A DNA stretch of 64,000 nt, taken from positions 124,001 through 188,000 of the forward strand of contig NZ_CP047026.1 of assembly GCF_009796785.1 (NCBI RefSeq), given 5' to 3'. A program made the translations under genes and the position numbers. Positions 1 through 64,000 of this stretch are shown here, in pieces. Source of the DNA: Polaribacter sp. L3A8 (GTDB taxonomy: Bacteria; Bacteroidota; Bacteroidia; Flavobacteriales; Flavobacteriaceae). Position 1 is the stretch's first letter. Each line of letters opens with the position of its first letter. A model generated the notes under the pieces. The model was not told the origin of the DNA. It did not search any database and saw only the letters and a program-made list of their open reading frames with translations.

Positions 1-759
1 ATAATCACCTGCAACATAAACAGCGTCTGGTCTGTTTTTTAGAGATAAAAGCTGAGTCATTTTTTCTCTTCCATCTTTTATACTAAGATTACTTTCTATT
101 AGTAATTCTTCATCTAAAGGTAAATTATTCTTTTTTAAAGCATCAATATACCCTCTAATTCTGTTGTTAAAAATTCTAGTATGCTTAAAACCACCAATGT
201 GAGCAATTCTTTTGCATCCTTTATCAACAAGGTGTTCTACAATTATTTGGCTACTATTGTAATCATCTATACCAATATAATCTACATTTAAATCATTTTC
301 ACCTCTATCAAACATAATTAATGGAATGCCTGCTTTTTTAACTTTTTCAAAATACGTTAAATCTACAGTTTCATTGGCCATAGAAGCAATTATGCCATCT
401 ACTTGTGTATATAATAAGGTGTCAATACTGGCACATTCTTTTTTAAACGATTCGTTAGATTGTGTAATAATAATATTATAACCTTCTTTATTTAATACCT
501 CTTCTAAATTTTGAATGACTGATGAAAAAAAGTTGCTGTTTGTTCTAGGTACAATTACACCTACTAATTTACTTTTTCCACTTCTTAGTGCACTTGCTAA
601 ATAATTTGGTTGGTAATTAAGATTTTTTGCCACCTGTCTAACTGCTTTTTTTGTTTTCTCACTAATTCGAGTATCATTATGTAAGGCTTTAGAAACAGCT
701 GCAGGTGAAATGTTTAGAACATTTGCAATATCTTTTATGGTAGTTTTCTTTTTGATAAT
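1..759 (-). CDS. LacI-family transcriptional regulator, truncated by window start
   Basis: The minus strand reads openly from about 759 down to base 1. It begins with a LacI-type helix-turn-helix (TTIKDIANVLNIS, then AAVSKALHND), followed by the periplasmic-binding-like effector domain (GVIVPRTNSNFF). About 250 residues are present; the family is about 340, so the C-terminus lies outside the window. The gene is divergent from kdgK/eda, and two CG-centred palindromes fill the gap, so it probably represses the KDG genes and itself. The frame has no ATG, GTG or TTG between an upstream stop and the HTH. The best start is ATT at 757-759 (or the next codon ATC), where relatives usually begin MKKKTTIKDIA. 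The family is secure; the start is not. Confidence 0.85.
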   Translation of the reverse strand, partial: MIKKKTTIKDIANVLNISPAAVSKALHNDTRISEKTKKAVRQVAKNLNYQPNYLASALRSGKSKLVGVIVPRTNSNFFSSVIQNLEEVLNKEGYNIIITQSNESFKKECASIDTLLYTQVDGIIASMANETVDLTYFEKVKKAGIPLIMFDRGENDLNVDYIGIDDYNSSQIIVEHLVDKGCKRIAHIGGFKHTRIFNNRIRGYIDALKKNNLPLDEELLIESNLSIKDGREKMTQLLSLKNRPDAVYVAGDY

Positions 760-773
760 ATTTTTTTTATATC

Positions 774-795
774 TTTGCTTAATCGTTTAAGCAAA
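774..795. promoter_or_regulatory. LacI-type operator 1
   Basis: Near-perfect 22-bp palindrome with arms TTTGCTTAA and TTAAGCAAA around a central CG at 784-785, the classic geometry of LacI-family sites. It lies 15 bp upstream of the likely lacI start, so it suggests autoregulation. It shares its TTAA-n-CG-n-TTAA core with the site at 863-884. The assignment to the adjacent regulator is an inference. Confidence 0.75.
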
Positions 796-862
796 TGTAG
801 TACGATAATATTTATAATCAAAATGATAGTGTAAATCTTTCTTTTTGATTTTATTTTAGAAA

Positions 863-884
863 ACTGCTTAAACGTTTAACCAAT
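863..884. promoter_or_regulatory. LacI-type operator 2 upstream of kdgK
   Basis: The core TTAAACGTTTAA (868-879) is a perfect palindrome centred on CG at 873-874 and flanked by GC/CC, similar to operator 1. Its centre is 89 bp from the centre of operator 1 and it ends about 29 bp before the kdgK ATG. It is well placed to block kdgK-eda transcription, possibly with looping to operator 1. Confidence 0.7.
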
Positions 885-912
885 TAACTGTAATATTAAA
901 ATAGAATTTAGA

Positions 913-1959
913 ATGGCAAAAGTAGTAACATTTGGAGAGATCATGTTGAGATTAGCTCCTCAAGGATTTTTAAGATTTTCACAAGCAAATAATTTTGACG
1001 CTATTTATGGTGGAGGAGAATCTAATGTAGCAGTATCATTAGCAAATTATGGAGTAGATGTAGATTTTGTAACGCGTTTACCAAAAAATGATATTGGTGA
1101 GTGTGCAATGATGGAAATGCGTAAAAGAGGAGTTGGTGTAGATAAGATTGTTTATGGTGGAGACCGTTTAGGAATTTATTTCTTAGAAACAGGGGCTGTA
1201 TCTAGAGGATCTAAAGTGGTTTATGACAGAGCGCATTCTGCAATTGCAGAAATAGAATCTGGAATGATCGATTGGGATGCTGTTTTTGAAGGTTGTGAAT
1301 GGTTTCATTGGACAGGAATTACGCCTGCAATTTCTCAAGGTTCTGCAGATGTTTGTTTAGAAGCTGTAAAAGCGGCTAGCGCAAAAGGAATTACTATTTC
1401 TACAGATTTAAACTATCGTGCTAAATTATGGAATTTCTGTGATGCTGCACATAGAGAATCTATTATGACAGAATTAACTTCTTACTGTGATATTATTTTA
1501 GGAAACGAAGAAGATGCAGAAATGCACTTTGGTATTAAACCAGATGGAGCAGCAGTACAAACAGCTGGTCATGATGTAAAAGCAGAAGCTTTCTTATCAG
1601 TTTGTCAACAAATGACAGAGAAATTTCCAAGAGCTAAAAAAGTAATTACTACTTTAAGAGGTTCTATTTCTGCTTCTCATAATACTTGGGCAGGAGTTTT
1701 ATATGACGGTAAAAAAATGTTACAAACACGTCAGTACCAAATTACAGATATCGTAGATAGAGTAGGTGGTGGAGATTCATTTATGGGAGGTTTAATCTAC
1801 GGATTATTAACATACCCAGAAGATGATCAAAATGCATTAGATTTTGCCGTTGCAGCATCTTGTTTAAAGCACACTATTAAAGGTGATGCAAATTTAGTAA
1901 CAGTTGCAGAAGTAAAAAAATTAATGGGTGGTGATGCATCTGGACGAGTAGCAAGATAA
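913..1959 (+). CDS. kdgK: 2-keto-3-deoxygluconate kinase (PfkB family)
   Basis: Cytoplasmic kinase that phosphorylates 2-keto-3-deoxygluconate (KDG) to KDPG, the step after the Kdu/Uxu enzymes encoded at 40-43.6 kb. The 348 residues are full length for the ribokinase/PfkB sugar kinases. The N-terminal GGGESNVA (33-40) is the sugar-binding segment. The C-terminal signature is GGGDSF (285-290), with D288 the expected catalytic base. The next gene is the KDPG aldolase 97 bp downstream, which supports KDG rather than another PfkB substrate. Probably repressed by the divergent LacI regulator through the sites at 774-884. Confidence 0.9.
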   Translation: MAKVVTFGEIMLRLAPQGFLRFSQANNFDAIYGGGESNVAVSLANYGVDVDFVTRLPKNDIGECAMMEMRKRGVGVDKIVYGGDRLGIYFLETGAVSRGSKVVYDRAHSAIAEIESGMIDWDAVFEGCEWFHWTGITPAISQGSADVCLEAVKAASAKGITISTDLNYRAKLWNFCDAAHRESIMTELTSYCDIILGNEEDAEMHFGIKPDGAAVQTAGHDVKAEAFLSVCQQMTEKFPRAKKVITTLRGSISASHNTWAGVLYDGKKMLQTRQYQITDIVDRVGGGDSFMGGLIYGLLTYPEDDQNALDFAVAASCLKHTIKGDANLVTVAEVKKLMGGDASGRVAR

Positions 1960-2056
1960 ATTTTGGTGTAACTGTGTAAGTGTTAATTTGTTTAATCGCA
2001 AGATTGGTCAGAGTATTTACACAGTTAAACATTTACACAATTAAACAATAAAAGAA

Positions 2057-2725
2057 ATGGCACAGTTTTCAAGATTAGAAGTAGCACAAGTAATGAAAGA
2101 AACAGGGATGATTCCTTTGTTTTTTCATAACGATATAGAATTAAGTAAAAAAGTATTAAAAGCATGTTATGATGGTGGAGCTCGTTTAATGGAGTTTACA
2201 GCACGTGGAGATTTTGCTCACGAAGTTTTTGGTGAGTTAACAAAATATGCTATTGCAGAATTACCGGGTATGATTATGGGTGTTGGTTCTGTTACAGATG
2301 CAGGAGCAGCTTCATTGTATATGGCTTTAGGAGCCAACTTTATTGTAACTCCTGTTTTAAGAGAAGACATTGCAATTGCTTGTAATCGTAAAAAAGTATT
2401 ATGGTCTCCTGGTTGTGGTACATTAACAGAAATAACCAGAGCAGAAGAATTAGGATGCGAAATTGTAAAATTATTCCCTGGAGATATTTATGGACCTCAA
2501 TTTGTAAAAGGAGTTAAAGGACCACAACCTTGGACTAGTTTAATGCCAACAGGTGGAGTTTCTCCTACTGAAGAAAACTTAAAAGGTTGGTTTGATGCAG
2601 GTGTAACTTGTGTTGGTATGGGATCTAAATTAATTTCTAAAGAAATTATTGCTAACAAAGATTATGCAAAATTAGAAAAAGATGTAAGAGCAGCTTTAGC
2701 TATTGTAAAAGCAGTTAGAAAATAA
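2057..2725 (+). CDS. eda: KDPG / KHG aldolase
   Basis: Class I aldolase that cleaves 2-keto-3-deoxy-6-phosphogluconate to pyruvate and glyceraldehyde-3-phosphate, finishing uronate catabolism. The 222-residue protein is standard length. Family motifs are visible: MEFT with the active-site Glu at 46, VKLFPG with the Schiff-base Lys at 138, and PTGGV (164-168) for phosphate binding. It follows kdgK in an apparent operon. The 97-bp spacer contains inverted repeats (AACTGTGTAA at 1970-1979 against TTACACAGTT at 2017-2026). A strong terminator follows the stop codon. Confidence 0.93.
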   Translation: MAQFSRLEVAQVMKETGMIPLFFHNDIELSKKVLKACYDGGARLMEFTARGDFAHEVFGELTKYAIAELPGMIMGVGSVTDAGAASLYMALGANFIVTPVLREDIAIACNRKKVLWSPGCGTLTEITRAEELGCEIVKLFPGDIYGPQFVKGVKGPQPWTSLMPTGGVSPTEENLKGWFDAGVTCVGMGSKLISKEIIANKDYAKLEKDVRAALAIVKAVRK

Positions 2726-2743
2726 ATTTAAATATTTTTTTAT

Positions 2744-2774
2744 AAAAACTCCAACTGAAAAGTTGGAGTTTTTT
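2744..2774 (+). terminator. Rho-independent terminator after kdgK-eda
   Basis: Perfect stem with arms AAAACTCCAACT (2745-2756) and AGTTGGAGTTTT (2761-2772), closed by a GAAA tetraloop and running into a T-run. It ends the kdgK-eda transcript 19 bp after the eda stop. Confidence 0.93.
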
Positions 2775-2780
2775 GCTTTA

Positions 2781-2826
2781 GATGAAAATATTTCATCGAT
2801 ACTTTTCTGCACTTCATCGATACTTT
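2781..2826. promoter_or_regulatory. Direct and inverted repeat cluster before the signalling operon
   Basis: TTCATCGATACTTT occurs twice (2792-2805 and 2813-2826) with an exact 21-bp period. The first copy also forms a perfect inverted repeat with GATGAAA at 2781-2787. Direct repeats two helical turns apart are the usual layout of LytTR binding sites, and the operon downstream ends with a LytTR regulator. The repeat is seen; the link to that regulator is an inference. Confidence 0.55.
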
Positions 2827-2845
2827 AATTTGTGTGACCAACTAC

Positions 2846-2879
2846 TTGTAAAAGACATTTTTTTATTAACTTAGATTTG
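2846..2879 (+). promoter_or_regulatory. Putative Bacteroidota promoter of the H-NOX/FIST operon
   Basis: TAGATTTG at 2872-2879 fits the TAnnTTTG -7 box, with a TTG at 2846-2848 in the -33 position. Transcription would start near 2886. This excludes the ATG at 2877 and supports the start at 2907 for the first gene. Confidence 0.5.
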
Positions 2880-2906
2880 TATCAGTTAAAAGTTAAACCC
2901 CACAAA

Positions 2907-3320
2907 ATGTCTAAAAATTTGAAAGTATTGTTAATTGAAGATAACCTAATTGAAATAATGAAAATGAAAAGAACACTTTCATTATTAAAATTAGACCATA
3001 CAATGCAGGAAGCTAAAAATGGTGAAGTAGCATTAGAAATTTTACAAGATAAAAGTAATTTCCCTGATTTAATTTTATTAGATTTAAACATGCCTAAAAT
3101 GAGTGGAATAGAATTTCTATCGATCTTAAAAAAGGATGAAAATATACAACATATTCCTACCGTAATATTAACCACTTCAGATAATCAAAAAGATTTAGAA
3201 GAATGTTATAAATTAGGTGTTTCTGGTTACATTTTAAAGCCACTAAAATATGATGATTATGTTAAAAAGATTGAAACAGTGCTGTCTTATTGGAGTGTGA
3301 ATGAACTAAAAAAATACTAA
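2907..3320 (+). CDS. Single-domain response regulator (CheY/Rcp1-like)
   Basis: A lone receiver domain of 137 residues with no output domain, so it probably acts as a phosphate shuttle or binds a partner protein. LLIEDN supplies the acidic pocket, LLDLNMP carries the phospho-acceptor Asp (residue 59 from this start), and the family Thr and Lys (TTSD, LKP) follow. I prefer the ATG at 2907 over the one at 2877, because homology begins here and the predicted promoter overlaps 2877. It is the first gene of the signalling operon, ending 2 bp before the H-NOX gene. Possible phosphodonors are the two kinases downstream. Confidence 0.85.
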   Translation: MSKNLKVLLIEDNLIEIMKMKRTLSLLKLDHTMQEAKNGEVALEILQDKSNFPDLILLDLNMPKMSGIEFLSILKKDENIQHIPTVILTTSDNQKDLEECYKLGVSGYILKPLKYDDYVKKIETVLSYWSVNELKKY

Positions 3321-3322
3321 TT

Positions 3323-3862
3323 ATGAAAGGAATTGTTTTTACAGAATTTTTAGATCTAGTAGAAGAAAAGTTTGGTTTAGAAATGGTTGATAAAATTATT
3401 TATCAATCAGAATTAGCATCAGAAGGAATTTATACATCTGTAGGAACATACAGCTTTTCTGAAATGTTGCAATTAGTAACAAACTTAAGTGATAACACAG
3501 GTATTTCTACGGATAATTTGCTTTTGGTTTATGCAGAGCACTTTTTTGGAATGATAGAAAGAAGTTATCCAGGTCTTTTAGCAACCTATAAAGACCCAAT
3601 AGAAATGTTGGCTTCTATTGAAAATCATATACATGTAGAGGTGCAGAAAATTTACCCAGAAGCAGAATTGCCAACATTTATTGTAGAAGAAAAAACAGAA
3701 AATTCTTTAACAATGGTGTATAAGTCTAGTAGAGCAATGCATCATTTTGGATTGGGGTTAATGAATAAAACTTTCGAGCATTTTAATACAGAGGCATCTA
3801 TTGTTTTAGAAAAAATAAAGGAAGATGGTACAAAGGTTCGATTTATTGTTAATAAAAAATAA
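3323..3862 (+). CDS. H-NOX (HNOB) haem nitric-oxide-binding protein
   Basis: Stand-alone H-NOX domain of 179 residues, the family's normal length. The proximal haem ligand is His104, within the segment IHVEVQKIYPEAELP, which fits the IHxxVxxxYPxAxxPxF pattern. The haem-propionate motif Y-x-S-x-R is Y133, S135, R137. Facultative bacteria use such proteins to sense NO and modulate a partner histidine kinase. Its stop codon overlaps the start of the PAS kinase gene (TAATG), as in known hnoX-kinase pairs. The order receiver, H-NOX, kinase, FIST, kinase, Hpt, LytTR points to one phosphorelay. NO rather than O2 as ligand is an inference. Confidence 0.92.
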   Translation: MKGIVFTEFLDLVEEKFGLEMVDKIIYQSELASEGIYTSVGTYSFSEMLQLVTNLSDNTGISTDNLLLVYAEHFFGMIERSYPGLLATYKDPIEMLASIENHIHVEVQKIYPEAELPTFIVEEKTENSLTMVYKSSRAMHHFGLGLMNKTFEHFNTEASIVLEKIKEDGTKVRFIVNKK

Positions 3863-5844
3863 TGAGTCAACATCAAATAGAAATACTAGAACGAGCACTA
3901 AAACGTGAAAAATCCGCAAGAAAAGCTGCAGAAAAAATTCTAGAGGATAAATCTAGAGATTTATATGAGCTTTCAGAAGAATTAAAAGGTTCTAATATAA
4001 AGTTAAATGAACTTTTAGAAGAAAAATCTTCTACATTAAAAGGAGTATTTGATAACATTAATGATGCATATCTAGTAATGGATTTGTTTGGTAATGTTTT
4101 AAAAATGAATGAGGTTGCTGTAGGTCTTTTTGGTTATGATATTGAAATAGAAAATTTTAATGTAACAGAAATTATTTATCCAGAAGATGTAGAATATACT
4201 TATAAATCTTTTACAGAATTATATGAAAAAGGTTTTTTTAATGGTTTTACAGCAAGAATTTATACTAAAAATAAAGAAATTAAATGGGTGCAAATAAATG
4301 CAACTGTTGTTTATAATAAAGAAAATAAAGCAATTGCAGCACAAGGTATTATTAGAGATATTACTAAAGAAAAAGAAGAAGAATATTTATTAGTAGAGTC
4401 AGAAAATAGATTAGCAGCACTTGTGTTAAACCTAAATAGTGGTATTATTTTAGAAGATGAAAATCGAAAAATAGTATTATCGAATACAAAGTTTTGCGAA
4501 TTATTTAAAGTAGATGCAAAACCTCAAGATTTATTTGGGATGGACTGCAAAATGGCTTCAGAACAAAATAAGGTTTTATTTAAAGAACCAGCATTGTTTG
4601 TAACAAGAATGGATGAAATAGTAGCCGCTAAAAAATCTGTTTTTGGAGAGCAATTAGAAATGATAGATGGGGTAATTCTCGAAAGAAATTACATTCCAAT
4701 ATTTATTGAAGGAAAAATAAAAGGCTTTTTATGGACCTTTAGAGATATTACCTTAGAAAAAAAATACAGCTTAAGTTTAGAAAGTGAAAAAGAGAAATAT
4801 AGCAGTATAATTGCCAATATGAATTTAGGTTTGGTAGAGATTAATACAGATGATGAAATTTCGATGGTAAATCAAAGTTTTTTAGAAATGTCTGGGTATG
4901 CCAAAGAAGAATTAATAGGAAAAGTAGGCCGTGATATTTTTGCATTTAACGATAGTTCAAATGTTGTAAAAGATCAAAAAGAAAAACGTCTTAAAGGAGA
5001 ATCTACCTCTTATGAATTTAAGACAAAAAATAAAAGTGGAGAAACTAAATATTGGTTGGTAAGTGCTGCACCAAATTATAATTTGTTGGGAGAAAATATA
5101 GGTTCTATTGCTTTGAATCTAGATATTACTAAATTTAAAAGGTTGCAATTACAAAAAGAGCAAATTTTAAAGGAATTAGAAAAAAGTAATGAACATTTAC
5201 ATGAATATGCGCATATTGTTTCTCACGATTTAAAATCGCCACTTAGAAGTATTGACGCATTGGTTTCTTGGATTAAAGCAGATAATGAAGGTAAGTTTGA
5301 TGAAGTAACACTACAAAATTTTGGTCTTGTAGAAACTACTTTAGAAACCATGGAAAAACTAATTTCTGATGTTTTAGAATATTCTAGTGCAGGTTCTAGT
5401 ACAGAAGAATATGAAGATGTAGATTTAAATAATACGTTATCAGATTTAAAAAAGATATTATTTATTCCAGAAAACATAGCTGTTAATGTCTTAAAAAAAT
5501 TACCAATTGTTAAAGGAGATAAGACTAAGTTTCAACAATTATTTCAAAACTTTATAAGCAATGCAATTAAATTTTGCGACAAAGAAATAGGTGTTGTAGA
5601 AATTGATTATAAAGAAGATTTTACTTTTTATCAATTTTCTATAAGAGATAATGGTATTGGAATTGAAGAAAAATATCATGATAAAATTTTTGAAGTTTTT
5701 ACCTCTTTAAACAAAAGAGAAGATTCAACAGGAATAGGGCTGTCAATTGTTAAAAAAATAGTTGACTTATATAAGGGAGTTATTTGGTTAGAAAGTGAGC
5801 CAAATAAAGGAACTACTTTTTACTTTACCATAAAAAAAACTTAA
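3862..5844 (+). CDS. PAS-domain sensor histidine kinase, H-NOX partner
   Basis: Soluble 660-residue kinase with no signal peptide or membrane segment. An N-terminal coiled coil (about 1-60) is followed by three PAS domains (roughly 60-175, 185-300, 310-430). Then come a HisKA segment with the phospho-His in HIVSHDLKSPL (about 450) and a HATPase_c domain with NAIKF, DNGIGI and STGIGLSIVKK (about 540-660). The start overlaps the H-NOX stop by one base. A cytoplasmic kinase beside a stand-alone H-NOX is the classic arrangement, in which NO-bound H-NOX inhibits autophosphorylation. The phosphoryl group could go to the lone receiver or, through Hpt, to the LytTR regulator. Confidence 0.9.
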   Translation: MSQHQIEILERALKREKSARKAAEKILEDKSRDLYELSEELKGSNIKLNELLEEKSSTLKGVFDNINDAYLVMDLFGNVLKMNEVAVGLFGYDIEIENFNVTEIIYPEDVEYTYKSFTELYEKGFFNGFTARIYTKNKEIKWVQINATVVYNKENKAIAAQGIIRDITKEKEEEYLLVESENRLAALVLNLNSGIILEDENRKIVLSNTKFCELFKVDAKPQDLFGMDCKMASEQNKVLFKEPALFVTRMDEIVAAKKSVFGEQLEMIDGVILERNYIPIFIEGKIKGFLWTFRDITLEKKYSLSLESEKEKYSSIIANMNLGLVEINTDDEISMVNQSFLEMSGYAKEELIGKVGRDIFAFNDSSNVVKDQKEKRLKGESTSYEFKTKNKSGETKYWLVSAAPNYNLLGENIGSIALNLDITKFKRLQLQKEQILKELEKSNEHLHEYAHIVSHDLKSPLRSIDALVSWIKADNEGKFDEVTLQNFGLVETTLETMEKLISDVLEYSSAGSSTEEYEDVDLNNTLSDLKKILFIPENIAVNVLKKLPIVKGDKTKFQQLFQNFISNAIKFCDKEIGVVEIDYKEDFTFYQFSIRDNGIGIEEKYHDKIFEVFTSLNKREDSTGIGLSIVKKIVDLYKGVIWLESEPNKGTTFYFTIKKT

Positions 5845-6990
5845 ATGAAAACCGTACAACTTAAAAAACATAAAAACTCTGATTGGAAATATTTATCAGA
5901 AAATACCCCTCTAAAAGCACCCTTAGTACTCGTTTTTGGAAATAGATTTTTATTGGAAGATAAAACTATTTTTGATGAAATTAGGGATAAATTTAAAGAC
6001 GGACATATTGTATTTGGTTCTGCTTGTGGTGATATTTCATCAGAGTCTATAGATGATGAAAGTATTACAATCACAGCAATAGAATTTGAAAAAAGTAATT
6101 TTATAATTAAAACTACAAATGTTTTAAACTCAAATTCAGACTCTAAAGTAGATAGTTTTTCTGTAGGTAAAGATTTAATTAGCCAATTTTCTCAAGAAGG
6201 TTTAAAGCACGTTTTTGTTGTTTCTGAAGGAAGTTTTATAAACGGAAGTCAATTAACAAGAGGTATGAATGCTGCCACAGAAAATAATTTATTAATTACT
6301 GGTGCTCTTTGTGGAGATGATGCTCGATTTGAAAAAACGATATCTTCTTACAACGAAAACCCAAAAGCAGGAGAAATAGTGGCTATTGGCTTGTATGGTG
6401 AGTCTTTAGAGATTACATTTTCTATTAACGGCGGTTGGACACCTTTTGGACCAGAAAGAATTGTAACAAAATCAGAAGGAAATACGTTATATGAATTAGA
6501 TAACTTACCTGCATTAGATTTATATAAGAAATATTTAGGAGAAAAATCTAAAGAATTGCCAGGTGCAGCTTTATTGTATCCATTAAATGTAAAAACAGAA
6601 GATGGACATAACACCATTGTAAGAAGTATTTTAAATATAGATGAAGAAGAAAATTCTATGATTTTGGCAGGTGATATTTTAGAGAATTCTAAAGTACAAT
6701 TAATGATGACCAATGTAGATAATATTGTAAATGCAGCAGAAAAAGCGGCTAAAAATGCTTTAGAGTTTAGAAACAAGAAACCAGAATTAGCTATTTTAGT
6801 AAGTTGTATAGGTAGAAAACTAGTTTTAGACCAAAGAGTAGAAGAAGAAGTAGAAGAGGTAATGGAAGTTGTAGGAGATGCAACAACAATAACAGGGTTG
6901 TATTCTTACGGAGAAATAGCGCCTTTTATAGGAGAAAATAGTTGTGAATTACATAACCAAACAATGACAGTTACACTAATTAGCGAATAA
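5845..6990 (+). CDS. FIST-domain sensor protein (NosP-like candidate)
   Basis: A 381-residue protein made only of FIST N (about 35-215) and FIST C (about 225-365) domains. Recognisable features are FGSACGDISS near 55-65, the ITGALCGDDARF segment and the C-terminal ITGLYSYGEIAPF signature of FIST C. FIST proteins are intracellular sensors. A subset called NosP binds haem and NO and controls an adjacent kinase through a phosphorelay. Several His residues are present, but I cannot say which, if any, binds haem. It abuts one kinase gene and overlaps the next by one base, so it is plausibly the sensor for the kinase at 6990-8033. Confidence 0.85.
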   Translation: MKTVQLKKHKNSDWKYLSENTPLKAPLVLVFGNRFLLEDKTIFDEIRDKFKDGHIVFGSACGDISSESIDDESITITAIEFEKSNFIIKTTNVLNSNSDSKVDSFSVGKDLISQFSQEGLKHVFVVSEGSFINGSQLTRGMNAATENNLLITGALCGDDARFEKTISSYNENPKAGEIVAIGLYGESLEITFSINGGWTPFGPERIVTKSEGNTLYELDNLPALDLYKKYLGEKSKELPGAALLYPLNVKTEDGHNTIVRSILNIDEEENSMILAGDILENSKVQLMMTNVDNIVNAAEKAAKNALEFRNKKPELAILVSCIGRKLVLDQRVEEEVEEVMEVVGDATTITGLYSYGEIAPFIGENSCELHNQTMTVTLISE

Positions 6991-8033
6991 TGAATTCTTT
7001 ATTAAAAAGACAAATAAGAAAATATCTACCCAAAGAATTGCAGTCTAACGCAGAGTTAGAACAATTCTTAGAGGCTATTGATAAATCTTATAGCACTTCA
7101 GAAGAGCAGTTTTTAATGCTTCAGAGAGCTACAACATTTAGTTCTGAAGAGCTGTTTTGTGCTAATGAACAATTAAGAGAAGAATCTGATTCTCAAAAAA
7201 AAGTAATCTCAAAATTAGAAAGTGTCATAGACAAATTACAGTTCTATGATTTAAAGAATAATCGTCCTAAAGAAAGTGTAGATTCTTTAAAATTGGTTGA
7301 TTTTATAGACAATCAAACCAAAGAAATTATTAAAATTAATCAACAAAAAGACAAACTTTTAAGAAATTTAGAGCGCCAAAATCAAGAATTAAATGATTAT
7401 GCGCACATGGTTTCTCACGATTTAAAATCGCCTTTGCAAAGTATAGAGGCTTTAACGGCATGGGTTTTAGAAGATTATTCTGGTGTGTTAGATGATACCG
7501 GTAAAGAGAATTTACAATTTATTAGAGATAATGTAGAAAAAATGGATACACTTGTAAAAGGTATTTTACAATATTCTACCATTGGTAAAATTGAAAAAGA
7601 TTTTTATGATGTAAGTATAGATACTTTAGTAGATGAAATTTTAAATAATAAAGAAATATCAAATACGGCTACTTTTAGTATTCCAGAAAAATTACCAACT
7701 ATAAAAGGAGATAAATTTAGGTTAAACCAATTATTTAAGCATTTAATAAATAATGCTGTAAAATTTAATGATAAAGAAGCTAAAACAGTAGAAATTGGCT
7801 TTAAAGAAACGCCTGATTTTTGGAGATTTTATATAAAAGATAATGGTAACGGAATTGATCGTAAGTATTTTGATAAAATATTTGTGGCATTTCAAAAATT
7901 AGAAGATGATTATCAGTCTACAGGAATAGGTTTATCTATCGTAAAAAAGATTGTAGAAGTATATAAAGGAGAAATTTATTTAGAATCTGAGCCAGAAGTA
8001 GGCTCTACTTTTTATTTTAGCATAAAAAAATAA
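6990..8033 (+). CDS. Soluble sensor histidine kinase, FIST partner
   Basis: A 347-residue kinase without membrane segments. The N-terminal 130 residues are mostly helical and coiled coil (RQIRKYLPKEL, then long charged heptads). HisKA carries its His in HMVSHDLKSPLQ (about 142). HATPase_c shows NAVKF, DNGNGID and STGIGLSIVKK. The kinase core is a close paralogue of the 3862-5844 kinase, but the PAS domains are replaced by the coiled coil, so input must come from a partner. It overlaps the FIST gene by one base, which makes FIST the obvious input. Confidence 0.88.
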   Translation: MNSLLKRQIRKYLPKELQSNAELEQFLEAIDKSYSTSEEQFLMLQRATTFSSEELFCANEQLREESDSQKKVISKLESVIDKLQFYDLKNNRPKESVDSLKLVDFIDNQTKEIIKINQQKDKLLRNLERQNQELNDYAHMVSHDLKSPLQSIEALTAWVLEDYSGVLDDTGKENLQFIRDNVEKMDTLVKGILQYSTIGKIEKDFYDVSIDTLVDEILNNKEISNTATFSIPEKLPTIKGDKFRLNQLFKHLINNAVKFNDKEAKTVEIGFKETPDFWRFYIKDNGNGIDRKYFDKIFVAFQKLEDDYQSTGIGLSIVKKIVEVYKGEIYLESEPEVGSTFYFSIKK

Positions 8034-8035
8034 AG

Positions 8036-8353
8036 ATGGAACAACCAAATTTAGAATACATAGAACAGTTAGCAAGAGGAGACGAATCTATTAGAAATGA
8101 GTTAATAGACGTTATTAAAACAGAGTTTCCAGATGAAAAGAAAGAGTACTATGATTACCTAGAAAAGAAAGAATTTAAAAAAATAGAAGAAAGTGTTCAT
8201 AAACTTAAACATAAAATTAGTATTTTAGGTCTCGAAAAGAGTTACGAAATTGCTAATGAGTTTGAACACAACCTTCGGGAACTAAGTTTAGAGAAACAAG
8301 AAGATTTTGAAAAAATTTTAAAAGCAATTACAGCGTATATAGAAACTATATAA
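8036..8353 (+). CDS. Histidine phosphotransfer (Hpt) protein
   Basis: Small helical protein of 105 residues. The Hpt signature is VHKLKHKISILG, with phospho-accepting His55 and the usual Lys and Gly. It is encoded between a kinase and a LytTR response regulator, with 2 and 5 bp gaps. Neither kinase in the operon carries its own receiver domain, so the lone receiver at 2907-3320 may be the intermediate that passes phosphate to this protein before the LytTR regulator. Confidence 0.85.
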   Translation: MEQPNLEYIEQLARGDESIRNELIDVIKTEFPDEKKEYYDYLEKKEFKKIEESVHKLKHKISILGLEKSYEIANEFEHNLRELSLEKQEDFEKILKAITAYIETI

Positions 8354-8358
8354 GTTTT

Positions 8359-9069
8359 ATGAATTGTATTATTATTGATGATGAAAAAATGGCAAGGGTT
8401 ATAATTAAAACCTTATGCAATGAAATAGATTCTTTAATTATTTTAGAAGAGTTTCCTAGTGCCATACAAGCAATAAAATATTTGAATGAAAATGAAGTAG
8501 ATTTAATCTTCTTAGACATCCATATGCCCAATTTTAGTGGTCTAGATTTTATTAGAAGTCTAAAAAATCCACCAAAAATTATTTTAACAACATCAGATCC
8601 AAAATTTGCTATAGAAGCTTTTGAGTACGATTTTATAGTAGATTATTTATTAAAGCCAGTAGAATTGCCACGTTTTAAAAAAGCAATTGAAAAGGCAGAG
8701 AGAAAAAATATTTCAGTAGCTACTTCAGCTAAACAAATTGCTAAAACTAAAGATACAGAAAACGATTTTTATGTGAATATAGATCGTAGATTAATAAAAA
8801 TAGATTTACCAAGTATTTATTTAATAGAAGCAAAAGGCGATTATATTAAAATAAAAACAGAAAGTAAAGATTATACAGTGCATTCTACACTTAAAAAAAT
8901 AGAAGAAAAACTTCCCGATTCTTTATTCCTAAAAATACACCGTTCGTACATTATCAATATTAAAAAAATTATAGATATTGAAGACAACAGTGTTTTAATC
9001 AAAAAAGATGTTATTCCTGTGAGTAGGTCTAAGCGTCCAGAATTAATGAAAAGACTAGATTTACTTTAA
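8359..9069 (+). CDS. LytTR-family response regulator
   Basis: A 236-residue DNA-binding regulator. The receiver (1-120) has IIDDEK, phospho-acceptor Asp53 in FLDIHMP and Lys in LLKPVEL. A linker leads to a LytTR domain (about 138-234) with YLIEAKGDYIKI and FLKIHRSYIINIKKI. It is the last gene of the signalling operon and the only one with a DNA-binding output. The 21-bp-spaced direct repeat upstream of the operon (2792-2826) fits the spacing expected for a LytTR dimer, which would imply autoregulation. Confidence 0.92.
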   Translation: MNCIIIDDEKMARVIIKTLCNEIDSLIILEEFPSAIQAIKYLNENEVDLIFLDIHMPNFSGLDFIRSLKNPPKIILTTSDPKFAIEAFEYDFIVDYLLKPVELPRFKKAIEKAERKNISVATSAKQIAKTKDTENDFYVNIDRRLIKIDLPSIYLIEAKGDYIKIKTESKDYTVHSTLKKIEEKLPDSLFLKIHRSYIINIKKIIDIEDNSVLIKKDVIPVSRSKRPELMKRLDLL

Positions 9070-9167
9070 TGTTTGTCTAAACAAGTCTTACAACTCATCT
9101 ATAGTTAAAGTGTTAGTGGCTAAAAGTTACTAAATCTACTTTACTTCGTGCTTATTTTTGTGATATA

Positions 9168-10856
9168 ATGAAACATATCATAAAAAAAATATTGCTAATT
9201 CTCCTTTTTGTAACAATAGGAAACACCATTGCTCAATCAGACAAAAGTAATTTTGTTAGTGCAGAAAGTGTGAAAATTAAGGGACTAAAATTTAATAAGC
9301 AACAACTTTATAAAAAGACTCCTAAAAATTCTTTCATAGAGTATTTACCAGAAACAGGAATAAATCATACAGAAACAGCATTTGTTTCTATTTCAGAAAA
9401 ACTGGTCGTTAATAAAAATATAAAAGATTTTTTATCGGTAGTTTATTATCAAAGAGAACATAAAGTAGCTTCGGTTGTAGCAACAAAAACGGAAGGCGCT
9501 GTTTACAATCATTATAAAGAGATTTGTAATCGATTAAATGGAGCTAGTTTAGATAGTATTAGTACTGTTTTAGTAAAAGAGCATCAAGTAATAAAATCTA
9601 AAATACATAATGTTTCTGGTAAAGTTGAATATACTTTAAGTTTTTCAATTAAAGTAGATACCAATGATAACGAATTATTTAGTTTTTGGAATATAGACCA
9701 ATATCCTACAGGTGATTATCAAAATTATTTAATTTGGGGAAGTTCTTACGCTCAAGTTTATGCAATCGCAAATTATGTTATAGAGCAATATGCCTTAAAA
9801 GGTGGACTTAAAAGTAAGGTCATAGAAAATGTATTACCAAATGTTTTTGTAAAAACAGGAAGTTACTCTAATGGTATTGTTCATTTAAATCTAATCAATA
9901 GAACTCAAGAAAAAGCAGTTAATTTTGTTGGTAATATAGCAGATACAGAAGTTTCAGAACATGTTAAAGCAGCAAATACTTTTTCACTCTCTGGAGATTA
10001 TAATGAAGTACTATCTATAGAAACAGGTGTTTTATTTGATATTGGCTTTTATTTAGAAACAGCTTCGTCTAACCAAAAAGATGCCTTGTATCTAGCAGAT
10101 GGACCTTGGGGTTTAGATTATTTAAAAGAATATGCAATGGTTTCAAATTTCGAAATAAAAACTTTTGAAAGAGAGTTTAAGGAAGCTGTTTATGAAGTAG
10201 AGCGAAGTGTTAAAGCTGTTGGAGAGGTGAAAGGAAATATTAATTTATTTAGACACCTTTTACCTGAAAACAAAACTTTAAATGTGGTTAAATATGACTT
10301 TCTTAATTTTAATATTAGAAATAATGAGCCTGTAGAAATAATACTTATGTCTGGCGAAGATAGAGCTTGGGAAAATAGGTTACGTTATACAATTCCTGCA
10401 AATTCAAAAGAAAAAAGATATAGTGTTTCTTTTTCAGATTTTGTAGATCATCTAGGGAATAAAGCAGTAATTACAGATATTAAAACTATTGTATTTTCTA
10501 TTATAGGAGATTACACCAATTACAAACCTTTTAATTTTGATATAAATCAAATAGCATTCACAACAAATAGTACTTTAAGTACAGATGATGTTATTGTAAA
10601 AAATAATAACAAGTTAAAAAATTACCCAAATCCTTTTACAAGTTCTACAACAATTCTACTACCAACTGCAACTAATGATATTCAAATTAAAGTTTTTGAT
10701 GTAATGGGTAGAGTAGTAGATATTCAAAAAATAAGCAGCCGTTCTTCTTTTACAAAAGTACAATACAATGCTCCTCAATTAAAAAAAGGAGTTTATAAAT
10801 ATAGCCTAATTGACGATACAAAAAGTCAACATTCTGGAACATTTATCGTCAACTAG
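9168..10856 (+). CDS. Secreted protein with T9SS type A sorting domain, function unknown
   Basis: A 562-residue protein with a signal peptide (KKILLILLFVTIGNTIAQ). The C-terminal Por/T9SS sorting domain (about 485-562) shows the NYPNPF motif, KVFDVMGRVV, KKGVYKYSL and a final GTFIVN. The middle is not a family I recognise. Residues about 365-470 end in a stretch (SFSDFVDHLG, TIVFSIIGDYTNY) that looks like a jelly-roll carbohydrate-binding fold. It is predicted to be exported by the type IX system to the surface or medium. It lies 98 bp after the LytTR gene on the same strand, so it may be a target. A TATTTTTG box at 9153-9160 could be its own promoter. Confidence 0.75.
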   Translation: MKHIIKKILLILLFVTIGNTIAQSDKSNFVSAESVKIKGLKFNKQQLYKKTPKNSFIEYLPETGINHTETAFVSISEKLVVNKNIKDFLSVVYYQREHKVASVVATKTEGAVYNHYKEICNRLNGASLDSISTVLVKEHQVIKSKIHNVSGKVEYTLSFSIKVDTNDNELFSFWNIDQYPTGDYQNYLIWGSSYAQVYAIANYVIEQYALKGGLKSKVIENVLPNVFVKTGSYSNGIVHLNLINRTQEKAVNFVGNIADTEVSEHVKAANTFSLSGDYNEVLSIETGVLFDIGFYLETASSNQKDALYLADGPWGLDYLKEYAMVSNFEIKTFEREFKEAVYEVERSVKAVGEVKGNINLFRHLLPENKTLNVVKYDFLNFNIRNNEPVEIILMSGEDRAWENRLRYTIPANSKEKRYSVSFSDFVDHLGNKAVITDIKTIVFSIIGDYTNYKPFNFDINQIAFTTNSTLSTDDVIVKNNNKLKNYPNPFTSSTTILLPTATNDIQIKVFDVMGRVVDIQKISSRSSFTKVQYNAPQLKKGVYKYSLIDDTKSQHSGTFIVN

Positions 10857-10885
10857 CCCCCCAATCTCCAGAAGGAATGTTGTTG

Positions 10886-10907
10886 GGCAAAAGAGAAATC
10901 TTTTGCC
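10886..10907. terminator. Bidirectional terminator
   Basis: Perfect hairpin with arms GGCAAAAGA (10886-10894) and TCTTTTGCC (10899-10907) and a GAAA loop. It sits between the convergent ends of the T9SS protein gene and the TPR gene, with its last base adjacent to the TPR gene's stop codon. Confidence 0.8.
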
Positions 10908-12980
10908 TTACTTTTTATACAAAGGTTTTCTTAAAAAGATCCATTTAAATCTTACTCCAAACTCAGTATAGGTAAAACCAGCAGAACCTGCAGTTGCAAC
11001 AGCAGAAGCAATATTACTTTGTAATCCGTAGATGTTTAAGAGTGCACGTTCAGAAAACTTATAGCCTAATTTAGCTTGAACTCTATAGGTGCTAAGAGCA
11101 TCATCATCTTCTATGTATTGCAAACCAGTAGCTGCCGTTAATCCATAAAACCATTCTTTATTTTTTGCAGCTGCTTCATCTTTTATAAGATTTACAAATA
11201 TTTCTACAGCATTAAATTTACTAGGACTAAAATAATTATCTCGAGATTCTTTAAAAGAGATGTTCTGATAATTAAGTCCTGCTTTTATAGAAGGTTTTGC
11301 AAACAGATTGTAATATAAAGAAGTAAATAACAAATTTCTTGCATTTTCATCACTTTGCCAAGTGTAATAATACTGTGTAAACCAACCTAAATTAAAGTTT
11401 GTATTTAAACTATAATTTAAAATAAGGTTATTTTGTACAATTTCATCATTCAATAATGCAGCGTTAAAATTTTGTATATCTCTTTTATAACCGAGCTCTA
11501 AGTTCTGAAGCTTAAATGGTTTTATATCAACAGAAATATCTGTTAAGAGTTGATTGTATTTTTTTGTCTCAGAATCTGAAGACGTAACACCAAAACTACC
11601 TTTTAAGGTTACGTTATTTAATAATTGATAAGAAGCACCTATTAATAAATTATTGGTTGTAGCTTCTATGTTGGTGTCTGGGTTAGAGGTTGTTCTATAA
11701 TTATAATTGGCTAAAATTTTAAATTTTGTAGAAAAAGGAATTTCTGCATTAACATCGTAGGCATTTGCTTCGTTATTTCCATTATCATAAGAATAAGAAA
11801 ATTTGGTTTCTACATACGGTGTAAAACTTAAATCTAATTGTTTTATAAAATTTGAGGCATCTTTTTGCTTCTCATAAAACGTTAAGGTGTTTTCTGCGCT
11901 TTTATAAGCATTGTTATAATAGCCAGATGCTTTTAGAGCATTTGCTTTTCCTAAATTACCATCAAAAGAAGCACTGTCTTTTTTTAAGATTAAATCATAA
12001 TCATCAATACTTTTCTTAAAATCACTTTTATAAATATTTAATGTTGCTCTTAAAGAAAGCATCCAGTTTTCTGGATTTTTATTATTGTCTAATAACTTAT
12101 CAATTTCAGTTTTAGCTGGCGTATATTTTTTATTCCAAATTAAAGCCTGAATATATCTTTCTGTAGTTTGGTTTTTTAGGGTTTCAGGTGTGTTTTTATC
12201 AATACTATTTAATGATTTTTTACTGATACTTAAAGCGGTTTTATCATCTTCCTTTAAATGATAAGACAAAGCAATACCGTTTAAAGATGTTAGTTTATCC
12301 GCAGGGTTTTTACCTATAATTTCATACGTGCTTTTTGCTTTTTCTGTTTGATTTGATATTAAATACAAATTAGCAAGATTTAATAAGGTTTCTTTATCAT
12401 CTTTAAAAGAGGTGAAGTTTTCTTTTAAAATGGTTTCGGCTTCGTCATATTTTTGATCCGTTACTTTCTTACTTGCCAAACCTAATCTCATATATTTTTT
12501 AGAAACCAATGCATTTGGGGTCCCTGGTAATACTTCTAAGGCTTTATCTACATTGATTAATGCGTCTTCAAACTCTTTTAAATTAGATAACGTATTTGCA
12601 TATCCTAATAAAGCAGCAAAGCTTTTATCATTTTCTTTTAATAATGTTTGATAATAGATTTTTGCATCAGGATAATTTTTACTCCAAAGTAAAGATTCTG
12701 CATAATTCAATTTTACTTCAAAATCAGAAGGATAATCTTTTAACAGATTTGTAAAAAGTGTTACAGCTGCTGTAGCCTTACCGTTTAAACCAATAGCTCT
12801 TCCGTAACAAAGTCTTGCAGTTTTGTTTGTAGGATATTCTTTTAAAACATCTTTAAAAAAAACTTCGGCTTGTTGATATTTACCTGTTTCTAAATAGGTA
12901 AAACCTTCTTTCATGTCTTGACTAAAACCTTGTAAACTAAAGAAAAGAAAGAATATAAAAGTAGAATATATTAATTTCAT
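10908..12980 (-). CDS. TPR-repeat outer-membrane protein of the polysaccharide locus
   Basis: About 690 residues from the ATG at 12980, chosen because a signal peptide (MKLIYSTFIFFLFF..LQGFSQ) starts there; an ATG at 13013 is also in frame. Residues about 20-380 are tandem TPR-like helical repeats (TYLETGKYQQAEVFFKDVL, ARLCYGRAIGL). Residues about 400-690 alternate like an outer-membrane beta-barrel and end in a short basic tail. TPR plus barrel is the layout of polysaccharide export proteins such as BcsC and PelB, so an exporter role is plausible given the glycosyltransferase and flippase genes nearby. This is an inference from architecture. It is transcribed away from the flippase gene. Confidence 0.72.
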   Translation of the reverse strand: MKLIYSTFIFFLFFSLQGFSQDMKEGFTYLETGKYQQAEVFFKDVLKEYPTNKTARLCYGRAIGLNGKATAAVTLFTNLLKDYPSDFEVKLNYAESLLWSKNYPDAKIYYQTLLKENDKSFAALLGYANTLSNLKEFEDALINVDKALEVLPGTPNALVSKKYMRLGLASKKVTDQKYDEAETILKENFTSFKDDKETLLNLANLYLISNQTEKAKSTYEIIGKNPADKLTSLNGIALSYHLKEDDKTALSISKKSLNSIDKNTPETLKNQTTERYIQALIWNKKYTPAKTEIDKLLDNNKNPENWMLSLRATLNIYKSDFKKSIDDYDLILKKDSASFDGNLGKANALKASGYYNNAYKSAENTLTFYEKQKDASNFIKQLDLSFTPYVETKFSYSYDNGNNEANAYDVNAEIPFSTKFKILANYNYRTTSNPDTNIEATTNNLLIGASYQLLNNVTLKGSFGVTSSDSETKKYNQLLTDISVDIKPFKLQNLELGYKRDIQNFNAALLNDEIVQNNLILNYSLNTNFNLGWFTQYYYTWQSDENARNLLFTSLYYNLFAKPSIKAGLNYQNISFKESRDNYFSPSKFNAVEIFVNLIKDEAAAKNKEWFYGLTAATGLQYIEDDDALSTYRVQAKLGYKFSERALLNIYGLQSNIASAVATAGSAGFTYTEFGVRFKWIFLRKPLYKK

Positions 12981-13210
12981 TGATTTTGTTTTTTGTATTG
13001 GCAAGTTAAGCAATAGTAATTAATCATTAAACTATATAAAAGTGTTTTTCAACGTCTTTAGAGATTCTTTTTAAGGGAACTAAGTGATATTTGCTTAGAA
13101 TTATAGAAAAAGAGAAATAATTTTAAATAATAATGCAAATACGCATTAATGTAAAGTTATTTATGATTAATTTAAAGAACGCAAAATAGCTTAATAAAAA
13201 GATACATAAT

Positions 13211-14479
13211 ATGCAAGAAGTTATACGATTTGTAAAAAACAAAATTAAGCCAGAACAAGTATTTATGTTAAGTGTTCTCTTGGTAAATGGAGGGAACTAC
13301 ATTTATAATTTAGTTTTAGGAAGAGTTTTAGGACCCGAAAAATTTGCAGATGCAGCCATTTTAATTACTTTTTTATTAGTGTTGTCTTTTGTTGCCATGA
13401 CGTTTCAATTGGTAACAGCTAAGTTTTCTGTACTTTTTGAAGATTCAATATTTAGTGGCTTTATTTCTAAAATATATAAAAATGCGCTAATTACCGGCAT
13501 CTTCTTAGGAATTGCAATAATTGTTTTTTCTACGCAATTACAGCACTTTTTTAAAACAACTTCTTCAACCATGTTTGTTATTTTTGGTTTTGGAGTTCCG
13601 TTTTACTTTTTAATGAGTGTTAACAGAGGTGTTTTTCAAGGGAAGCAAGAATTAAAATCTTTATCAGTAACCTATCAATCAGAAATGATTAGTCGTTTAT
13701 TGTTAACCTTTGCGTTGTTATATTTTTTAGATATAGATTCCTCTTTAATTATAGCAATCGGTATTTTTTGCTCTTTTATTTTTGGATTGATTCCTTTTAG
13801 AACTAGCAATTTTTCTTTATTTAAACCTTTTTCATTAGCAGCTGATAATAAAAAATTAGTAAAAAATTTCTTTATAATAACGGCTTTTTATGAGTTAACT
13901 CAGATTATTATAAATAACAGTGATATTTTATTGGTAAAACATTATTTTGAGTCTTACGAAGCAGGTTTGTATGCATCTTTGGCTTTAATTGGTAGAGTAG
14001 TCTATTTTATTGCTTGGATGTTTGTAATGTTGTTATTACCAACTGTTGTTCAGCTTAAAAAAGAAGGGGAAGAGACCTTGCCAATTTTATTAAAATATGT
14101 TGCCTATATTGGTTTTATTGCTGCGGCTATTGTGATTAGTTGTTTTCTTTTTCCGAATGAAATAATTAAAATATTATTTGGTAGCGAATACTTGTCAGTA
14201 GCACCATTGTTATGGAAGTATGCATCTGCAACAGGAGTTTTTGCCATCTCAAATATATTTGCTTACTATTATTTATCATTAGATAAATATGTACCTGTTG
14301 TACTTTCTGGAATTTTTGGAATGTTGCAAATAGTGTTAGTTGTTCTTTTTCATGAATCATTAGAACAAGTGGTTCATGTGCAAATTATAGCAATGGTATT
14401 GTTATTAATAGTGCAACTTAGTTTCTTCTTTTTTAAAGATTCTAAACCAACAGAGGCTATTAAAGAAACAGCGGAATAG
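13211..14479 (+). CDS. Polysaccharide flippase-like membrane protein (Wzx/PelG type)
   Basis: A 422-residue integral membrane protein with about twelve hydrophobic segments and the MATE/PST-like N-terminus (LVNGGNYIYNLVLGRVLGPEKFADAA). GVPFYFLMSVNRGVFQGKQ and DILLVKHYFESYEAGLYA are characteristic of Wzx-type transporters. It would move lipid-linked or nascent polysaccharide across the inner membrane. A GT4 glycosyltransferase follows 111 bp downstream, the same pairing as PelG-PelF. Assignment to the MOP superfamily is firm; the Pel comparison is inference. Confidence 0.85.
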   Translation: MQEVIRFVKNKIKPEQVFMLSVLLVNGGNYIYNLVLGRVLGPEKFADAAILITFLLVLSFVAMTFQLVTAKFSVLFEDSIFSGFISKIYKNALITGIFLGIAIIVFSTQLQHFFKTTSSTMFVIFGFGVPFYFLMSVNRGVFQGKQELKSLSVTYQSEMISRLLLTFALLYFLDIDSSLIIAIGIFCSFIFGLIPFRTSNFSLFKPFSLAADNKKLVKNFFIITAFYELTQIIINNSDILLVKHYFESYEAGLYASLALIGRVVYFIAWMFVMLLLPTVVQLKKEGEETLPILLKYVAYIGFIAAAIVISCFLFPNEIIKILFGSEYLSVAPLLWKYASATGVFAISNIFAYYYLSLDKYVPVVLSGIFGMLQIVLVVLFHESLEQVVHVQIIAMVLLLIVQLSFFFFKDSKPTEAIKETAE

Positions 14480-14590
14480 TATTATCTAAACCTATTTTCC
14501 AATCATCTATATATAATTGCATTTGAGCAGCTTATCTAAAAGAAAATAAAGTAAAAACCTCAAATTTGTAGTATCATAAAAAAAAAGAAT

Positions 14591-15772
14591 ATGAAATTAG
14601 CCATCGTAACAGCATACCCACCAAGTAAAGTAACTTTAAATGAATACGCGTATCATTTAGTTAAGAGCTTTAGACAAAGTGAAAAAGTAAGTGAATTAAT
14701 TTTGTTAACAGACGAAACGCCAGAAGGAAAAGATATTAACTTTACAGAGAATGGATGCAAAATTACGGTAAAAGAATGCTGGAAATTTAATAGCTATGTA
14801 AACATTATAAATGTTACCAAAGCTATTAATTTAACAAAACCAGATGCTATATTGTTTAACTTACAGTTTATGAAGTTTGGTGATAAAAAAGTGGCTGCAG
14901 CTTTAGGTTTGGCAATACCAATGGTGTGTAAAATTAAAAAAATACCAACTATTGTTTTATTACACAATATTTTAGAGCAAGTAGATTTAGAAAGTGCAGG
15001 TTTTACCTCGAATAAATTGGCTCAAAAAGTATATAATTTTATTGGTACATCTTTAACCAAATTAATTTTAAAAGCAGATTTAGTGGCTGTAACTATGGAT
15101 AAATATGTTACTACTTTGGTTGATAAATACAAGGTAGATAATGTGAAAATGATTCCTCACGGAACTTTTGAAATTCCAGAAAATCCGTCTCAAGAATTGC
15201 CTGAAGGTCCTTTAAAAATTATGACTTTTGGTAAGTTCGGAACTTACAAAAAAGTAGAATCTATGATTGAGGCTGTAGAATTGGTAAGAAAAGAAACAGG
15301 CTTAGATTTAGAAATTGTAATTGCAGGAACAGACAACCCAAATGTACCTGGTTATTTAGAAAATGCACAAGAAACTTATAAGCATGTACCGCAACTTACT
15401 TTTACAGGATATGTAGAAGAAGAAGAAGTAGCACCTTTGTTTACAGAAAGTGCCGTAGTTGTTTTTCCGTATACGTCTACAACAGGTAGTTCTGGAGTAT
15501 TACACCAAGCAGGTAGTTATGGTAGAGCAGTAGTAATGCCTAATTTAGGTGATTTAGCTACTTTAATTGAAGATGAAGGCTATAGAGGTGAGTTTTTTGA
15601 ACCAGAAAGTGTAGTAAGTTTGGCAAATGCAATTAAGGCAATTGTAACTAATGATGCATATAGAATTCAATTAGGGGAAGCTAATTACAAGGCTGCAACG
15701 GCGTTTCCTATGGAAAGAATTACAAATATTTATTTAGACGAATTCAATAAAATTATTGCTAAAAAGAAATAA
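14591..15772 (+). CDS. GT4-family glycosyltransferase
   Basis: A 393-residue cytoplasmic GT-B enzyme. The N-terminal domain opens with LAIVTAYPPSKVTLNEYA. The C-terminal Rossmann half contains KIMTFGKFGTYKKVESMI, LEIVIAGTDN, FTGYVEEEEVAPLF and the donor-site stretch ending in GSSGVLHQAGSYGRAVV. It should transfer a sugar from a nucleotide donor onto a growing polysaccharide. It pairs with the flippase upstream. The donor sugar cannot be read from sequence; the GDP-mannose route is possible because manA closes the locus. Confidence 0.88.
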   Translation: MKLAIVTAYPPSKVTLNEYAYHLVKSFRQSEKVSELILLTDETPEGKDINFTENGCKITVKECWKFNSYVNIINVTKAINLTKPDAILFNLQFMKFGDKKVAAALGLAIPMVCKIKKIPTIVLLHNILEQVDLESAGFTSNKLAQKVYNFIGTSLTKLILKADLVAVTMDKYVTTLVDKYKVDNVKMIPHGTFEIPENPSQELPEGPLKIMTFGKFGTYKKVESMIEAVELVRKETGLDLEIVIAGTDNPNVPGYLENAQETYKHVPQLTFTGYVEEEEVAPLFTESAVVVFPYTSTTGSSGVLHQAGSYGRAVVMPNLGDLATLIEDEGYRGEFFEPESVVSLANAIKAIVTNDAYRIQLGEANYKAATAFPMERITNIYLDEFNKIIAKKK

Positions 15773-15785
15773 TGATTGCTATAAA

Positions 15786-17303
15786 TTATTCTTTAGAAAT
15801 ATATTTATAAGACAATTTCTTTTTACCAGAACTTGTAATAAATCCGAATTTTTTCTGTGGATTTGTTCGCCAAGGAAGTCTCCCTAAAACTTCTTTAGGT
15901 ACGTTATCAAAATCATATAAAGTCCATGACATAAAAGGAATTTCATTTTTTGTCATGACTTTTTGCATTTCTTTATAATAGTTTGCTTGTTTTTCTTCAG
16001 AACCAACAAAAGGTCTCCAGAAACCGCCATAAGAAGACAAACCAAATTCTTGTAAAATAATAGGTTTCTCTTTTATTTCTTCTTTTAGTTTTAGGTATGC
16101 TGTTTCAAAATTTTCAAGTTTATCATAATAATGAAAAGAAACAACATCTACTTTATCTTTTAAAATAGTTGCACTTTTTGTGTTAGACCAACCAATAGTT
16201 ACAGGGTGTTTTGTATCAATCTTTTTAATAAGAATAATCATAAAATCTAACCAAGCAGTTACATTTGTTTTTCCTCTAGAGTTAAAATCTAAGTTAGGTT
16301 CATTTTTAACATCCCAAGCTAAAATAGCTTCATGATCTTTAAAGGTTTCTACAATTTTTTCAGCATGTCTTTGGTTTAAGGTCCAATCTAAAACATCGTA
16401 ATTTCCATAAAAATCAAACAAGGTAACCACTACTTTTAAGTTTTCTGCGAATGCAGTATCTAAAACTTTTTTAAGTTTTTCTAATTTATCAAATTTAACA
16501 TTTGCTTTTCCAAAATCTTCATACGGAACAAAAATTCTAATGGAATTTAAGCCTGCTTTTTTAATAATTCTAAAATCGTTTTTAATAATGTTAATGTCAA
16601 ATTCATCACCATACATATTCCAAGGTGTGGCTTGCGGGTAATAGTTAATTCCTTTTATGTTAGAGAAAGCAATAGGGGTTTTTACAAGCGAATCTTTAAT
16701 TTTTTTAGAAGCTTCTTTTACCACGTGTCTAATACGCCAAAAACCATCTTCTAATAACAAAACATATCTATAGGTAGAAACTTCTGTAGTTTCTAAAAGT
16801 AGTTTTTTGTCTTTAAAAACCTTTTTATATTCTAAAGCATTGGTATCTTTTAAAACAATTAATTGTCCGTCTTCACTAAAAAATTCAATATCTAAATGAT
16901 GCTCTAGAGTAGTGGCATCAATGGTTATTTTTTCTGATTTATTATTCTTTATAAGTTTGTAGATATTTTTTCTTGCACTTTTAGTAAAATAATCTTCTAT
17001 ACCAACTTGTGTATTGGTTTTGTAGGCTACTTGTTTTACATACCAAGCATCTAAATAATCGTTTTCAACCGCATTTATTTTTTGCAAACTTATTTTTCGT
17101 CCTTCGTTACCATCATTTTTCCATGTAACTTTTGGTAAATATTGTTCTGCCTGTTTAACTTCTGTGTGCAACATTTTACTTCTGTCTGCACCTGTATTTA
17201 AAAAACTGTACAAAGAGCTTACTAAAAATAAAAGGATACCAATTATGGCCATATAGGTGAGCATTAAAACACCTCTAAGAATTCGTTTATTTGTTTTTAC
17301 CAT
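15786..17303 (-). CDS. Membrane-anchored GH5-like glycoside hydrolase
   Basis: A 505-residue protein with one N-terminal membrane helix (about 12-34), a non-catalytic region (35-210) and a TIM-barrel hydrolase (about 215-505). The catalytic pair is visible: acid/base Glu335 in WDVKNEPNLD and nucleophile Glu419 in PIILQEFGLS, the clan GH-A pattern. The active domain should face the periplasm. Its genes overlap those of an Ig-like secreted protein and the large membrane protein, so the three form one minus-strand operon. By analogy with BcsZ or PelA it may trim the nascent exopolysaccharide. The substrate is unknown. Confidence 0.82.
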   Translation of the reverse strand: MVKTNKRILRGVLMLTYMAIIGILLFLVSSLYSFLNTGADRSKMLHTEVKQAEQYLPKVTWKNDGNEGRKISLQKINAVENDYLDAWYVKQVAYKTNTQVGIEDYFTKSARKNIYKLIKNNKSEKITIDATTLEHHLDIEFFSEDGQLIVLKDTNALEYKKVFKDKKLLLETTEVSTYRYVLLLEDGFWRIRHVVKEASKKIKDSLVKTPIAFSNIKGINYYPQATPWNMYGDEFDINIIKNDFRIIKKAGLNSIRIFVPYEDFGKANVKFDKLEKLKKVLDTAFAENLKVVVTLFDFYGNYDVLDWTLNQRHAEKIVETFKDHEAILAWDVKNEPNLDFNSRGKTNVTAWLDFMIILIKKIDTKHPVTIGWSNTKSATILKDKVDVVSFHYYDKLENFETAYLKLKEEIKEKPIILQEFGLSSYGGFWRPFVGSEEKQANYYKEMQKVMTKNEIPFMSWTLYDFDNVPKEVLGRLPWRTNPQKKFGFITSSGKKKLSYKYISKE

Positions 17304-18514
17304 AATTTAAAACTTTTAAACTCTTTTTTTATTCCTGCGGTTTCAATATAAATTGTGTACAAATTATTTTCAAAAATATTTGGATCTAAGTAAAAACTTG
17401 CAAATCCATTTTGAGATTCTTTAAAAAGCTCACTAACAAGTGTATCGTTTTTGTAAATGGTTAGTTTTACAGACAATCCATCCGGAATTATTTGATTCAT
17501 AAAACTTTTTAATGGGCCTACTTTTATAGTTCTGTTATTATCTAAGAAAGCAACTTGGTAATCTTCTATTACTTTTTTGTATTTAATTTTTAAAACGTTA
17601 CTCTCTGCAATACCAATAAAATACGCTTTTATACTCCATTGATCTTCAAAATCTGGATGAATAATTTTTGCATGAGCAACCCCATTTAATGTAGTACCTG
17701 TTGTTTTTAAAATACCACCGTTTTTATTGGTGATATAAAATTCTACATAACTACCATCACTTACAATATTGTTGTTTTTATCTTTTATGGTAGCGGTATA
17801 CAAGGTTGTTATTTGATTACCATCTGCATATTCATGATTTCTACTCACATAGATTTTAAAATTTGTAGCGATGGCAGGCATAATATTTACATCAAATTCT
17901 TTAGAATTTAAACCAAAAGATTCTGATGAAATAATCATTCTTCCACTTTTTTTAGGCGAATAAATATTTCTGTATCCAATTAATTTATCGGTTGAAATAG
18001 CTTTTGATGTTTCTGATTTTAAAAACTGATATTTTACATCAACTTTACTATCATCTAAAATAGGATTATCTAAACTATCTGTTGGTATCACGACTAACAT
18101 GGTGTAATCTAAACCACCAGCATCTATACTTGGTGGACCTAAATAAGTTTCTATTGATGCTGGTTGGTGCAGAGAATTAATGGTGATATTCCCCGAAATA
18201 TCTTCTGCTGCATTGATGATTTTCCAAGATAAAATGCCTCTTTTTTTGGATAGAAATTTAGGGATTTCAAAGACCGTTTTTTCATTTGTAATTGTAGGTT
18301 CTAAAACGGTTGCACCATAACTATTAGCACAATATAATTGATAAATAGAATCGGTTTGTACGGTAAACTCTAGTATAATTTTATCATTTACATTAAAAGT
18401 GTTTTTTGTTGATAGTAAAGAAATAGAAGCTTGCTTAGTGGTTGTTTCTTGCGCAAAGAAAGAAACAATGACTACTTGTAAAATGGTTAGCAAAAAAAGT
18501 TTTTTTAATTTCAT
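17297..18514 (-). CDS. Exported Ig-like protein of the polysaccharide operon, function unknown
   Basis: A 405-residue protein with a signal peptide (KLFLLTILQVVIVSFFAQ). The body is beta-rich and reads like consecutive Ig-like or invasin/macroglobulin-type domains: KIILEFTVQTDSIYQLY; TLYTATIKDKNNNIVSDGSY; a last domain with FASFYLDPNIFENNLYTIY. No catalytic motif is seen. It overlaps both neighbouring genes (7 bp and 1 bp), so it is tightly co-translated with the GH5-like protein and the large membrane protein and probably works with them in the periplasm. Confidence 0.65.
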   Translation of the reverse strand: MKLKKLFLLTILQVVIVSFFAQETTTKQASISLLSTKNTFNVNDKIILEFTVQTDSIYQLYCANSYGATVLEPTITNEKTVFEIPKFLSKKRGILSWKIINAAEDISGNITINSLHQPASIETYLGPPSIDAGGLDYTMLVVIPTDSLDNPILDDSKVDVKYQFLKSETSKAISTDKLIGYRNIYSPKKSGRMIISSESFGLNSKEFDVNIMPAIATNFKIYVSRNHEYADGNQITTLYTATIKDKNNNIVSDGSYVEFYITNKNGGILKTTGTTLNGVAHAKIIHPDFEDQWSIKAYFIGIAESNVLKIKYKKVIEDYQVAFLDNNRTIKVGPLKSFMNQIIPDGLSVKLTIYKNDTLVSELFKESQNGFASFYLDPNIFENNLYTIYIETAGIKKEFKSFKLW

Positions 18515-21500
18515 TATTTTGGATTACCGATATACATACTTAATTCTATTTTAATATAACTAAAAAGCGGATGTTCTACTTTTTGCAAATTACCAATGGT
18601 CTGATTTTTAATTCTGTTTGGCATTATTTTAAAGGCAATATCTTTATTAGGCAATCCATTTACAAAACAAAAACTCATATCATCATTAATTATTTTGATG
18701 GTTGGGTTTAATGGTATTGGGTAGCTAAAACGGAGTTTACGCTCTTGACGTATTCCTTCTTTTAAAAATAAATTATCTACCCAAATCATTTCTTTATTTT
18801 CGTTGTAAAAAGTAATAATCATTTGCGGAACCGTAATTTCTTGAATTCCGCTATTAAATAAAGTTCCGTTAATTTGATTTGGAGTGATGCTTATTTCACT
18901 TAAAACAATGTCTTTAAATAAATCTGAATTAGTTGTGTTTCCTGCGGCTTGTAAATTAAACTTTGTAGGTTGTTCACTTAATTCCACAGGTGTAAATTCG
19001 TCTGGATTAAATGTTTTAGGAATTGAATCTTTGGTTTTAGACCAAGCAATACCTTCAAAATTAATTCTAAAAGCACTAATTTCTTTAGGCATTAATTTAT
19101 GCTTTAAAATATGCTTTGCATTGTAGGTTGCTAATTCTTTATTATCGTCATTATAAAGTGTCCCTTTTAAAACAACATCTGCAGGTACATTGTCTATATT
19201 TTGTACTTCGCCAATAATAGCATAGCGTTTGTTAAATTTTATCAGTTTGGCAGAAACAATCTCTAAAACAGGTTGTTTTAAAACATCTTCATGATGCGTT
19301 TGTTCTGTAGTAATTCTTCTTCTACCTTGATTAAAATAACCTGTAGTATTTTTAGAATAGAGTTGGTCTGGTGGTAAATCTATCGATTTTCTTGTAGGCT
19401 TTAAATACCATTTTCCTTTTCTTTTAACGGCCGTTTTAATTTCGGTTTTAGATAGTTTTTCTAAAGGCGTAATCCATTTGGTTTCTACTTTTAAAGTAGC
19501 CATACTATCCGTTTCTTTTTTTATTTCTGTGGTAATTGCATCTAATTTTGCATACGAACTTAGCAAACCATCAGTAACAGAAATTTCTAATAAATATTGA
19601 GCGCGTGTAAGTTCATCCTCTGGATCTATATAAGTAAAACTTTTATTCAATTCTTTAAAATCGATGGCATCATAATAAGCTTTTACAACATTTTCTGGAG
19701 ACCTTTGTGTTTCGTTTTTAATATAAAACATATAACACGCATAGGCAATTACAAAGATTAAAACCACTGCCCAAATATGCAATGCTCTTAAAACAATTCT
19801 AGGAAATTTAAGGTAGTCTACTTTAAATTTAAAATAAACAGGTACAGCTTTTACTTTTGTTTTTAAGCCATTTACAAACAAGGATTGTACATTTAAAATA
19901 AAGGCAATTAAAACCGTTAAAAAAGGAATGACACCCCAAATTATTTTTACCCAAGCAGGCACATCTTCTTTAGGTAAGATTGAAGAAATAGGAGGGACGT
20001 TCAATTTTTCCCAAACCATAATTCCGTTTTCTAACTGAGATAAACGCTGCCATCCGCAGAAAAATAAAACCGGATCGTAAAATTTATCATTCGAAAAAAT
20101 ATATTTTAAATTGTATTTTTCTGGCGTAGTTAAAAATTGTTGTAAAGAACCAATACCCGCAACTCCTTTAAATTTAGAGTTTTCTAAACGTTCTATAGGT
20201 CTTGTTGTTAACTCGGGTAAACGTCTTGCAGAGTGGTAATTACCATCTACACTCATGGCATTTGTTTGCGCTGCTAACCAAGCCATTTGATCTCCAAAAC
20301 CGAGTGTTAAATACCGCCACTGATCATGAGAATCTTGACTCAAAAAATTAACAATAGGTAGCATTTTTATTTTTTGAGGTTGAGACGGTCTAAAGTATCC
20401 TAAACTCATAGTAAAAATAACCATAGAAACATAAGCACCCGCTAAAAGTCCACCTAATAATCGATGATAAACGGCTCCGAATTTATCTTGAATTAATGTT
20501 TTTAAATCTCCTTCTACAAATCGGTAAATAAATTCACCAAATATTGGTATCGACATGATAGAACCCCAAAGCGTAAACCTATCTAAGGTTAAAATATTAA
20601 AGGCTGTTTCTCCTAATATTATTTTAGGTATAGGTGTTGTTCCACCCGTTCCTAAAATAACCAACATTGTAAAAGACAAACCAAAAAATAAATAACGTTT
20701 GCTAAAATATCTGTAAAATATATACGGTAGAATAAATAATAAAATTCCCCATGGAATGGTAAAAAACACCAAACCAGAAGAAGTTACCTCAATAAAACTA
20801 TCTCTAGAGCCATGCGGAATTGGTACTTGTGTAATGGGGTTTAATTTTGAATTCATCCAATAGGGAAAAATGCAAAAAATAATAAGGAATAAAGAAGAGA
20901 AACCAAACGCTAAGTTTTTCTTCAATTGTTTCATAAATGTTTTTAGAAATAATAAAAGCGTAACCTCTTTATAAGAGTCTACTTCTTCTCTAGCAACATC
21001 CATAATTACAGTTCCTATTAAGGGAAAAATAAAAAATAACATTCCAAATATAGGCGTAACATGATGAGAGGTTACGGTAACGGCAATTAAAGAAAGGGAA
21101 GTGAAAAAGAATTTATACTTACCCGTTTTAAGCCATAAATAAATTTCGGGTAACGAATGCATTAAAACTGAAACACCAATAATACTCGGCAATTGACCAA
21201 AAATATGCAAGGTTTCTACAAAAGATGAAGAGAAAACGGCTAAAATAGCTGCATAACCTGCAACCGTTCTGTTAGATGTTATCAATAAAGAATATCTATA
21301 AGATCCGGTAACAAAAAGAACAATAGCAATTAAGGCCACTGTAAACATTCCGAATTTTAATCCTCCAATTAAGGATAAAGCACCAATGGTTTGATGTACT
21401 AAAGGCGGGTAACTCTGTACCGTAAAACCAGTATACCACTTGTAATTCCAAGGTTCAAACCAACTGTGGGCATAATGGTCTGCAAAAAATAAATGAATTA

Positions 21501-21603
21501 AAGCATCATATGTAGTTTCTAAGGTAAAGAAAATAGAAGAACCATGAAATAGTACCGCTAATAGAATTGCAGTAATTAAGTATTTATTAGATTTTTCTTT
21601 CAT
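18514..21603 (-). CDS. Large polytopic membrane protein, PTPS-related / GT-C-like
   Basis: A 1029-residue protein. The first 400 residues hold roughly ten or more membrane helices with an early loop (ETTYDALIHLFFADHYAHSWF) typical of the '6-pyruvoyl-tetrahydropterin synthase-related' membrane family, which looks like GT-C glycosyltransferases. Two more membrane helices lie near 550 and 610. The remaining 400 residues are soluble and beta-rich, with NTF2-like (ENVVKAYYDAIDFKELNK) and FxLyD-like (AIIGEVQNIDNVPADVVLKG) segments. It is the first gene of the minus-strand operon and is divergent from the receiver-GT2 gene. A role in polymer assembly is inferred from context. Confidence 0.7.
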   Translation of the reverse strand: MKEKSNKYLITAILLAVLFHGSSIFFTLETTYDALIHLFFADHYAHSWFEPWNYKWYTGFTVQSYPPLVHQTIGALSLIGGLKFGMFTVALIAIVLFVTGSYRYSLLITSNRTVAGYAAILAVFSSSFVETLHIFGQLPSIIGVSVLMHSLPEIYLWLKTGKYKFFFTSLSLIAVTVTSHHVTPIFGMLFFIFPLIGTVIMDVAREEVDSYKEVTLLLFLKTFMKQLKKNLAFGFSSLFLIIFCIFPYWMNSKLNPITQVPIPHGSRDSFIEVTSSGLVFFTIPWGILLFILPYIFYRYFSKRYLFFGLSFTMLVILGTGGTTPIPKIILGETAFNILTLDRFTLWGSIMSIPIFGEFIYRFVEGDLKTLIQDKFGAVYHRLLGGLLAGAYVSMVIFTMSLGYFRPSQPQKIKMLPIVNFLSQDSHDQWRYLTLGFGDQMAWLAAQTNAMSVDGNYHSARRLPELTTRPIERLENSKFKGVAGIGSLQQFLTTPEKYNLKYIFSNDKFYDPVLFFCGWQRLSQLENGIMVWEKLNVPPISSILPKEDVPAWVKIIWGVIPFLTVLIAFILNVQSLFVNGLKTKVKAVPVYFKFKVDYLKFPRIVLRALHIWAVVLIFVIAYACYMFYIKNETQRSPENVVKAYYDAIDFKELNKSFTYIDPEDELTRAQYLLEISVTDGLLSSYAKLDAITTEIKKETDSMATLKVETKWITPLEKLSKTEIKTAVKRKGKWYLKPTRKSIDLPPDQLYSKNTTGYFNQGRRRITTEQTHHEDVLKQPVLEIVSAKLIKFNKRYAIIGEVQNIDNVPADVVLKGTLYNDDNKELATYNAKHILKHKLMPKEISAFRINFEGIAWSKTKDSIPKTFNPDEFTPVELSEQPTKFNLQAAGNTTNSDLFKDIVLSEISITPNQINGTLFNSGIQEITVPQMIITFYNENKEMIWVDNLFLKEGIRQERKLRFSYPIPLNPTIKIINDDMSFCFVNGLPNKDIAFKIMPNRIKNQTIGNLQKVEHPLFSYIKIELSMYIGNPK

Positions 21604-21784
21604 TTACAGAACGTTCGCTTATAAGAATGTAAATATAAAAATTTTTAAGGTTAGTTTTTTTTTATTAGTCTAAAGTAAACTACCTTTCAACAGAGTTAAA
21701 TGACCTTTAATGACCAATTTAAAAAGAATAAAGTAGAACTAAAGTATTTTTGCCGTGTAATTAATAAATAAAAAAGCTTCAAAC

Positions 21785-22939
21785 ATGAAAATATTAGCGA
21801 TAGATGATCAGAAATTAGTCTTAATTCCATTAGAAAGTAGATTAAAAGAAATGGGATATGAAGTAATTACAGAAACAGATGGAATAAAAGGAATTGAATT
21901 ATATGATTCTTTTCAGCCAGATTTAGTTATTGTTGATATAAATATGCCTACTATTTCTGGGTTAGATGTTGTAAGACATATTAGAGAAGTTAAAAAATCA
22001 AATACACCTATTATGATTTTATCTGGTAACACAGATGATGAAATGATTACGGAAGGTTTTGAGTTAGGGGTAAATGATTACATGAAAAAACCTTTGAGTT
22101 TAACTGAAGTTGGTTTAAGAACAAAAAGGTTAATTGGTGCTCCAGATAATATGGATCTTACCAAAAAATACTCAAATACCATTATTCAAGAAAGATGTGT
22201 TGGCGTGGTTATACCTTGTTATAATGAAGAGGAAAGGTTACTAAGTAAAGAGTTTACAGATTATATAGATAAAAACTCTGGATATCATTTGTGCTTTGTA
22301 AACGACGGAAGTAAAGACAAAACACTAGACGTTTTAAACAAGCTAAAAAAAGGAAGAGAAGATTTTATTACCGTGTACGATTGTGAAAAAAATGGAGGTA
22401 AAGCAGAAGCAGTAAGACAAGGGATGCTCTATATGGCTAAACAAGTAGATTTAGATTATATAGGTTTTTTAGACGCTGATTTATCTACAGATTTAGCCGA
22501 TTTTGATGATTTAGTAACCACTATTGAAAATAATGCGAAGTATAAAATAGTAAGTGGTTCTAGAATTAGTAGAATGGGAGCCAATATTACCAAAGAATCT
22601 GCAAGAAAAATTATTAGTATGACGATTAATTTTATCATCAGAAAAATTCTTTCTATGGATTTTAAAGACACACAATGTGGTGCTAAAATTTTTCATAAAG
22701 ATGTTATTGATGTTTCTTTTGGTGATAAATTTGTAACACAATGGATTTTTGATGTAGAAATTTTTAGAAGAATCACACTACATTATGGCTTAGATAAAGC
22801 AAAAGAAATGTTGTGTGAACAACCTTTAAAAAGATGGATTCATGCAGATGGATCTAAGCTATCTATGAAAGATTCTGTTAAAATTGTTGGGCAATTAGGT
22901 CAGATAGCTTGGTTTTATAGAAAAGGTAAAAAAAAGTAA
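21785..22939 (+). CDS. Receiver domain fused to GT2 glycosyltransferase
   Basis: A 384-residue two-domain protein. Residues 1-120 are an intact response-regulator receiver: acidic pair in AIDDQ, phospho-acceptor Asp51 in IVDINMP, conserved switch residues, Lys101 in MKKPLS. Residues about 138-380 are a GT2, dolichol-phosphate-mannose-synthase-like domain with VVIPCYNEEE, FVNDGSKDKT, the metal-binding DxD (D230, D232) and DTQCGAKIF. No membrane helices are seen. Phosphorylation may directly gate sugar transfer, an uncommon design. It is divergent from the large membrane-protein operon and followed by a small GT-like gene and manA. A TATTTTTG box at 21745-21752 is a candidate -7 element. Confidence 0.9.
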   Translation: MKILAIDDQKLVLIPLESRLKEMGYEVITETDGIKGIELYDSFQPDLVIVDINMPTISGLDVVRHIREVKKSNTPIMILSGNTDDEMITEGFELGVNDYMKKPLSLTEVGLRTKRLIGAPDNMDLTKKYSNTIIQERCVGVVIPCYNEEERLLSKEFTDYIDKNSGYHLCFVNDGSKDKTLDVLNKLKKGREDFITVYDCEKNGGKAEAVRQGMLYMAKQVDLDYIGFLDADLSTDLADFDDLVTTIENNAKYKIVSGSRISRMGANITKESARKIISMTINFIIRKILSMDFKDTQCGAKIFHKDVIDVSFGDKFVTQWIFDVEIFRRITLHYGLDKAKEMLCEQPLKRWIHADGSKLSMKDSVKIVGQLGQIAWFYRKGKKK

Positions 22940-23013
22940 TTCATTAAAAACGATAAGTAAATCATTTTATAAAAGAGTATTAAAGAGTGCCGAAACTATT
23001 AGAATAAAGAAAT

Positions 23014-23424
23014 ATGAAGAAAGGAGTAATTGTAGTTTTCGAAAAAAAAGATATAGATGTTTTAGAGAAATTACCTTTAAAATCATTTTTTAACAAACAT
23101 TTTAAAATTTGCCTAGTTAATAATGGCAATGACAATAAAATACTAAAATTATTATTTAAATTAAAAGAATCTTCTAAATTTGACATTTCTATTTTAAACT
23201 TAAGAAAAGAAAAAGCATCAATGGCAGCCGTAAAAGCAGGAGTACGTTTTTTGTCTAAAACAGAAGACATTAATTTAATAGTGCACACGCCGCCGAAAAA
23301 TATTTTTAACAAAAGTCTGATGAAGGAAATGTTAAAAATATCTGATGATGATTTAGCGCTTAAAATAGATGAAAGAGTATTACTAAGAAAGGTATATGCA
23401 CTTGAAGAATTAATAAATTGTTAA
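23014..23424 (+). CDS. Small GT-A-like protein, degenerate GT2 relative
   Basis: A 136-residue protein of unknown function. Its middle resembles the nucleotide-binding half of a GT2 enzyme: FKICLVNNGNDNKILKLL matches the 'FVNDGSKDKT' region of the preceding protein, and KEKASMAAVKAGVRFL matches its 'GGKAEAVRQGMLYM'. It lacks the opening PCYNEE motif and stops before a DxD, so catalysis is unlikely. It may be a regulatory or scaffold remnant of a duplicated GT2 domain. It ends 6 bp before manA and is probably co-transcribed with its neighbours. Confidence 0.6.
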   Translation: MKKGVIVVFEKKDIDVLEKLPLKSFFNKHFKICLVNNGNDNKILKLLFKLKESSKFDISILNLRKEKASMAAVKAGVRFLSKTEDINLIVHTPPKNIFNKSLMKEMLKISDDDLALKIDERVLLRKVYALEELINC

Positions 23425-23430
23425 ATAAAG

Positions 23431-24660
23431 ATGGTTGAAAATTTAGGCAAAAAGGACAATAAATTTTATAAGATAGTTGGGCAGGTACAGTATTATGATT
23501 GGGGTGGAAAAAGTTTTATTCCTAATTTAGTTTCTGAAAAAAATGAAGCAAATACAACGTATGCAGAATATTGGTTAGGTGCCCATTTAAAAGCACCATC
23601 AAAAGTAATTACAGCTAAAGGAAGTATTTCTTTAGATCAGTTTTTAAATGAAAACCCGATTGAAAATTTAGGAGCGGATGTTGTAAATAATTTTGGAAAA
23701 TTACCCTATTTATTTAAAGTTTTAGATGTTGATAAGATGCTTTCTATACAAGTACATCCAAGTATTGCAGCTGCAAAAAATGGATATAAAAAAGAAAACG
23801 AAATAGGTATTCCATTAACAGCAAGTAATAGAAATTTTAAAGACGAAAATCATAAACCAGAAATAATGATTGCTTTAACCGATTTTTGGTTGTTACATGG
23901 TTTTTTAGAACAAGAAAAATTAGTAAAAAATTTAAAAGAAACCGCAGAATTAAGTTTCTTGTTAACTACTTTTTTAGAAGATGGTTATTTAGTCCTTTAT
24001 AAAAAAGTGATGGAATATAGTCAAAAAGAAGTAAATACAATTCTTAGACCTTTGGTAAAACGTATTCTTCCTAAATTTATAAAAAATGAATTAGAGAAGT
24101 CTTCCCCAGCTTATTGGGCAGCTAAATCATTAGACAATAAAGATTCTGAAGATATCGATAAAGGAATCTTTTCTATCTACTTTTTTAATATTTTAAATTT
24201 AAGTAGAGGAGAAGCAATTTTTCAGGATGCAGGTGTGCCTCATGCCTATTTAGAAGGTGTAAATATGGAGTTAATGGCAAATTCTGACAATGTATTAAGA
24301 GCAGGATTAACCAGAAAGCATATTGATGTTGAGGAGCTTATAAAAAACACAAAATTTGAAGAAACGATTCCTAATATTTTAAACGGAGTTGAAAATAAAG
24401 CAAATGGTGAAGTTGTTTTTAAAACCATTGCAAAAGATTTTGAATTAAGCAAAATTGAATTAAAAGAAGCAATAACTCATACTTCTGTTTCTAATTCTGT
24501 AGAAATATTAATGGCTTTAAACGGAGCTGCTACACTTTTACAAGGTGATGAATCTATTGCTATAGAAAAAGGACAAGCAATACTTATTAAACCAAATACT
24601 TCTTATAAAATTGAAACAAACTCTCAAGTAGAAATATACAGGGCAAGTGTACCTAAATAA
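23431..24660 (+). CDS. manA: Mannose-6-phosphate isomerase, class I
   Basis: Cytoplasmic zinc enzyme interconverting mannose-6-phosphate and fructose-6-phosphate, the entry to GDP-mannose for polysaccharide synthesis. The 409 residues fit type I enzymes. YYDWGG near the N-terminus, the zinc ligands in LSIQVHP and ENHKPE, and GVPHAYLEG are visible. The C-terminal 80 residues form a second cupin. Placement at the end of the receiver-GT2 operon suggests that it supplies mannosyl precursor to this locus, although it could also be the housekeeping copy. Confidence 0.9.
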   Translation: MVENLGKKDNKFYKIVGQVQYYDWGGKSFIPNLVSEKNEANTTYAEYWLGAHLKAPSKVITAKGSISLDQFLNENPIENLGADVVNNFGKLPYLFKVLDVDKMLSIQVHPSIAAAKNGYKKENEIGIPLTASNRNFKDENHKPEIMIALTDFWLLHGFLEQEKLVKNLKETAELSFLLTTFLEDGYLVLYKKVMEYSQKEVNTILRPLVKRILPKFIKNELEKSSPAYWAAKSLDNKDSEDIDKGIFSIYFFNILNLSRGEAIFQDAGVPHAYLEGVNMELMANSDNVLRAGLTRKHIDVEELIKNTKFEETIPNILNGVENKANGEVVFKTIAKDFELSKIELKEAITHTSVSNSVEILMALNGAATLLQGDESIAIEKGQAILIKPNTSYKIETNSQVEIYRASVPK

Positions 24661-24661
24661 A

Positions 24662-25024
<363 letters not shown>

Positions 25025-25408
25025 TTATAAATATTTGACTTCATTTTTTGCATCTAAATATACCCAATATCCATTTTCTTTACAAAAAGTAGAATTTTCT
25101 TGTATACTTTCTAAATTTCCGTTTTCTAAAAAGAAAGCATTAAAACGCACGGTGCTTTCTGTGGAGTTTATTATTTCTAATTTAACCCATTTTACAGATT
25201 TTGTCCATTTTTCTAATTCCTTGTATTCTTTTTTAGAAAGTCTTGTAGTACTATGATGACTTTTGTGTAAATATTTTATATCAGCTAAAACAAAAGCACT
25301 GTATCTAGAGCGCATTAATTGTTCTGCAGATGTAACACTCTCTATGTTATTATGTGCTTTTTGGCAACAATCTTTATAAAGTTTTACAGGATTACAAGGG
25401 CAATTCAT
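25025..25408 (-). CDS. YchJ-family SEC-C motif protein
   Basis: A 127-residue protein beginning with the metal-binding pattern CPCNPVKLYKDCC. The UPF0225/YchJ signature follows (AEQLMRSRYSAFVLADIKYLHKSHH), and the C-terminus matches the NTF2-like core (VRFNAFFLENG, WVYLDA). The family is widespread and small; its biochemical role is unsettled. It is translationally close to the 119-residue gene downstream. It has no evident link to the polysaccharide genes on either side and looks like a housekeeping island. Confidence 0.85.
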   Translation of the reverse strand: MNCPCNPVKLYKDCCQKAHNNIESVTSAEQLMRSRYSAFVLADIKYLHKSHHSTTRLSKKEYKELEKWTKSVKWVKLEIINSTESTVRFNAFFLENGNLESIQENSTFCKENGYWVYLDAKNEVKYL

Positions 25409-25580
25409 TTGTTTTTATAATCTTTAATTAGAACCCCTTTTTTTTATTAATTAATAAAGGTTTTTCTGTTTTAAGCAAAAATACTTTTATTTATACATTT
25501 GTAAACCAAAATTGCTGTAGTATTTATTTGAAGAGTTTAAATTTATACAGTTAATTGTATGAATATATTCTATCAAAAAA

Positions 25581-25626
25581 AAAAAGAAACCCCACTATTT
25601 AATAATAAATTATGAGATTTCTTTTT
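25581..25626 (-). terminator. Weak terminator candidate after GH2
   Basis: In the 239-bp gap 25409-25647, arms AAAAAGAAA (25581-25589) and TTTCTTTTT (25618-25626) can pair. On the minus strand the stem is followed by a run of T (from the A-run at about 25575-25585). The stem is A/T-only and the loop long, so it is weak. Nothing else is recognised in this gap. Confidence 0.4.
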
Positions 25627-25647
25627 CAAATTAATCAACTAAAATTT

Positions 25648-28086
25648 TTATTCAATGGTAAGATAGGTTCCTTTAAAATTTTGGTTTAAAACCATCATTT
25701 TTAATGGTTTATTTTGTGTGTTCCTTTTAACTTCAATAGAAGCTTTACCGTTTGCCATTTGTATAGATTCACTTCCTGTTGGTGTTCCTAAACTCTTCAT
25801 AGTTTGGCCACCAGATAAACATTGAAAATAAACTCTGTCTTCATAATCTAAACAACGTAATCCTTTAGAATCGTGGGCAATGGCAGTAACTAAATAGTTT
25901 CCATTTTCTAAGTTTGTGTAAGATAGTTTTAACCCTTTTGCTTTTCCGTTTTTTGTATATCTATAGTTAACAATTAATTTGTCTGATACTATTTTTCCGT
26001 CTGTAGTTTTACCCTTAGAAACCAATGTGTTTTCACCATCTTTAAATTGCAAACTCCAATTTAAACCAGCAGCCGGAAATTGTTTTGTATTTCTTGTTTT
26101 TGTACCTAAACTTTTTCCGTTTAAAGATAATTCTACCTCTGTACAGTTACTGTAAACACTAATGTCTCTTGCCAAACCTTTTGGTCCCTGACGCTCTGTC
26201 CAGGTATGAGATTCAATATACGTAAATGGATCTTTACTCCAGTAACTTTTAAATACATAAAATGCATCTTTTTTATTGCCATCTCTATCTACCAAACCTT
26301 TCTGATTCATGTAAGGAATAGCATTTTCGGGTCTTAATGGTGTACCAAAATCTTTAAAAGCCCATTGAATATTCCCAACAAAAGTGCTGTCATTTTCAGA
26401 GATTCTTAAATGCCAATCAAACAAATCTACAATGTAGTTTTCACTCCAATCTCCAATTTGCGCAATATTAGCAACATCTGTTTGTACAATTGCTTCTTCC
26501 CAACCATCTGCTTGAATCTTTCCTTCTCCCGTAATTGGGTTTTCTGTATGACGACCTAAATGACTAGAACCACCATATTCTGCATGTAAGAAAGATTTGT
26601 ATTCTTTTTTATATTGATCGATGGCTTTTTGATAACTTTTATAACTTCCAGAATACCAACCAGACCAAATAGAAGGGGAGAAGACGTCTACAATATCTGC
26701 ACCTTCATAATACTTTCTAATAGCAGTTTTTCTAGTTGGGTCTAATTTATGTGATAAATCGTTTATTTCTGATAAAAATGAATTCATTTCTTTTATATCT
26801 CCTCCATTTTCAAAATCGGGCAACCAATACATCTCGTTTCCTAAAGACCAAATAATAACACTTGGTCTATTGTAGTTTTGGTTGATAATTTCTGTTAACA
26901 TGTTTTTGGTGTTTTTTTTCCAATTGTCATTACCAACACCGCCTCTGCACCAAGGTAACTCATCCCAGACTAATAAACCTAACTCGTCACAAGCTTTATA
27001 AACTTCTGGGTCTTGTGGGTAGTGTGCCAAACGTACAAAGTTAGTTCCCATTTCTTTAATGAGTTCCATGTCTGCTCTATGTTGCTCGTTGCTCATTGCA
27101 GCACCAACACCAGCGTGTTCTTCATGTCTGTGAGTTCCTCTTAAAAGTAAGCGTTTTCCGTTTAAAAAAAATGCGCCATATTCTTTAAATTCAAACCATC
27201 TAAAACCAACTTTATCTGAGATTTTATCTGTAGTTATTTCATTTTTATCAACTAAAGAAACTTCAATTGTGTATAAGTTAGGATTTTCGGTATCCCATAA
27301 TTTAGGGTTTTCAATATTTTTAAAATTGATTTTTGCTGAATTATCTGCAACCGAAAACTCTTTCTCTGTAACTGTTTTTCCATCAGCATCTATTAAAGAA
27401 GCTTTTATTTTAGAAGTATTATTAGCGTTTACAACATCTACGGTTCCTTCTAAATTTGCTTTTTCATTAGAAACATTTGGAGTTATATATTTTAAATTTG
27501 CTAAATGTGTTTTTGGTTTTGTTTGCAGCCAAACGTCTCTAGTAATTCCTCCAAAGATAAAGAAATCACTTTTTTGTGATGGAATAATTTCTGGGTCATA
27601 ACTATTATCAGCTCTAACTATAATTTCATTTTCACCATTTTTTAGTGCATTAGAAATATCAAAAGTAAAACCAATGTAACCACCAATATGGGTGCCTATC
27701 TTATTCCCATTTACATATATTTTAGAGGTTATATTTACACCTTCAAAATACAATTCGTAGATTGTGTTAGGGGTAAGAGAAATATCAATCGTTTTTTTAT
27801 ACCAACTGCCACTTCTTCTATAACCAGGCTCTAAATCTGTTGCATCTAGACTATTCCAAGAATGAGGTAAATTTATATTTTTCCAATTATTAGTATTTAA
27901 AGCTTCAGAAATGTTTTCGGTATCATTTTCTAAATACATCCAATTTAGGTTGATATTGGTTTTTGTTCTTTCTATGGTTTTATTTGTAACATCTTTAGAA
28001 GTACATGAAAATAGAATAAAAGTACATATAGTTAATAAGTGATAGGGAGTTGTTTTTAAAATCATATTTAATGTTTTATAGATCAA
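25648..28086 (-). CDS. GH2-family glycoside hydrolase, lipoprotein
   Basis: A 812-residue beta-galactosidase/beta-glucuronidase-type enzyme. The lipobox ILFSC (Cys28) predicts an outer-membrane or periplasmic lipoprotein. An in-frame ATG seven codons in could be the true start. Domain order is jelly-roll sugar-binding (about 45-190), Ig-like (195-295), TIM barrel (300-590) and C-terminal beta domains. The acid/base is Glu418 in WSLGNE and the nucleophile is Glu503 in HAEYGG. It is co-transcribed downstream of GH88, which fits release of a terminal beta-sugar or uronate from oligosaccharides. The exact glycosidic specificity cannot be read. Confidence 0.88.
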   Translation of the reverse strand: MIYKTLNMILKTTPYHLLTICTFILFSCTSKDVTNKTIERTKTNINLNWMYLENDTENISEALNTNNWKNINLPHSWNSLDATDLEPGYRRSGSWYKKTIDISLTPNTIYELYFEGVNITSKIYVNGNKIGTHIGGYIGFTFDISNALKNGENEIIVRADNSYDPEIIPSQKSDFFIFGGITRDVWLQTKPKTHLANLKYITPNVSNEKANLEGTVDVVNANNTSKIKASLIDADGKTVTEKEFSVADNSAKINFKNIENPKLWDTENPNLYTIEVSLVDKNEITTDKISDKVGFRWFEFKEYGAFFLNGKRLLLRGTHRHEEHAGVGAAMSNEQHRADMELIKEMGTNFVRLAHYPQDPEVYKACDELGLLVWDELPWCRGGVGNDNWKKNTKNMLTEIINQNYNRPSVIIWSLGNEMYWLPDFENGGDIKEMNSFLSEINDLSHKLDPTRKTAIRKYYEGADIVDVFSPSIWSGWYSGSYKSYQKAIDQYKKEYKSFLHAEYGGSSHLGRHTENPITGEGKIQADGWEEAIVQTDVANIAQIGDWSENYIVDLFDWHLRISENDSTFVGNIQWAFKDFGTPLRPENAIPYMNQKGLVDRDGNKKDAFYVFKSYWSKDPFTYIESHTWTERQGPKGLARDISVYSNCTEVELSLNGKSLGTKTRNTKQFPAAGLNWSLQFKDGENTLVSKGKTTDGKIVSDKLIVNYRYTKNGKAKGLKLSYTNLENGNYLVTAIAHDSKGLRCLDYEDRVYFQCLSGGQTMKSLGTPTGSESIQMANGKASIEVKRNTQNKPLKMMVLNQNFKGTYLTIE

Positions 28087-28130
28087 AAATATTTTAGTCT
28101 TATTTTTTAACTGTCCTGTTTTGTCATTTA

Positions 28131-29303
28131 TTATTTGAGTGATTTTAGCCTTAACTTAGTTTCTAGAAAATAATAATCGCCATATACAATTGGCGCATCC
28201 ATTTCTGATCTTTTAGACCAATCTCCAGAACTGTGATCTAAAATAAAAGGTATGTCTAGAGTTTCAGGTAAAATGTATTTTTCTGTTTGTACATTATTCA
28301 TGAATTTTTTACTGTAATTAAGGTATGTTTCGTTTTTTGTATATTCATAAAGTTCTACCAATGCGGAGGCTACAACTGCCCCAGCAGAAACATCTCTTGG
28401 TTCATTAGGAATATTAGGAGCATCAAAATCCCAATACGGAATACCATCTTCAGGTAAATTTTTATGGTTTAAGAAAAAATTAGCTGTTGCTTTTGCTTGC
28501 TCTAAATATTTTTTATCTTTTGTGTATCTATACGCCATTGTAAAACCATAAATGGCCCACCCCTGACCACGAGCCCAAGAAGAGTTGTTGCTATAACCTT
28601 GATGTGTTACTTTCATTCTAATAGCTCCATTTTCTGGATTGTAGTCTAATACATGAAAACAACTATTGTCTTCTCTAAAGTGATTTTTTAATGTGGTATT
28701 TGCATGTGTTACTGCAATTTTATAAAAAGTACTGTCATTAGAAATCTTAGAAGCTTCAAACAGTAATTCTAAATTCATCATGTTATCTATAATAACAGGA
28801 AAATTCCATTTATCTTTATTAAAATCCCAAGAACGAATACTTCCAACAGTTTTATTAAATCTAGAGCTAAGTGTTTGTGCACTTTTAACAATAATATCTT
28901 TATATTTTTGATTGTTATTATGTTTTAATGCTTGTCCAAAGCTATTATAAACTTTAAAACCCATGTCGTGAGTTTTATCATTGTACTTTTCTTTTTCTAT
29001 AAAAGCAGTCCATTTTTGTGCTAATTCTTTGTCTTTTGGGTTTCCTGTAATCTGATAAATCTGCCAGATATTTCCTGCAAAAAAACCGCTAGTCCAATCT
29101 TTAGAAGGTACTTTTTTTATTTTTTTTTCTTTTGGGTTATAGCTTCTTGGAAAGGCTAAAGAGTCTACTTTGTAAAGTAGAAGTTTAGTATATCTATTTT
29201 CTAATTTTTTTTGAGAATTATAGCGTTCTTTTTTCTCAGTTTTACAAGAAACAAGAAAACTTAATATTATAAAAAAGAATTTAATATGGGTTTTTTTTAT
29301 CAT
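28131..29303 (-). CDS. GH88 unsaturated glucuronyl hydrolase, lipoprotein
   Basis: A 390-residue enzyme with the lipobox FLVSC. It matches GH88 with an (alpha/alpha)6 fold: the catalytic-Asp region is IIDNMMNLELL, followed by SWARGQGWAIYGF and the second Asp in PRDVSAGAVVASAL. These enzymes hydrate and release 4,5-unsaturated uronic acids left by polysaccharide lyases. The product feeds KduI/KduD encoded at 42-43.6 kb. It is the first gene of the GH88-GH2 unit, with a promoter-like segment at 29361-29399 that closely matches the one in front of susC. Confidence 0.9.
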   Translation of the reverse strand: MIKKTHIKFFFIILSFLVSCKTEKKERYNSQKKLENRYTKLLLYKVDSLAFPRSYNPKEKKIKKVPSKDWTSGFFAGNIWQIYQITGNPKDKELAQKWTAFIEKEKYNDKTHDMGFKVYNSFGQALKHNNNQKYKDIIVKSAQTLSSRFNKTVGSIRSWDFNKDKWNFPVIIDNMMNLELLFEASKISNDSTFYKIAVTHANTTLKNHFREDNSCFHVLDYNPENGAIRMKVTHQGYSNNSSWARGQGWAIYGFTMAYRYTKDKKYLEQAKATANFFLNHKNLPEDGIPYWDFDAPNIPNEPRDVSAGAVVASALVELYEYTKNETYLNYSKKFMNNVQTEKYILPETLDIPFILDHSSGDWSKRSEMDAPIVYGDYYFLETKLRLKSLK

Positions 29304-29360
29304 AAAATTTAAAATGTAAAAGATGTGAGTTATTCGGTTTAAATGTATTTTAAATATAAT

Positions 29361-29399
29361 AAATAGAAATACGAAAAAGGGTGTAAAATGATACAGCTC
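29361..29399 (-). promoter_or_regulatory. Promoter-like element of the GH88-GH2 unit, shared with susC
   Basis: This 39-bp stretch aligns without gaps to 34410-34448 upstream of susC. The first 12 bases (AAATAGAAATAC on the plus strand) are identical and about two thirds of the rest match, including GTAAAA. On the minus strand it reads as a -7-like TATTTCTA about 26 bp downstream of a -33-like position. It is about 58 bp before the GH88 start. It is likely a site for the hybrid two-component regulator; that link is inferred. Confidence 0.55.
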
Positions 29400-29598
29400 T
29401 TTTATTAATAGTTGTTTAAACGGATGTTTTAGAAGTTTTTTTATATTTTAAAGAATCCGAAATATAGGTTACTTCTAAATTTTAATTGTTTGAACTTTAT
29501 GGTTTGATTACATTCTACCATTAATTGGATATTGACTTTGTATCGAACAATAAAATAAAGCAAAAATAATATGTTGAATTTTTAAAATAAAACCAAAA

Positions 29599-29632
29599 TT
29601 GGGTTTGCAACTTAAAAAAGATGCAAACCCAA
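29599..29632 (-). terminator. Terminator after susCD
   Basis: Perfect 11-bp stem TTGGGTTTGCA (29599-29609) against TGCAAACCCAA (29622-29632), followed on the minus strand by TTTT. It is 37 bp beyond the susD stop. It separates susCD from the GH88-GH2 unit. The rest of the 365-bp gap 29304-29668 holds the promoter element at 29361-29399 and nothing else I recognise. Confidence 0.8.
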
Positions 29633-29668
29633 AATAATCTCAATTCAAATAATCAACCAACTAATATT

Positions 29669-31201
29669 TTAGTATCCAGAATTGTTTGGCATTAGGTTTG
29701 TATTTCTTGCTAACTCATCTGCTGGTAATGGATATAAATAATCTCTATTAACATCAAAGTTAGGTCTGTACTCTAACCCGCTTGTACCAAATACATCACC
29801 ATTTTCTGGGTTTGCCATTTTTCTTCTAGTAATGTCGTACCATCTTTTAAACTCGAAAGCAAGTTCCCATTTACGTTCTTCTAACACCATGGTTCTAAAA
29901 TCATCTTGGTTTAAACCAGAAACATCTGCTGGAAAAGCAGCACCGTTTCTGGCTCTTGCTCTAACTCTATTTACGTAACCATGTGCTTCTGCAGAACCAG
30001 GAGAAATTTCATTTAATGCTTCGGCAGCAATTAATAATACTTCTGCATATCTCATCATTATATAATTATTGTTAGAAGCTCTACCGTTACCTGTTGCAGA
30101 GGTTCCGTTAAAACGAGTATATTTTGCAATATGCGGTCTGTTAACACCTCTACCACTTCCTCCGTTTTCTTTAAAAACAGTATATGGTTTTACGGCACCA
30201 TTAAAAACGGCAGTATTATCAAAACTTACAGCTTTTCTGTAATCTCTATCATCCCAAGTATTGTAAACAGCAAGAGTAGGTACGGCTACAGACCAACCAC
30301 CACCAGATACATTAGGGTATTGTTCGTCATCTCTAAGACCTGTTAAAGCTGCTTGGTAATCTCTACCGTCATCTCCGTCACTAGCACCAATAAAATCTAA
30401 AACAAATATTGGCTCCTTAGAAGCGTCTACTTTAGAAGAGTTAAATAAATCTTGAAAGTCTGCTTCTAAACCTAAATTATAAATACCTTCATTATCTATA
30501 ACACCTTTAGCTTCTTTATAAGCATTATCATAATCTCCTATTGTTAAATACACCAAGGCTAAATAAGAATGAGCTGCAGATTTTGCAGGTAAAGATCTAC
30601 CAGCTTGCGTATTTGGTAACCATTTTTTTGCAAATTGTAAATCTGCAATAATGTTTTTATATACATCAGCAGCAGCTGTTTTACTAAGAGAACTGGTGGT
30701 TGTTAAGTCTGTTACGGGTTTGTCTATATAAGGTATATCCCCAAATTGTCTTACTAAATGAAAGTAGGCAAAAGCTCTTGTAAAATAAGCTTGTGCTGTA
30801 ACTGGGTTTTTTACGTTTTCATCTACATTTACATCTTCTGCACCTGCAATTGCTTGATTAGAAGCTGCAATAATTTGATAAACTCTAAGCCAATAGCCTT
30901 CAACCATACCATTGTCGGCAGCAACAGTAAATTCATCATGTTCAACTCTTCTAGATGATGTTGTTAGGTCTCCAATAGCTACCATATCGCTTCGCAACAT
31001 TAAAGGTAAAGACATTTTTCTTCCCCAAAATTTTTCATGGGTCATATGTCCATAAGCAGCATTTACAGCTGTTTGTATGTCTTTTGGAGTATTAAAAAAA
31101 CCATCTGGAGCTAATAAGCCTATAGGTTCTTCTTCTAAATTAGAACATCCAATTATTGATAAACTCATCAATAATAAGAATATATATTTATATGTTTTCA
31201 T
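29669..31201 (-). CDS. susD: SusD-like starch-binding-type glycan-binding lipoprotein
   Basis: A 510-residue RagB/SusD protein that captures oligosaccharides at the outer-membrane surface and caps the SusC transporter. The lipobox is SIIGC near residue 19. Family marks are EEEPIGLLAPDGFF, the TPR-like helices (AYFTRAFAYFHLVRQFGDIPY), the C-terminal VLEERKWELAFEFKRWYDITRR and the final PLPADELARN. It lies 24 bp downstream of susC and ends in a strong terminator. The ligand is not predictable; neighbouring enzymes suggest a uronate-containing glycan. Confidence 0.95.
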   Translation of the reverse strand: MKTYKYIFLLLMSLSIIGCSNLEEEPIGLLAPDGFFNTPKDIQTAVNAAYGHMTHEKFWGRKMSLPLMLRSDMVAIGDLTTSSRRVEHDEFTVAADNGMVEGYWLRVYQIIAASNQAIAGAEDVNVDENVKNPVTAQAYFTRAFAYFHLVRQFGDIPYIDKPVTDLTTTSSLSKTAAADVYKNIIADLQFAKKWLPNTQAGRSLPAKSAAHSYLALVYLTIGDYDNAYKEAKGVIDNEGIYNLGLEADFQDLFNSSKVDASKEPIFVLDFIGASDGDDGRDYQAALTGLRDDEQYPNVSGGGWSVAVPTLAVYNTWDDRDYRKAVSFDNTAVFNGAVKPYTVFKENGGSGRGVNRPHIAKYTRFNGTSATGNGRASNNNYIMMRYAEVLLIAAEALNEISPGSAEAHGYVNRVRARARNGAAFPADVSGLNQDDFRTMVLEERKWELAFEFKRWYDITRRKMANPENGDVFGTSGLEYRPNFDVNRDYLYPLPADELARNTNLMPNNSGY

Positions 31202-31225
31202 ATTTATACGTTTTTAAATTATGGA

Positions 31226-34200
31226 TTAAAATTTTATATTAAGACTAAAGTTAACAGATTGTACTGTTGGATAATTACCAAAGTCAAAGCCATTAAAAGT
31301 ATTACTATCAGAACTATTTCCTCCTCCAGCACCAAAGTAGCTTACCTCTGGGTCTAACCCTGAGTAATTAGTAAAAGTCAATAAATTTTGCCCACTAATA
31401 GCTAACCTTACATTATCCATCCCTAATTTTTCTGTTACACTTGATGGTAAATTATAACCCAATGCTATATTTTTTAATCTAATATAGCTACCGTCTTCTA
31501 CAAAACGAGATGAAATTTGTTTTCCTCTAAGTTTAGCAGAAGGTACATTTGTATCTGTGTTTGTTGGTGTCCAAGCATTATTAAATAAATCTCTAGTTGT
31601 ATTAGAATCTCCATTAGCTAACTGTACATTCGTTAGATTCATAATTTCTCCACCGTGAGAACCTTGAAAAAAGATATTTAAATCAAAGTTTTTATAGGTA
31701 AAATTATTTGTAATACCCATGGTCCAATCTGGGTTAGGGTCTCCTATTATTTTTTGATCTGCAGTCGTTATTTCACCACTACCATCAACATCTGTAAATA
31801 ATTGATCTCCTGTTGTTGCTCCTGCTAAAATTGCAGTTCCTGCAGGTAAAGTACCTCCTTGGTAAACTCCTTGGTATTCATACCCCCAAAAAACACCCAC
31901 AGCTTCATCTTCTCTTAAAACATGTGTACGTGGTATGTTAAAATAACCAGGAGAGGCATCTTGAAATATATCTTGACCATTTAATAATGTAACAAATTTA
32001 TTTTTATTGGTAGACCAGTTAAAGTCTGTTGTCCAAGTAAAATTGTCGTTACTTATATTTCTTGTATTTAAAGTAATTTCAAAACCTTTGTTATTTACCT
32101 CACCAACATTTCTTAAACTAGCTGGAGTTAGAAAACCTAAATATTGTGGTTGACTAGAATCTTGTATAATAAGATCTTTAGTATTTATATTATAATAATC
32201 TAAGGAAAGAGAAACTTTACTATTGTACATACTTAAATCTAAACCAACATTTGTTTGGTAAGAAGATTCCCATTTTAAATTAGGATTAGCAACTTGGTTT
32301 GGGGTAACATTAATTACTGTTGATCCATTAATAGGAGTATATACAGAACCAAAACTAGATAATGATTGATAAGGAGCAATAGATTGATTACCAGTAACAC
32401 CGTAACTTGCTCTTAACTTTAAATTAGAAATAGTTTCACTGTTTTTTAAGAAGTTTTCATTAGATACTTTCCAACCTAAAGCACCAGAAGGGAAAATTGC
32501 ATATTTTTCATTAGCAGCAAAATTAGAAGCTCCATCTCTTCTTACAGTAGCTGTTATTAAATATTTATCATTATAATCGTAGTTTACCCTACCAAATTGA
32601 GATTGAATTTCTGATTCTGATAAAGATGATGTTGGAATTAATTGTGTTGCTCCAGACCCTAAATTATAATAAGAGAAAGAATCAGAAGTAAACCCTTCTG
32701 CTCCTGCAGAAAAACGATCTGTAGATGTTTTTTGATAAGAATAACCTGCTAATAAAGTTAAGTTACCTTTACCTATTTCTGTATTATAAGTTAAGTAATT
32801 TTCACTTAATACGGTGGTTCTTTTATAGTTTGTAATTGTAGCTCTACCACCTGTACTACCACCAGCAGTAGTAATTAATGTAGAGGGTCTAAAAACACCT
32901 TCTGTACCATTGGCAGTACTTAAACCAAAAGTAGTTTTAAAAGCAAGGTTTTCTAAAACATCATAATTAGCATACATGTTGGCTCTAAAATTATCTGTTT
33001 TTGTTTCATTAATACCTTCCGTTGCAATTGCGTATGGGTTATCTACGTTATCACCTATAGAATTAACAGTATTTTGGCCGTTTGCATCTAAGATACCTAA
33101 ATCTGGAGAAAAACGAAAGCTTAAAGACACAACATCATCTCCACCACCATTAGCAGTTTCACCTGTAGATTGTGTAGGCACTCCGTTTTTATCGCCTCTA
33201 CTGCCAAAAAGATTTAACCCTAATTTTAATTTATCAGTTACTTGTGCATCAATATTTGATAAGAAAGATACTTTTTCAAATTGAGAGTTTATAATAACAC
33301 CTTCTTGTTTAAAATAAGTAGCAGAAGCATAAAAGTTAATGTTTTCACTTCCACCAGAAAAAGAGAATTGATGGTTTTGTGTAGTACCTGCTCTATATAA
33401 TAAATCTTGCCAATTTGTATTAGCAGTTCCTTTTGTGTACCCTGGGTTTATTGCTGTTTGATAAGCTCCAAATTCAGTTGCATTTAATAAATCTAACTCA
33501 TTTGCGGTGTTTTGTACAGAGTAATTAGTATTAAATTCTACAGATATTTTACCCGTTCTACCTTTTTTGGTAGTTACCATAACAACCCCATTAGAACCTC
33601 TAGAACCATAGATGGCAGTTGCAGAGGCGTCTTTTAAAACTTCCATAGACTCAATGTCGTTTGGTTGTGGCATTGTTGCACCTACAAAACCATCTACAAC
33701 AATTAGAGGAGAACTACTTGCGTTAATAGAAGTGTTTCCTCTAATTTTTATATTGATTGGCGCTCCAGGCTCACCACCATTGTTAGATTGTACAACCACA
33801 CCTGCAGCTCTACCTTGTAAAGCTTGTGCTGCATTTAAGACAGGAAAAGCATTTAATTCTTCTGATTTTACAGAAGAAACAGCCCCTGTTATGTCGCTTT
33901 TTTTACGAGAACCATAACCTACAACAACAATTTCATCTAATGCACTTGAATTTTCTACTAAACCAATATTAATAGTTGTTTTACCTTTAACCATTACTTC
34001 TTGTTTTTCATAACCTAAATAGCTGAAAATTAATATATCATTAGCTTTTTTTGTTGTAATAGTATAAAATCCATCAAAATCTGTGACAGTACCAATTGTT
34101 GTTCCTTTTACTTGAATTGTTACTTCTGGAATAGTGCCTCCTGTGACCTTATCTGTTACTGTACCCGTTACTTTTTGTTGAGACATTATTACCAATGGCA

Positions 34201-34252
34201 CAAAAAGTAAGAAGAAAAGCGAAAGCTTTTTAATTGAATTTTTTTTAGACAT
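31226..34252 (-). CDS. susC: SusC-like TonB-dependent outer-membrane transporter
   Basis: About 1008 residues from the ATG at 34252, chosen because the signal peptide starts there; an ATG at 34291 is also in frame. An N-terminal carboxypeptidase-D regulatory-like domain (VTGTVTDKVTGGTIPEV) is followed by the TonB-box/plug junction (DEIVVVGYG), the plug (GRAAGVVVQ, ASATAIYGSRGSNGVVMVTTKKG) and a long beta-barrel ending in an aromatic residue. It imports oligosaccharides bound by SusD, driven by TonB. The 5' leader contains a hairpin with a T-run (34283-34301), and the promoter-like element is at 34410-34448. Confidence 0.95.
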   Translation of the reverse strand: MSKKNSIKKLSLFFLLFVPLVIMSQQKVTGTVTDKVTGGTIPEVTIQVKGTTIGTVTDFDGFYTITTKKANDILIFSYLGYEKQEVMVKGKTTINIGLVENSSALDEIVVVGYGSRKKSDITGAVSSVKSEELNAFPVLNAAQALQGRAAGVVVQSNNGGEPGAPINIKIRGNTSINASSSPLIVVDGFVGATMPQPNDIESMEVLKDASATAIYGSRGSNGVVMVTTKKGRTGKISVEFNTNYSVQNTANELDLLNATEFGAYQTAINPGYTKGTANTNWQDLLYRAGTTQNHQFSFSGGSENINFYASATYFKQEGVIINSQFEKVSFLSNIDAQVTDKLKLGLNLFGSRGDKNGVPTQSTGETANGGGDDVVSLSFRFSPDLGILDANGQNTVNSIGDNVDNPYAIATEGINETKTDNFRANMYANYDVLENLAFKTTFGLSTANGTEGVFRPSTLITTAGGSTGGRATITNYKRTTVLSENYLTYNTEIGKGNLTLLAGYSYQKTSTDRFSAGAEGFTSDSFSYYNLGSGATQLIPTSSLSESEIQSQFGRVNYDYNDKYLITATVRRDGASNFAANEKYAIFPSGALGWKVSNENFLKNSETISNLKLRASYGVTGNQSIAPYQSLSSFGSVYTPINGSTVINVTPNQVANPNLKWESSYQTNVGLDLSMYNSKVSLSLDYYNINTKDLIIQDSSQPQYLGFLTPASLRNVGEVNNKGFEITLNTRNISNDNFTWTTDFNWSTNKNKFVTLLNGQDIFQDASPGYFNIPRTHVLREDEAVGVFWGYEYQGVYQGGTLPAGTAILAGATTGDQLFTDVDGSGEITTADQKIIGDPNPDWTMGITNNFTYKNFDLNIFFQGSHGGEIMNLTNVQLANGDSNTTRDLFNNAWTPTNTDTNVPSAKLRGKQISSRFVEDGSYIRLKNIALGYNLPSSVTEKLGMDNVRLAISGQNLLTFTNYSGLDPEVSYFGAGGGNSSDSNTFNGFDFGNYPTVQSVNFSLNIKF

Positions 34253-34282
34253 AAAATTAGATATTAATTGATTAAAAAAATA

Positions 34283-34301
34283 GTAAACCATAGTGGTTTA
34301 C
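34283..34301 (-). promoter_or_regulatory. Hairpin with T-run in the susC leader
   Basis: Perfect inverted repeat GTAAACCA-TAG-TGGTTTAC. On the minus strand it is followed within two bases by seven T residues, so it has terminator form. It lies about 31 bp before the susC start, inside the predicted untranslated leader. It may act as an attenuator, or as a dimeric protein site. Confidence 0.5.
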
Positions 34302-34409
34302 AGTATTAAAATTAAAGAGAATTGCACTTATAAAAAGAGTACTATGTATATGAATAGTTCTTTATTTAAAAGATTATTTCCTTTTTTATAAAATTAATTT
34401 AAACTCTGG

Positions 34410-34448
34410 AAATAGAAATACAGAATAGGTAGTAAAAACGTACAAACC
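34410..34448 (-). promoter_or_regulatory. Promoter-like element of susCD
   Basis: On the minus strand it holds TTTG about 26 bp before TATTTCTA, matching -33/-7 spacing. The whole 39-bp block aligns to 29361-29399 in front of GH88. Transcription from here would give a leader of about 150 nt before susC. It is probably the site through which the adjacent hybrid two-component regulator acts. Confidence 0.55.
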
Positions 34449-34489
34449 TTTATATATAAAGGCATATTAAGGTAAAAATATATTGCTAA

Positions 34490-37400
34490 CTAGTAGTTAG
34501 AAAATTTATTTGAATATTGAGTAGGGGTTTCTCCAAATTTTTTAACAAAGCATTTGCTAAAATATTTAGGATTTTTAAAGCCAACTTTACAACTAATTTC
34601 AGAAACATTAATTTTACCCTGTTCTAGTAATTGTGTGGCACGTTTCATTCTAAAATGTTGAATAAAATCATTTGGAGTAAAGTTGGTCCATGCTTTAATT
34701 TTTATAAAAAGCATCGTTCTACTAACACCTAATTCCGAACAAAAATAAGGAATATCAAATTCTTCATTAGAAATATTAGCTTCTACAATTTCTAAGGCTT
34801 TTTTATATAATTTTTCGTCTAAAGAAGAAATTACAAGTTCATTTTGAAATAGTGCCTCACTACTAGAAAATTTTTCTTTTAGTCGATTAGTTGTATTTAA
34901 TAAATTTTTAATTTTTATTTTAAATTCATCAACATTAAAAGGTTTACTGATGTAAGAATCTGCACCACTTTCTAAACCTTCTAATTTATAAATTAAGGAA
35001 GACCTAGAGGTTAGAAGAATAATAGGAATATGGCTTGTTTTTATGTTACTTTTAATTTCAGAACAAAGTTCTGTACCTACCATTACAGGCATTATTACAT
35101 CACTTACAATAAGATTTGGTACATTTTTTATAGCACAATTTAATGCAATTTCTCCATTTTCTGCTTCTAAAATATTGTAATTTTCTTTTAGCAAATCTTT
35201 CATAAATTTACGCAAAGGCTTGTTATCTTCTACGAGTAGAATAGTGTCTTTGTTTGGGTCGGTTATTTTATCAGATAAATTATCTTCTAAAATAACAACG
35301 GGTTCATTTAGTTGTGTAATGTATTGAGAAACATCATCGCTAAATTTAAAGTTTTGTATAATTTCATCTTCATTTAAATGATGTTTTCCTAAGGGTATAA
35401 TTACACTAAAAATAGAACCTTTATCATTTTTATTATTTTTAACCTCTAGGTTTCCTTTATGAAGAGTTACAATATTTTTTGCAATAGATAAACCAATTCC
35501 AGTTCCTTTATTGTAATCTTTTTCGGGGTTATTGTTTGCGGTAACTTCAAAAAAACGATCAAATATTTTTTGTTTATTTTCTTCGGATATTCCAACACCT
35601 GTATCTTCTACAGATATAATAACGGTATTGTTTTCTTTTTTTACATGTATCTGTATTGATCCATTTTGTGGGGTGTATCTAAAGGCGTTAGAAATTAAGT
35701 TATAAAAAACACGTTCTAATTTATAACGATCATAATAAACTAATATGTTGTCATCTGTGGTGTGAAAATTAAAATCGTAATTTCCGTTTTTAGCGTATTC
35801 AGAGAATGATAAAAAGATTTCTTTTAAGAATTTAACAATATTACCTTCTGCGGCTTCTAATTTAAATAGATTTTTTTCGAGCTTTCTAAAATCCATTAAT
35901 CGGTTAATTAATTGTAGTAAATGGTTTGCACTATTTTCTACAACCAATAACTTTTTATACATTTTACTGCTGCCTTTGTAATTTGTTAGTATTTGTTGTA
36001 AAGGACCTAGTATTAGGGTTAGGGGAGTTCTAAACTCATGAGAAATATTTGTAAAGAATTCTAGTTTAGCTCTATTATTCTCTTCAATTTTTGTGTTTTC
36101 TAAAAGTTCTAAATCTAATTTATATTTTAATTGTGTTTTAGATTTTTGTATTTGAATTAAAAAATAAAGTGCCGTGGCAATAATGCATCCATATAACAAA
36201 AAAGCCCACCAACTTCTCCAAGGTGCAGGACTAACATTTATATTTAGTATGGTGGGTTTTGTGTTCCAAAAGCCATCATTGTTGGCCCCTTTTACTTCAA
36301 AAATATAATTTCCAGGATTTTGTAGTGTATAAGATGCTGAATTATCTGAGGTAAATATCCACTCTTTTTCTAATCCTTTTAAGCGATATTGATAGGTGTT
36401 ATTTTTTGCATTTATAAAGTTAGGAATTGAAAAGTAAATAGAAAAGTTTCCTTCTTCATAAGATAATGAAATATGCTCTGTATAACCAATTGTGTTTTTT
36501 AAAATGTTAGAAGCATCTTTAACTTTTACAGATTTATTTTTTATTTTAAAATCTGTTATTAAAACTTGTGGAATATAGGTATTTGTTTTAAGGTTATCTG
36601 TGTTAAAAGAAGTTGCCCCATTTGGTCCGCCAAAATAGAATTGCGAAGGTTTAATTTTTAGGCTTGAGTTGTCATTAAATTCATTACTTATTAATCCGTC
36701 TTTTTGATTGTATGTTGTTGATTTTTTTGTGTCTATATTGTATTTAATTATTCCTTCGTTAGTACTAATCCAAAGATTTTTTTCTTCGTCTTCTAAAATA
36801 CTATGAACATTAGAAATATTATTTTTTTTACCATGAATGGCAATCTTTTTAAAAATAGTATCATCTAGTTTAAACAAGCCTTTTGCCTTTGTGCCTACCC
36901 AAATTGTTTTATTTTTATCTTCAAAAACAGTAGAAATGTCATCGCCAGATTGCGTATTATTATCATAAAAATATCTTTGAATTTTATGGTTATTTGTAAT
37001 TTTATTTAACCCTCTTTGCGTGCAAACCCAAACGTTATTTTTAGAGTCTACGGTTAAAGATCTTACTAAATTATTTGTTAAAGAACCATCATCAGAAAAA
37101 ATGTTTTTAAATATTTTATAGCTTTTTAATTTTGTGTTATACTTAACAACACCAAAACCAAATACACCAAACCAAAGCGTGTTTTCTGAATCTTTTTTTA
37201 TGGAATACACATTTTTATCTTGTAATAAATCTCTAATTACTTTTGTGCTTTCATCATTTTTTATACTTTTTTTGTTTAAATCGTAAATGGCAATGCCATT
37301 ACTAAAGGTACCAATCCATAGTAAGTTTTTATCAACAAAAAGAGATTTTATGTTTTTATTAGGTAAAATAGAATTGTTGTTTTGGTCTAAATATTTTAAA

Positions 37401-38560
37401 TTATTTGTTTTTGTATTAAAAATATTTACTCCTCTTCCTTCGGTTCCAAAAAATAATAAATTATTATAGGTTTCAATAGAACTAATAACATTGTAGTTAA
37501 TTTTTTTTAAGTTATTGTTCTCAGAAAAATTAATAAAATTACTGTTTTCTTCATCCCAAATATTTACACCTCCGTAATAGGTGCCCACCCAAATAGATCC
37601 TTTTTTGTCTTTTAGTATAGATTTAATACTATTTTTACTTAAGCTTTTAGAGTTGTTTGTATTGTTTTTTAAGGTTTGTATTTTTTTGTTTTTATCAAGA
37701 ACGTATAAACCGTTATAAGTACCTATCCAAAGTTGATTTTTGCGATCAAAAATAAGTTGTCTAACATCATTAAATACTTTTTTTTGATTACTCTCTGATA
37801 AAAAGTTTTTTACATCTTTTTTAATAGGATTAAAAAATAAAACTCCTTTATTTTTGGTGGCAATTAAAATGGTTTTATCTACATTTTCTATTAATTGTTG
37901 AATGTGAATATCTGTGTAATTTTTAAAATTAAAAGTCTCTTTTATTCTATTAGTTACTGTACTCAATCCTTTATTTGTACCAATGTAAATGGTGTTTTCT
38001 TTAGTTTCTAATATTGATGAAACAAAATTACTTGCTAAACTTTGGTTATTTGTATTGTTATGATAGAGATTTACAAAATAGTCTGTTTTTTTATTGTAGA
38101 TAGATAGTCCGTTAGAGGTTGCTATCCAGATTTCTCCGTTAGACATTTCTTTAATATCCCAAATAGTATTGTTACTTAAAGAGTTTGTTTTGTTGTTGTG
38201 TAAGTAGTTGGTAAAAGTGTTTTTTTTGGGGTCGTACTTATTTAAACCATTATAAGTACCAATCCAAATAAAGCCATCTTTATCTTCTACTATTGATGAT
38301 ACATCGTTGTTACTTATAGAGTTTTTGTCTCCAGGAATATTTCTATAAATAGTAAAAGTATTACCATCATATTTATTTAAACCATCTCTTGTGCCAAACC
38401 ACATTTGTCCCAGTTTATCTTGATGAATTGCAATCACAGAACTTTGCGAGAGCCCATCTGAAGTAGATATGTGGTTAAATTGAATTTCTTCTGATTGAGA
38501 ATAACTAAAAAAGCAATTTATCGTAAAAGAGAAAACAAATAATAGATGTTTAATATTCAT
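34490..38560 (-). CDS. Hybrid two-component system regulator of the PUL (HTCS)
   Basis: A single 1356-residue protein combining sensor and transcription factor. Signal peptide, then about a dozen periplasmic beta-propeller repeats (IHQDKLGQMWFGTRDGLNKYD and variants, about 30-650), a Y_Y_Y domain (about 700-765), one membrane helix (about 785-805), HisKA (FFTNISHEFRTPLTLILGP), HATPase_c (NAFRYTP, DTGVGIS, GTGIGLSIAKN), a receiver with Asp in IVSDVIMP, and a C-terminal AraC-type HTH ending in FGETPTQYS. Such proteins bind a specific oligosaccharide in the periplasm and activate their PUL. It lies directly upstream of susCD. Confidence 0.95.
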   Translation of the reverse strand: MNIKHLLFVFSFTINCFFSYSQSEEIQFNHISTSDGLSQSSVIAIHQDKLGQMWFGTRDGLNKYDGNTFTIYRNIPGDKNSISNNDVSSIVEDKDGFIWIGTYNGLNKYDPKKNTFTNYLHNNKTNSLSNNTIWDIKEMSNGEIWIATSNGLSIYNKKTDYFVNLYHNNTNNQSLASNFVSSILETKENTIYIGTNKGLSTVTNRIKETFNFKNYTDIHIQQLIENVDKTILIATKNKGVLFFNPIKKDVKNFLSESNQKKVFNDVRQLIFDRKNQLWIGTYNGLYVLDKNKKIQTLKNNTNNSKSLSKNSIKSILKDKKGSIWVGTYYGGVNIWDEENSNFINFSENNNLKKINYNVISSIETYNNLLFFGTEGRGVNIFNTKTNNLKYLDQNNNSILPNKNIKSLFVDKNLLWIGTFSNGIAIYDLNKKSIKNDESTKVIRDLLQDKNVYSIKKDSENTLWFGVFGFGVVKYNTKLKSYKIFKNIFSDDGSLTNNLVRSLTVDSKNNVWVCTQRGLNKITNNHKIQRYFYDNNTQSGDDISTVFEDKNKTIWVGTKAKGLFKLDDTIFKKIAIHGKKNNISNVHSILEDEEKNLWISTNEGIIKYNIDTKKSTTYNQKDGLISNEFNDNSSLKIKPSQFYFGGPNGATSFNTDNLKTNTYIPQVLITDFKIKNKSVKVKDASNILKNTIGYTEHISLSYEEGNFSIYFSIPNFINAKNNTYQYRLKGLEKEWIFTSDNSASYTLQNPGNYIFEVKGANNDGFWNTKPTILNINVSPAPWRSWWAFLLYGCIIATALYFLIQIQKSKTQLKYKLDLELLENTKIEENNRAKLEFFTNISHEFRTPLTLILGPLQQILTNYKGSSKMYKKLLVVENSANHLLQLINRLMDFRKLEKNLFKLEAAEGNIVKFLKEIFLSFSEYAKNGNYDFNFHTTDDNILVYYDRYKLERVFYNLISNAFRYTPQNGSIQIHVKKENNTVIISVEDTGVGISEENKQKIFDRFFEVTANNNPEKDYNKGTGIGLSIAKNIVTLHKGNLEVKNNKNDKGSIFSVIIPLGKHHLNEDEIIQNFKFSDDVSQYITQLNEPVVILEDNLSDKITDPNKDTILLVEDNKPLRKFMKDLLKENYNILEAENGEIALNCAIKNVPNLIVSDVIMPVMVGTELCSEIKSNIKTSHIPIILLTSRSSLIYKLEGLESGADSYISKPFNVDEFKIKIKNLLNTTNRLKEKFSSSEALFQNELVISSLDEKLYKKALEIVEANISNEEFDIPYFCSELGVSRTMLFIKIKAWTNFTPNDFIQHFRMKRATQLLEQGKINVSEISCKVGFKNPKYFSKCFVKKFGETPTQYSNKFSNY

Positions 38561-38612
38561 AAATTAGACTTGTAATTTTAAAATAAAAGGTTAAATATGA
38601 ATAATATGCTTT

Positions 38613-39698
38613 TTATGAAGTTTTTTGTAAATCACTTTCATGAATAAAATCATTTTGCATATTATATTTTACATTTTCTTTAATAAGAATATCTATTGGA
38701 AGATGAATTTTAGCATTTGGTATTTTATTATAAATTAAATAATCAGAAAATAATCTGATAGCTTCATAACCTTGATCAAACGGTTTTTGAGAGATTAAGA
38801 AAGACACATGGTCGTTTAATAAGCACTCGGTGTTTTGTGGTGTATTGTCAAAACCAATTAAATCTATGTTTTTTAAATGGCTATTTTCTAAACATTCAAC
38901 CACAATATAAATTCTACTCGATGGTACAAAAATTCCTTTAATTTCTGTATGAATTTTTAAGTAGTTGTTTATTATTTCTTTTGTTTCTAAAGTATTATTT
39001 AAATTTTCAATTTTTAAAGTTTGAGTTTTAGAATTAATTTTATTTTTTAAAAAATAGTTATTAAAACCTTTAATTCTATTAGAAACAGCATTATTTTTGG
39101 TAATATTATATCTAGATTGAATAATTAAAAACTCTGAAGATTTTGGAGTATTAAAATGCATTAATTTACCAGCAATATAACCTGCAGTATAAGAATCTTG
39201 ACCAACATAAGCGATGTTGTTAAAACCTTTAATATCAATATTTAAAAATAAGTAAGGAATGTTTAACGTTTCTAATTGAGTAACAATTGTATGCGTTTCT
39301 TTAGAAAAATTAGGAACCATTATAACCGCTGTTGGGTTTGTGGCTAATAAAGTTCTAAAAGTATTAAAATAAGAAAGAGGATCGTATTGATTAAATGTAA
39401 AAATATTAATTTGTACTCCATAACTCTTAACATCGTCTGCCGCTTTTAAGATACCCAGGTAGGGTGATTTCCAAAAAAGGTCATCCTCTTTGTATTCAGG
39501 AATAAGAACTGATATTTGGTGTTTGTTTTTCATTGCAAGAGCACTAGCAACAGGGTTTACACTAAAATTATGATGATCTAGTATTTTTCTAATTTTAGTT
39601 TCTGTTTTTTTAGAAACACCACCTCTGTTGTGTATCACTCTATCTACGGTGCCTTCAGAAACGTTGGCTTCTTTTGCAATATCTTTTATTGTAATCAT
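38613..39698 (-). CDS. LacI-family transcriptional regulator of the uronate operon
   Basis: About 361 residues from the ATG at 39698; the frame is open further upstream, but homology starts at MITIKDIAKEANVSEGTVDRV, the LacI HTH. The rest is a periplasmic-binding-like effector domain (ISVLIPEYKEDDLFW, NIAYVGQDSYTAGYIAGKL, IDLIGFDNTPQN). It is divergent from the SDR-uxuA-kduID-TRAP operon. Two identical CG-centred operators lie in the shared promoter region, so it probably represses that operon and itself until a uronate intermediate binds. The HTCS gene follows 52 bp downstream and may be co-transcribed. Confidence 0.9.
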   Translation of the reverse strand: MITIKDIAKEANVSEGTVDRVIHNRGGVSKKTETKIRKILDHHNFSVNPVASALAMKNKHQISVLIPEYKEDDLFWKSPYLGILKAADDVKSYGVQINIFTFNQYDPLSYFNTFRTLLATNPTAVIMVPNFSKETHTIVTQLETLNIPYLFLNIDIKGFNNIAYVGQDSYTAGYIAGKLMHFNTPKSSEFLIIQSRYNITKNNAVSNRIKGFNNYFLKNKINSKTQTLKIENLNNTLETKEIINNYLKIHTEIKGIFVPSSRIYIVVECLENSHLKNIDLIGFDNTPQNTECLLNDHVSFLISQKPFDQGYEAIRLFSDYLIYNKIPNAKIHLPIDILIKENVKYNMQNDFIHESDLQKTS

Positions 39699-39804
39699 TT
39701 TTAAAGTGGTAATCTCTAGTGTTTTATGTTGGTTTTTGTGTAAAAAAACTGGATAAGGTCTTCTTCTTAATTTTAGGCAATTTAGGTAAAAAAATAATAA
39801 TTTA

Positions 39805-39848
39805 GTGTACGCACACGATTTTTTTTTGTTACATTTGTGTACGCACAC
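39805..39848. promoter_or_regulatory. Tandem LacI operators and -7 box of the uronate operon
   Basis: GTGTACGCACAC occurs at 39805-39816 and 39837-39848, exactly 32 bp apart (three helical turns), each a pseudo-palindrome around CG. TACATTTG at 39830-39837 fits the TAnnTTTG -7 box and abuts the second copy, so a bound repressor would cover the transcription start. Adjacent LacI and divergent operon make these its likely operators. Confidence 0.8.
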
Positions 39849-39892
39849 GAAAACACACAATTAATAATTTTAATAAATTAAGAAGTTTAATA

Positions 39893-40720
39893 ATGAATAA
39901 AACAATTGTATTAACTGGAGCTGGAGGAGTTTTATGTAGCACATTGGCCTTGGCACTTGCAAAGCAAGGAAATAATGTTGCTGTTTTAGATTTAAGAAAA
40001 GATGCTGCAGATAAAGTAGCTAAAGAAATTAATAGTGCAGGAGGAAAAGCAATAGGTGTTGCCGCCAATGTTTTAGAAAAAGATTCTTTAATAGAGGCTA
40101 AAAAAGTGGTAAACGAAGCTTTTGGTAAAGTAGATATTTTGGTTAATGGAGCAGGAGGTAATCATCCTTTAGGGACTACTTCAAATCCGTTTTTAGAATT
40201 AGAAGATTTAGCAAATAAAACAGAAGGTTTTAAAACTTTTTTCGATTTAGATCCAAAAGGAATCGAGTTTACATTTAACTTGAACTTTTTAGGAACTTTA
40301 ATTCCAACTCAGGTTTTTGCAACAGATATGGTTGGTAGAGAAGGGTGTTCTGTTTTAAATATTTCTTCTATGAATGCATTTACTCCATTAACAAAAATAC
40401 CAGCTTATAGTGGGGCTAAAGCAGCCGTTTCTAATTTTACACAATGGTTGGCAGTTCATTTTTCTAAAGTAGGTATTCGTGTAAACGCATTGGCTCCTGG
40501 TTTTTTCTTAACAGATCAAAACAGAAGCTTGTTAACAGAAGCAGATGGAAGCTTAACACAAAGAGGGCAACAAATTATAGATCAAACGCCTATGAGCCGC
40601 TATGGAGAACCAGAAGATTTAGTGGGTACTACATTATGGTTGTGTGGTGAAGGATCAAAATTTGTAACAGGTGTTGTAGTACCAATTGATGGTGGGTTTG
40701 CTGCTTATAGCGGTGTTTAA
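39893..40720 (+). CDS. SDR-family D-mannonate oxidoreductase (UxuB-like)
   Basis: A 275-residue short-chain dehydrogenase. GAGGVLCS (9-16) is the nucleotide-binding glycine motif, NGAGG (85-89) the NAG-type motif, and Y172/K176 in AYSGAKAAV the catalytic pair. The C-terminus [12 protein letters not shown] is typical of the fructuronate reductase SDRs that pair with UxuA. It would interconvert D-fructuronate and D-mannonate, with uxuA 14 bp downstream supporting this. It is the first gene behind the tandem LacI operators. The classical UxuB is a different family (long-chain MDR), so I leave the symbol blank. Confidence 0.82.
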
Positions 40721-40734
40721 TAAAAAGTAATAAA

Positions 40735-41922
40735 ATGAGACAAAATTTAGAACAAACTTGGCGTTGGTATGGACCTAACGACCCAGTTTCTTTATCAGAT
40801 ATAAAACAATCGGGAGCAACAGGTGTTGTTTCTGCATTACATCATATTAAAAATGGTAAAGTTTGGACGGTTGAAGAAATCACCAAAAGAAAAGATATTA
40901 TAGAAAATGTAGGGTTAACGTGGTCTGTAGTAGAGTCTGTGCCAATTCATGAAAACATTAAAACAAAATCTGGTAATTATCAATTGTATATTGATAATTA
41001 TAAGGAAACACTTTTAAATTTAGGTAAATGCGGTATTGATATTGTTTGTTACAATTTTATGCCCGTTTTAGATTGGACACGTACAAACTTAGATTATGAA
41101 GTGTCTGATAATTCTACAGCATTGCGTTTTGAAGCAGCCGCTTTTGCCGCTTTCGAATTGTATTTGTTAAAAAGACCAGGTGCGGAAAATGAATATTCTG
41201 ATGCTCAGAAACAAAAAGCAGCAGAATTTTTAAAAAACTCATCAGCAGAAGATCAAAAAACTTTAATTAGAAATATTATTGCAGGTTTACCTGGAGCAGA
41301 AGAAGGATATTCTTTAGAAGAGTTTAATGCTATTTTGGCAACGTATAAAAACGTAGGTCCAAAAGAATTAAAAGCCAACCTATTTTCATTTTTATCAGAA
41401 ATTATTCCTGCTGCAGAACAAGCAGGTGTTTTAATGTGCATTCATCCAGATGATCCTCCTTTTCCTATTTTAGGTTTACCTAGAGTGGTATCTACAGAGC
41501 AAGATATTGTAGATTTATACGAAGCTGTTCCTTCACAAAATAACGGGTTAACTTTTTGTACAGGTTCTTTTGGTGTAAGAGCAGATAACGATTTAGCAGG
41601 TATGGTAGAGCGTTTAGGAGATAGAATACACTTTATTCATTTACGTGCAACAAAAAGAGATGCAGAAGGTAATTTTCATGAAGCAGATCATTTAGACGGA
41701 GACGTAGATATGTATGCTGTAATGAAAGCTTTAATTTTAGAACAGCAAAAAAGAATTGCTGCTGGTAGGCAAGATGTAAGAATGCCTTTTAGACCCGATC
41801 ATGGTCATAAAATGTTAGACGATTTAAAGAAAAAAACAAATCCGGGTTACTCTGGTATTGGTCGCTTGCGTGGTTTGGCAGAATTAAGAGGATTAGAATT
41901 AGGAATTAGACGTTCATTATAA
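40735..41922 (+). CDS. uxuA: Mannonate dehydratase
   Basis: A 395-residue TIM-barrel enzyme that dehydrates D-mannonate to 2-keto-3-deoxygluconate. The N-terminus [20 protein letters not shown] is diagnostic. [33 protein letters not shown] and FRPDHGH contain the metal-binding Cys, His and Asp residues. It follows the UxuB-like SDR. Its product goes to KdgK encoded at 913. A glucuronate isomerase (UxaC) that would feed this branch is not in the window. Confidence 0.95.
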
Positions 41923-41938
41923 AAAGAATAAAAATTAC

Positions 41939-41966
41939 ACCTCATAAGTTTAAAAGCTTATGAGGT
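41939..41966 (+). promoter_or_regulatory. Intergenic stem-loop between uxuA and kduI
   Basis: Perfect 10-bp stem ACCTCATAAG (41939-41948) against CTTATGAGGT (41957-41966) with an 8-nt loop. No T-run follows, so it is more likely an mRNA-processing or stability element that sets the uxuA/kduI ratio than a terminator. Confidence 0.45.
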
Positions 41967-41989
41967 AAAAAATTATAAAATAAAATATT

Positions 41990-42829
41990 ATGGCAACAAC
42001 TTTCGAAACAAGATACGCTTCAAGTCCGCAAACAGTAAAAAAATACGATACTCAAGAATTAAGAGACGAGTTTTTAATTCCTGATTTAATGGAAGCAGGA
42101 AAAATAAAACTAACATATACACATTACGATAGGTATATTGCTGGTGGAGCAGTACCAACAGCACCATTAAAATTAGAAACTATAGATCCTTTAAAAGCTA
42201 ATTTTTTCTTAGAAAGAAGAGAAATGGGAATTATAAATGCAGGAGCTAGCGGAAGTATTTCTGTTGATGGGGACGTTTTTAAAATGAATCATAAAGATGC
42301 TTTATACATTGGTAAAGGTGCAAAAGATGTTGTTTTTACTAGTGATGATGCTAATAACCCTGCAAAATTTTATATCAATTCTGCACCAGCACATACTGCA
42401 TTTCCAACAAAACATGTTACAAAAGAAGCTGCTAATAAAATAGAATTAGGAAGTTTAGAAACAGCAAATCACAGAACGGTAAACCAAATGATTATTGGAG
42501 GTATTGTAACTACTTGTCAATTACAAATGGGGATGACAGAGTTAAAAACAGGTTCTGTTTGGAACACAATGCCAGCACATGTGCATGATAGAAGAATGGA
42601 AGTGTATTATTATTTAGATATTCCTCAAGATCAAGCGGTATGTCACTTTATGGGACAACCACAAGAAACACGTCATATTTGGATGCAAAATCACCAAGCA
42701 GTAATTTCTCCACCTTGGTCAATTCACTCAGGATCAGGAACATCAAATTATACATTTATTTGGGGAATGGCAGGAGAAAATTTAGATTACAACGATATGG
42801 ATGTAGCTAAAATAACAGATTTAAGATAA
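41990..42829 (+). CDS. kduI: 5-keto-4-deoxyuronate isomerase
   Basis: A 279-residue cupin enzyme that isomerises 5-keto-4-deoxyuronate (spontaneous product of unsaturated uronates) to 2,5-diketo-3-deoxygluconate. The zinc ligands are visible: H197 and H199 in PAHVHDRRMEVYYY, E204, and H246 in PPWSIHSG. Length is standard. It is followed 5 bp later by kduD, the next step. Substrate comes from GH88 and GH105 acting on lyase products. Confidence 0.96.
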   Translation: MATTFETRYASSPQTVKKYDTQELRDEFLIPDLMEAGKIKLTYTHYDRYIAGGAVPTAPLKLETIDPLKANFFLERREMGIINAGASGSISVDGDVFKMNHKDALYIGKGAKDVVFTSDDANNPAKFYINSAPAHTAFPTKHVTKEAANKIELGSLETANHRTVNQMIIGGIVTTCQLQMGMTELKTGSVWNTMPAHVHDRRMEVYYYLDIPQDQAVCHFMGQPQETRHIWMQNHQAVISPPWSIHSGSGTSNYTFIWGMAGENLDYNDMDVAKITDLR

Positions 42830-42834
42830 AAAAA

Positions 42835-43629
42835 ATGTCACAAACTTTATTTGATATTACAGGAAAAGTTGCTTTAGTAACAGGGGCAACGCATGGTTTA
42901 GGAATGGCAATGGCAATGGGTTTGGGTAAATCTGGTGCTACGATTGTTGTGAATGGAAATTCATCACAAGAAAAAATTGATAATGCGGTTGCAGCATATC
43001 AAAAAGAAGGAATTACAGCGTTTGGTTACAGGTTTAATGTAGCCGATGAAACACAAGTAATTGCTAGTATAAAAAAGATTGAAGAAGAAGTTGGTGCTAT
43101 TGATATTCTAGTAAATAATGCTGGTATTATTAAAAGAACACCATTAGTAGATATGGAAGTGGCCGACTTTAAGCAAGTAATAGATATAGATTTAGTGAGT
43201 CCTTTTATTGTTTCTAAACACGTTGTTAAAGGAATGATAGCGCGTAAAGCAGGTAAAATCATTAATATTTGTTCTATGATGAGTGAGTTGGGTAGAAATA
43301 CCGTTGGTGCCTATGCAGCAGCAAAAGGTGGTTTGGTAATGTTAACCAAGAACATGGCTACAGAATGGGCACGTTTTAATGTACAGGTAAACGGAATTGG
43401 ACCCGGGTATTTTGCAACTTCGCAAACAGCTCCTATTCGTGTAGACGGACATCCGTTTAACGATTTTATAGTAAATAGAACACCAGCAAAAAAATGGGGA
43501 GATCCAAATGATTTGGCTGGTGCAACAATTTTCTTGTCATCTAAAGCGAGTGATTTTGTAAACGGACATATTTTATATGTTGATGGTGGTATTTTGGCAA
43601 CTATTGGTAAACCTTCAAACGAAGAATAA
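42835..43629 (+). CDS. kduD: 2-keto-3-deoxygluconate oxidoreductase (KduD, SDR)
   Basis: A 264-residue short-chain dehydrogenase. TGATHGLG is the cofactor motif, NNAG (94-97) the structural motif, and Y160/K164 in AYAAAKGG the catalytic pair. It reduces 2,5-diketo-3-deoxygluconate to KDG. Position directly after kduI makes KduD more likely than the related gluconate 5-dehydrogenase. Its stop overlaps the next start by one base (TAATG). Confidence 0.9.
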   Translation: MSQTLFDITGKVALVTGATHGLGMAMAMGLGKSGATIVVNGNSSQEKIDNAVAAYQKEGITAFGYRFNVADETQVIASIKKIEEEVGAIDILVNNAGIIKRTPLVDMEVADFKQVIDIDLVSPFIVSKHVVKGMIARKAGKIINICSMMSELGRNTVGAYAAAKGGLVMLTKNMATEWARFNVQVNGIGPGYFATSQTAPIRVDGHPFNDFIVNRTPAKKWGDPNDLAGATIFLSSKASDFVNGHILYVDGGILATIGKPSNEE

Positions 43630-44780
43630 TGAAAAAAGTAGCCCTATTTTTTTTAGCATTATCTCTTTTTATCAATTGTGATAAAAAAGCACAAGTACTT
43701 TCAACTATTGAAATAAAAAATCCACTCAATATTGATAGAGAATTTGAAACCGTAGAAATAGATATTTCTAATTTTGAGGTTAAACATTATAAGATTTCTG
43801 AAGAAAATTCTGAAGAAAAAATTATTTTTCAATTAGTTGATACTAATTTTGATGGAAAAAATGATGTATTATTATTTCAACCAAAAATAGAAGCAAATTC
43901 TACTAAAAAGTATCTTTTATTAAGTTCACACCAGAAACAAGATGCTGTGGTAGAAACTTGTTATTCTCGTTTTGTACCAGAAAGAACAGACGATTATGCC
44001 TGGGAAAACAATAGAGTTGCCTTTAGAACTTTTGGACCAGTAGCTCAAAAAATGATTGAAGACGGTGTAAAAGGAGGTACTTTAACAAGTGGAATGGATG
44101 CTTGGTTAAAACGAGTTGATTATCCAATTATTAATAAATGGTACAAAAAAGCCGAAACAGAAAAAGGTGCATACCATAAAGATCATGGTGAAGGTTTAGA
44201 TAATTTTCATGTTGGAGTTAGTAGAGGAGTTGGCGGAATTGCAGTTAAAGTAGATACGTCTTATTATTTTTCTAAAAATTTTACAAGCTATAAAACAATT
44301 ACCACAGGACCTATTAGAACAAGTTTTGTTTTAACCTATGCTAATTGGGATGCAAATGGAAAAGAGATTACAGAAACCAAACACATTTCTTTAGATTATG
44401 GTCAAAATTTATCTCGTTATGAGGTAGCTTTAAAAGGTACAGATACCATTTCAGTTGGGTTAACCTTACATAAAAAGGATGGTAAAACATCTGCCAATAA
44501 TAATTGGATAAGCTATTGGGAACCTTTAGATGATTCAGAATTAGGGCAAGGTGTTGTAGCTTCAGATGCTTATTTTATCAATTCAGAAGTATATCTTACC
44601 TCAAAAAAGGATGAAAGTAATTTCTTTACAAATCTAAAAGTTATTGGTCAAAAAGTAATTTATTACGCAGGCTTTGGTTGGAAAAAGAGTAATCAATTTA
44701 AAACGCAAACAGATTGGGAGTCTTATTTAGAAGGATTTGCCAAAAAGATTAATAATCCATTGATAATAAAAATACTATAA
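43629..44780 (+). CDS. DUF4861-like exported protein
   Basis: A 383-residue protein with a lipoprotein-type signal (ALFFLALSLFINC). The body matches, from memory, the DUF4861 family found in uronate and pectin-type PULs: NPLNIDREFETVEI at the N-terminus, YAWENNRVAFRTFGP, and GLDNFHVGVSRGVGG. No experimentally based activity is known to me. An enzymatic role is possible: conserved Trp, Asp and His residues cluster around 110-195. It overlaps kduD by one base and precedes the TRAP genes by 11 bp, so it belongs to the uronate operon. Confidence 0.65.
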   Translation: MKKVALFFLALSLFINCDKKAQVLSTIEIKNPLNIDREFETVEIDISNFEVKHYKISEENSEEKIIFQLVDTNFDGKNDVLLFQPKIEANSTKKYLLLSSHQKQDAVVETCYSRFVPERTDDYAWENNRVAFRTFGPVAQKMIEDGVKGGTLTSGMDAWLKRVDYPIINKWYKKAETEKGAYHKDHGEGLDNFHVGVSRGVGGIAVKVDTSYYFSKNFTSYKTITTGPIRTSFVLTYANWDANGKEITETKHISLDYGQNLSRYEVALKGTDTISVGLTLHKKDGKTSANNNWISYWEPLDDSELGQGVVASDAYFINSEVYLTSKKDESNFFTNLKVIGQKVIYYAGFGWKKSNQFKTQTDWESYLEGFAKKINNPLIIKIL

Positions 44781-44791
44781 ATCAATATATA

Positions 44792-45778
44792 ATGATAAAT
44801 AGGAATACTTTTTTTACCGTTTTACTCATCACTCTTTCTTTATTTTTAGTTGGATGTAAGACCGAAAAAACAACAAAAGTTTTAAAATTAGCCCATAGTT
44901 TAGATACGCAGCACCCGGTGCACAAAGCCATGGTTATTTTAGGAGAAAAACTAAAAGAAAAGTCGGGCGGTAAATTAATTGTTAATATTTATCCAAGTAG
45001 TCAATTAGGTGGAGAAAGAGAATGTTTAGAATTGTTGCAAATAGGTAGTTTAGATATTACAAAGGTTTCTGCAGCAGTTTTAGAAAATTTTATTCCAGAA
45101 TACAAAGTGTTTAGTGTGCCTTATATGTTTAGAAACAAGGCGCATACATTTAGTGTTTTTGATAGTAAGATTGGTGAACGTTTATTATTAAAAGGAGAAA
45201 AATTTAGATTACGTGGTTTAACTTTTTATGATGCAGGAAGTAGAAGTTTTTATATGAAAGAAAGCCCTATAAAAACGCCTAATGATTTAACAGGTAAAAA
45301 AATTAGAGTGCAAAAAAGTAACATGGCAGTTGCTATGATTAACGATTTAGGCGGGTCTCCAACACCAATTTCTTGGGGAGAATTATATACAGCCTTACAA
45401 CAGGGAGTTGTAGATGGTGCAGAAAATAATCCACCAAGTTTTTATACCTCCAAACATTATGAAGTTTGTAAGTTTTATTCTTTAGATGAGCATACCTCTG
45501 TACCCGATGTATTATTAATTGGTACAGATACTTATAGTCGTTTAAACGAACAAGAAAGAGGATGGTTAAAAGAGGCCGTTGCAGAAAGTACCATAGCACA
45601 AAGAAAATTATGGGCGGCATCAGAAACAGCGTCTTTGGCAGCAGTTAAAAAAGCAGGTGTGCAAATTTTTTATCCAGATAAAAAACCTTTTGAAGAACAA
45701 ACTAAAGGAATATTAGAGATGTTTTCTGATAATGAAGAAATGAAATCATTAATTATTTCCATAAAAAACCAACAATAA
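44792..45778 (+). CDS. TRAP transporter substrate-binding protein (DctP family), lipoprotein
   Basis: A 328-residue solute-binding protein. LAHSLDTQHPVHKAMVIL, YPSSQLGGERECLELLQ, the uronate/acid-binding Arg region KKIRVQKSNMAV and WGELYTALQQGVVDGAENN are DctP hallmarks. It has a lipobox (LFLVGC), so it should be membrane-tethered in the periplasm rather than free, which is less usual for TRAP P-subunits. It captures an acidic sugar, probably a uronate or unsaturated uronate, for the DctQM permease encoded next. It overlaps dctQ by one base. Confidence 0.93.
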   Translation: MINRNTFFTVLLITLSLFLVGCKTEKTTKVLKLAHSLDTQHPVHKAMVILGEKLKEKSGGKLIVNIYPSSQLGGERECLELLQIGSLDITKVSAAVLENFIPEYKVFSVPYMFRNKAHTFSVFDSKIGERLLLKGEKFRLRGLTFYDAGSRSFYMKESPIKTPNDLTGKKIRVQKSNMAVAMINDLGGSPTPISWGELYTALQQGVVDGAENNPPSFYTSKHYEVCKFYSLDEHTSVPDVLLIGTDTYSRLNEQERGWLKEAVAESTIAQRKLWAASETASLAAVKKAGVQIFYPDKKPFEEQTKGILEMFSDNEEMKSLIISIKNQQ

Positions 45779-46248
45779 TGAGAGCTAAAATTGATAATAT
45801 ATTAGAAAAATTAGTGCTTTTTATTTTAGCATTAATGTTATTAAGTGTTGTTTGGCAGGTGTTTTCTAGATTTATTTTACGAAACCCAAGTACTATTACA
45901 GATGAAATTTCTAGTTTCTCTTTAATTTGGTTAGGGTTGTTAGGTGCAGCTTATGCAACAGGTAAGCATTTGCATTTGGCAATAGATTTAATTCCTGAAA
46001 AAGTGGTAGAAAGAAAACAAAATTTATTTGACGCAATTGTTTACTTATCCACTTTTGTTTTTGCTTTTACAGTTATGGTTATTGGTGGGGTTAGATTGTG
46101 CCAATTAAGTTTTCAATTTGGGCAAACATCAGCAACTTTAGAAATTCCTTTAGGCTTCATTTATTTAGTGGTTCCTATTTCTGGAATTCTAATTAGTTAT
46201 TACAGTTTAGATACATTTATCAATAAAAGAAAATTAAATAAAGCTTAA
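45778..46248 (+). CDS. TRAP transporter small permease (DctQ family)
   Basis: A 156-residue protein with four membrane helices. The family segment WQVFSRFILRNPSTITDEIS, followed by LIWLGLLGAAYATGKHLHLAID, is characteristic. It pairs with the large subunit encoded 5 bp downstream to form the sodium-coupled permease for the sugar acid delivered by the lipoprotein DctP. Confidence 0.93.
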   Translation: MRAKIDNILEKLVLFILALMLLSVVWQVFSRFILRNPSTITDEISSFSLIWLGLLGAAYATGKHLHLAIDLIPEKVVERKQNLFDAIVYLSTFVFAFTVMVIGGVRLCQLSFQFGQTSATLEIPLGFIYLVVPISGILISYYSLDTFINKRKLNKA

Positions 46249-46253
46249 AAGAT

Positions 46254-47552
46254 ATGAATTTAGTTGAAGTTTTAATTTTAGTTACCAGCTTTTTAATTTT
46301 CTTATCATTAAGAGTTCCAATTGCATATGCAATTGGTTTAGCTGCTTTGTTTACGCTATTAAGTGCCATGCCTTTTTTACCATCGGTAACTACATTAGCG
46401 CAGAGAATGGCAACCTCTTTAGATAGTTTTACATTGTCTGCAATACCGTTTTTTATATTGGCAGGTCAAATAATGAATAGAGGTGGAATTGCCGTTAGGT
46501 TAATTAATTTTGCAAAGGCAATTGTAGGGCCACTTCCTGGAGGTTTGGCTTTTGTAAATATTATATCTTGTATGCTTTTTGGGGCTATTTCTGGATCTGC
46601 AGTGGCAGCAGCATCTGCTATTGGAGGGTTTATGAACCCAATGATGGAAAAAGATGGGTATGATAAATCTTTTAGTGCTGCTGTAAATATTACAAGTGCA
46701 ACTACAGGCTTAATAATTCCGCCAAGTAACGTATTAATTGTATATTCTTTGGCAAGTGGTGGTGTTTCTATTGCTGCCTTATTTATTGCAGGTTATGTAC
46801 CAGGTTTATTAATTGGTTTAGCATTAATGATTGTTGCTTTAATTTATTCGATTATAAAGAAATATCCAACAGATAAATTAGTTAGTTTTAGAGAGTTTTT
46901 TAAACGTTTTATAGCTGCTTTACCAAGTTTAATGTTGTTAGTTGTAGTTATTGGTGGAATTGTAGCTGGTATTTTTACGGCTACAGAAGCATCTGCAATT
47001 GCTGTAATTTACACGCTAGTTTTAGGTTTTTTATATAAAGAAATTACAGTTAAAGATATTTCGCCAATATTGTTAGAAACAGTAAAAACATCGGCAATTG
47101 TATTGTTGTTAATAGCAACATCTATTGCAATGTCTTGGGTAATGAGTTACGAAAACATTCCGCAGGAAATCAGTAACACATTATTATCAATTAGTGATAA
47201 CCCAATTGTAATTTTAATTATCATCAATTTAATATTATTATTTGTAGGTGTGTTTATGGATATGACTCCTGCTGTATTAATCTTTACACCAATTTTTCTA
47301 CCAATTGTTACAGAATTAGGAATGGATCCAATTCATTTTGGAATTATTATGATTATGAATCTTTGTATTGGGTTATGTACCCCACCAGTTGGTTCTGTGC
47401 TCTTTGTAGGTTGTAGTGTTGCAGATTTAAAAATTCAGCAAGTAATAAAACCCTTGTTACCTTTATTTTTGGTGATGATAGCCGTATTGTTATTAATTAC
47501 ATACTTCCCAGAATTAACACTTTGGTTGCCAAGACAATTTGATTTGATATAA
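46254..47552 (+). CDS. TRAP transporter large permease (DctM family)
   Basis: A 432-residue protein with about twelve membrane segments. Family motifs include FFILAGQIMNRGGIA, GAISGSAVAAASAIGGFM, IPPSNVLIVYS and LCTPPVGSVLFVG. It is the ion-coupled translocation subunit and the last gene of the operon that starts at 39893, closed by a strong terminator. With no MFS or SSS sugar transporter in this window, it is the only inner-membrane importer seen for the uronate products. Confidence 0.95.
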   Translation: MNLVEVLILVTSFLIFLSLRVPIAYAIGLAALFTLLSAMPFLPSVTTLAQRMATSLDSFTLSAIPFFILAGQIMNRGGIAVRLINFAKAIVGPLPGGLAFVNIISCMLFGAISGSAVAAASAIGGFMNPMMEKDGYDKSFSAAVNITSATTGLIIPPSNVLIVYSLASGGVSIAALFIAGYVPGLLIGLALMIVALIYSIIKKYPTDKLVSFREFFKRFIAALPSLMLLVVVIGGIVAGIFTATEASAIAVIYTLVLGFLYKEITVKDISPILLETVKTSAIVLLLIATSIAMSWVMSYENIPQEISNTLLSISDNPIVILIIINLILLFVGVFMDMTPAVLIFTPIFLPIVTELGMDPIHFGIIMIMNLCIGLCTPPVGSVLFVGCSVADLKIQQVIKPLLPLFLVMIAVLLLITYFPELTLWLPRQFDLI

Positions 47553-47579
47553 CTAATATTTATTATTAGAGTTAATTTT

Positions 47580-47620
47580 AACAGCCCAATACGTTTTATT
47601 TTAAAACGTATTGGGCTGTT
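47580..47620 (+). terminator. Rho-independent terminator of the uronate/TRAP operon
   Basis: Perfect 19-bp stem AACAGCCCAATACGTTTTA (47580-47598) with its complement (47602-47620) and a TTT loop, 28 bp after the dctM stop. It is the most stable hairpin seen in the window. Confidence 0.92.
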
Positions 47621-47670
47621 TTGTATAAGAATTACTTTAAATTAAACAGAGATATAGTACTCTCTTTTGT

Positions 47671-47717
47671 TACAGTATAGTAAAGGACACAATTACATTG
47701 TTTGCTAATTATCTTTG
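47671..47717 (+). promoter_or_regulatory. Shared PUL promoter element, copy A
   Basis: TACAGTATAGTAAAGGACAC (47671-47690) precedes a -7 box TATCTTTG (47710-47717) by 39 bp, start to start. The same block, with consensus TACAGnAnAGTAnAGGA and the same 37-39 bp spacing, recurs at 49962 and 57260. It controls the gene at 47761. Confidence 0.6.
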
Positions 47718-47760
47718 GTGTTAACAAATAAAAATTTATCAACCATTTATATTTTATAAA

Positions 47761-48900
47761 ATGAGCATATTAGAAAAAAACAAGCTAAAAAGAAAAGGTT
47801 TTTATAATAGTGTAATTCTCTTTTTTTTATTAGGATCAACCTTAAGTGTATTCTCGCAAAAAGTATATGTAGAAAAAGATGGAATTGTAATGATGGAGGC
47901 AGAAAACACAACTTCTCCATTAGGTAAATGGGGGGTAAGTACACATTTTAATAATTATTCGGGCACAGGTTATATAGAGTATTTAGGAGGTGAGGTTACT
48001 GGGGTTGGTGTCGCAGAATCACCGTTAATTTATAGATTTAAAATTTTGCAAGCAGGGGATTATGCTTTACAGGTAAGAGGAAGATCTAGATTGTTAAAAG
48101 GCGAAGAAAGAGATTGGGCTAATGATGCATGGTTTAGAGTAGAAGGAGATTATACTGTGGGGGCTAATGGACCTAAAGATATTAGTTGGATGCAAAATAA
48201 TACCAAGTTATTTGTAGGTAGAGGAGGTAATGGAAAATGGGGATGGGGTACCAATTATGATAAAAAACATGTGCAGCCAAAAGCAATATTTAAATTTAAA
48301 GCAGGAGAAATTTATACATTGATAATGTCTGGGCGTTCTAAACGATTTAATGTTGATAGAATTTTATTTTTTAAAACAACAATAGAAAATCACGTGGCAA
48401 GAGCTAATGTAACAGAATCAGAGTCTATTAATGACGATGAAATTACAGAAAAGTATACATATTTAGCAATTAAAGATTTTGCTAATATTAATGCAGGCGA
48501 AGTAAATTATTATAAAGATAAAGTAAGAAAAGCACTAGCAATTAAAGCATCGGTAGTAGTAGATAGAGATAAGTTTGCAAAAGCTGAAACAATTTTTACA
48601 GGTAAAGATGGCGCTTATAATATTACTTTAAATACACTGGCAGAGTTTGATGGAGAATGTACTTACCATGTTTTTGTAAATAAATATTTAGTAGGTACTT
48701 ACCAAAATTCAGCTGTAAACAAAGACAACGATTATAGAAAAGAACAAGTAATCTTTAAAAATATAAAAATAAACCAAGGAGATGTCATTGCTGTATCCTC
48801 TAATACCCATACAAATGGGTTAATACCAGAAGGTAATGGTACTGCTTGGGCAAGAGGTAGGTGGGAGAGTCTTTTAATAACAACTTTTAAAAATAATTAA
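47761..48900 (+). CDS. Secreted carbohydrate-binding-type protein, function unknown
   Basis: A 379-residue protein with an N-terminal hydrophobic export signal (about 15-32, ending VFSQ). Residues about 35-205 open with VYVEKDGIVMMEAENT and YSGTGYIEYLGG, a pattern of CBM6/CBM35-like or GH115-C-terminal jelly rolls, and continue with YALQVRGRSR. Residues about 225-379 form a second beta-sandwich (YNITLNTLAEFDGECTYHVFVN, GTAWARGRWESLLI). No catalytic motif is evident. It stands alone between the TRAP operon terminator and a transposase graveyard, under its own copy of the shared promoter element. A role in binding the target glycan is inferred. Confidence 0.65.
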   Translation: MSILEKNKLKRKGFYNSVILFFLLGSTLSVFSQKVYVEKDGIVMMEAENTTSPLGKWGVSTHFNNYSGTGYIEYLGGEVTGVGVAESPLIYRFKILQAGDYALQVRGRSRLLKGEERDWANDAWFRVEGDYTVGANGPKDISWMQNNTKLFVGRGGNGKWGWGTNYDKKHVQPKAIFKFKAGEIYTLIMSGRSKRFNVDRILFFKTTIENHVARANVTESESINDDEITEKYTYLAIKDFANINAGEVNYYKDKVRKALAIKASVVVDRDKFAKAETIFTGKDGAYNITLNTLAEFDGECTYHVFVNKYLVGTYQNSAVNKDNDYRKEQVIFKNIKINQGDVIAVSSNTHTNGLIPEGNGTAWARGRWESLLITTFKNN

Positions 48901-49320
48901 CAAATTTTTCATCAAAAAGATAATTTATATTCTGATTATGAAAACAAGTGTAATTCGTTAGATGCGCTAAACTTACTAAATGAGTAATAATTTTGTGATA
49001 CTCTAATTTATCGTTTTCAATCATTTTAGTTATTAAGTTATTGAATATTGTTACTTTACTTTTTAGTCTATTAATTCTAAACCCAAATTCATTAAAATTT
49101 CTATTTAGATTAAAGTCACTTACCCAAGAGTACGTTGTTCTTATCCAAGATTTAGGTCTGTAATTTCTCTGTTTGGAGGTTATCACTCTGGTCTATAGAT
49201 AGATATGATTAATAAAAGTATATTGCAAAGAACTATCTAAAAAAATTTCGATTCTAATGGCATACATTCTTTTAATTTTCCGTATTCAGTTAGTTCAACA
49301 GCAGTTATAGCTTTCGACAT
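48887..49320 (-). pseudogene. Remnant of an IS1595-family (ISXO2-like) transposase
   Basis: The minus strand carries, in shifting frames, MSKAITAVELTEYGKLK, then SSLQYTFINHIYL, VITSKQRNYRP, and KSWIRTTYSWVSDFNLNRNF followed by FGFRINR, IFNNLI. These match, from memory, the middle and C-terminal DDE part of ISXO2-like transposases of Flavobacteriia. At least one frameshift, one stop and an internal deletion between NYRP and KSWIRT are visible. The N-terminal half is missing. It overlaps the 3' end of the preceding CDS by 14 bp. Not functional. Confidence 0.75.
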
Positions 49321-49650
49321 AATATGTAAGAAGATTTTCTTTACTATAATCGACTTTAAATAACATTAATCTAAAATTTATTACTCGATAGGTTGTACGT
49401 ATTAATACAAAAACCTTCTTGAGAATTATCTCTGCTTGCTTAACTTCATAATGATTTAGTTTGTGTTGGATTATTCTTTTTGAGCACCCATATTTGACTG
49501 CTAGTTGTATATAAGTTTGTTTTCCTCTAGCATATTCAACCCAAAGAAAATCTACTAAAATTTGTTTTCCTCCATTAAAAGTCTTGCTACAATTTAAATA
49601 TTTGTAACGTTGTTTACTTAATCTAGTACCGTATTTATGGAGGTTTAAAC
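49315..49650 (-). pseudogene. Remnant of an IS256-family (variant Zn-binding type) transposase
   Basis: Minus-strand reading gives RYKYLNCSKTF (remnant zinc-ribbon, normally two Cys pairs), FLWVEYARGKQTYIQLAVKY, CSKRIIQHKL and, further on, LIRTTYRVINFRLMLFK with KENLLTYYVES. This matches, from memory, the N-terminal half of the 'variant Zn-binding' IS256 transposases. The usual catalytic D of VMDTTYF is replaced by R. The coding stretch runs directly into the IS1595 remnant, and the C-terminal half is absent. Confidence 0.72.
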
Positions 49651-49950
49651 TGTCTCAAAGTAAATAAACTATAGCGATAACGAAGGTTTCTCCAATTATT
49701 TTGTCTATAACTTCTCTTTTGTAGATAAAGTTGTAGGATTGATGTCTTTTAGAACTTGTTTATTTTCTTTGGTTATAAGCTGATTGAAAATAGTGGTGTT
49801 TCTAATTTTTTAGACGGATCAAAAGTATTTATTCAGCCTGATTTTTTGTTACAGAAAATGTATGATGCTCTGCAACTGGTTATTACATTTTTCTGGCAAG
49901 AGAAGCCTATTTATAAAAAGTGAAAATCTTAAAAAAAAAAAGAGTGGTAT
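49651..49950. other. Decayed intergenic sequence, origin unclear
   Basis: No intact gene. On the plus strand, about 49778-49923 can be read as a 48-residue open stretch (KLIENSGVSNFLDG, then VFIQPDFLLQKMYDALQLVI, ending KPIYKK and a stop) without a start codon, which looks like the tail of a lost gene. I cannot assign it. A run of A (49931-49941) follows, and then the promoter element of the GH2 gene. Confidence 0.4.
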
Positions 49951-49961
49951 TTGACATGTTG

Positions 49962-50006
49962 TACAGCACAGTACAGGACGCAAATTTTCCTGTTGGTCTA
50001 TATTTT
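49962..50006 (+). promoter_or_regulatory. Shared PUL promoter element, copy B
   Basis: TACAGCACAGTACAGGACGC (49962-49981) precedes a -7-like TATATTTT (49999-50006) by 37 bp. It aligns to copy A over 20 bp with 4 mismatches. It also contains an inverted repeat TGTAC-n6-GTACA (49960-49975). It lies 60 bp upstream of the GH2 start. Confidence 0.6.
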
Positions 50007-50065
50007 AGCTATACTTTTATGTACAGACAAATTATTTCAATCAGAAAGAGTTAAATTAATCATCT

Positions 50066-53056
50066 ATGTTCCATTTCAAAAAAACATTTTATCTAATATT
50101 AATGTCCAGCTTTATTTTAACGTCTTGTGCCAATACAAACCAAGACCTATCTAAAGAAGCAATTACTGAAAAAGGAAATAGAACCAAATACAATTTTAAT
50201 CCAGATTGGAAATTTATAAAAGAAAATCCGGAAAAAGCACAAGATAAAAATTTTGATGATAGCTCTTGGAGTACAGTAAGTGCACCACATACCTTTAATG
50301 ATATAGATACTTTTGATGATTTAAGCCTTGGTGGCCATAAAGGAGAGAAAAATCAGTGGAGAGGTACTGTATGGTATAGAAAACACTTTAAATTACCAGC
50401 AAAAGAAGCCGATAAAAAGGTGTATATAGAGTTTGAAGGTGTACGTCAAATTGCAGATGTGTACATTAATGGACACTATTTAGGTAAAAATCAAACAGGG
50501 TTTATTCCTTTTGGATATGATATTTCATCATATTTAAAATTTGGTACAGAAGAAAATGTTATTGCAGTTAAAGTGAATAACGATAGAAAAAGCGATAACT
50601 TTAGAGATAATGACCCTTTAGTTTGGAATCATGAGCATTGGCATCCAACGCATGGTGGTATTTATAGAAATGTTTTTCTACACACAATGGATCCTTTACA
50701 TGTTACCCTACCACTTTATGATAATTTAGAAACTGTTGGTACATATGTTTATGCAGATAACATTACAGCTAAAAATGCAGATGTAACTACAAATGCAGAG
50801 GTTTTAAATGAATATGAAACAGAAAAAGAAGTTACTTATGTAACACAGATAGTTGATAGAGAAGGGAAAGTAGTGGCAACTTCATCAGCAAATAAAATAT
50901 TAAAAGCCAAAGAAAAATTTACGTTTTCTACAACAGCAAGTGTATCAAATCCTAATCGTTGGTATACGCGTAATCCATATATGTACAAAGTTTTAACCTT
51001 TTTAAAAGAAGGTAATAAAATTGTAGATAGATATGAAACACCTTTAGGTATTAGAAGTTTTGAATTTAATAAAGATTCTGGTTTTTATAATAACGGAGAG
51101 CATGCAAAATTACATGGTTGGGGACAAAAACCTACAAATTCATGGGCTGGTTTAGGAGCAGCATTGCCAGATTGGTTAAGAGAATATACTTTTGATTTAA
51201 TGGATGAAGCAGGTGGTAATTTTATACGTTGGGGACATTGTGCAGGATCTCCTGCAGAAGTTGCCTTTGGCGATAAATATGGTTTTGTAACATTAATGCC
51301 AGGGGTGTCAGGAGAATCTCAAGATGAAGGAGAAGTTTGGGACATTCGAATAAAAGCATTTAAAGATATGATGGTTTATTACAGAAATCATCCATCTATT
51401 TTTATTTGGGAAGGTGGTAATTGGGCAGAAACAGAAGCGCATTATAAAGAAATATTAGATATTATTGCAACCGTTGATCCTAATGGAAAACGATTAATGG
51501 GTAACAGACGTTCAGATACAAAAATAGAGTCTGAAAAGTATGTTACCATAGAAGTAGGAACAGAAGGATGGGAAAGAGAGTTTGCTGGTTTACCTCTTAT
51601 AGAAAGTGAATATATGAGAGATGAAGCCCCAAGACGTATTTGGGATAAATACTCTCCGGATGATAACTTTTGGAACAATCCAAATTTAAGTAAAAATACT
51701 TATGATATAGGCTCAGAACAATTTGCCGTTGGTCAAGTACATCATTGGTGGACTAAAATGGGTAAAAAACCATTTCATAGTGGTGGTGCAAATTGGGTGT
51801 TTTCTGATGGACCTCATGGAGGTAGAAACCCTACAGAGGTTACAAGAGCAAGTGGAGAAGTAGATGGAGTTAGGTTGCCTAAAGAAGCTTTTTATGCAGT
51901 AAAATCTATGTGGAGACCAGAAGCTCAGATACATGTTATTGGTCATTGGAATTATAAAGAAGGAACTAAAAAAGACATGTATGTAATTTCTAACTGCGAA
52001 ACGGTTAAATTATATGTAAATGGTAATTTATTAGGTACAAATTCTAAACCAGTTGATGGGTATGTTTATAAATTCTCTAATGTAGAATGGAAATCTGGTG
52101 AAATTAAAGTAGAAGGATATTTAAATGATAAATTAGTAGTCTCGCAAACAAAAAAGACAATTGGAGATCCAGTAGCTATTAAATTAACACCAATTACAGG
52201 TGCCAAAGGATGGCTTGCAGACGGGTCTGATATTGCATTATTAGATTTTGAAGTTGTTGATAAAAATGGAAATAGATGTCCTTTAGATGCAGATCGTGTA
52301 GACTTTACTATTTCTGGTCCTGCAATATGGCGTGGGGGATATAATAGCGGAAAAGCAAATTCTAGCAATAATTTATATTTAGATACAGAAGCCGGAATTA
52401 ATAGAGTAGCAGTTCGCTCTCTTTTAAAAGCAGGCGATGTAACAATTACTGCGTCAAGAAAAGGGATAAAATCGGCAACTATAACCTTAACTTCTTTACC
52501 AATTGATATTACTGATGGATTAACAACAACACTTCCTCAGGGGTATAATGATGGAGTTATTGCGGAAGAACCAGTACCAGTTCATATACCAAAAATGCCT
52601 CCTTATGTACCAGGAATTAAAAATAGAAGTGAATTATTTACTAATTTTAGTTATACAGGTGATGCAAAAGCGATGTTGAGAACTACAATGAATTGGGGTA
52701 AAAAAGCATATACAGATTTAGATCAGAATTATACTGTTATTCCAGGTTATCTAAGATTTGCAGAATATATTAGAACTCCAAATTCAGATACAAAATATTG
52801 GGCTAGAGATCAGTTGCAATTTATTGCAGGCGCAGATATGGAAATTTATGTACTACATGATGATCGTGTAAAAAGACCTACATTTTTGTTAGAAGATTAT
52901 AAAGATATTGGAGATAATGTTAATGTTGGTACAGTAACAATGTCTGTTTTTAAAAGAACAGCCAAAAAGGGAGAAAGTATTATTATGGCAGGAAATAGTG
53001 ATAGTGGTGTGCCAAAAGATAGTAGAATGTACACCGTTATAGGAAAGAAAATATAA
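50066..53056 (+). CDS. GH2-family protein with altered acid/base motif, lipoprotein
   Basis: A 996-residue protein with lipobox FILTSC (Cys21). Domain order is GH2 jelly roll (about 45-210), Ig-like (215-335), TIM barrel (340-650), then C-terminal Ig-like domains and a beta-rich tail (about 870-996). The barrel is recognisable, but the acid/base motif NE is replaced by NW (N452-W453 in WEGGNWAE). The nucleophile region LPLIESEY keeps Glu513/Glu515. E449 or E455 might substitute, or specificity may be unusual. First gene of the second enzyme cluster, under copy B of the shared promoter element. The paralogue at 25648 keeps the normal motif. Confidence 0.85.
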   Translation: MFHFKKTFYLILMSSFILTSCANTNQDLSKEAITEKGNRTKYNFNPDWKFIKENPEKAQDKNFDDSSWSTVSAPHTFNDIDTFDDLSLGGHKGEKNQWRGTVWYRKHFKLPAKEADKKVYIEFEGVRQIADVYINGHYLGKNQTGFIPFGYDISSYLKFGTEENVIAVKVNNDRKSDNFRDNDPLVWNHEHWHPTHGGIYRNVFLHTMDPLHVTLPLYDNLETVGTYVYADNITAKNADVTTNAEVLNEYETEKEVTYVTQIVDREGKVVATSSANKILKAKEKFTFSTTASVSNPNRWYTRNPYMYKVLTFLKEGNKIVDRYETPLGIRSFEFNKDSGFYNNGEHAKLHGWGQKPTNSWAGLGAALPDWLREYTFDLMDEAGGNFIRWGHCAGSPAEVAFGDKYGFVTLMPGVSGESQDEGEVWDIRIKAFKDMMVYYRNHPSIFIWEGGNWAETEAHYKEILDIIATVDPNGKRLMGNRRSDTKIESEKYVTIEVGTEGWEREFAGLPLIESEYMRDEAPRRIWDKYSPDDNFWNNPNLSKNTYDIGSEQFAVGQVHHWWTKMGKKPFHSGGANWVFSDGPHGGRNPTEVTRASGEVDGVRLPKEAFYAVKSMWRPEAQIHVIGHWNYKEGTKKDMYVISNCETVKLYVNGNLLGTNSKPVDGYVYKFSNVEWKSGEIKVEGYLNDKLVVSQTKKTIGDPVAIKLTPITGAKGWLADGSDIALLDFEVVDKNGNRCPLDADRVDFTISGPAIWRGGYNSGKANSSNNLYLDTEAGINRVAVRSLLKAGDVTITASRKGIKSATITLTSLPIDITDGLTTTLPQGYNDGVIAEEPVPVHIPKMPPYVPGIKNRSELFTNFSYTGDAKAMLRTTMNWGKKAYTDLDQNYTVIPGYLRFAEYIRTPNSDTKYWARDQLQFIAGADMEIYVLHDDRVKRPTFLLEDYKDIGDNVNVGTVTMSVFKRTAKKGESIIMAGNSDSGVPKDSRMYTVIGKKI

Positions 53057-53088
53057 TAACATAAAATTTTTGTTTTTAAATGTAAAAC

Positions 53089-54476
53089 ATGAGATATCAA
53101 ATTAATAGTCTTTTTGCTATATTTTATCTCATGTTTTCTTTTGCTATAAATTCTCAAAATTGTTGGGATAAAGCTGATGAAATTGTTAACTCTTTAAATG
53201 CTGTAAATTCATTCAGAGATAAAGAATATTTAATTTCTGATTTTGGCGTAAAAGCAGATGGAATATCACCTTGTAAAAAAGCTTTTGAAAACGCAATTAC
53301 AACTTGTAGTGATAATGGTGGAGGAACAATAATTGTTGCTGCCGGAAATTATTATATGAATGGACCATTAGTGTTAAAAAGCAATGTTCATATAAAATTA
53401 GAAGAAGGAGCTATTCTGAATTTCAGCACAAATGAAAATGATTATTTACCAGCAGTTTTAACAAGATGGGAAGGAACAGAAGTTTATAATTTTTCACCAT
53501 TAATTTATGCTTATCAGGTTATTAATATTGCCATTACAGGAAAAGGAACTATAAATGGAAATGGTTCAAAACACTTCGCTAAATGGAAGAAAACACAAAG
53601 TCAAGATAAAAAAATACTTCGTGAAATGGGAAAGAAAAACGTTCCTGTTTATAAGCGAGTTTTTGGAAAAGAACATAAACTACGTCCAGGTTTTTTTGAA
53701 CCTTTTGGTTGTAAGAATGTTCGTTTAGAAGACATTACAATTTTAGATTCTCCATTCTGGGTAATTCATCCTATTTTTTGTAATAATGTAATCATTAGAG
53801 GTGTAAAAGTAAAGAGTAACAACCCAAATAATGATGGAGCTGATCCTAAATCTTGTACAAATGTATTAATTGAAGATTGTAATTTTGAAACAGGTGATGA
53901 TGCAATTGCAATAAAATCGGGTAGAGATAATGATGCTTGGCGAGTTGGGCAACCATCAGAAAATATTGTCATTAGAAACTGTTTATTCAGTTCTAAAATA
54001 AACGGAGTTTGTATTGGTAGCGAAATTTCTGGAGGAGTTAGAAATGTATTTATTGAAAATATTAAAATTCCAAAATCATCAAATGCTATTTATTTTAAAT
54101 CGAACTTAGATAGAGGAGGATATATCGAAAATATTTTTGTTAGAAATATAAAAACAGATAAAGTAACTTCTAGTTTCATTAGATTTGAACCTAATTATAA
54201 AGGTGAGCGTTCTGCATTTCATCCAACGAAATTCAAAAATTTAATATTGAAAATATAGAATGTAAAGAATCCAATCAAATTGGTTTGTATTTAAATGGAT
54301 TTAAAGAATTACCAATTGAAAACATCACTTTAAAAAATATTACAATTGATAAAACTACAACTTCTTATAGTTTAAAAAACGGTAAAAATATTGTGTTTGA
54401 TAATGTCTCTATAAATGGAATTATTTTAAATAAAAAACCGAAAGAAACTATTTTAATAAAGATGAAAACACATTAG
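53089..54476 (+). pseudogene. GH28 polygalacturonase-like gene with a -1 frameshift
   Basis: The first frame (53089-54258, 389 residues) has an export signal and a GH28 right-handed beta-helix: GVKADGI, NDGADP (248-253), GDDAIAIKSG (269-278) and CIGSEISGG. It ends at a TAG just after 54241. The -1 frame continues the beta-helix without a gap (NIENIECKESNQIGLYLNG, NITLKNITIDK) to 54476. The site is AAAAATTTAAT at 54235-54245. One lost A, or -1 slippage on A-AAT-TTA, would explain it. The GHG motif III is also changed (I304 where His is expected). It could act on galacturonides if intact; activity is doubtful. Confidence 0.8.
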
Positions 54477-54509
54477 TTTATCAATTTATAGTTAAAAAAA
54501 ATAATTATT

Positions 54510-55781
54510 ATGAAATCATATATAGCAACCTTTTTATTCCTTTTTATAAGTGTTTTAGCTCTTCAATCGTGCAAGAAAGTAAGTAAGAAATCTGAACAAC
54601 ATAAAGAAGAAAACGCTATCAAAAGTAATTTTGTTTATTTGAGTGATGAACGCCTAGAAAAAGTAAAAATTTTACTGAAAGAAAAGGATACTTTTTTTAC
54701 AAAAGCATATCAAGAACTTATTGTAAATGCAGATTTAGAATTAGATAAAATTCCGGATCCTGTTACCAATAAAACACAAACTCCACCAAGTGGAGATAAG
54801 CACGATTTTATGACAATTGCTCCTTATAGATGGCCTAACCCTAATACAAAAGATGGTTTTCCTTGGATTGTAAAAGATGGAGAAATTAACCCAATGGCTA
54901 GAGGAAAAGATACAGATCATATCCGTTTAAGAGAAATGTTTAGTTCATTAGATAATTTATCTATGGCGTACTATTTTTCAGATGATATTAAATATGCTAA
55001 CAAAGCCAAAAGCATCTTAAAAACTTGGTTTATTGATGAAGCAACAAAAGTGAATCCGAATCTAAATTACGGCCAAGGAATTCCTGGTGAAGTAGAGGGT
55101 AGACGTGCCGGAATGATTTCTTGGCACAAAATAGCTGTAGTTGTTAATTCCGTACAATTGCTAGAAGCTCACAAAGTTTTAAATCTTGATGAGATGCAGG
55201 TGTTAAATAAATGGTTTTTGGATTATTATACTTGGGCAAAAACAAATAGAATGGGAATAGAGAATGATAATGGAAAACAAAATCATTCTACAAATTACGA
55301 TTTTATTTTAGTTGGTCTTGCTCGTTATTTAGGATTAAATGCTGAAGCAATAAGTAGATTAGAAGCTGCAAAAGCTAAAAGAATTGATGTTCAACTTCAA
55401 GTTGATGGAAAACAACCTTATGAATTAGGACGTACAAAATCTGTACACTATAGTTCTATGAATTTACGATTTATGACGTTGATTGCTGAAATGGGAATGC
55501 CTCTTAATGTAGATTTATGGAGTTATTCAACTCCTGATGGAAAGAGTATAAAAAAAGCATATGATTTTCTAAGACCATTTGCAGAAGGAAAAGAAAAATG
55601 GACTTATAGACAAATAACTGAAGGTGGTCCACAGAAAGCGATTGAGAACGAAATGATTCCGTTATTTAGTATTGCAAGTACTATTTTTAATGAACAATTA
55701 ATTGATAAAAGTGTTAAAGCACATCTATATTTAGATTATTTAGATAAATTAAAATATCCACCATTATTTAAATTAAAATAG
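54510..55781 (+). CDS. Alginate_lyase-superfamily polysaccharide lyase (PL38-like), lipoprotein
   Basis: A 423-residue protein with lipobox LALQSC. The alpha/alpha barrel of the Alginate_lyase Pfam family is recognised by APYRWPNPNTKDGFPW, ARGKDTDHIRLREMFSSL, the catalytic Asn-His stretch KQNHSTNYDF (near 258) and the Tyr-rich GRTKSVHYSSMNLRFM. It should cleave a uronate-containing chain by beta-elimination, giving the unsaturated ends used by GH88 and GH105. The match seems closest to the PL38 type (glucuronan or alginate); I cannot separate PL5, PL38 and PL39 by eye. It sits between GH28 and DUF2264 genes. Confidence 0.8.
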   Translation: MKSYIATFLFLFISVLALQSCKKVSKKSEQHKEENAIKSNFVYLSDERLEKVKILLKEKDTFFTKAYQELIVNADLELDKIPDPVTNKTQTPPSGDKHDFMTIAPYRWPNPNTKDGFPWIVKDGEINPMARGKDTDHIRLREMFSSLDNLSMAYYFSDDIKYANKAKSILKTWFIDEATKVNPNLNYGQGIPGEVEGRRAGMISWHKIAVVVNSVQLLEAHKVLNLDEMQVLNKWFLDYYTWAKTNRMGIENDNGKQNHSTNYDFILVGLARYLGLNAEAISRLEAAKAKRIDVQLQVDGKQPYELGRTKSVHYSSMNLRFMTLIAEMGMPLNVDLWSYSTPDGKSIKKAYDFLRPFAEGKEKWTYRQITEGGPQKAIENEMIPLFSIASTIFNEQLIDKSVKAHLYLDYLDKLKYPPLFKLK

Positions 55782-55854
55782 TTTTAGGTATCTAAAATAT
55801 TAATTAATACAAGATAATTTTGAATTACAAATTTTTAATAGCGTTCTTTTTTAC

Positions 55855-57036
55855 TTGTTTTTGTTGAATACAAATAAAGGATCTGCTCAATCAAACAAAG
55901 AGGATCGTCAATTTTATGTAGATGCAATGTTAAAAATTGCATATCCAGTTTTAGATGCGTTAAGTAAAAATGAACTCAAAAAAACAATGCCTGTAGAAAT
56001 GTCTTCAAAGGCTGTAAATGATAGGTCGAAATTTACATATTTAGAAGCATTTGGAAGAACATTATCCGGTATTGCTCCTTGGTTAGAATTAGGTGTAGAT
56101 AAATCAAAAGAGGGGAAGTTAAGAGAAAAGTACATTCAACTAACATTGCTTTGTTTAAAGAATGCTACTGACCCAAAATCTGCGGATTATCTGAATTTTA
56201 GTGAAGGAAGTCAACCTTTGGTTGATGCAGCTTTTTTAGCACAAGGATTGTTGAGAGCTCCTACGCAATTATGGGAAAGGTCTGATTTAGAAACAAAAAA
56301 GAACATATTAACCGCGTTAAAGAAAACAAGGAAATTATCTCCAGGATATAACAATTGGCTCTTATTTACTGCGATGATAGAAGCTGCTATTTTAAAATTT
56401 GAAGGAGAAGCAGATATGGTTCGTATTCAATATGCTTTAAACAAACACAAAGAATGGTATTTAGGCGATGGAACTTATGGAGATGGTCCAAATTATCATT
56501 GGGATTATTACAATAGTTTTGTCATTAATCCTATGTTGTTAGATATATGGAATGTTTTGTTACCTAAAAAAGAAACGTTGAAAAGTTGGCGATATAAAAA
56601 TGAAAATTTAGAATATGATGAAGTTCTAAATAGAGCAAAAAGTTATGCTCTTATTCAAGAGAAATTGATTTCTCCAGAAGGAACATATCCTCCAATAGGA
56701 CGTTCATTAACATATAGGTTTGGTGCTTTTCAAGCCTTATCTCAAATAGCATTGTTTAAAGAGTTGCCTTTTAAAATTCAACCAAGTCAAGTTCGTTCAG
56801 CTTTAAAAGCAGTTATAAAAAAACACTTAGAAGCAAAAGATATGTTTGATGAAAATGGTTGGTTAACAATTGGTTTTTACGGACATCAACCAGAAATGGC
56901 AGAACGTTATATTTCTACAGGAAGTTTATACTTATGTACAGAAATATTTTTGGTTTTAGGTTTGCCATCAGAAAATATTTTTTGGTCTGATGTTTCAAAA
57001 GATTGGAGTCAAAAGAAAATTTGGTCAAAAAATTAG
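55855..57036 (+). CDS. DUF2264 / GH154-like hydrolase with broken export signal
   Basis: A 393-residue protein matching DUF2264: AFGRTLSGIAPWLEL, NFSEGSQPLVDAAFLAQGLLR, NNWLLFTAMIEA and GDGTYGDGPNYHWDYYNSFV. The family includes beta-glucuronidase-like GH154 enzymes with an alpha/alpha barrel. The frame begins at TTG 55855 with no proper signal peptide. In another frame just upstream, LNYKFLIAFFFTCFC from TTG 55822 reads as a signal peptide that would join near 55867 by a one-base shift. So export may be lost, or the sequence has an error. Otherwise the coding region is intact and full length. Confidence 0.78.
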   Translation: MFLLNTNKGSAQSNKEDRQFYVDAMLKIAYPVLDALSKNELKKTMPVEMSSKAVNDRSKFTYLEAFGRTLSGIAPWLELGVDKSKEGKLREKYIQLTLLCLKNATDPKSADYLNFSEGSQPLVDAAFLAQGLLRAPTQLWERSDLETKKNILTALKKTRKLSPGYNNWLLFTAMIEAAILKFEGEADMVRIQYALNKHKEWYLGDGTYGDGPNYHWDYYNSFVINPMLLDIWNVLLPKKETLKSWRYKNENLEYDEVLNRAKSYALIQEKLISPEGTYPPIGRSLTYRFGAFQALSQIALFKELPFKIQPSQVRSALKAVIKKHLEAKDMFDENGWLTIGFYGHQPEMAERYISTGSLYLCTEIFLVLGLPSENIFWSDVSKDWSQKKIWSKN

Positions 57037-57120
57037 TGATAGGAACAAAAAGATGCAATAGACATAGAATATTAAGAAGAATTTAAAAATTTACACTTGT
57101 TGTAAGAAACATCGTTGTAA

Positions 57121-57225
57121 ATGAATTTAAAGAAAGAAATTATTGCAGTTCTATTTATTTTATTTGTAAACACATCATATTCTCATAAAAAAGAACGTTC
57201 ATTTTTGGTGTCCTATAAAAAATAG
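57121..57225 (+). pseudogene. Short signal-peptide fragment, possible ThuA duplicate remnant
   Basis: A 34-residue ORF (MNLKKEIIAVLFILFVNTSY, then SHKKERSFLV) resembling the N-terminus of the ThuA-DUF1080 protein encoded 100 bp downstream (KKIVITFF..VFITYSKQKEPSILV). It stops right after the similar part. It reads as the leftover of a tandem duplication. The rest of the gap 57037-57324 holds the promoter element at 57260. Confidence 0.4.
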
Positions 57226-57259
57226 ATTTACTATAAAAATTTATCAATTAAAAAAAACA

Positions 57260-57306
57260 ATCATAATAGTACAGGATAGACTCAAAAAATTAAAAACTTA
57301 ACCTTG
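57260..57306 (+). promoter_or_regulatory. Shared PUL promoter element, copy C
   Basis: ATAGTACAGGA (57266-57276) matches copies A and B over the AGTAnAGGA core. It precedes TAACCTTG (57299-57306, one mismatch to TAnnTTTG) at the same distance of 39 bp from the aligned start. It is upstream of the ThuA-DUF1080 gene at 57325. Confidence 0.5.
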
Positions 57307-57324
57307 TATAATAATAATTTTTCA

Positions 57325-58908
57325 ATGGTTTTTAAGAAAATAGTAATTACATTTTTTTGTTTGTTCTACGTGTTTATTACTTATTCTAAACAAAAGGAAC
57401 CTTCAATTTTGGTATTCTCAAAGACAGCAAGTTTTAGACATAAGTCTATACCTGCTGGTATTCAGTTTTTTACTAATTTAAAGAACGAAACTAGCTGGAA
57501 AATAGATTTCTCTGAAGATGCAAATGATTTTACATTAGAAAATTTAAAGAACTATAATGTTGTTGTTTTCTTAAATACAACAGGAAACATCTTAGATAAA
57601 AATCAAAAAGAAGCGTTTCAAAAATATATTGGCCATGGAAATGGTTTTGTTGGTATTCATGCAGCTTCTGATTCCGAAAAAGAATGGACTTGGTATGGAG
57701 ATATGGTGGGAGCGGTTTTTAAAGATCATCCTAAGGTACAAAAAGCAAAAGTACATTTTAACAATTCTAGTTTACATCCAGCAACAAATCATTTAAAAGA
57801 AGAAGAGCTTTTTAGGGATGAATGGTATAATTTTAAAAAACCAGTAGCAAGTCATGTAAATGTTTTAGCAACTGTAGATGAAACTTCATATACAGGAAAA
57901 CAGATGAATACAAAAAATCATCCTATTACTTGGTTTCATCATTTTAATGGAGGTCGTATTTTTTATACAGGTTTAGGGCATACCGTTACATCTTACGCAG
58001 ATGCTAGGTTTCAGAAAATGATTAAGGGAGCTATACTTTGGGCGGCAGATTTAGAACAAATTAAAAAACCATCTACTAAAAAATGGACAAATCTTTTTGA
58101 AGGAAACCCATCAGAAAATTGGGATGTTTTTATTGGAGCTCTGCATGCAAGTGTTAAAGGGTTAAAGAATGTAGATCCAAAAAGTGATGGTAAAAATGCA
58201 ACACCCTTAGGGTTAAATAATGATCCCAAAAATGTTTTTAAATTTGAAAAAGAAAGTGGAGAAAATATTTTACATATTTCTGGAGAAATTTATGGCGCCT
58301 TAACTTCTAAGCAAGAGTATGAAAATTATCATTTAAAATTAGAATTTAAATGGGGAGAACAAATTTGGGAACCTCGTTTATTAAGAAAAAGAGATAGTGG
58401 CATTTTATACCATTGTTATGGTCCAAATGATGCTTTTTGGAATGTTTGGATGTCGTCTCAAGAGTTTCAAGTTCAAGAAGGAGATTTAGGAGATTATTAC
58501 GCTTTAAGCGGAACCCTAATAGATATTCCATCAGAAAAAATAGAAGGAGAAAAAGAATTTACGTATGTTAAAAATGGAGGCTTAAACCCGTTTTCTAGCA
58601 CACAACGTGTACCGCCCAACCATTGTAATAAAGGTTTTGATAATGAGAAACCACATGGAGAATGGAATACTTTAGAATTAATAAGTTATAAAGGTACTAG
58701 TTACCATGTTGTAAACGGAAAAGTTGTAATGGCTTTGTATAATTCTAGATATAAAAATTCAGACGATAAAATTGTTCCATTAACAAAGGGGAAAATTCAA
58801 ATTCAATCTGAAGCAGCAGAAGTTTTTTATAAAAATGTTCAGATTAAATCTATAACAAACCTGCCAAGAAAGTATAAAAAACAGGTAAAAAATAGAAAAA
58901 ATAAATAG
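57325..58908 (+). CDS. ThuA domain fused to DUF1080 (3-keto-glycoside hydrolase type)
   Basis: About 527 residues from the ATG at 57325, chosen because the signal peptide (MVFKKIVITFFCLFYVF) starts there. The N-terminal ThuA domain (about 25-245) has SKTASFRHKSIPAGI, YIGHGNGFVGIHAASD and TGLGHTVTSYADARF. The C-terminal DUF1080 concanavalin-like domain (about 255-515) has WTNLFEGN, LKLEFKWGEQIW, RDSGILYHCYG, SQEFQVQEGD and GEWNTLELISYKG. ThuA and DUF1080 proteins act on 3-keto sugars or glycosides. A Gfo/Idh/MocA oxidoreductase, the type that makes such 3-keto sugars, follows 8 bp downstream. Confidence 0.85.
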   Translation: MVFKKIVITFFCLFYVFITYSKQKEPSILVFSKTASFRHKSIPAGIQFFTNLKNETSWKIDFSEDANDFTLENLKNYNVVVFLNTTGNILDKNQKEAFQKYIGHGNGFVGIHAASDSEKEWTWYGDMVGAVFKDHPKVQKAKVHFNNSSLHPATNHLKEEELFRDEWYNFKKPVASHVNVLATVDETSYTGKQMNTKNHPITWFHHFNGGRIFYTGLGHTVTSYADARFQKMIKGAILWAADLEQIKKPSTKKWTNLFEGNPSENWDVFIGALHASVKGLKNVDPKSDGKNATPLGLNNDPKNVFKFEKESGENILHISGEIYGALTSKQEYENYHLKLEFKWGEQIWEPRLLRKRDSGILYHCYGPNDAFWNVWMSSQEFQVQEGDLGDYYALSGTLIDIPSEKIEGEKEFTYVKNGGLNPFSSTQRVPPNHCNKGFDNEKPHGEWNTLELISYKGTSYHVVNGKVVMALYNSRYKNSDDKIVPLTKGKIQIQSEAAEVFYKNVQIKSITNLPRKYKKQVKNRKNK

Positions 58909-58916
58909 AGATAACA

Positions 58917-59888
58917 ATGATGAAAAATAATGTTCATTGGGGAATCATTGGTTGCGGAGACGTTGCAGAGGTAAAGAGTGGACCTGCTTTTCAAAAGGCT
59001 AAAAATTCTTATTTATTAGCTGTAATGAGAAGAAATGAGGAAAAAGTTAAAGATTTTGCACAAAGACACCACGTTTCTAATTGGACCACAAATGCTTTAG
59101 ATATAATTAACAACAAGAATATCAATGCAATTTATATTGCAACACCTCCTTCTACACATTTAGAATATGCGCTTAAAGCTTTAGAAGCAGGTAAAAATGT
59201 GTATTTAGAAAAACCAATGGTATTAAATTCTGATGAAGCTAAGATACTTTTAGAAGCTACAAAAAAAGGAAATAATAAATTAACAGTAGCTCATTATCGC
59301 AGATGTTTGCCTGTATTTATTGCCGTAAAAGAATTGCTAGATTCTAATATTATTGGAGCCGTTTCTACTGCCGAAATTATAATTTCTCAAACAAAAGATG
59401 CATCTTTAATAGCCAAAACGGATGAAAACTGGCGAACAAATCCAGCAATTTCTGGAGGTGGATATTTTCATGATATCGCTCCGCATCAGCTAGATTTAAT
59501 GGTTCATTATTTTGGTGATGTAGCTACTATTAATAGAGTAGAAGTTGAGCAAAATGTAAATATTCATGATGTTGTAAAAGGAACTCTTAAGTTTAAAAAT
59601 GGAGTAAGTTTTAAAGGATGTTGGAATTTTGATGGCTTAGAAAATAAAGATAAATGCACTATTAAAGGAGAAAAAGGGAGCATCTCTTTTTCTTTTTATA
59701 AAGACGAGATAATTCTTTCTACTGATAAAAAAGAAAAGAAATATCAGTTTAAAGGTACCAAGCATGTACAACAACCCATGATAGAAAAAACGGTAGCGTA
59801 TTTTTTAGAAAAAAATGAAAACCCTTGTTCTGTAAATCAAGCGGCAACGGTTACTAAAATTATGGATGTTTTTTGTGGAATAAAATAA
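58917..59888 (+). CDS. Gfo/Idh/MocA-family oxidoreductase
   Basis: A 323-residue NAD(P)-dependent sugar oxidoreductase. The Rossmann motif is IIGCGDVAE (10-18), the catalytic Lys lies in EKPMV near 98, and GGGYFHDIAPHQLD contains the active-site Asp/His. It has no export signal, so it is cytoplasmic. Directly downstream of ThuA-DUF1080, it may oxidise a sugar to a 3-keto intermediate, as ThuB does with ThuA in rhizobial trehalose use. The compartments differ (ThuA-DUF1080 is exported), which needs explaining. Confidence 0.88.
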   Translation: MMKNNVHWGIIGCGDVAEVKSGPAFQKAKNSYLLAVMRRNEEKVKDFAQRHHVSNWTTNALDIINNKNINAIYIATPPSTHLEYALKALEAGKNVYLEKPMVLNSDEAKILLEATKKGNNKLTVAHYRRCLPVFIAVKELLDSNIIGAVSTAEIIISQTKDASLIAKTDENWRTNPAISGGGYFHDIAPHQLDLMVHYFGDVATINRVEVEQNVNIHDVVKGTLKFKNGVSFKGCWNFDGLENKDKCTIKGEKGSISFSFYKDEIILSTDKKEKKYQFKGTKHVQQPMIEKTVAYFLEKNENPCSVNQAATVTKIMDVFCGIK

Positions 59889-59896
59889 TAATAAAT

Positions 59897-61252
59897 ATGT
59901 CTAAAAAAATATCAAACTTATTGGTTTTTTTAATGATTGCTTTTAATAGTTACTCGCAAAACCCAATTGTACCTAATAAAGGTTTAAACGATCCACATGT
60001 TCATATTTTTAATGATACTGCGTACGTTTATGCTTCTCACGACAAATCTATAGATAATAAGAAATTTGTGATGGAAGATTGGTGGATTTGGTCTTCACCA
60101 GATTTAGTAAATTGGAAAAAAGAAAGTGTTTTAAAACCAGAAGATACATATATTGGCAAACCCTTTTCTAGATGTTGGGCAACAGATGTAGCTTATAAAA
60201 ACGGAAAATATTATTGGTATTTTTCTGAAGAAAATCAACAAACAGGTGTTGTTGTTGGCAATTCGCCTACAGGACCTTGGAAAGATGTTTTAGGTAAACC
60301 TTTATTGTCATCAGAGTTAACACCAACAGATGAATACGACATGGCTATTTTAGAAGATAATGGTTCTCATTACATCGTTTTTGGTGTCTGGGATTATTAC
60401 ATAGCAAAACTAAATGATGATATGATTAGTTTGGCAGAAAAGCCTAAGAAAATTGAAATAATAAACCCAAGAGGCCCTTATAATTTAGATGGTAAAAATT
60501 TAAAAAAACCAACAGATGATAAACCTTTTATGCATAAAGTTAATGGGAAATATTATTTGTCTTGGGGTGTTTTTTATGGAGTTTCAGATAATCCTTACGG
60601 CCCTTTTGATTGTAAAGGAACTATTTTAAATAAAGCAAGTTTTGCAAAGGGATATGATGCACCTACATGGCCAACGGGTTTTCAACAAGGAAGACATGGT
60701 TCTTTTTTTGAATGGCATAATCAAACTTATTTTGCTTATTGTGATATCAGTCAAACAGGAAATCGTTATTTTAGAGACACATTTATAAGTTACATTCATT
60801 ATAAAGAAAATGGAGAAATAGCAACTATTAGAGTAGACGGAATTGGTGTTGCCAATTACAATGCAAATCAACCTAAAATAGAAGCTGAAGACTATTTTAA
60901 GTCTAAAGGATTTATAAAAAAAGAGATGAATAACGGTTTTGTTGTAGAAACTACTTCTAATAAAAGTTATTTAAATTTTCCTAATGTAAAAGGAGGAGAC
61001 CAAGTGTCTCAATTAACTTTAAAAGTTGCTGCACCCGATGGAGGTTTTTTTTCTATTGAAATTCGTAAAGATAAATTAGACGGACAATTGGTAAGTAAAA
61101 GAGTTCTAAAACTGAACCCAAATAAAAATGATTTTGAAGACGTAGTATTTGATTTAAAATTACTGTCTGATACAGAGAATTTATATTTTTTGATAGAGCA
61201 AAAAGAACATAAAAAATTAAAAGTGGATTCTTTTTCATTTTTTTTTAAATAA
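59897..61252 (+). CDS. GH43-family glycoside hydrolase, secreted
   Basis: About 451 residues from ATG 59897, where a signal peptide begins (KKISNLLVFLMIAFNSYSQ). The five-bladed propeller of GH43 shows LNDPHVHIF with the catalytic base Asp (about 32), EYDMAIL with the pKa-modulating Asp, and GRHGSFFEW with the acid Glu. The C-terminal 120 residues (KIEAEDYFKSKGFI onward) form a CBM6-like jelly roll. Typical activities are beta-xylosidase or alpha-arabinofuranosidase. It is co-transcribed with the oxidoreductase gene and GH3. Confidence 0.85.
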   Translation: MSKKISNLLVFLMIAFNSYSQNPIVPNKGLNDPHVHIFNDTAYVYASHDKSIDNKKFVMEDWWIWSSPDLVNWKKESVLKPEDTYIGKPFSRCWATDVAYKNGKYYWYFSEENQQTGVVVGNSPTGPWKDVLGKPLLSSELTPTDEYDMAILEDNGSHYIVFGVWDYYIAKLNDDMISLAEKPKKIEIINPRGPYNLDGKNLKKPTDDKPFMHKVNGKYYLSWGVFYGVSDNPYGPFDCKGTILNKASFAKGYDAPTWPTGFQQGRHGSFFEWHNQTYFAYCDISQTGNRYFRDTFISYIHYKENGEIATIRVDGIGVANYNANQPKIEAEDYFKSKGFIKKEMNNGFVVETTSNKSYLNFPNVKGGDQVSQLTLKVAAPDGGFFSIEIRKDKLDGQLVSKRVLKLNPNKNDFEDVVFDLKLLSDTENLYFLIEQKEHKKLKVDSFSFFFK

Positions 61253-61277
61253 TAAAAATTAATAAATAATAGTAATA

Positions 61278-63548
61278 ATGAAGAAAAGATTTGTTTTACC
61301 CTTAATTGCAATTAGTGTATTTTTTCAATCCTATGGTCAATCTACCATAGATACAAGTAAATATAAAGATGCATCACTGTCTGTAGAAGAACGTGTAGAA
61401 GCCTTATTACCTTTGTTATCATTAGATGAAAAGGTAGCACAAATGAGGATTTTTCACGCTAATATTGGTGTTGAAGCTGATGATAAAGGAAACTTAAACC
61501 TTTCTAAAAAAGTTCTAAAAAAATTAGAATTAGGTATTGCGGGTATAAAAAACCCAGGAGAACATTTAGACGCTGTAGATGCAGCAAAATTTAACAATAA
61601 ACTTCAAAAATATATTATAGAGCATAACAGATGGGGTATTCCTGCTCTTTTTGTTACAGAATCTTATAATGGTGTAGATGCAGAAGGCTGTACTATCTTT
61701 GGTAGACCGTTAACGTCTGCCGCTTCATTTAACCCTAGTTTGGTAAATAGAGTTTGGGATGTTGTTGGTAAAGAAGCAAGATTAAGAGGTATGCACATGT
61801 GCCACTCGCCAGAGGCGGATTTGGTTCGTGATCCTCGTTTTGGACGTATGAGTGAGGCTTTTGGAGAAGATACTTATCTAACAACTCAAATGGTAACCAA
61901 TGCTATTAAAGGGGTACAAGGTAATTATGAAGGTTTAGGTAAAGGAACTCATATTGGTGCTGTAGCTAAACATTTTGCAGGTTACGGGCAAGTGTTAGGT
62001 GGTACAAACTTTGCTGCAATAGAAATTTCGGAACGTACTTTAATCGATGAAATTTATCCGCCTTTTGAGGCTGCAGTAAAAGATGCTAAATCATTAGGTA
62101 TTATGGCTTCTCATGGAGATTTAAATGGAGTAGCAAGTCACGGAAACCCAGCGTTACTTACTGGTGTTTTAAGAGATCAGTGGAATTTTAAAGGGTATGT
62201 AGTTTCAGATGCAAATGATATTGGTCGTTTACATTATTTTATGAAAGTAGCAGAAACTCCAGAAGCAGCTACTCAAATGGGGTTAGAGGCAGGAGTTGAT
62301 ATTGATTTGTATGCAGAAGATGCGTATGCTTTGTTACCAGAAATGGTAAAAAAGAACCCTGCATTAGAAAAACTGATTGATAGATCTGTAAGACGTGTGT
62401 TACGTACTAAATTTATTTTAGGTTTGTTTGATCAACCTTACATCAAAATAAAAGAAGTAAAAAAAGGAGTGAGAGCTAAATCTTCTTTAGAATTAGCTAA
62501 AGAGGCAGATTTAGAGTCTATTATTTTGTTAAAAAATAAAACGAACACTTTGCCTTTAGATAGTAAAAAAGCTACTAAAATAGCTTTGTTAGGGCCACTT
62601 GTTAAAGAAAACACACAGGCTATGTTCGAGTCTGTGGTTGGAAATAAAATTAAGTTTTTAACAAAAAAAGGATTCAACCTTACAGATGGTAAAGGAGGAA
62701 ATCCTAAATTATTAAATACAGATTCTGCAGTTATTGATGATATGGTTGCTTTAGCTAAACAAGCAGACGTTGCCGTTTTATTTGTAGGTGGAGATGAATT
62801 TACTTCTAAAGAAGCTTTTTTTACGAATGCAATAGGAGATAGAGCAACTATAGAGCCTGTGGGAGCACAAGATGAATTGGTAAAAAGAGTAAAAGCTTTA
62901 GGGAAACCAGTAATTGTAGTTTTAAAACACAGAAGAACCTTATCTATAAACACAATTTCTGAACAAGCAGATGCTATTTTAGATACTTGGGATTTAAGTG
63001 AATTTGGAGACCAATCTACAGCTAAAATTATTTTTGGAGAAGCTTCTCCTTCAGGTAAGTTACCTGTTACCGTTCCTAGATCAATTGGTCAATTACCATA
63101 TCATTATAGTATGAAGGAAATCAATTATAAAAAAGGATATTTATTTTTAAAAGAAGGACCTTTATATCCTTTCGGTTATGGTTTAAGTTATGCTTCTTTT
63201 GATTATTCTGATTTAAAATTATCTAAAAATGAAATTACACCAACATCAGAAATAGAAGTAAGTGTTACCATTAAAAATACTGGAAAAGTAAAAGCAAAAG
63301 AGGTAGTACAAATGTATGTAAAAGATCAAATAGGTTCTGTAACAAGACCAGACAAAGAATTAAAAGCATTTGATAAAATTGAATTAAATCCAGGAGAAAG
63401 TAAAGTGGTAACGTTTAAAGTAACTCCAGAAATGTTAGCATTTACTGGAATTAAAATGGAAAAAACTTTAGAGTCTGGAGATTATACATTAATGGTAGGT
63501 ACATCTTCTAAAGAGTATTTAGAAACAACATTTAAATTAAAAAAATAA
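61278..63548 (+). CDS. GH3-family beta-glycosidase, secreted
   Basis: A 756-residue exported enzyme (signal ending FFQSYGQ). The TIM-barrel domain has [27 protein letters not shown] and the nucleophile Asp311 in [12 protein letters not shown]. The alpha/beta sandwich domain follows ([24 protein letters not shown]), then a fibronectin-type III tail ([20 protein letters not shown]). Likely a periplasmic beta-xylosidase or beta-glucosidase on oligosaccharides from the lyases and GH43. GH105 follows 2 bp later. Confidence 0.92.
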
Positions 63549-63550
63549 AA

Positions 63551-64000
63551 ATGAATAAATCACTTTTAACATTATTTGCAGTTTTTACACTTATTAGCTG
63601 CTCGGTAGCACAAAAAACTGTTTCTACAGTAGTTTTAAATAATACAGAAATTAAGGCTTCTATGATAAAAGCTTTAGAATGGCAAGAAACACATCCAATA
63701 ATGGCAATTGCACCTTCCGATTGGACAAATGGGGCTTATTACGTTGGTGTTGCTAGAGCGCATCAAGCAACCAAGGATATGATGTATATGGCCGCTTTAA
63801 AAAATCAAGGATATAATAATGATTGGAAACCTTATAAGAGAATTTATCATGCAGATGATATTGCTATTTCATACAGTTATTTGTATGTGGAAATGACAGA
63901 GAAAAGAAGAAACTTTGTAGATCTAGATCCAACTAAAAAATTCTTAGATGAGCATTTATATGAATCAAATAAATGGAAAGAAGGAAATTCTAAAGATATT
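63551..64000 (+). CDS. GH105 unsaturated uronyl hydrolase, truncated by window end
   Basis: The first 150 residues of an open frame that runs off the window. A lipoprotein signal (FTLISC) is followed by the GH105/YteR-type start: [27 protein letters not shown], then [19 protein letters not shown] and [14 protein letters not shown]. These enzymes remove unsaturated galacturonyl or glucuronyl ends. It lies 2 bp after GH3 in the same operon and complements GH88. Confidence 0.88.

Follow-up and report, generated by a model that had tools for sequence, protein, structure and literature searches.

A putative modular phosphorelay joining H-NOX and FIST sensor cassettes to a LytTR regulator in Flavobacteriaceae

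Introduction

Do two different sensors encoded in one flavobacterial operon feed a single transcriptional relay, and do both respond to nitric oxide (NO)? This question is raised by a locus in the 64,000-nucleotide stretch of Polaribacter sp. L3A8 analysed here (contig NZ_CP047026.1, positions 124,001 to 188,000; the window). Most of what is known of bacterial H-NOX and NosP signalling comes from proteobacteria and concerns c-di-GMP. Shewanella is among the organisms with both pathways, the two sensors of such organisms are not known to share a locus, and the Hpt protein of a known H-NOX relay is LuxU. In that system phosphate is relayed from HqsK to LuxU, and in Vibrio cholerae H-NOX and NosP are two haem sensors whose pathways cross in one organism (PMC8738867). 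In Legionella, Hnox2 has a kinase and a stand-alone CheY-like receiver as partners, and each of the three receptor genes of the organism occupies a region of its own (PMC11237717). For NosP/NahK systems (NosK, VpsS), a FIST protein co-transcribed with a kinase lacking a recognised sensory domain has been described, the kinase carrying about 130 residues ahead of its DHp domain (PMC12570481).

Results

Seven intact genes were found on the + strand from 2907 to 9069, in the order receiver, H-NOX, PAS kinase (HKa), FIST, PAS-less kinase (HKb), Hpt and LytTR, with intergenic gaps or overlaps of -1 to +5 nt (Table 1). The seven-gene operon claimed in an earlier sequence-only reading was thus confirmed in order, strand and tight spacing. 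The functional unit begins 5' of position 2907, with a candidate operator and a promoter-like box, and its probable targets extend to about 22.9 kb.

Table 1. Features of the locus in window coordinates; Pfam matches were judged against gathering cut-offs
Feature	Position	Strand	Evidence
Candidate LytTR operator, two direct repeats 21 bp apart (ATTTCATCGATACTTTT / ACTTCATCGATACTTTA)	2790..2827	+	25.6 bits; matched by 0/2000 shuffles
Possible -33 element TTG	2846-2848	+	paired with -7 box 2872-2879
Bacteroidota-type -7 box TAGATTTG	2872..2879	+	exact TAnnTTTG, 44 nt 3' of operator
Lone receiver (CheY-like), Asp59	2907..3320	+	Response_reg 83.1 bits
H-NOX haem NO sensor (putative)	3323..3862	+	HNOB 136.6 bits vs cut-off 25.5
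HKa, H-NOX-associated PAS histidine kinase	3862..5844	+	three PAS stretches, HisKA, HATPase
FIST sensor, NosP-like by domain only	5845..6990	+	FIST 133.7, FIST_C 126 bits
HKb, FIST-associated histidine kinase, no PAS	6990..8033	+	HisKA, HATPase
Hpt phosphotransfer protein, His55	8036..8353	+	Hpt 26.9 bits vs 24.6, barely above
Receiver-LytTR transcription regulator, Asp53	8359..9069	+	LytTR 78.0, Response_reg 65.7 bits
Weaker candidate operator, spacing 22, 5' of T9SS-sorted protein gene	9070..9108	+	17.3 bits; 0/2000 shuffles
T9SS-sorted secreted protein, predicted target, 562 aa	9168..10856	+	Por_Secre_tail
Degenerate operator-like pair 5' of flippase gene	13025..13062	+	0.4 bits; 2/2000 shuffles
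Polysaccharide flippase, predicted target	13211..14479	+	Polysacc_synt
Degenerate candidate operator 5' of GT4 gene	14479..14516	+	6.3 bits; 1/2000 shuffles
Glycosyltransferase family 4, predicted target	14591..15772	+	
Degenerate operator-like pair 5' of receiver-GT2 fusion	21663..21700	+	2.2 bits; 1/2000 shuffles
Receiver fused to family-2 glycosyltransferase, predicted target	21785..22939	+	Response_reg 83.9, Glycos_transf_2 70.6 bits

The conserved co-occurrence of HNOB and FIST genes, which the same reading had proposed as a check, was borne out. H-NOX and FIST genes starting no more than 3.3 kb apart on one strand were present in 58 of 299 Flavobacteriaceae genomes and in 0 of 286 genomes outside the family, and the genome-level co-occurrence odds ratio was 17 (p = 3e-23). 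FIST occurred without H-NOX in 19 and H-NOX without FIST in 37 of the 299. Stretches were compared for 40 of the 57 neighbourhoods holding both genes, 40 of the 51 with H-NOX only and 20 of the 36 with FIST only; one stretch with withheld letters was excluded. The comparison set comprised 80 H-NOX operons (81 loci minus L132, in which no H-NOX open frame was found), and the seven-gene order was complete in 70 of the 80 named loci.

His104 and the Tyr133, Ser135 and Arg137 of the Y-x-S-x-R motif were each invariant in 80/80 aligned H-NOX proteins including that of the window, in agreement with the claim of an intact proximal histidine and motif. When Cs H-NOX numbering, which we take to apply here, was used to place the distal site, Phe142 was found at the Cs Tyr140 position by ungapped offset from the motif, and the column held Phe in 57 and Leu in 23 of the 80 proteins. 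By this ungapped placement the distal O2-stabilising Tyr is absent, as in the NO-selective H-NOX class. The closest PDB entry was 6bdd (E 2.3e-97), the chain of which matches the Kordia algicida H-NOX at every residue; the gene of that protein sits in the same type of seven-gene operon, and 148 of 178 aligned residues (83%) were identical to the window protein. The window H-NOX is regarded as a putative haem and NO binder.

The FIST and FIST_C domains both exceeded their Pfam cut-offs, and the NCBIfam NosP equivalog model gave 55.7 bits against a cut-off of 450. A PDB sequence search with the window FIST returned no homologue up to E 1, and a structure prediction from an alignment of 25 near relatives was of low confidence, with a mean pLDDT of 52.4 and a pTM of 0.48. 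His370 and Cys321 were invariant also in 22/22 FIST proteins away from H-NOX, so these residues are a family trait of FIST proteins and not a sign of haem binding. Cys156 was present in 37/40 operon FIST proteins (2 Ala, 1 gap), and the same column was mostly Ala (20/22) away from H-NOX. The FIST stop overlaps the HKb start by 1 nt and HKb carries no PAS domain, which points to co-transcription with a sensorless kinase. The c-di-GMP-type response regulator of a NosP-type operon was absent, LytTR being the only output. Of the "dual-input NO circuit" proposed earlier, the presence of both sensors in one operon was upheld, with FIST a possible rather than a demonstrated NO sensor: since FIST falls far under the NosP cut-off and a haem ligand cannot be inferred, that circuit is hypothetical, and NO plus an unspecified second input fits about equally well.

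Among the 80 operons, 39 contained FIST and two kinases, 39 contained no FIST and one kinase, and 2 were otherwise arranged (p = 8e-22). On a tree of 70 operons the state switched at least 14 times, at least 5 of them forced by well supported branches. FIST and HKb are gained or lost jointly as a cassette within a constant relay, and H-NOX is the second plug-in. The phospho-acceptor His was invariant in HKa (79/79) and HKb (39/39). The kinase core of HKa was 47% identical to that of HKb, 48% to that of one other kinase and 35% to the next.

Each kinase also carries its own N-terminal adaptor, A at about residues 5-59 of HKa and B within residues 1-100 of HKb. With non-iterated models, adaptor A was detected in 39/39 held-out kinases next to H-NOX and 0/19 next to FIST, and adaptor B in 17/19 held-out kinases next to FIST and 0/39 next to H-NOX; none of 18 further kinase frames taken from this genome, among which one kinase figures twice, matched either adaptor. 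In seven cores from H-NOX-less genomes, adaptor A scored 0-41.5 bits against a median of 86, a weaker version being retained in two of these genomes (29 and 41.5 bits). This test left out G062, G129, G147, G170 and G278, in which the kinase is cut or probably cut by a contig end or the gene order differs; adaptor A had no match in any of the five. Model A matched FIST kinases away from the operon weakly (14/18, median 19.5 bits). Homology between A and B, suggested by a drifted iterated model B, was rejected, as profile comparison gave just a 15-column match at 15% probability. Co-loss and sensor-specific adaptors together supported the claimed pairs H-NOX/HKa and FIST/HKb. FIST-kinase pairs relocated outside the operon in G050 and G002 had no operator.

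The remaining acceptors were likewise invariant (receiver Asp 76/76, Hpt His 74/74, LytTR receiver Asp 70/70), so that all four acceptor residues of a His-Asp-His-Asp phosphorelay are present and conserved. Phosphate would pass from kinase to receiver, Hpt and LytTR in turn, and the arrangement suggests that both kinases converge on this single relay. Of the complete relay proposed before, the shared receiver-Hpt-LytTR part was supported by linkage and invariant residues only, and convergence is suggested rather than shown. The operon stops at Hpt, without LytTR, in three genera, and operon L140 has no lone receiver beside H-NOX yet keeps Hpt and LytTR. Because this genome also carries a second receiver-Hpt-LytTR set at 3.76 Mb and an orphan membrane kinase (HK3), the circuit may have more connections than those within the operon. 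The LytTR DNA-binding domain is unlikely to be S-nitrosylated in the way suggested for AgrA (PMC6769237), since both cysteines (3 and 20) fall outside it.

The only output encoded in the operon is LytTR, with no GGDEF, EAL or HD-GYP partner. LytTR regulators of the AgrA and YpdB type recognise two promoter-adjacent direct repeats about two helical turns apart. The tandem direct repeat at the LytTR operon's own promoter is a candidate binding site. It was found ahead of 70/80 operons, with a 21-bp period in 66/70, and at least 12 bits were reached in 0/1600 shuffles. The position matrix yielded 278 sites, compared with 1 for the reversed matrix and 0-2 for five permuted matrices, and none of the 278 was intragenic though the DNA is 90% coding. 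With three contig-edge loci set aside, the operator was present in 65/70 operons with LytTR and 2/7 without (p = 2e-4); five LytTR-bearing operons had no repeat. An earlier pattern with an 8-base gap found no match in this genome because the true gap is 7, and was superseded by the matrix and model R1. A third repeat at +42/43 was rejected on strongly negative mean scores. The -7 and possible -33 elements were labelled by the consensus TAnnTTTG / TTG, which we presume to hold here. A -7 box matching at 5 or 6 of 6 positions occurred in 52/62 operons scanned and in 731/1240 shuffles, a weak excess by frequency; the putative box is distinguished mainly by its preferred distance from the operator, 40-44 nt being commonest (23 of the 52).

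In relatives, the repeat recurs ahead of linked genes for glycosyltransferases, flippases, STAS proteins and secreted proteins. The genome-wide hits numbered 70: 37 lay at operon promoters (including sites used to build the model), 21 downstream on the same strand, 1 on the opposite strand and 11 elsewhere. Operators preceded a T9SS-type protein family of 809-949 aa in 28 genomes, to which the 562-aa window protein was tentatively assigned by position and sorting tail, and family 4 glycosyltransferase genes in 17 genomes. In the window, each of the four target promoters was equalled by at most 2/2000 shuffles, and the highest score among 10 other promoters, all past 25 kb, was -8.9 bits. Apart from the operon and T9SS sites these operators are weak (0.4-6.3 bits). 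Model R1 gave the glycosyltransferase site at 14479-14516 12.6 bits (E 0.78), and the operon site alone fell below E 0.01 with the genome-wide model. When the matrix was built from the nearest named relatives, the operon site was the only window site of 21-bp spacing to exceed the highest scores of five shuffled windows (5.4-12.6 bits). These results supported the claim of a LytTR rather than c-di-GMP output and added a candidate operator together with a predicted regulon of exopolysaccharide genes, in which the receiver-GT2 fusion is a possible second output of the relay.

Discussion

What was observed comprises the gene content, the invariance of the catalytic residues, the behaviour of the cassettes, the specificity of the adaptors and the repeat at operon and target genes. 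On this basis we consider it probable that the locus encodes a modular multistep phosphorelay that takes its input from two plug-in cassettes and whose LytTR output acts on its own operon and on linked exopolysaccharide and surface-protein genes. From the same observations we infer the following route. NO bound by H-NOX would control HKa, and a ligand of FIST (NO through haem, haem alone or some small molecule) would control HKb, each sensor docking on its kinase through the sensor-specific N-terminal adaptor. The lone receiver would be phosphorylated by both kinases, which have closely related catalytic cores, and phosphate would pass through Hpt to the LytTR regulator. The latter would bind the 21-bp-period repeat just 5' of the promoter and control its own operon and the linked genes, bypassing c-di-GMP. 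The sign of the NO effect on the kinases varies among known H-NOX/NosP systems; by analogy with some of them, NO may reduce kinase activity and alter matrix production. To a broader reading we give an even chance: Flavobacteriaceae would use a fixed receiver-Hpt-LytTR socket with exchangeable sensor-kinase cassettes (H-NOX/HKa, FIST/HKb, in two genera a variant pair of FIST and kinase, and perhaps HK3) and turn gas and other signals into exopolysaccharide and surface-protein transcription without c-di-GMP, possibly also setting glycosyltransferase activity via the receiver-GT2 fusion.

The identity of the second signal admits a serious competitor, whose chance we put a little short of even: FIST senses a non-NO cue such as haem, redox state or a small metabolite, and the relay joins NO with an unrelated signal. 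The NosP score of 55.7 against 450, the Cys156 found in 37/40 operon FIST proteins where 20/22 others have Ala, and the genomes with FIST alone (19) or H-NOX alone (37 of 299) favour this possibility, but within the family FIST accompanies an NO sensor well above chance, and haem binding and a response to NO are reported for NosP proteins of several proteobacteria that accompany sensorless kinases (PMC12570481, PMC6769237). It is unlikely that the kinases are co-transcribed without converging, HKa phosphorylating the lone receiver as a separate output or phosphate sink and only one kinase reaching Hpt and LytTR. Operon L140 would suit such a split, as would the fact that the phosphate route cannot be read from sequence; cassette-free operons, however, retain receiver, Hpt and LytTR, leaving HKa as the sole operon kinase to serve them, and few kinase cores in the genome are as closely related as these two.

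Given the paralogous set at 3.76 Mb, the repeats might instead be bound by another LytTR regulator while the operon regulator has targets elsewhere. We hold this quite improbable, as the repeat is absent in three LytTR-less genera and present in 65/70 operons with LytTR, sites cluster beside the H-NOX operon, and no site of at least 14 bits was found in 13 kb around the paralogous set. A chance neighbourhood of unrelated two-component genes, in favour of which nothing was found, has a negligible probability in view of the same-strand H-NOX/FIST neighbours in 58/299 family genomes, the complete gene order in 70/80 loci and the cassette pattern across 80 operons.

The favoured modular phosphorelay resembles known systems in part. 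As in the Vibrio, Shewanella and Legionella Hnox2 systems, a stand-alone H-NOX gene adjoins a kinase gene. The outputs described for known H-NOX/kinase systems are c-di-GMP enzymes, quorum sensing or unknown, as far as the cited sections report (PMC8738867, PMC11237717); here a LytTR regulator lies inside the same operon, together with a second sensor cassette. In contrast to NosP/NahK, FIST fails the NosP cut-off, HKb has no receiver of its own and no GGDEF/EAL/HD-GYP partner is encoded in the operon. Unlike the organisms with H-NOX and NosP at distant loci, both sensors and the relay share a single operon, and unlike AgrA and YpdB, the regulator would receive gas-sensor phosphorelay input and control a flavobacterial exopolysaccharide cluster. 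The neighbourhood was partly anticipated by two publications. In a published H-NOX neighbourhood network, group 1 has FIST genes no more than 5 genes from H-NOX, and that section describes no operon, cassette, kinase pairing, operator or regulon, which the present analysis adds (PMC8738867 section 10). The Kordia algicida H-NOX (6bdd/6bde), of the same family and encoded in an equivalent operon, was crystallised and, in the parts cited, treated as an isolated gas-binding domain (PMC7356049).

If true, this relay would be a compact transcriptional alternative to c-di-GMP in a major group of marine polysaccharide degraders, and the structurally solved 6bdd is now placed in its signalling context. 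The analysis provides a candidate operator, a predicted regulon, two kinase adaptors and a collection of operons in which either sensor is naturally present or absent, which make the control of a soluble kinase by a separate haem protein directly testable. It also makes the FIST ligand question concrete: does a FIST protein that travels with an NO sensor bind NO? As a minor observation, a defence-system library compared with four of the seven operon proteins gave a single weak match, to the receiver part of the LytTR protein.

Gene content and distribution of the operon

The seven-gene arrangement was confirmed, and the coordinates and domain assignments of the sequence-only reading proved correct in the gene check and domain search. 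The genes for the receiver, H-NOX, the PAS kinase HKa, FIST, the PAS-less kinase HKb, Hpt and LytTR were intact, all on the plus strand and spaced by -1 to +5 nt. The Hpt domain scored 26.9 bits, a narrow margin over the cut-off of 24.6, and its phospho-acceptor His was invariant (74/74 aligned). The window FIST was 97% identical to that of P. butkevichii and P. staleyi. The sequence-only reading, a dual-input NO circuit with relay and LytTR output, did not go far enough: modular relays of this type are widespread in the family and come with a candidate operator and a predicted exopolysaccharide regulon.

Co-occurrence of HNOB and FIST genes, which that reading had proposed as a check, was found. 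The family was taken as Flavobacteriaceae on the strength of named relatives, and among 299 family genomes HNOB was detected in 105 and FIST in 87. Both were present in 68 genomes, against 37 with only H-NOX and 19 with only FIST (odds ratio 17, p = 3e-23). The two were same-strand neighbours with starts <=3.3 kb apart in 58 genomes, FIST coming first in 1 of these. The outgroup sample comprised 295 genomes of the class, 286 of them outside the family, where H-NOX was present in 50, FIST in 81 and both in 27. None of these 27 had a same-strand pair within 10 kb in tables read by eye, many of the assemblies being fragmented; one carried a broken FIST 2 kb from H-NOX and on the other strand. A search by FIST similarity gave 80 named loci, which may overlap the 299-genome set; the exact seven-gene order was kept in 70 of them and 1 more had a second FIST-kinase pair. 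Upstream sequence was available for 76, and in 67 of these the operator reached at least 12 bits.

FIST near H-NOX is already in print as a neighbourhood statistic (PMC8738867), and one paper joining H-NOX with LytTR treats AgrA. In a literature search that covered few subscription papers, no title or abstract opening described such an operon, and no paper linking H-NOX with Polaribacter was found.

The FIST-HKb cassette and the kinase adaptors

H-NOX neighbourhoods were fetched for 80 loci (40/57 paired, 40/51 unpaired) besides the window, and 80 operons were kept after one locus was dropped. In 39 of them FIST was accompanied by two kinases, and in 39 there was no FIST after H-NOX and a single kinase was present (p = 8e-22); the exceptions were one operon having FIST with one kinase and one with neither. 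The usual order in cassette-free operons was receiver, H-NOX, HKa, Hpt, LytTR. A quick tree was built on the proteins common to 70 operons (35 with the cassette, 35 without; 27/67 inner branches weak, three long-branch rows). It required at least 14 gains or losses, and well supported branches alone force at least 5. With labels shuffled the average was 23.7 changes, so cassette presence is clustered on the tree.

Models of the N-terminal kinase segments, termed adaptors A (HKa) and B (HKb), were built on one half of the kinases and tried on the other. Held-out adaptor A was detected in 39/39 H-NOX-next and 0/19 FIST-next kinases, and adaptor B in 17/19 FIST-next and 0/39 H-NOX-next kinases; neither occurred among 18 further kinase frames retrieved from the own genome (one kinase twice). 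Together with the cassette co-occurrence, these sensor-specific adaptors bear out the proposed pairing, and H-NOX very probably works with HKa and FIST with HKb. FIST kinases fetched from elsewhere carried B in 16/18 and a weak A-like match in 14/18. In two genomes (G118, G267) the slot was occupied by a divergent FIST and a kinase without adaptor B.

H-NOX is also a plug-in to the relay. Receiver, kinase, Hpt and LytTR were present with no H-NOX found genome-wide in five genomes (G005, G082, G115, G279, G283), and two others (G238, G277) had the H-NOX-less core divergently arranged. Adaptor A scored 0, 0, 2.6, 10.1, 15.5, 29.1 and 41.5 bits in seven H-NOX-less cores, compared with an 86-bit median for kinases next to H-NOX. 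Two others were set aside: G048 scored 101.7 bits, its kinase lying 140 nt from the end of the contig, and G197 scored 57.6 bits and carries H-NOX at another place in its genome. The count also leaves out five cores that were cut or rearranged.

In G567, of the window's genus, FIST-HKb lay at a separate site preceded by an operator-like pair (17.9 bits), and no operator was found at the moved pairs of G050 and G002. Separate FIST-kinase loci (L141-L159) with other neighbours encoded a kinase of ~580 aa with adaptor B, again with no operator found.

A candidate operator upstream of the receiver gene

A tandem direct repeat with the consensus CATTCGTC(G/T)ACACTTAA was found 5' of the receiver gene in 70/80 operons, mostly ~90-130 nt ahead of the start codon and with a period of 21 bp in 66/70. 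None of 1600 shuffled upstream regions scored 12 bits. The fetched loci held 278 sites of at least 14 bits, compared with 1 for the reversed matrix and 0-2 for five permuted matrices, and none of the 278 lay inside a called gene, though 90% of the DNA is coding. In the strong cases the two repeats were spaced by 21 bp 96 times, by 22 bp four times and by 17 bp twice.

LytTR is the encoded output, as the sequence-only reading held, and the presence of the repeat tracks this regulator: it occurs in 65/70 operons with LytTR vs 2/7 lacking it (p = 2e-4; three loci at contig edges excluded). In three genera (genomes G011, G172, G227; loci L081, L084, L093) the operon stops at Hpt, with neither LytTR nor the repeat, and its output may have been rewired; 0/16 FIST-kinase loci away from H-NOX had the repeat at 10 bits. 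LytTR is predicted with good confidence to bind the repeat at its own promoter. The position of the window repeat fits an activator site, from which we infer the sign of regulation.

Features located in the window and in fetched loci
Feature	Locus	Position	Strand	Remark
Candidate operator	window	2790-2827	+	direct repeat; exact TAnnTTTG box 44 nt downstream
1029-aa protein	window	18514-21603	-	no Pfam or NCBIfam match
Receiver-family-2 glycosyltransferase (GT2) fusion	window	21785-22939
Receiver-bacterial sugar transferase fusion	L290	4273-5457		other genome
Tandem small-protein pair	L280	7755-8340		first with STAS domain
Nitrate reductase-like, nitrite/sulfite reductase-like genes	L105	1042-5999		upstream of operon
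Second receiver-Hpt-LytTR set	L315	8532-10009		own genome, ~3.76 Mb
Orphan membrane kinase HK3	L339	~500.9-503.2 kb	minus	own genome; HK_sensor_dom_bact and PAS

The predicted regulon

From 50 operators a sequence model was built and run on 149 family genomes under stricter filters, with hits taken at E <=1e-3. Of 70 matches, 37 were operon promoters (including model-building sites), 21 lay up to 35 kb downstream on the operon's strand, 1 on the opposite strand, 3 far away and 8 on other contigs. The fetched loci contained 271 distinct sites, which led to 201 genes; 28 sites had no gene start within 350 nt.

Operator-linked genes in the fetched loci (n = 201; domain names based on single members)
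Group	Genes	Assignment
Receiver-type (operon receivers and receiver-GT2 fusions)	85	grouped by similarity
T9SS-sorted type, 809-949 aa	28	grouped by similarity
STAS type	26	grouped by similarity
GT4 type	17	grouped by similarity
Flippase type	9	grouped by similarity
CAP type	5	grouped by similarity
UDP-sugar dehydrogenase-like	4	named by eye
Others	27	18 small groups

The window has a comparable cluster, arranged in the order of its relatives: T9SS protein, TPR protein, flippase, GT4, glycosidase-like protein, receiver-GT2 fusion and phosphomannose isomerase. Of 2000 mononucleotide shuffles made of each region, none scored as high as the operon site (25.6 bits) or the T9SS site (17.3 bits, spacing 22). 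Scores were weak at the GT4 (6.3 bits), receiver-GT2 (2.2 bits) and flippase (0.4 bits) sites, yet only 1, 1 and 2 of 2000 shuffles reached them, and the best of 10 other window promoters beyond 25 kb scored -8.9 bits. In contrast, only the operon site rose above shuffled windows when the whole window was scanned with the nearest-named-relative matrix at spacing 21, and it alone was confident in the own genome under the genome-wide model (E 3e-5; next E 0.045). The operator sites of the four window targets are therefore recognisable but eroded. Exopolysaccharide and surface genes are likely LytTR targets in the family, and moderately likely ones in this genome; the nearest-relative scan and the moved cassettes without operator slightly lowered our overall confidence.

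The two receiver-enzyme fusions suggest possible direct phospho-control of polysaccharide enzymes. The small-protein pair of L280 lies behind an operator and just 5' of the flippase gene, and similar genes make up the 26 STAS-type cases. Many relatives carry the 1029-aa protein in their own cluster, its length unchanged.

The two sensors

The window H-NOX has His104, Y-x-S-x-R and Phe where the Caldanaerobacter protein has the O2-stabilising Tyr, which is the pattern of NO-selective H-NOX. Its nearest solved relative, 6bdd (83% identity), has the same sequence as Kordia algicida OT-1 H-NOX over 179 residues, and the Kordia gene lies within the same seven-gene operon. We are highly confident that H-NOX senses NO.

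For FIST, a response to NO is tentative, its chances slightly below even. The NosP equivalog model gave the window FIST 55.7 bits (cut-off 450), a PDB sequence search found no relative and structure prediction gave a low-confidence model. Its conserved C-terminal His and Cys also occur in FIST proteins that are not near H-NOX. Operon FIST proteins typically carry Cys156, which is at most a candidate for redox or haem chemistry. The two rows without Cys156 are probably G118 and G267.

Nitrate/nitrite assimilation-type genes lay <=4 kb upstream of H-NOX in 10/81 loci, a plausible internal NO source. In L105 and nine other loci, nitrate reductase-like and nitrite/sulfite reductase-like genes lay upstream of the operon, the nitrite/sulfite type within this distance of H-NOX.

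Wiring of the relay

The catalytic core of HKb was nearest in the genome to HK3 (~501 kb, 48%) and HKa (47%), the next kinase reaching 35%. As the HKa and HKb cores are close kin, the two kinases probably share one receiver. Operons without FIST-HKb still have receiver, Hpt and LytTR, so the simplest view of HKb is as an additional input. The shared relay of the sequence-only reading is plausible, and convergence of both kinases on one relay is rather probable. The second receiver-Hpt-LytTR set is a paralogous relay, with no kinase and no operator of at least 14 bits in the 13 kb fetched. HK3, whose core is closest to HKb, could act as a third input or could work with this second set.
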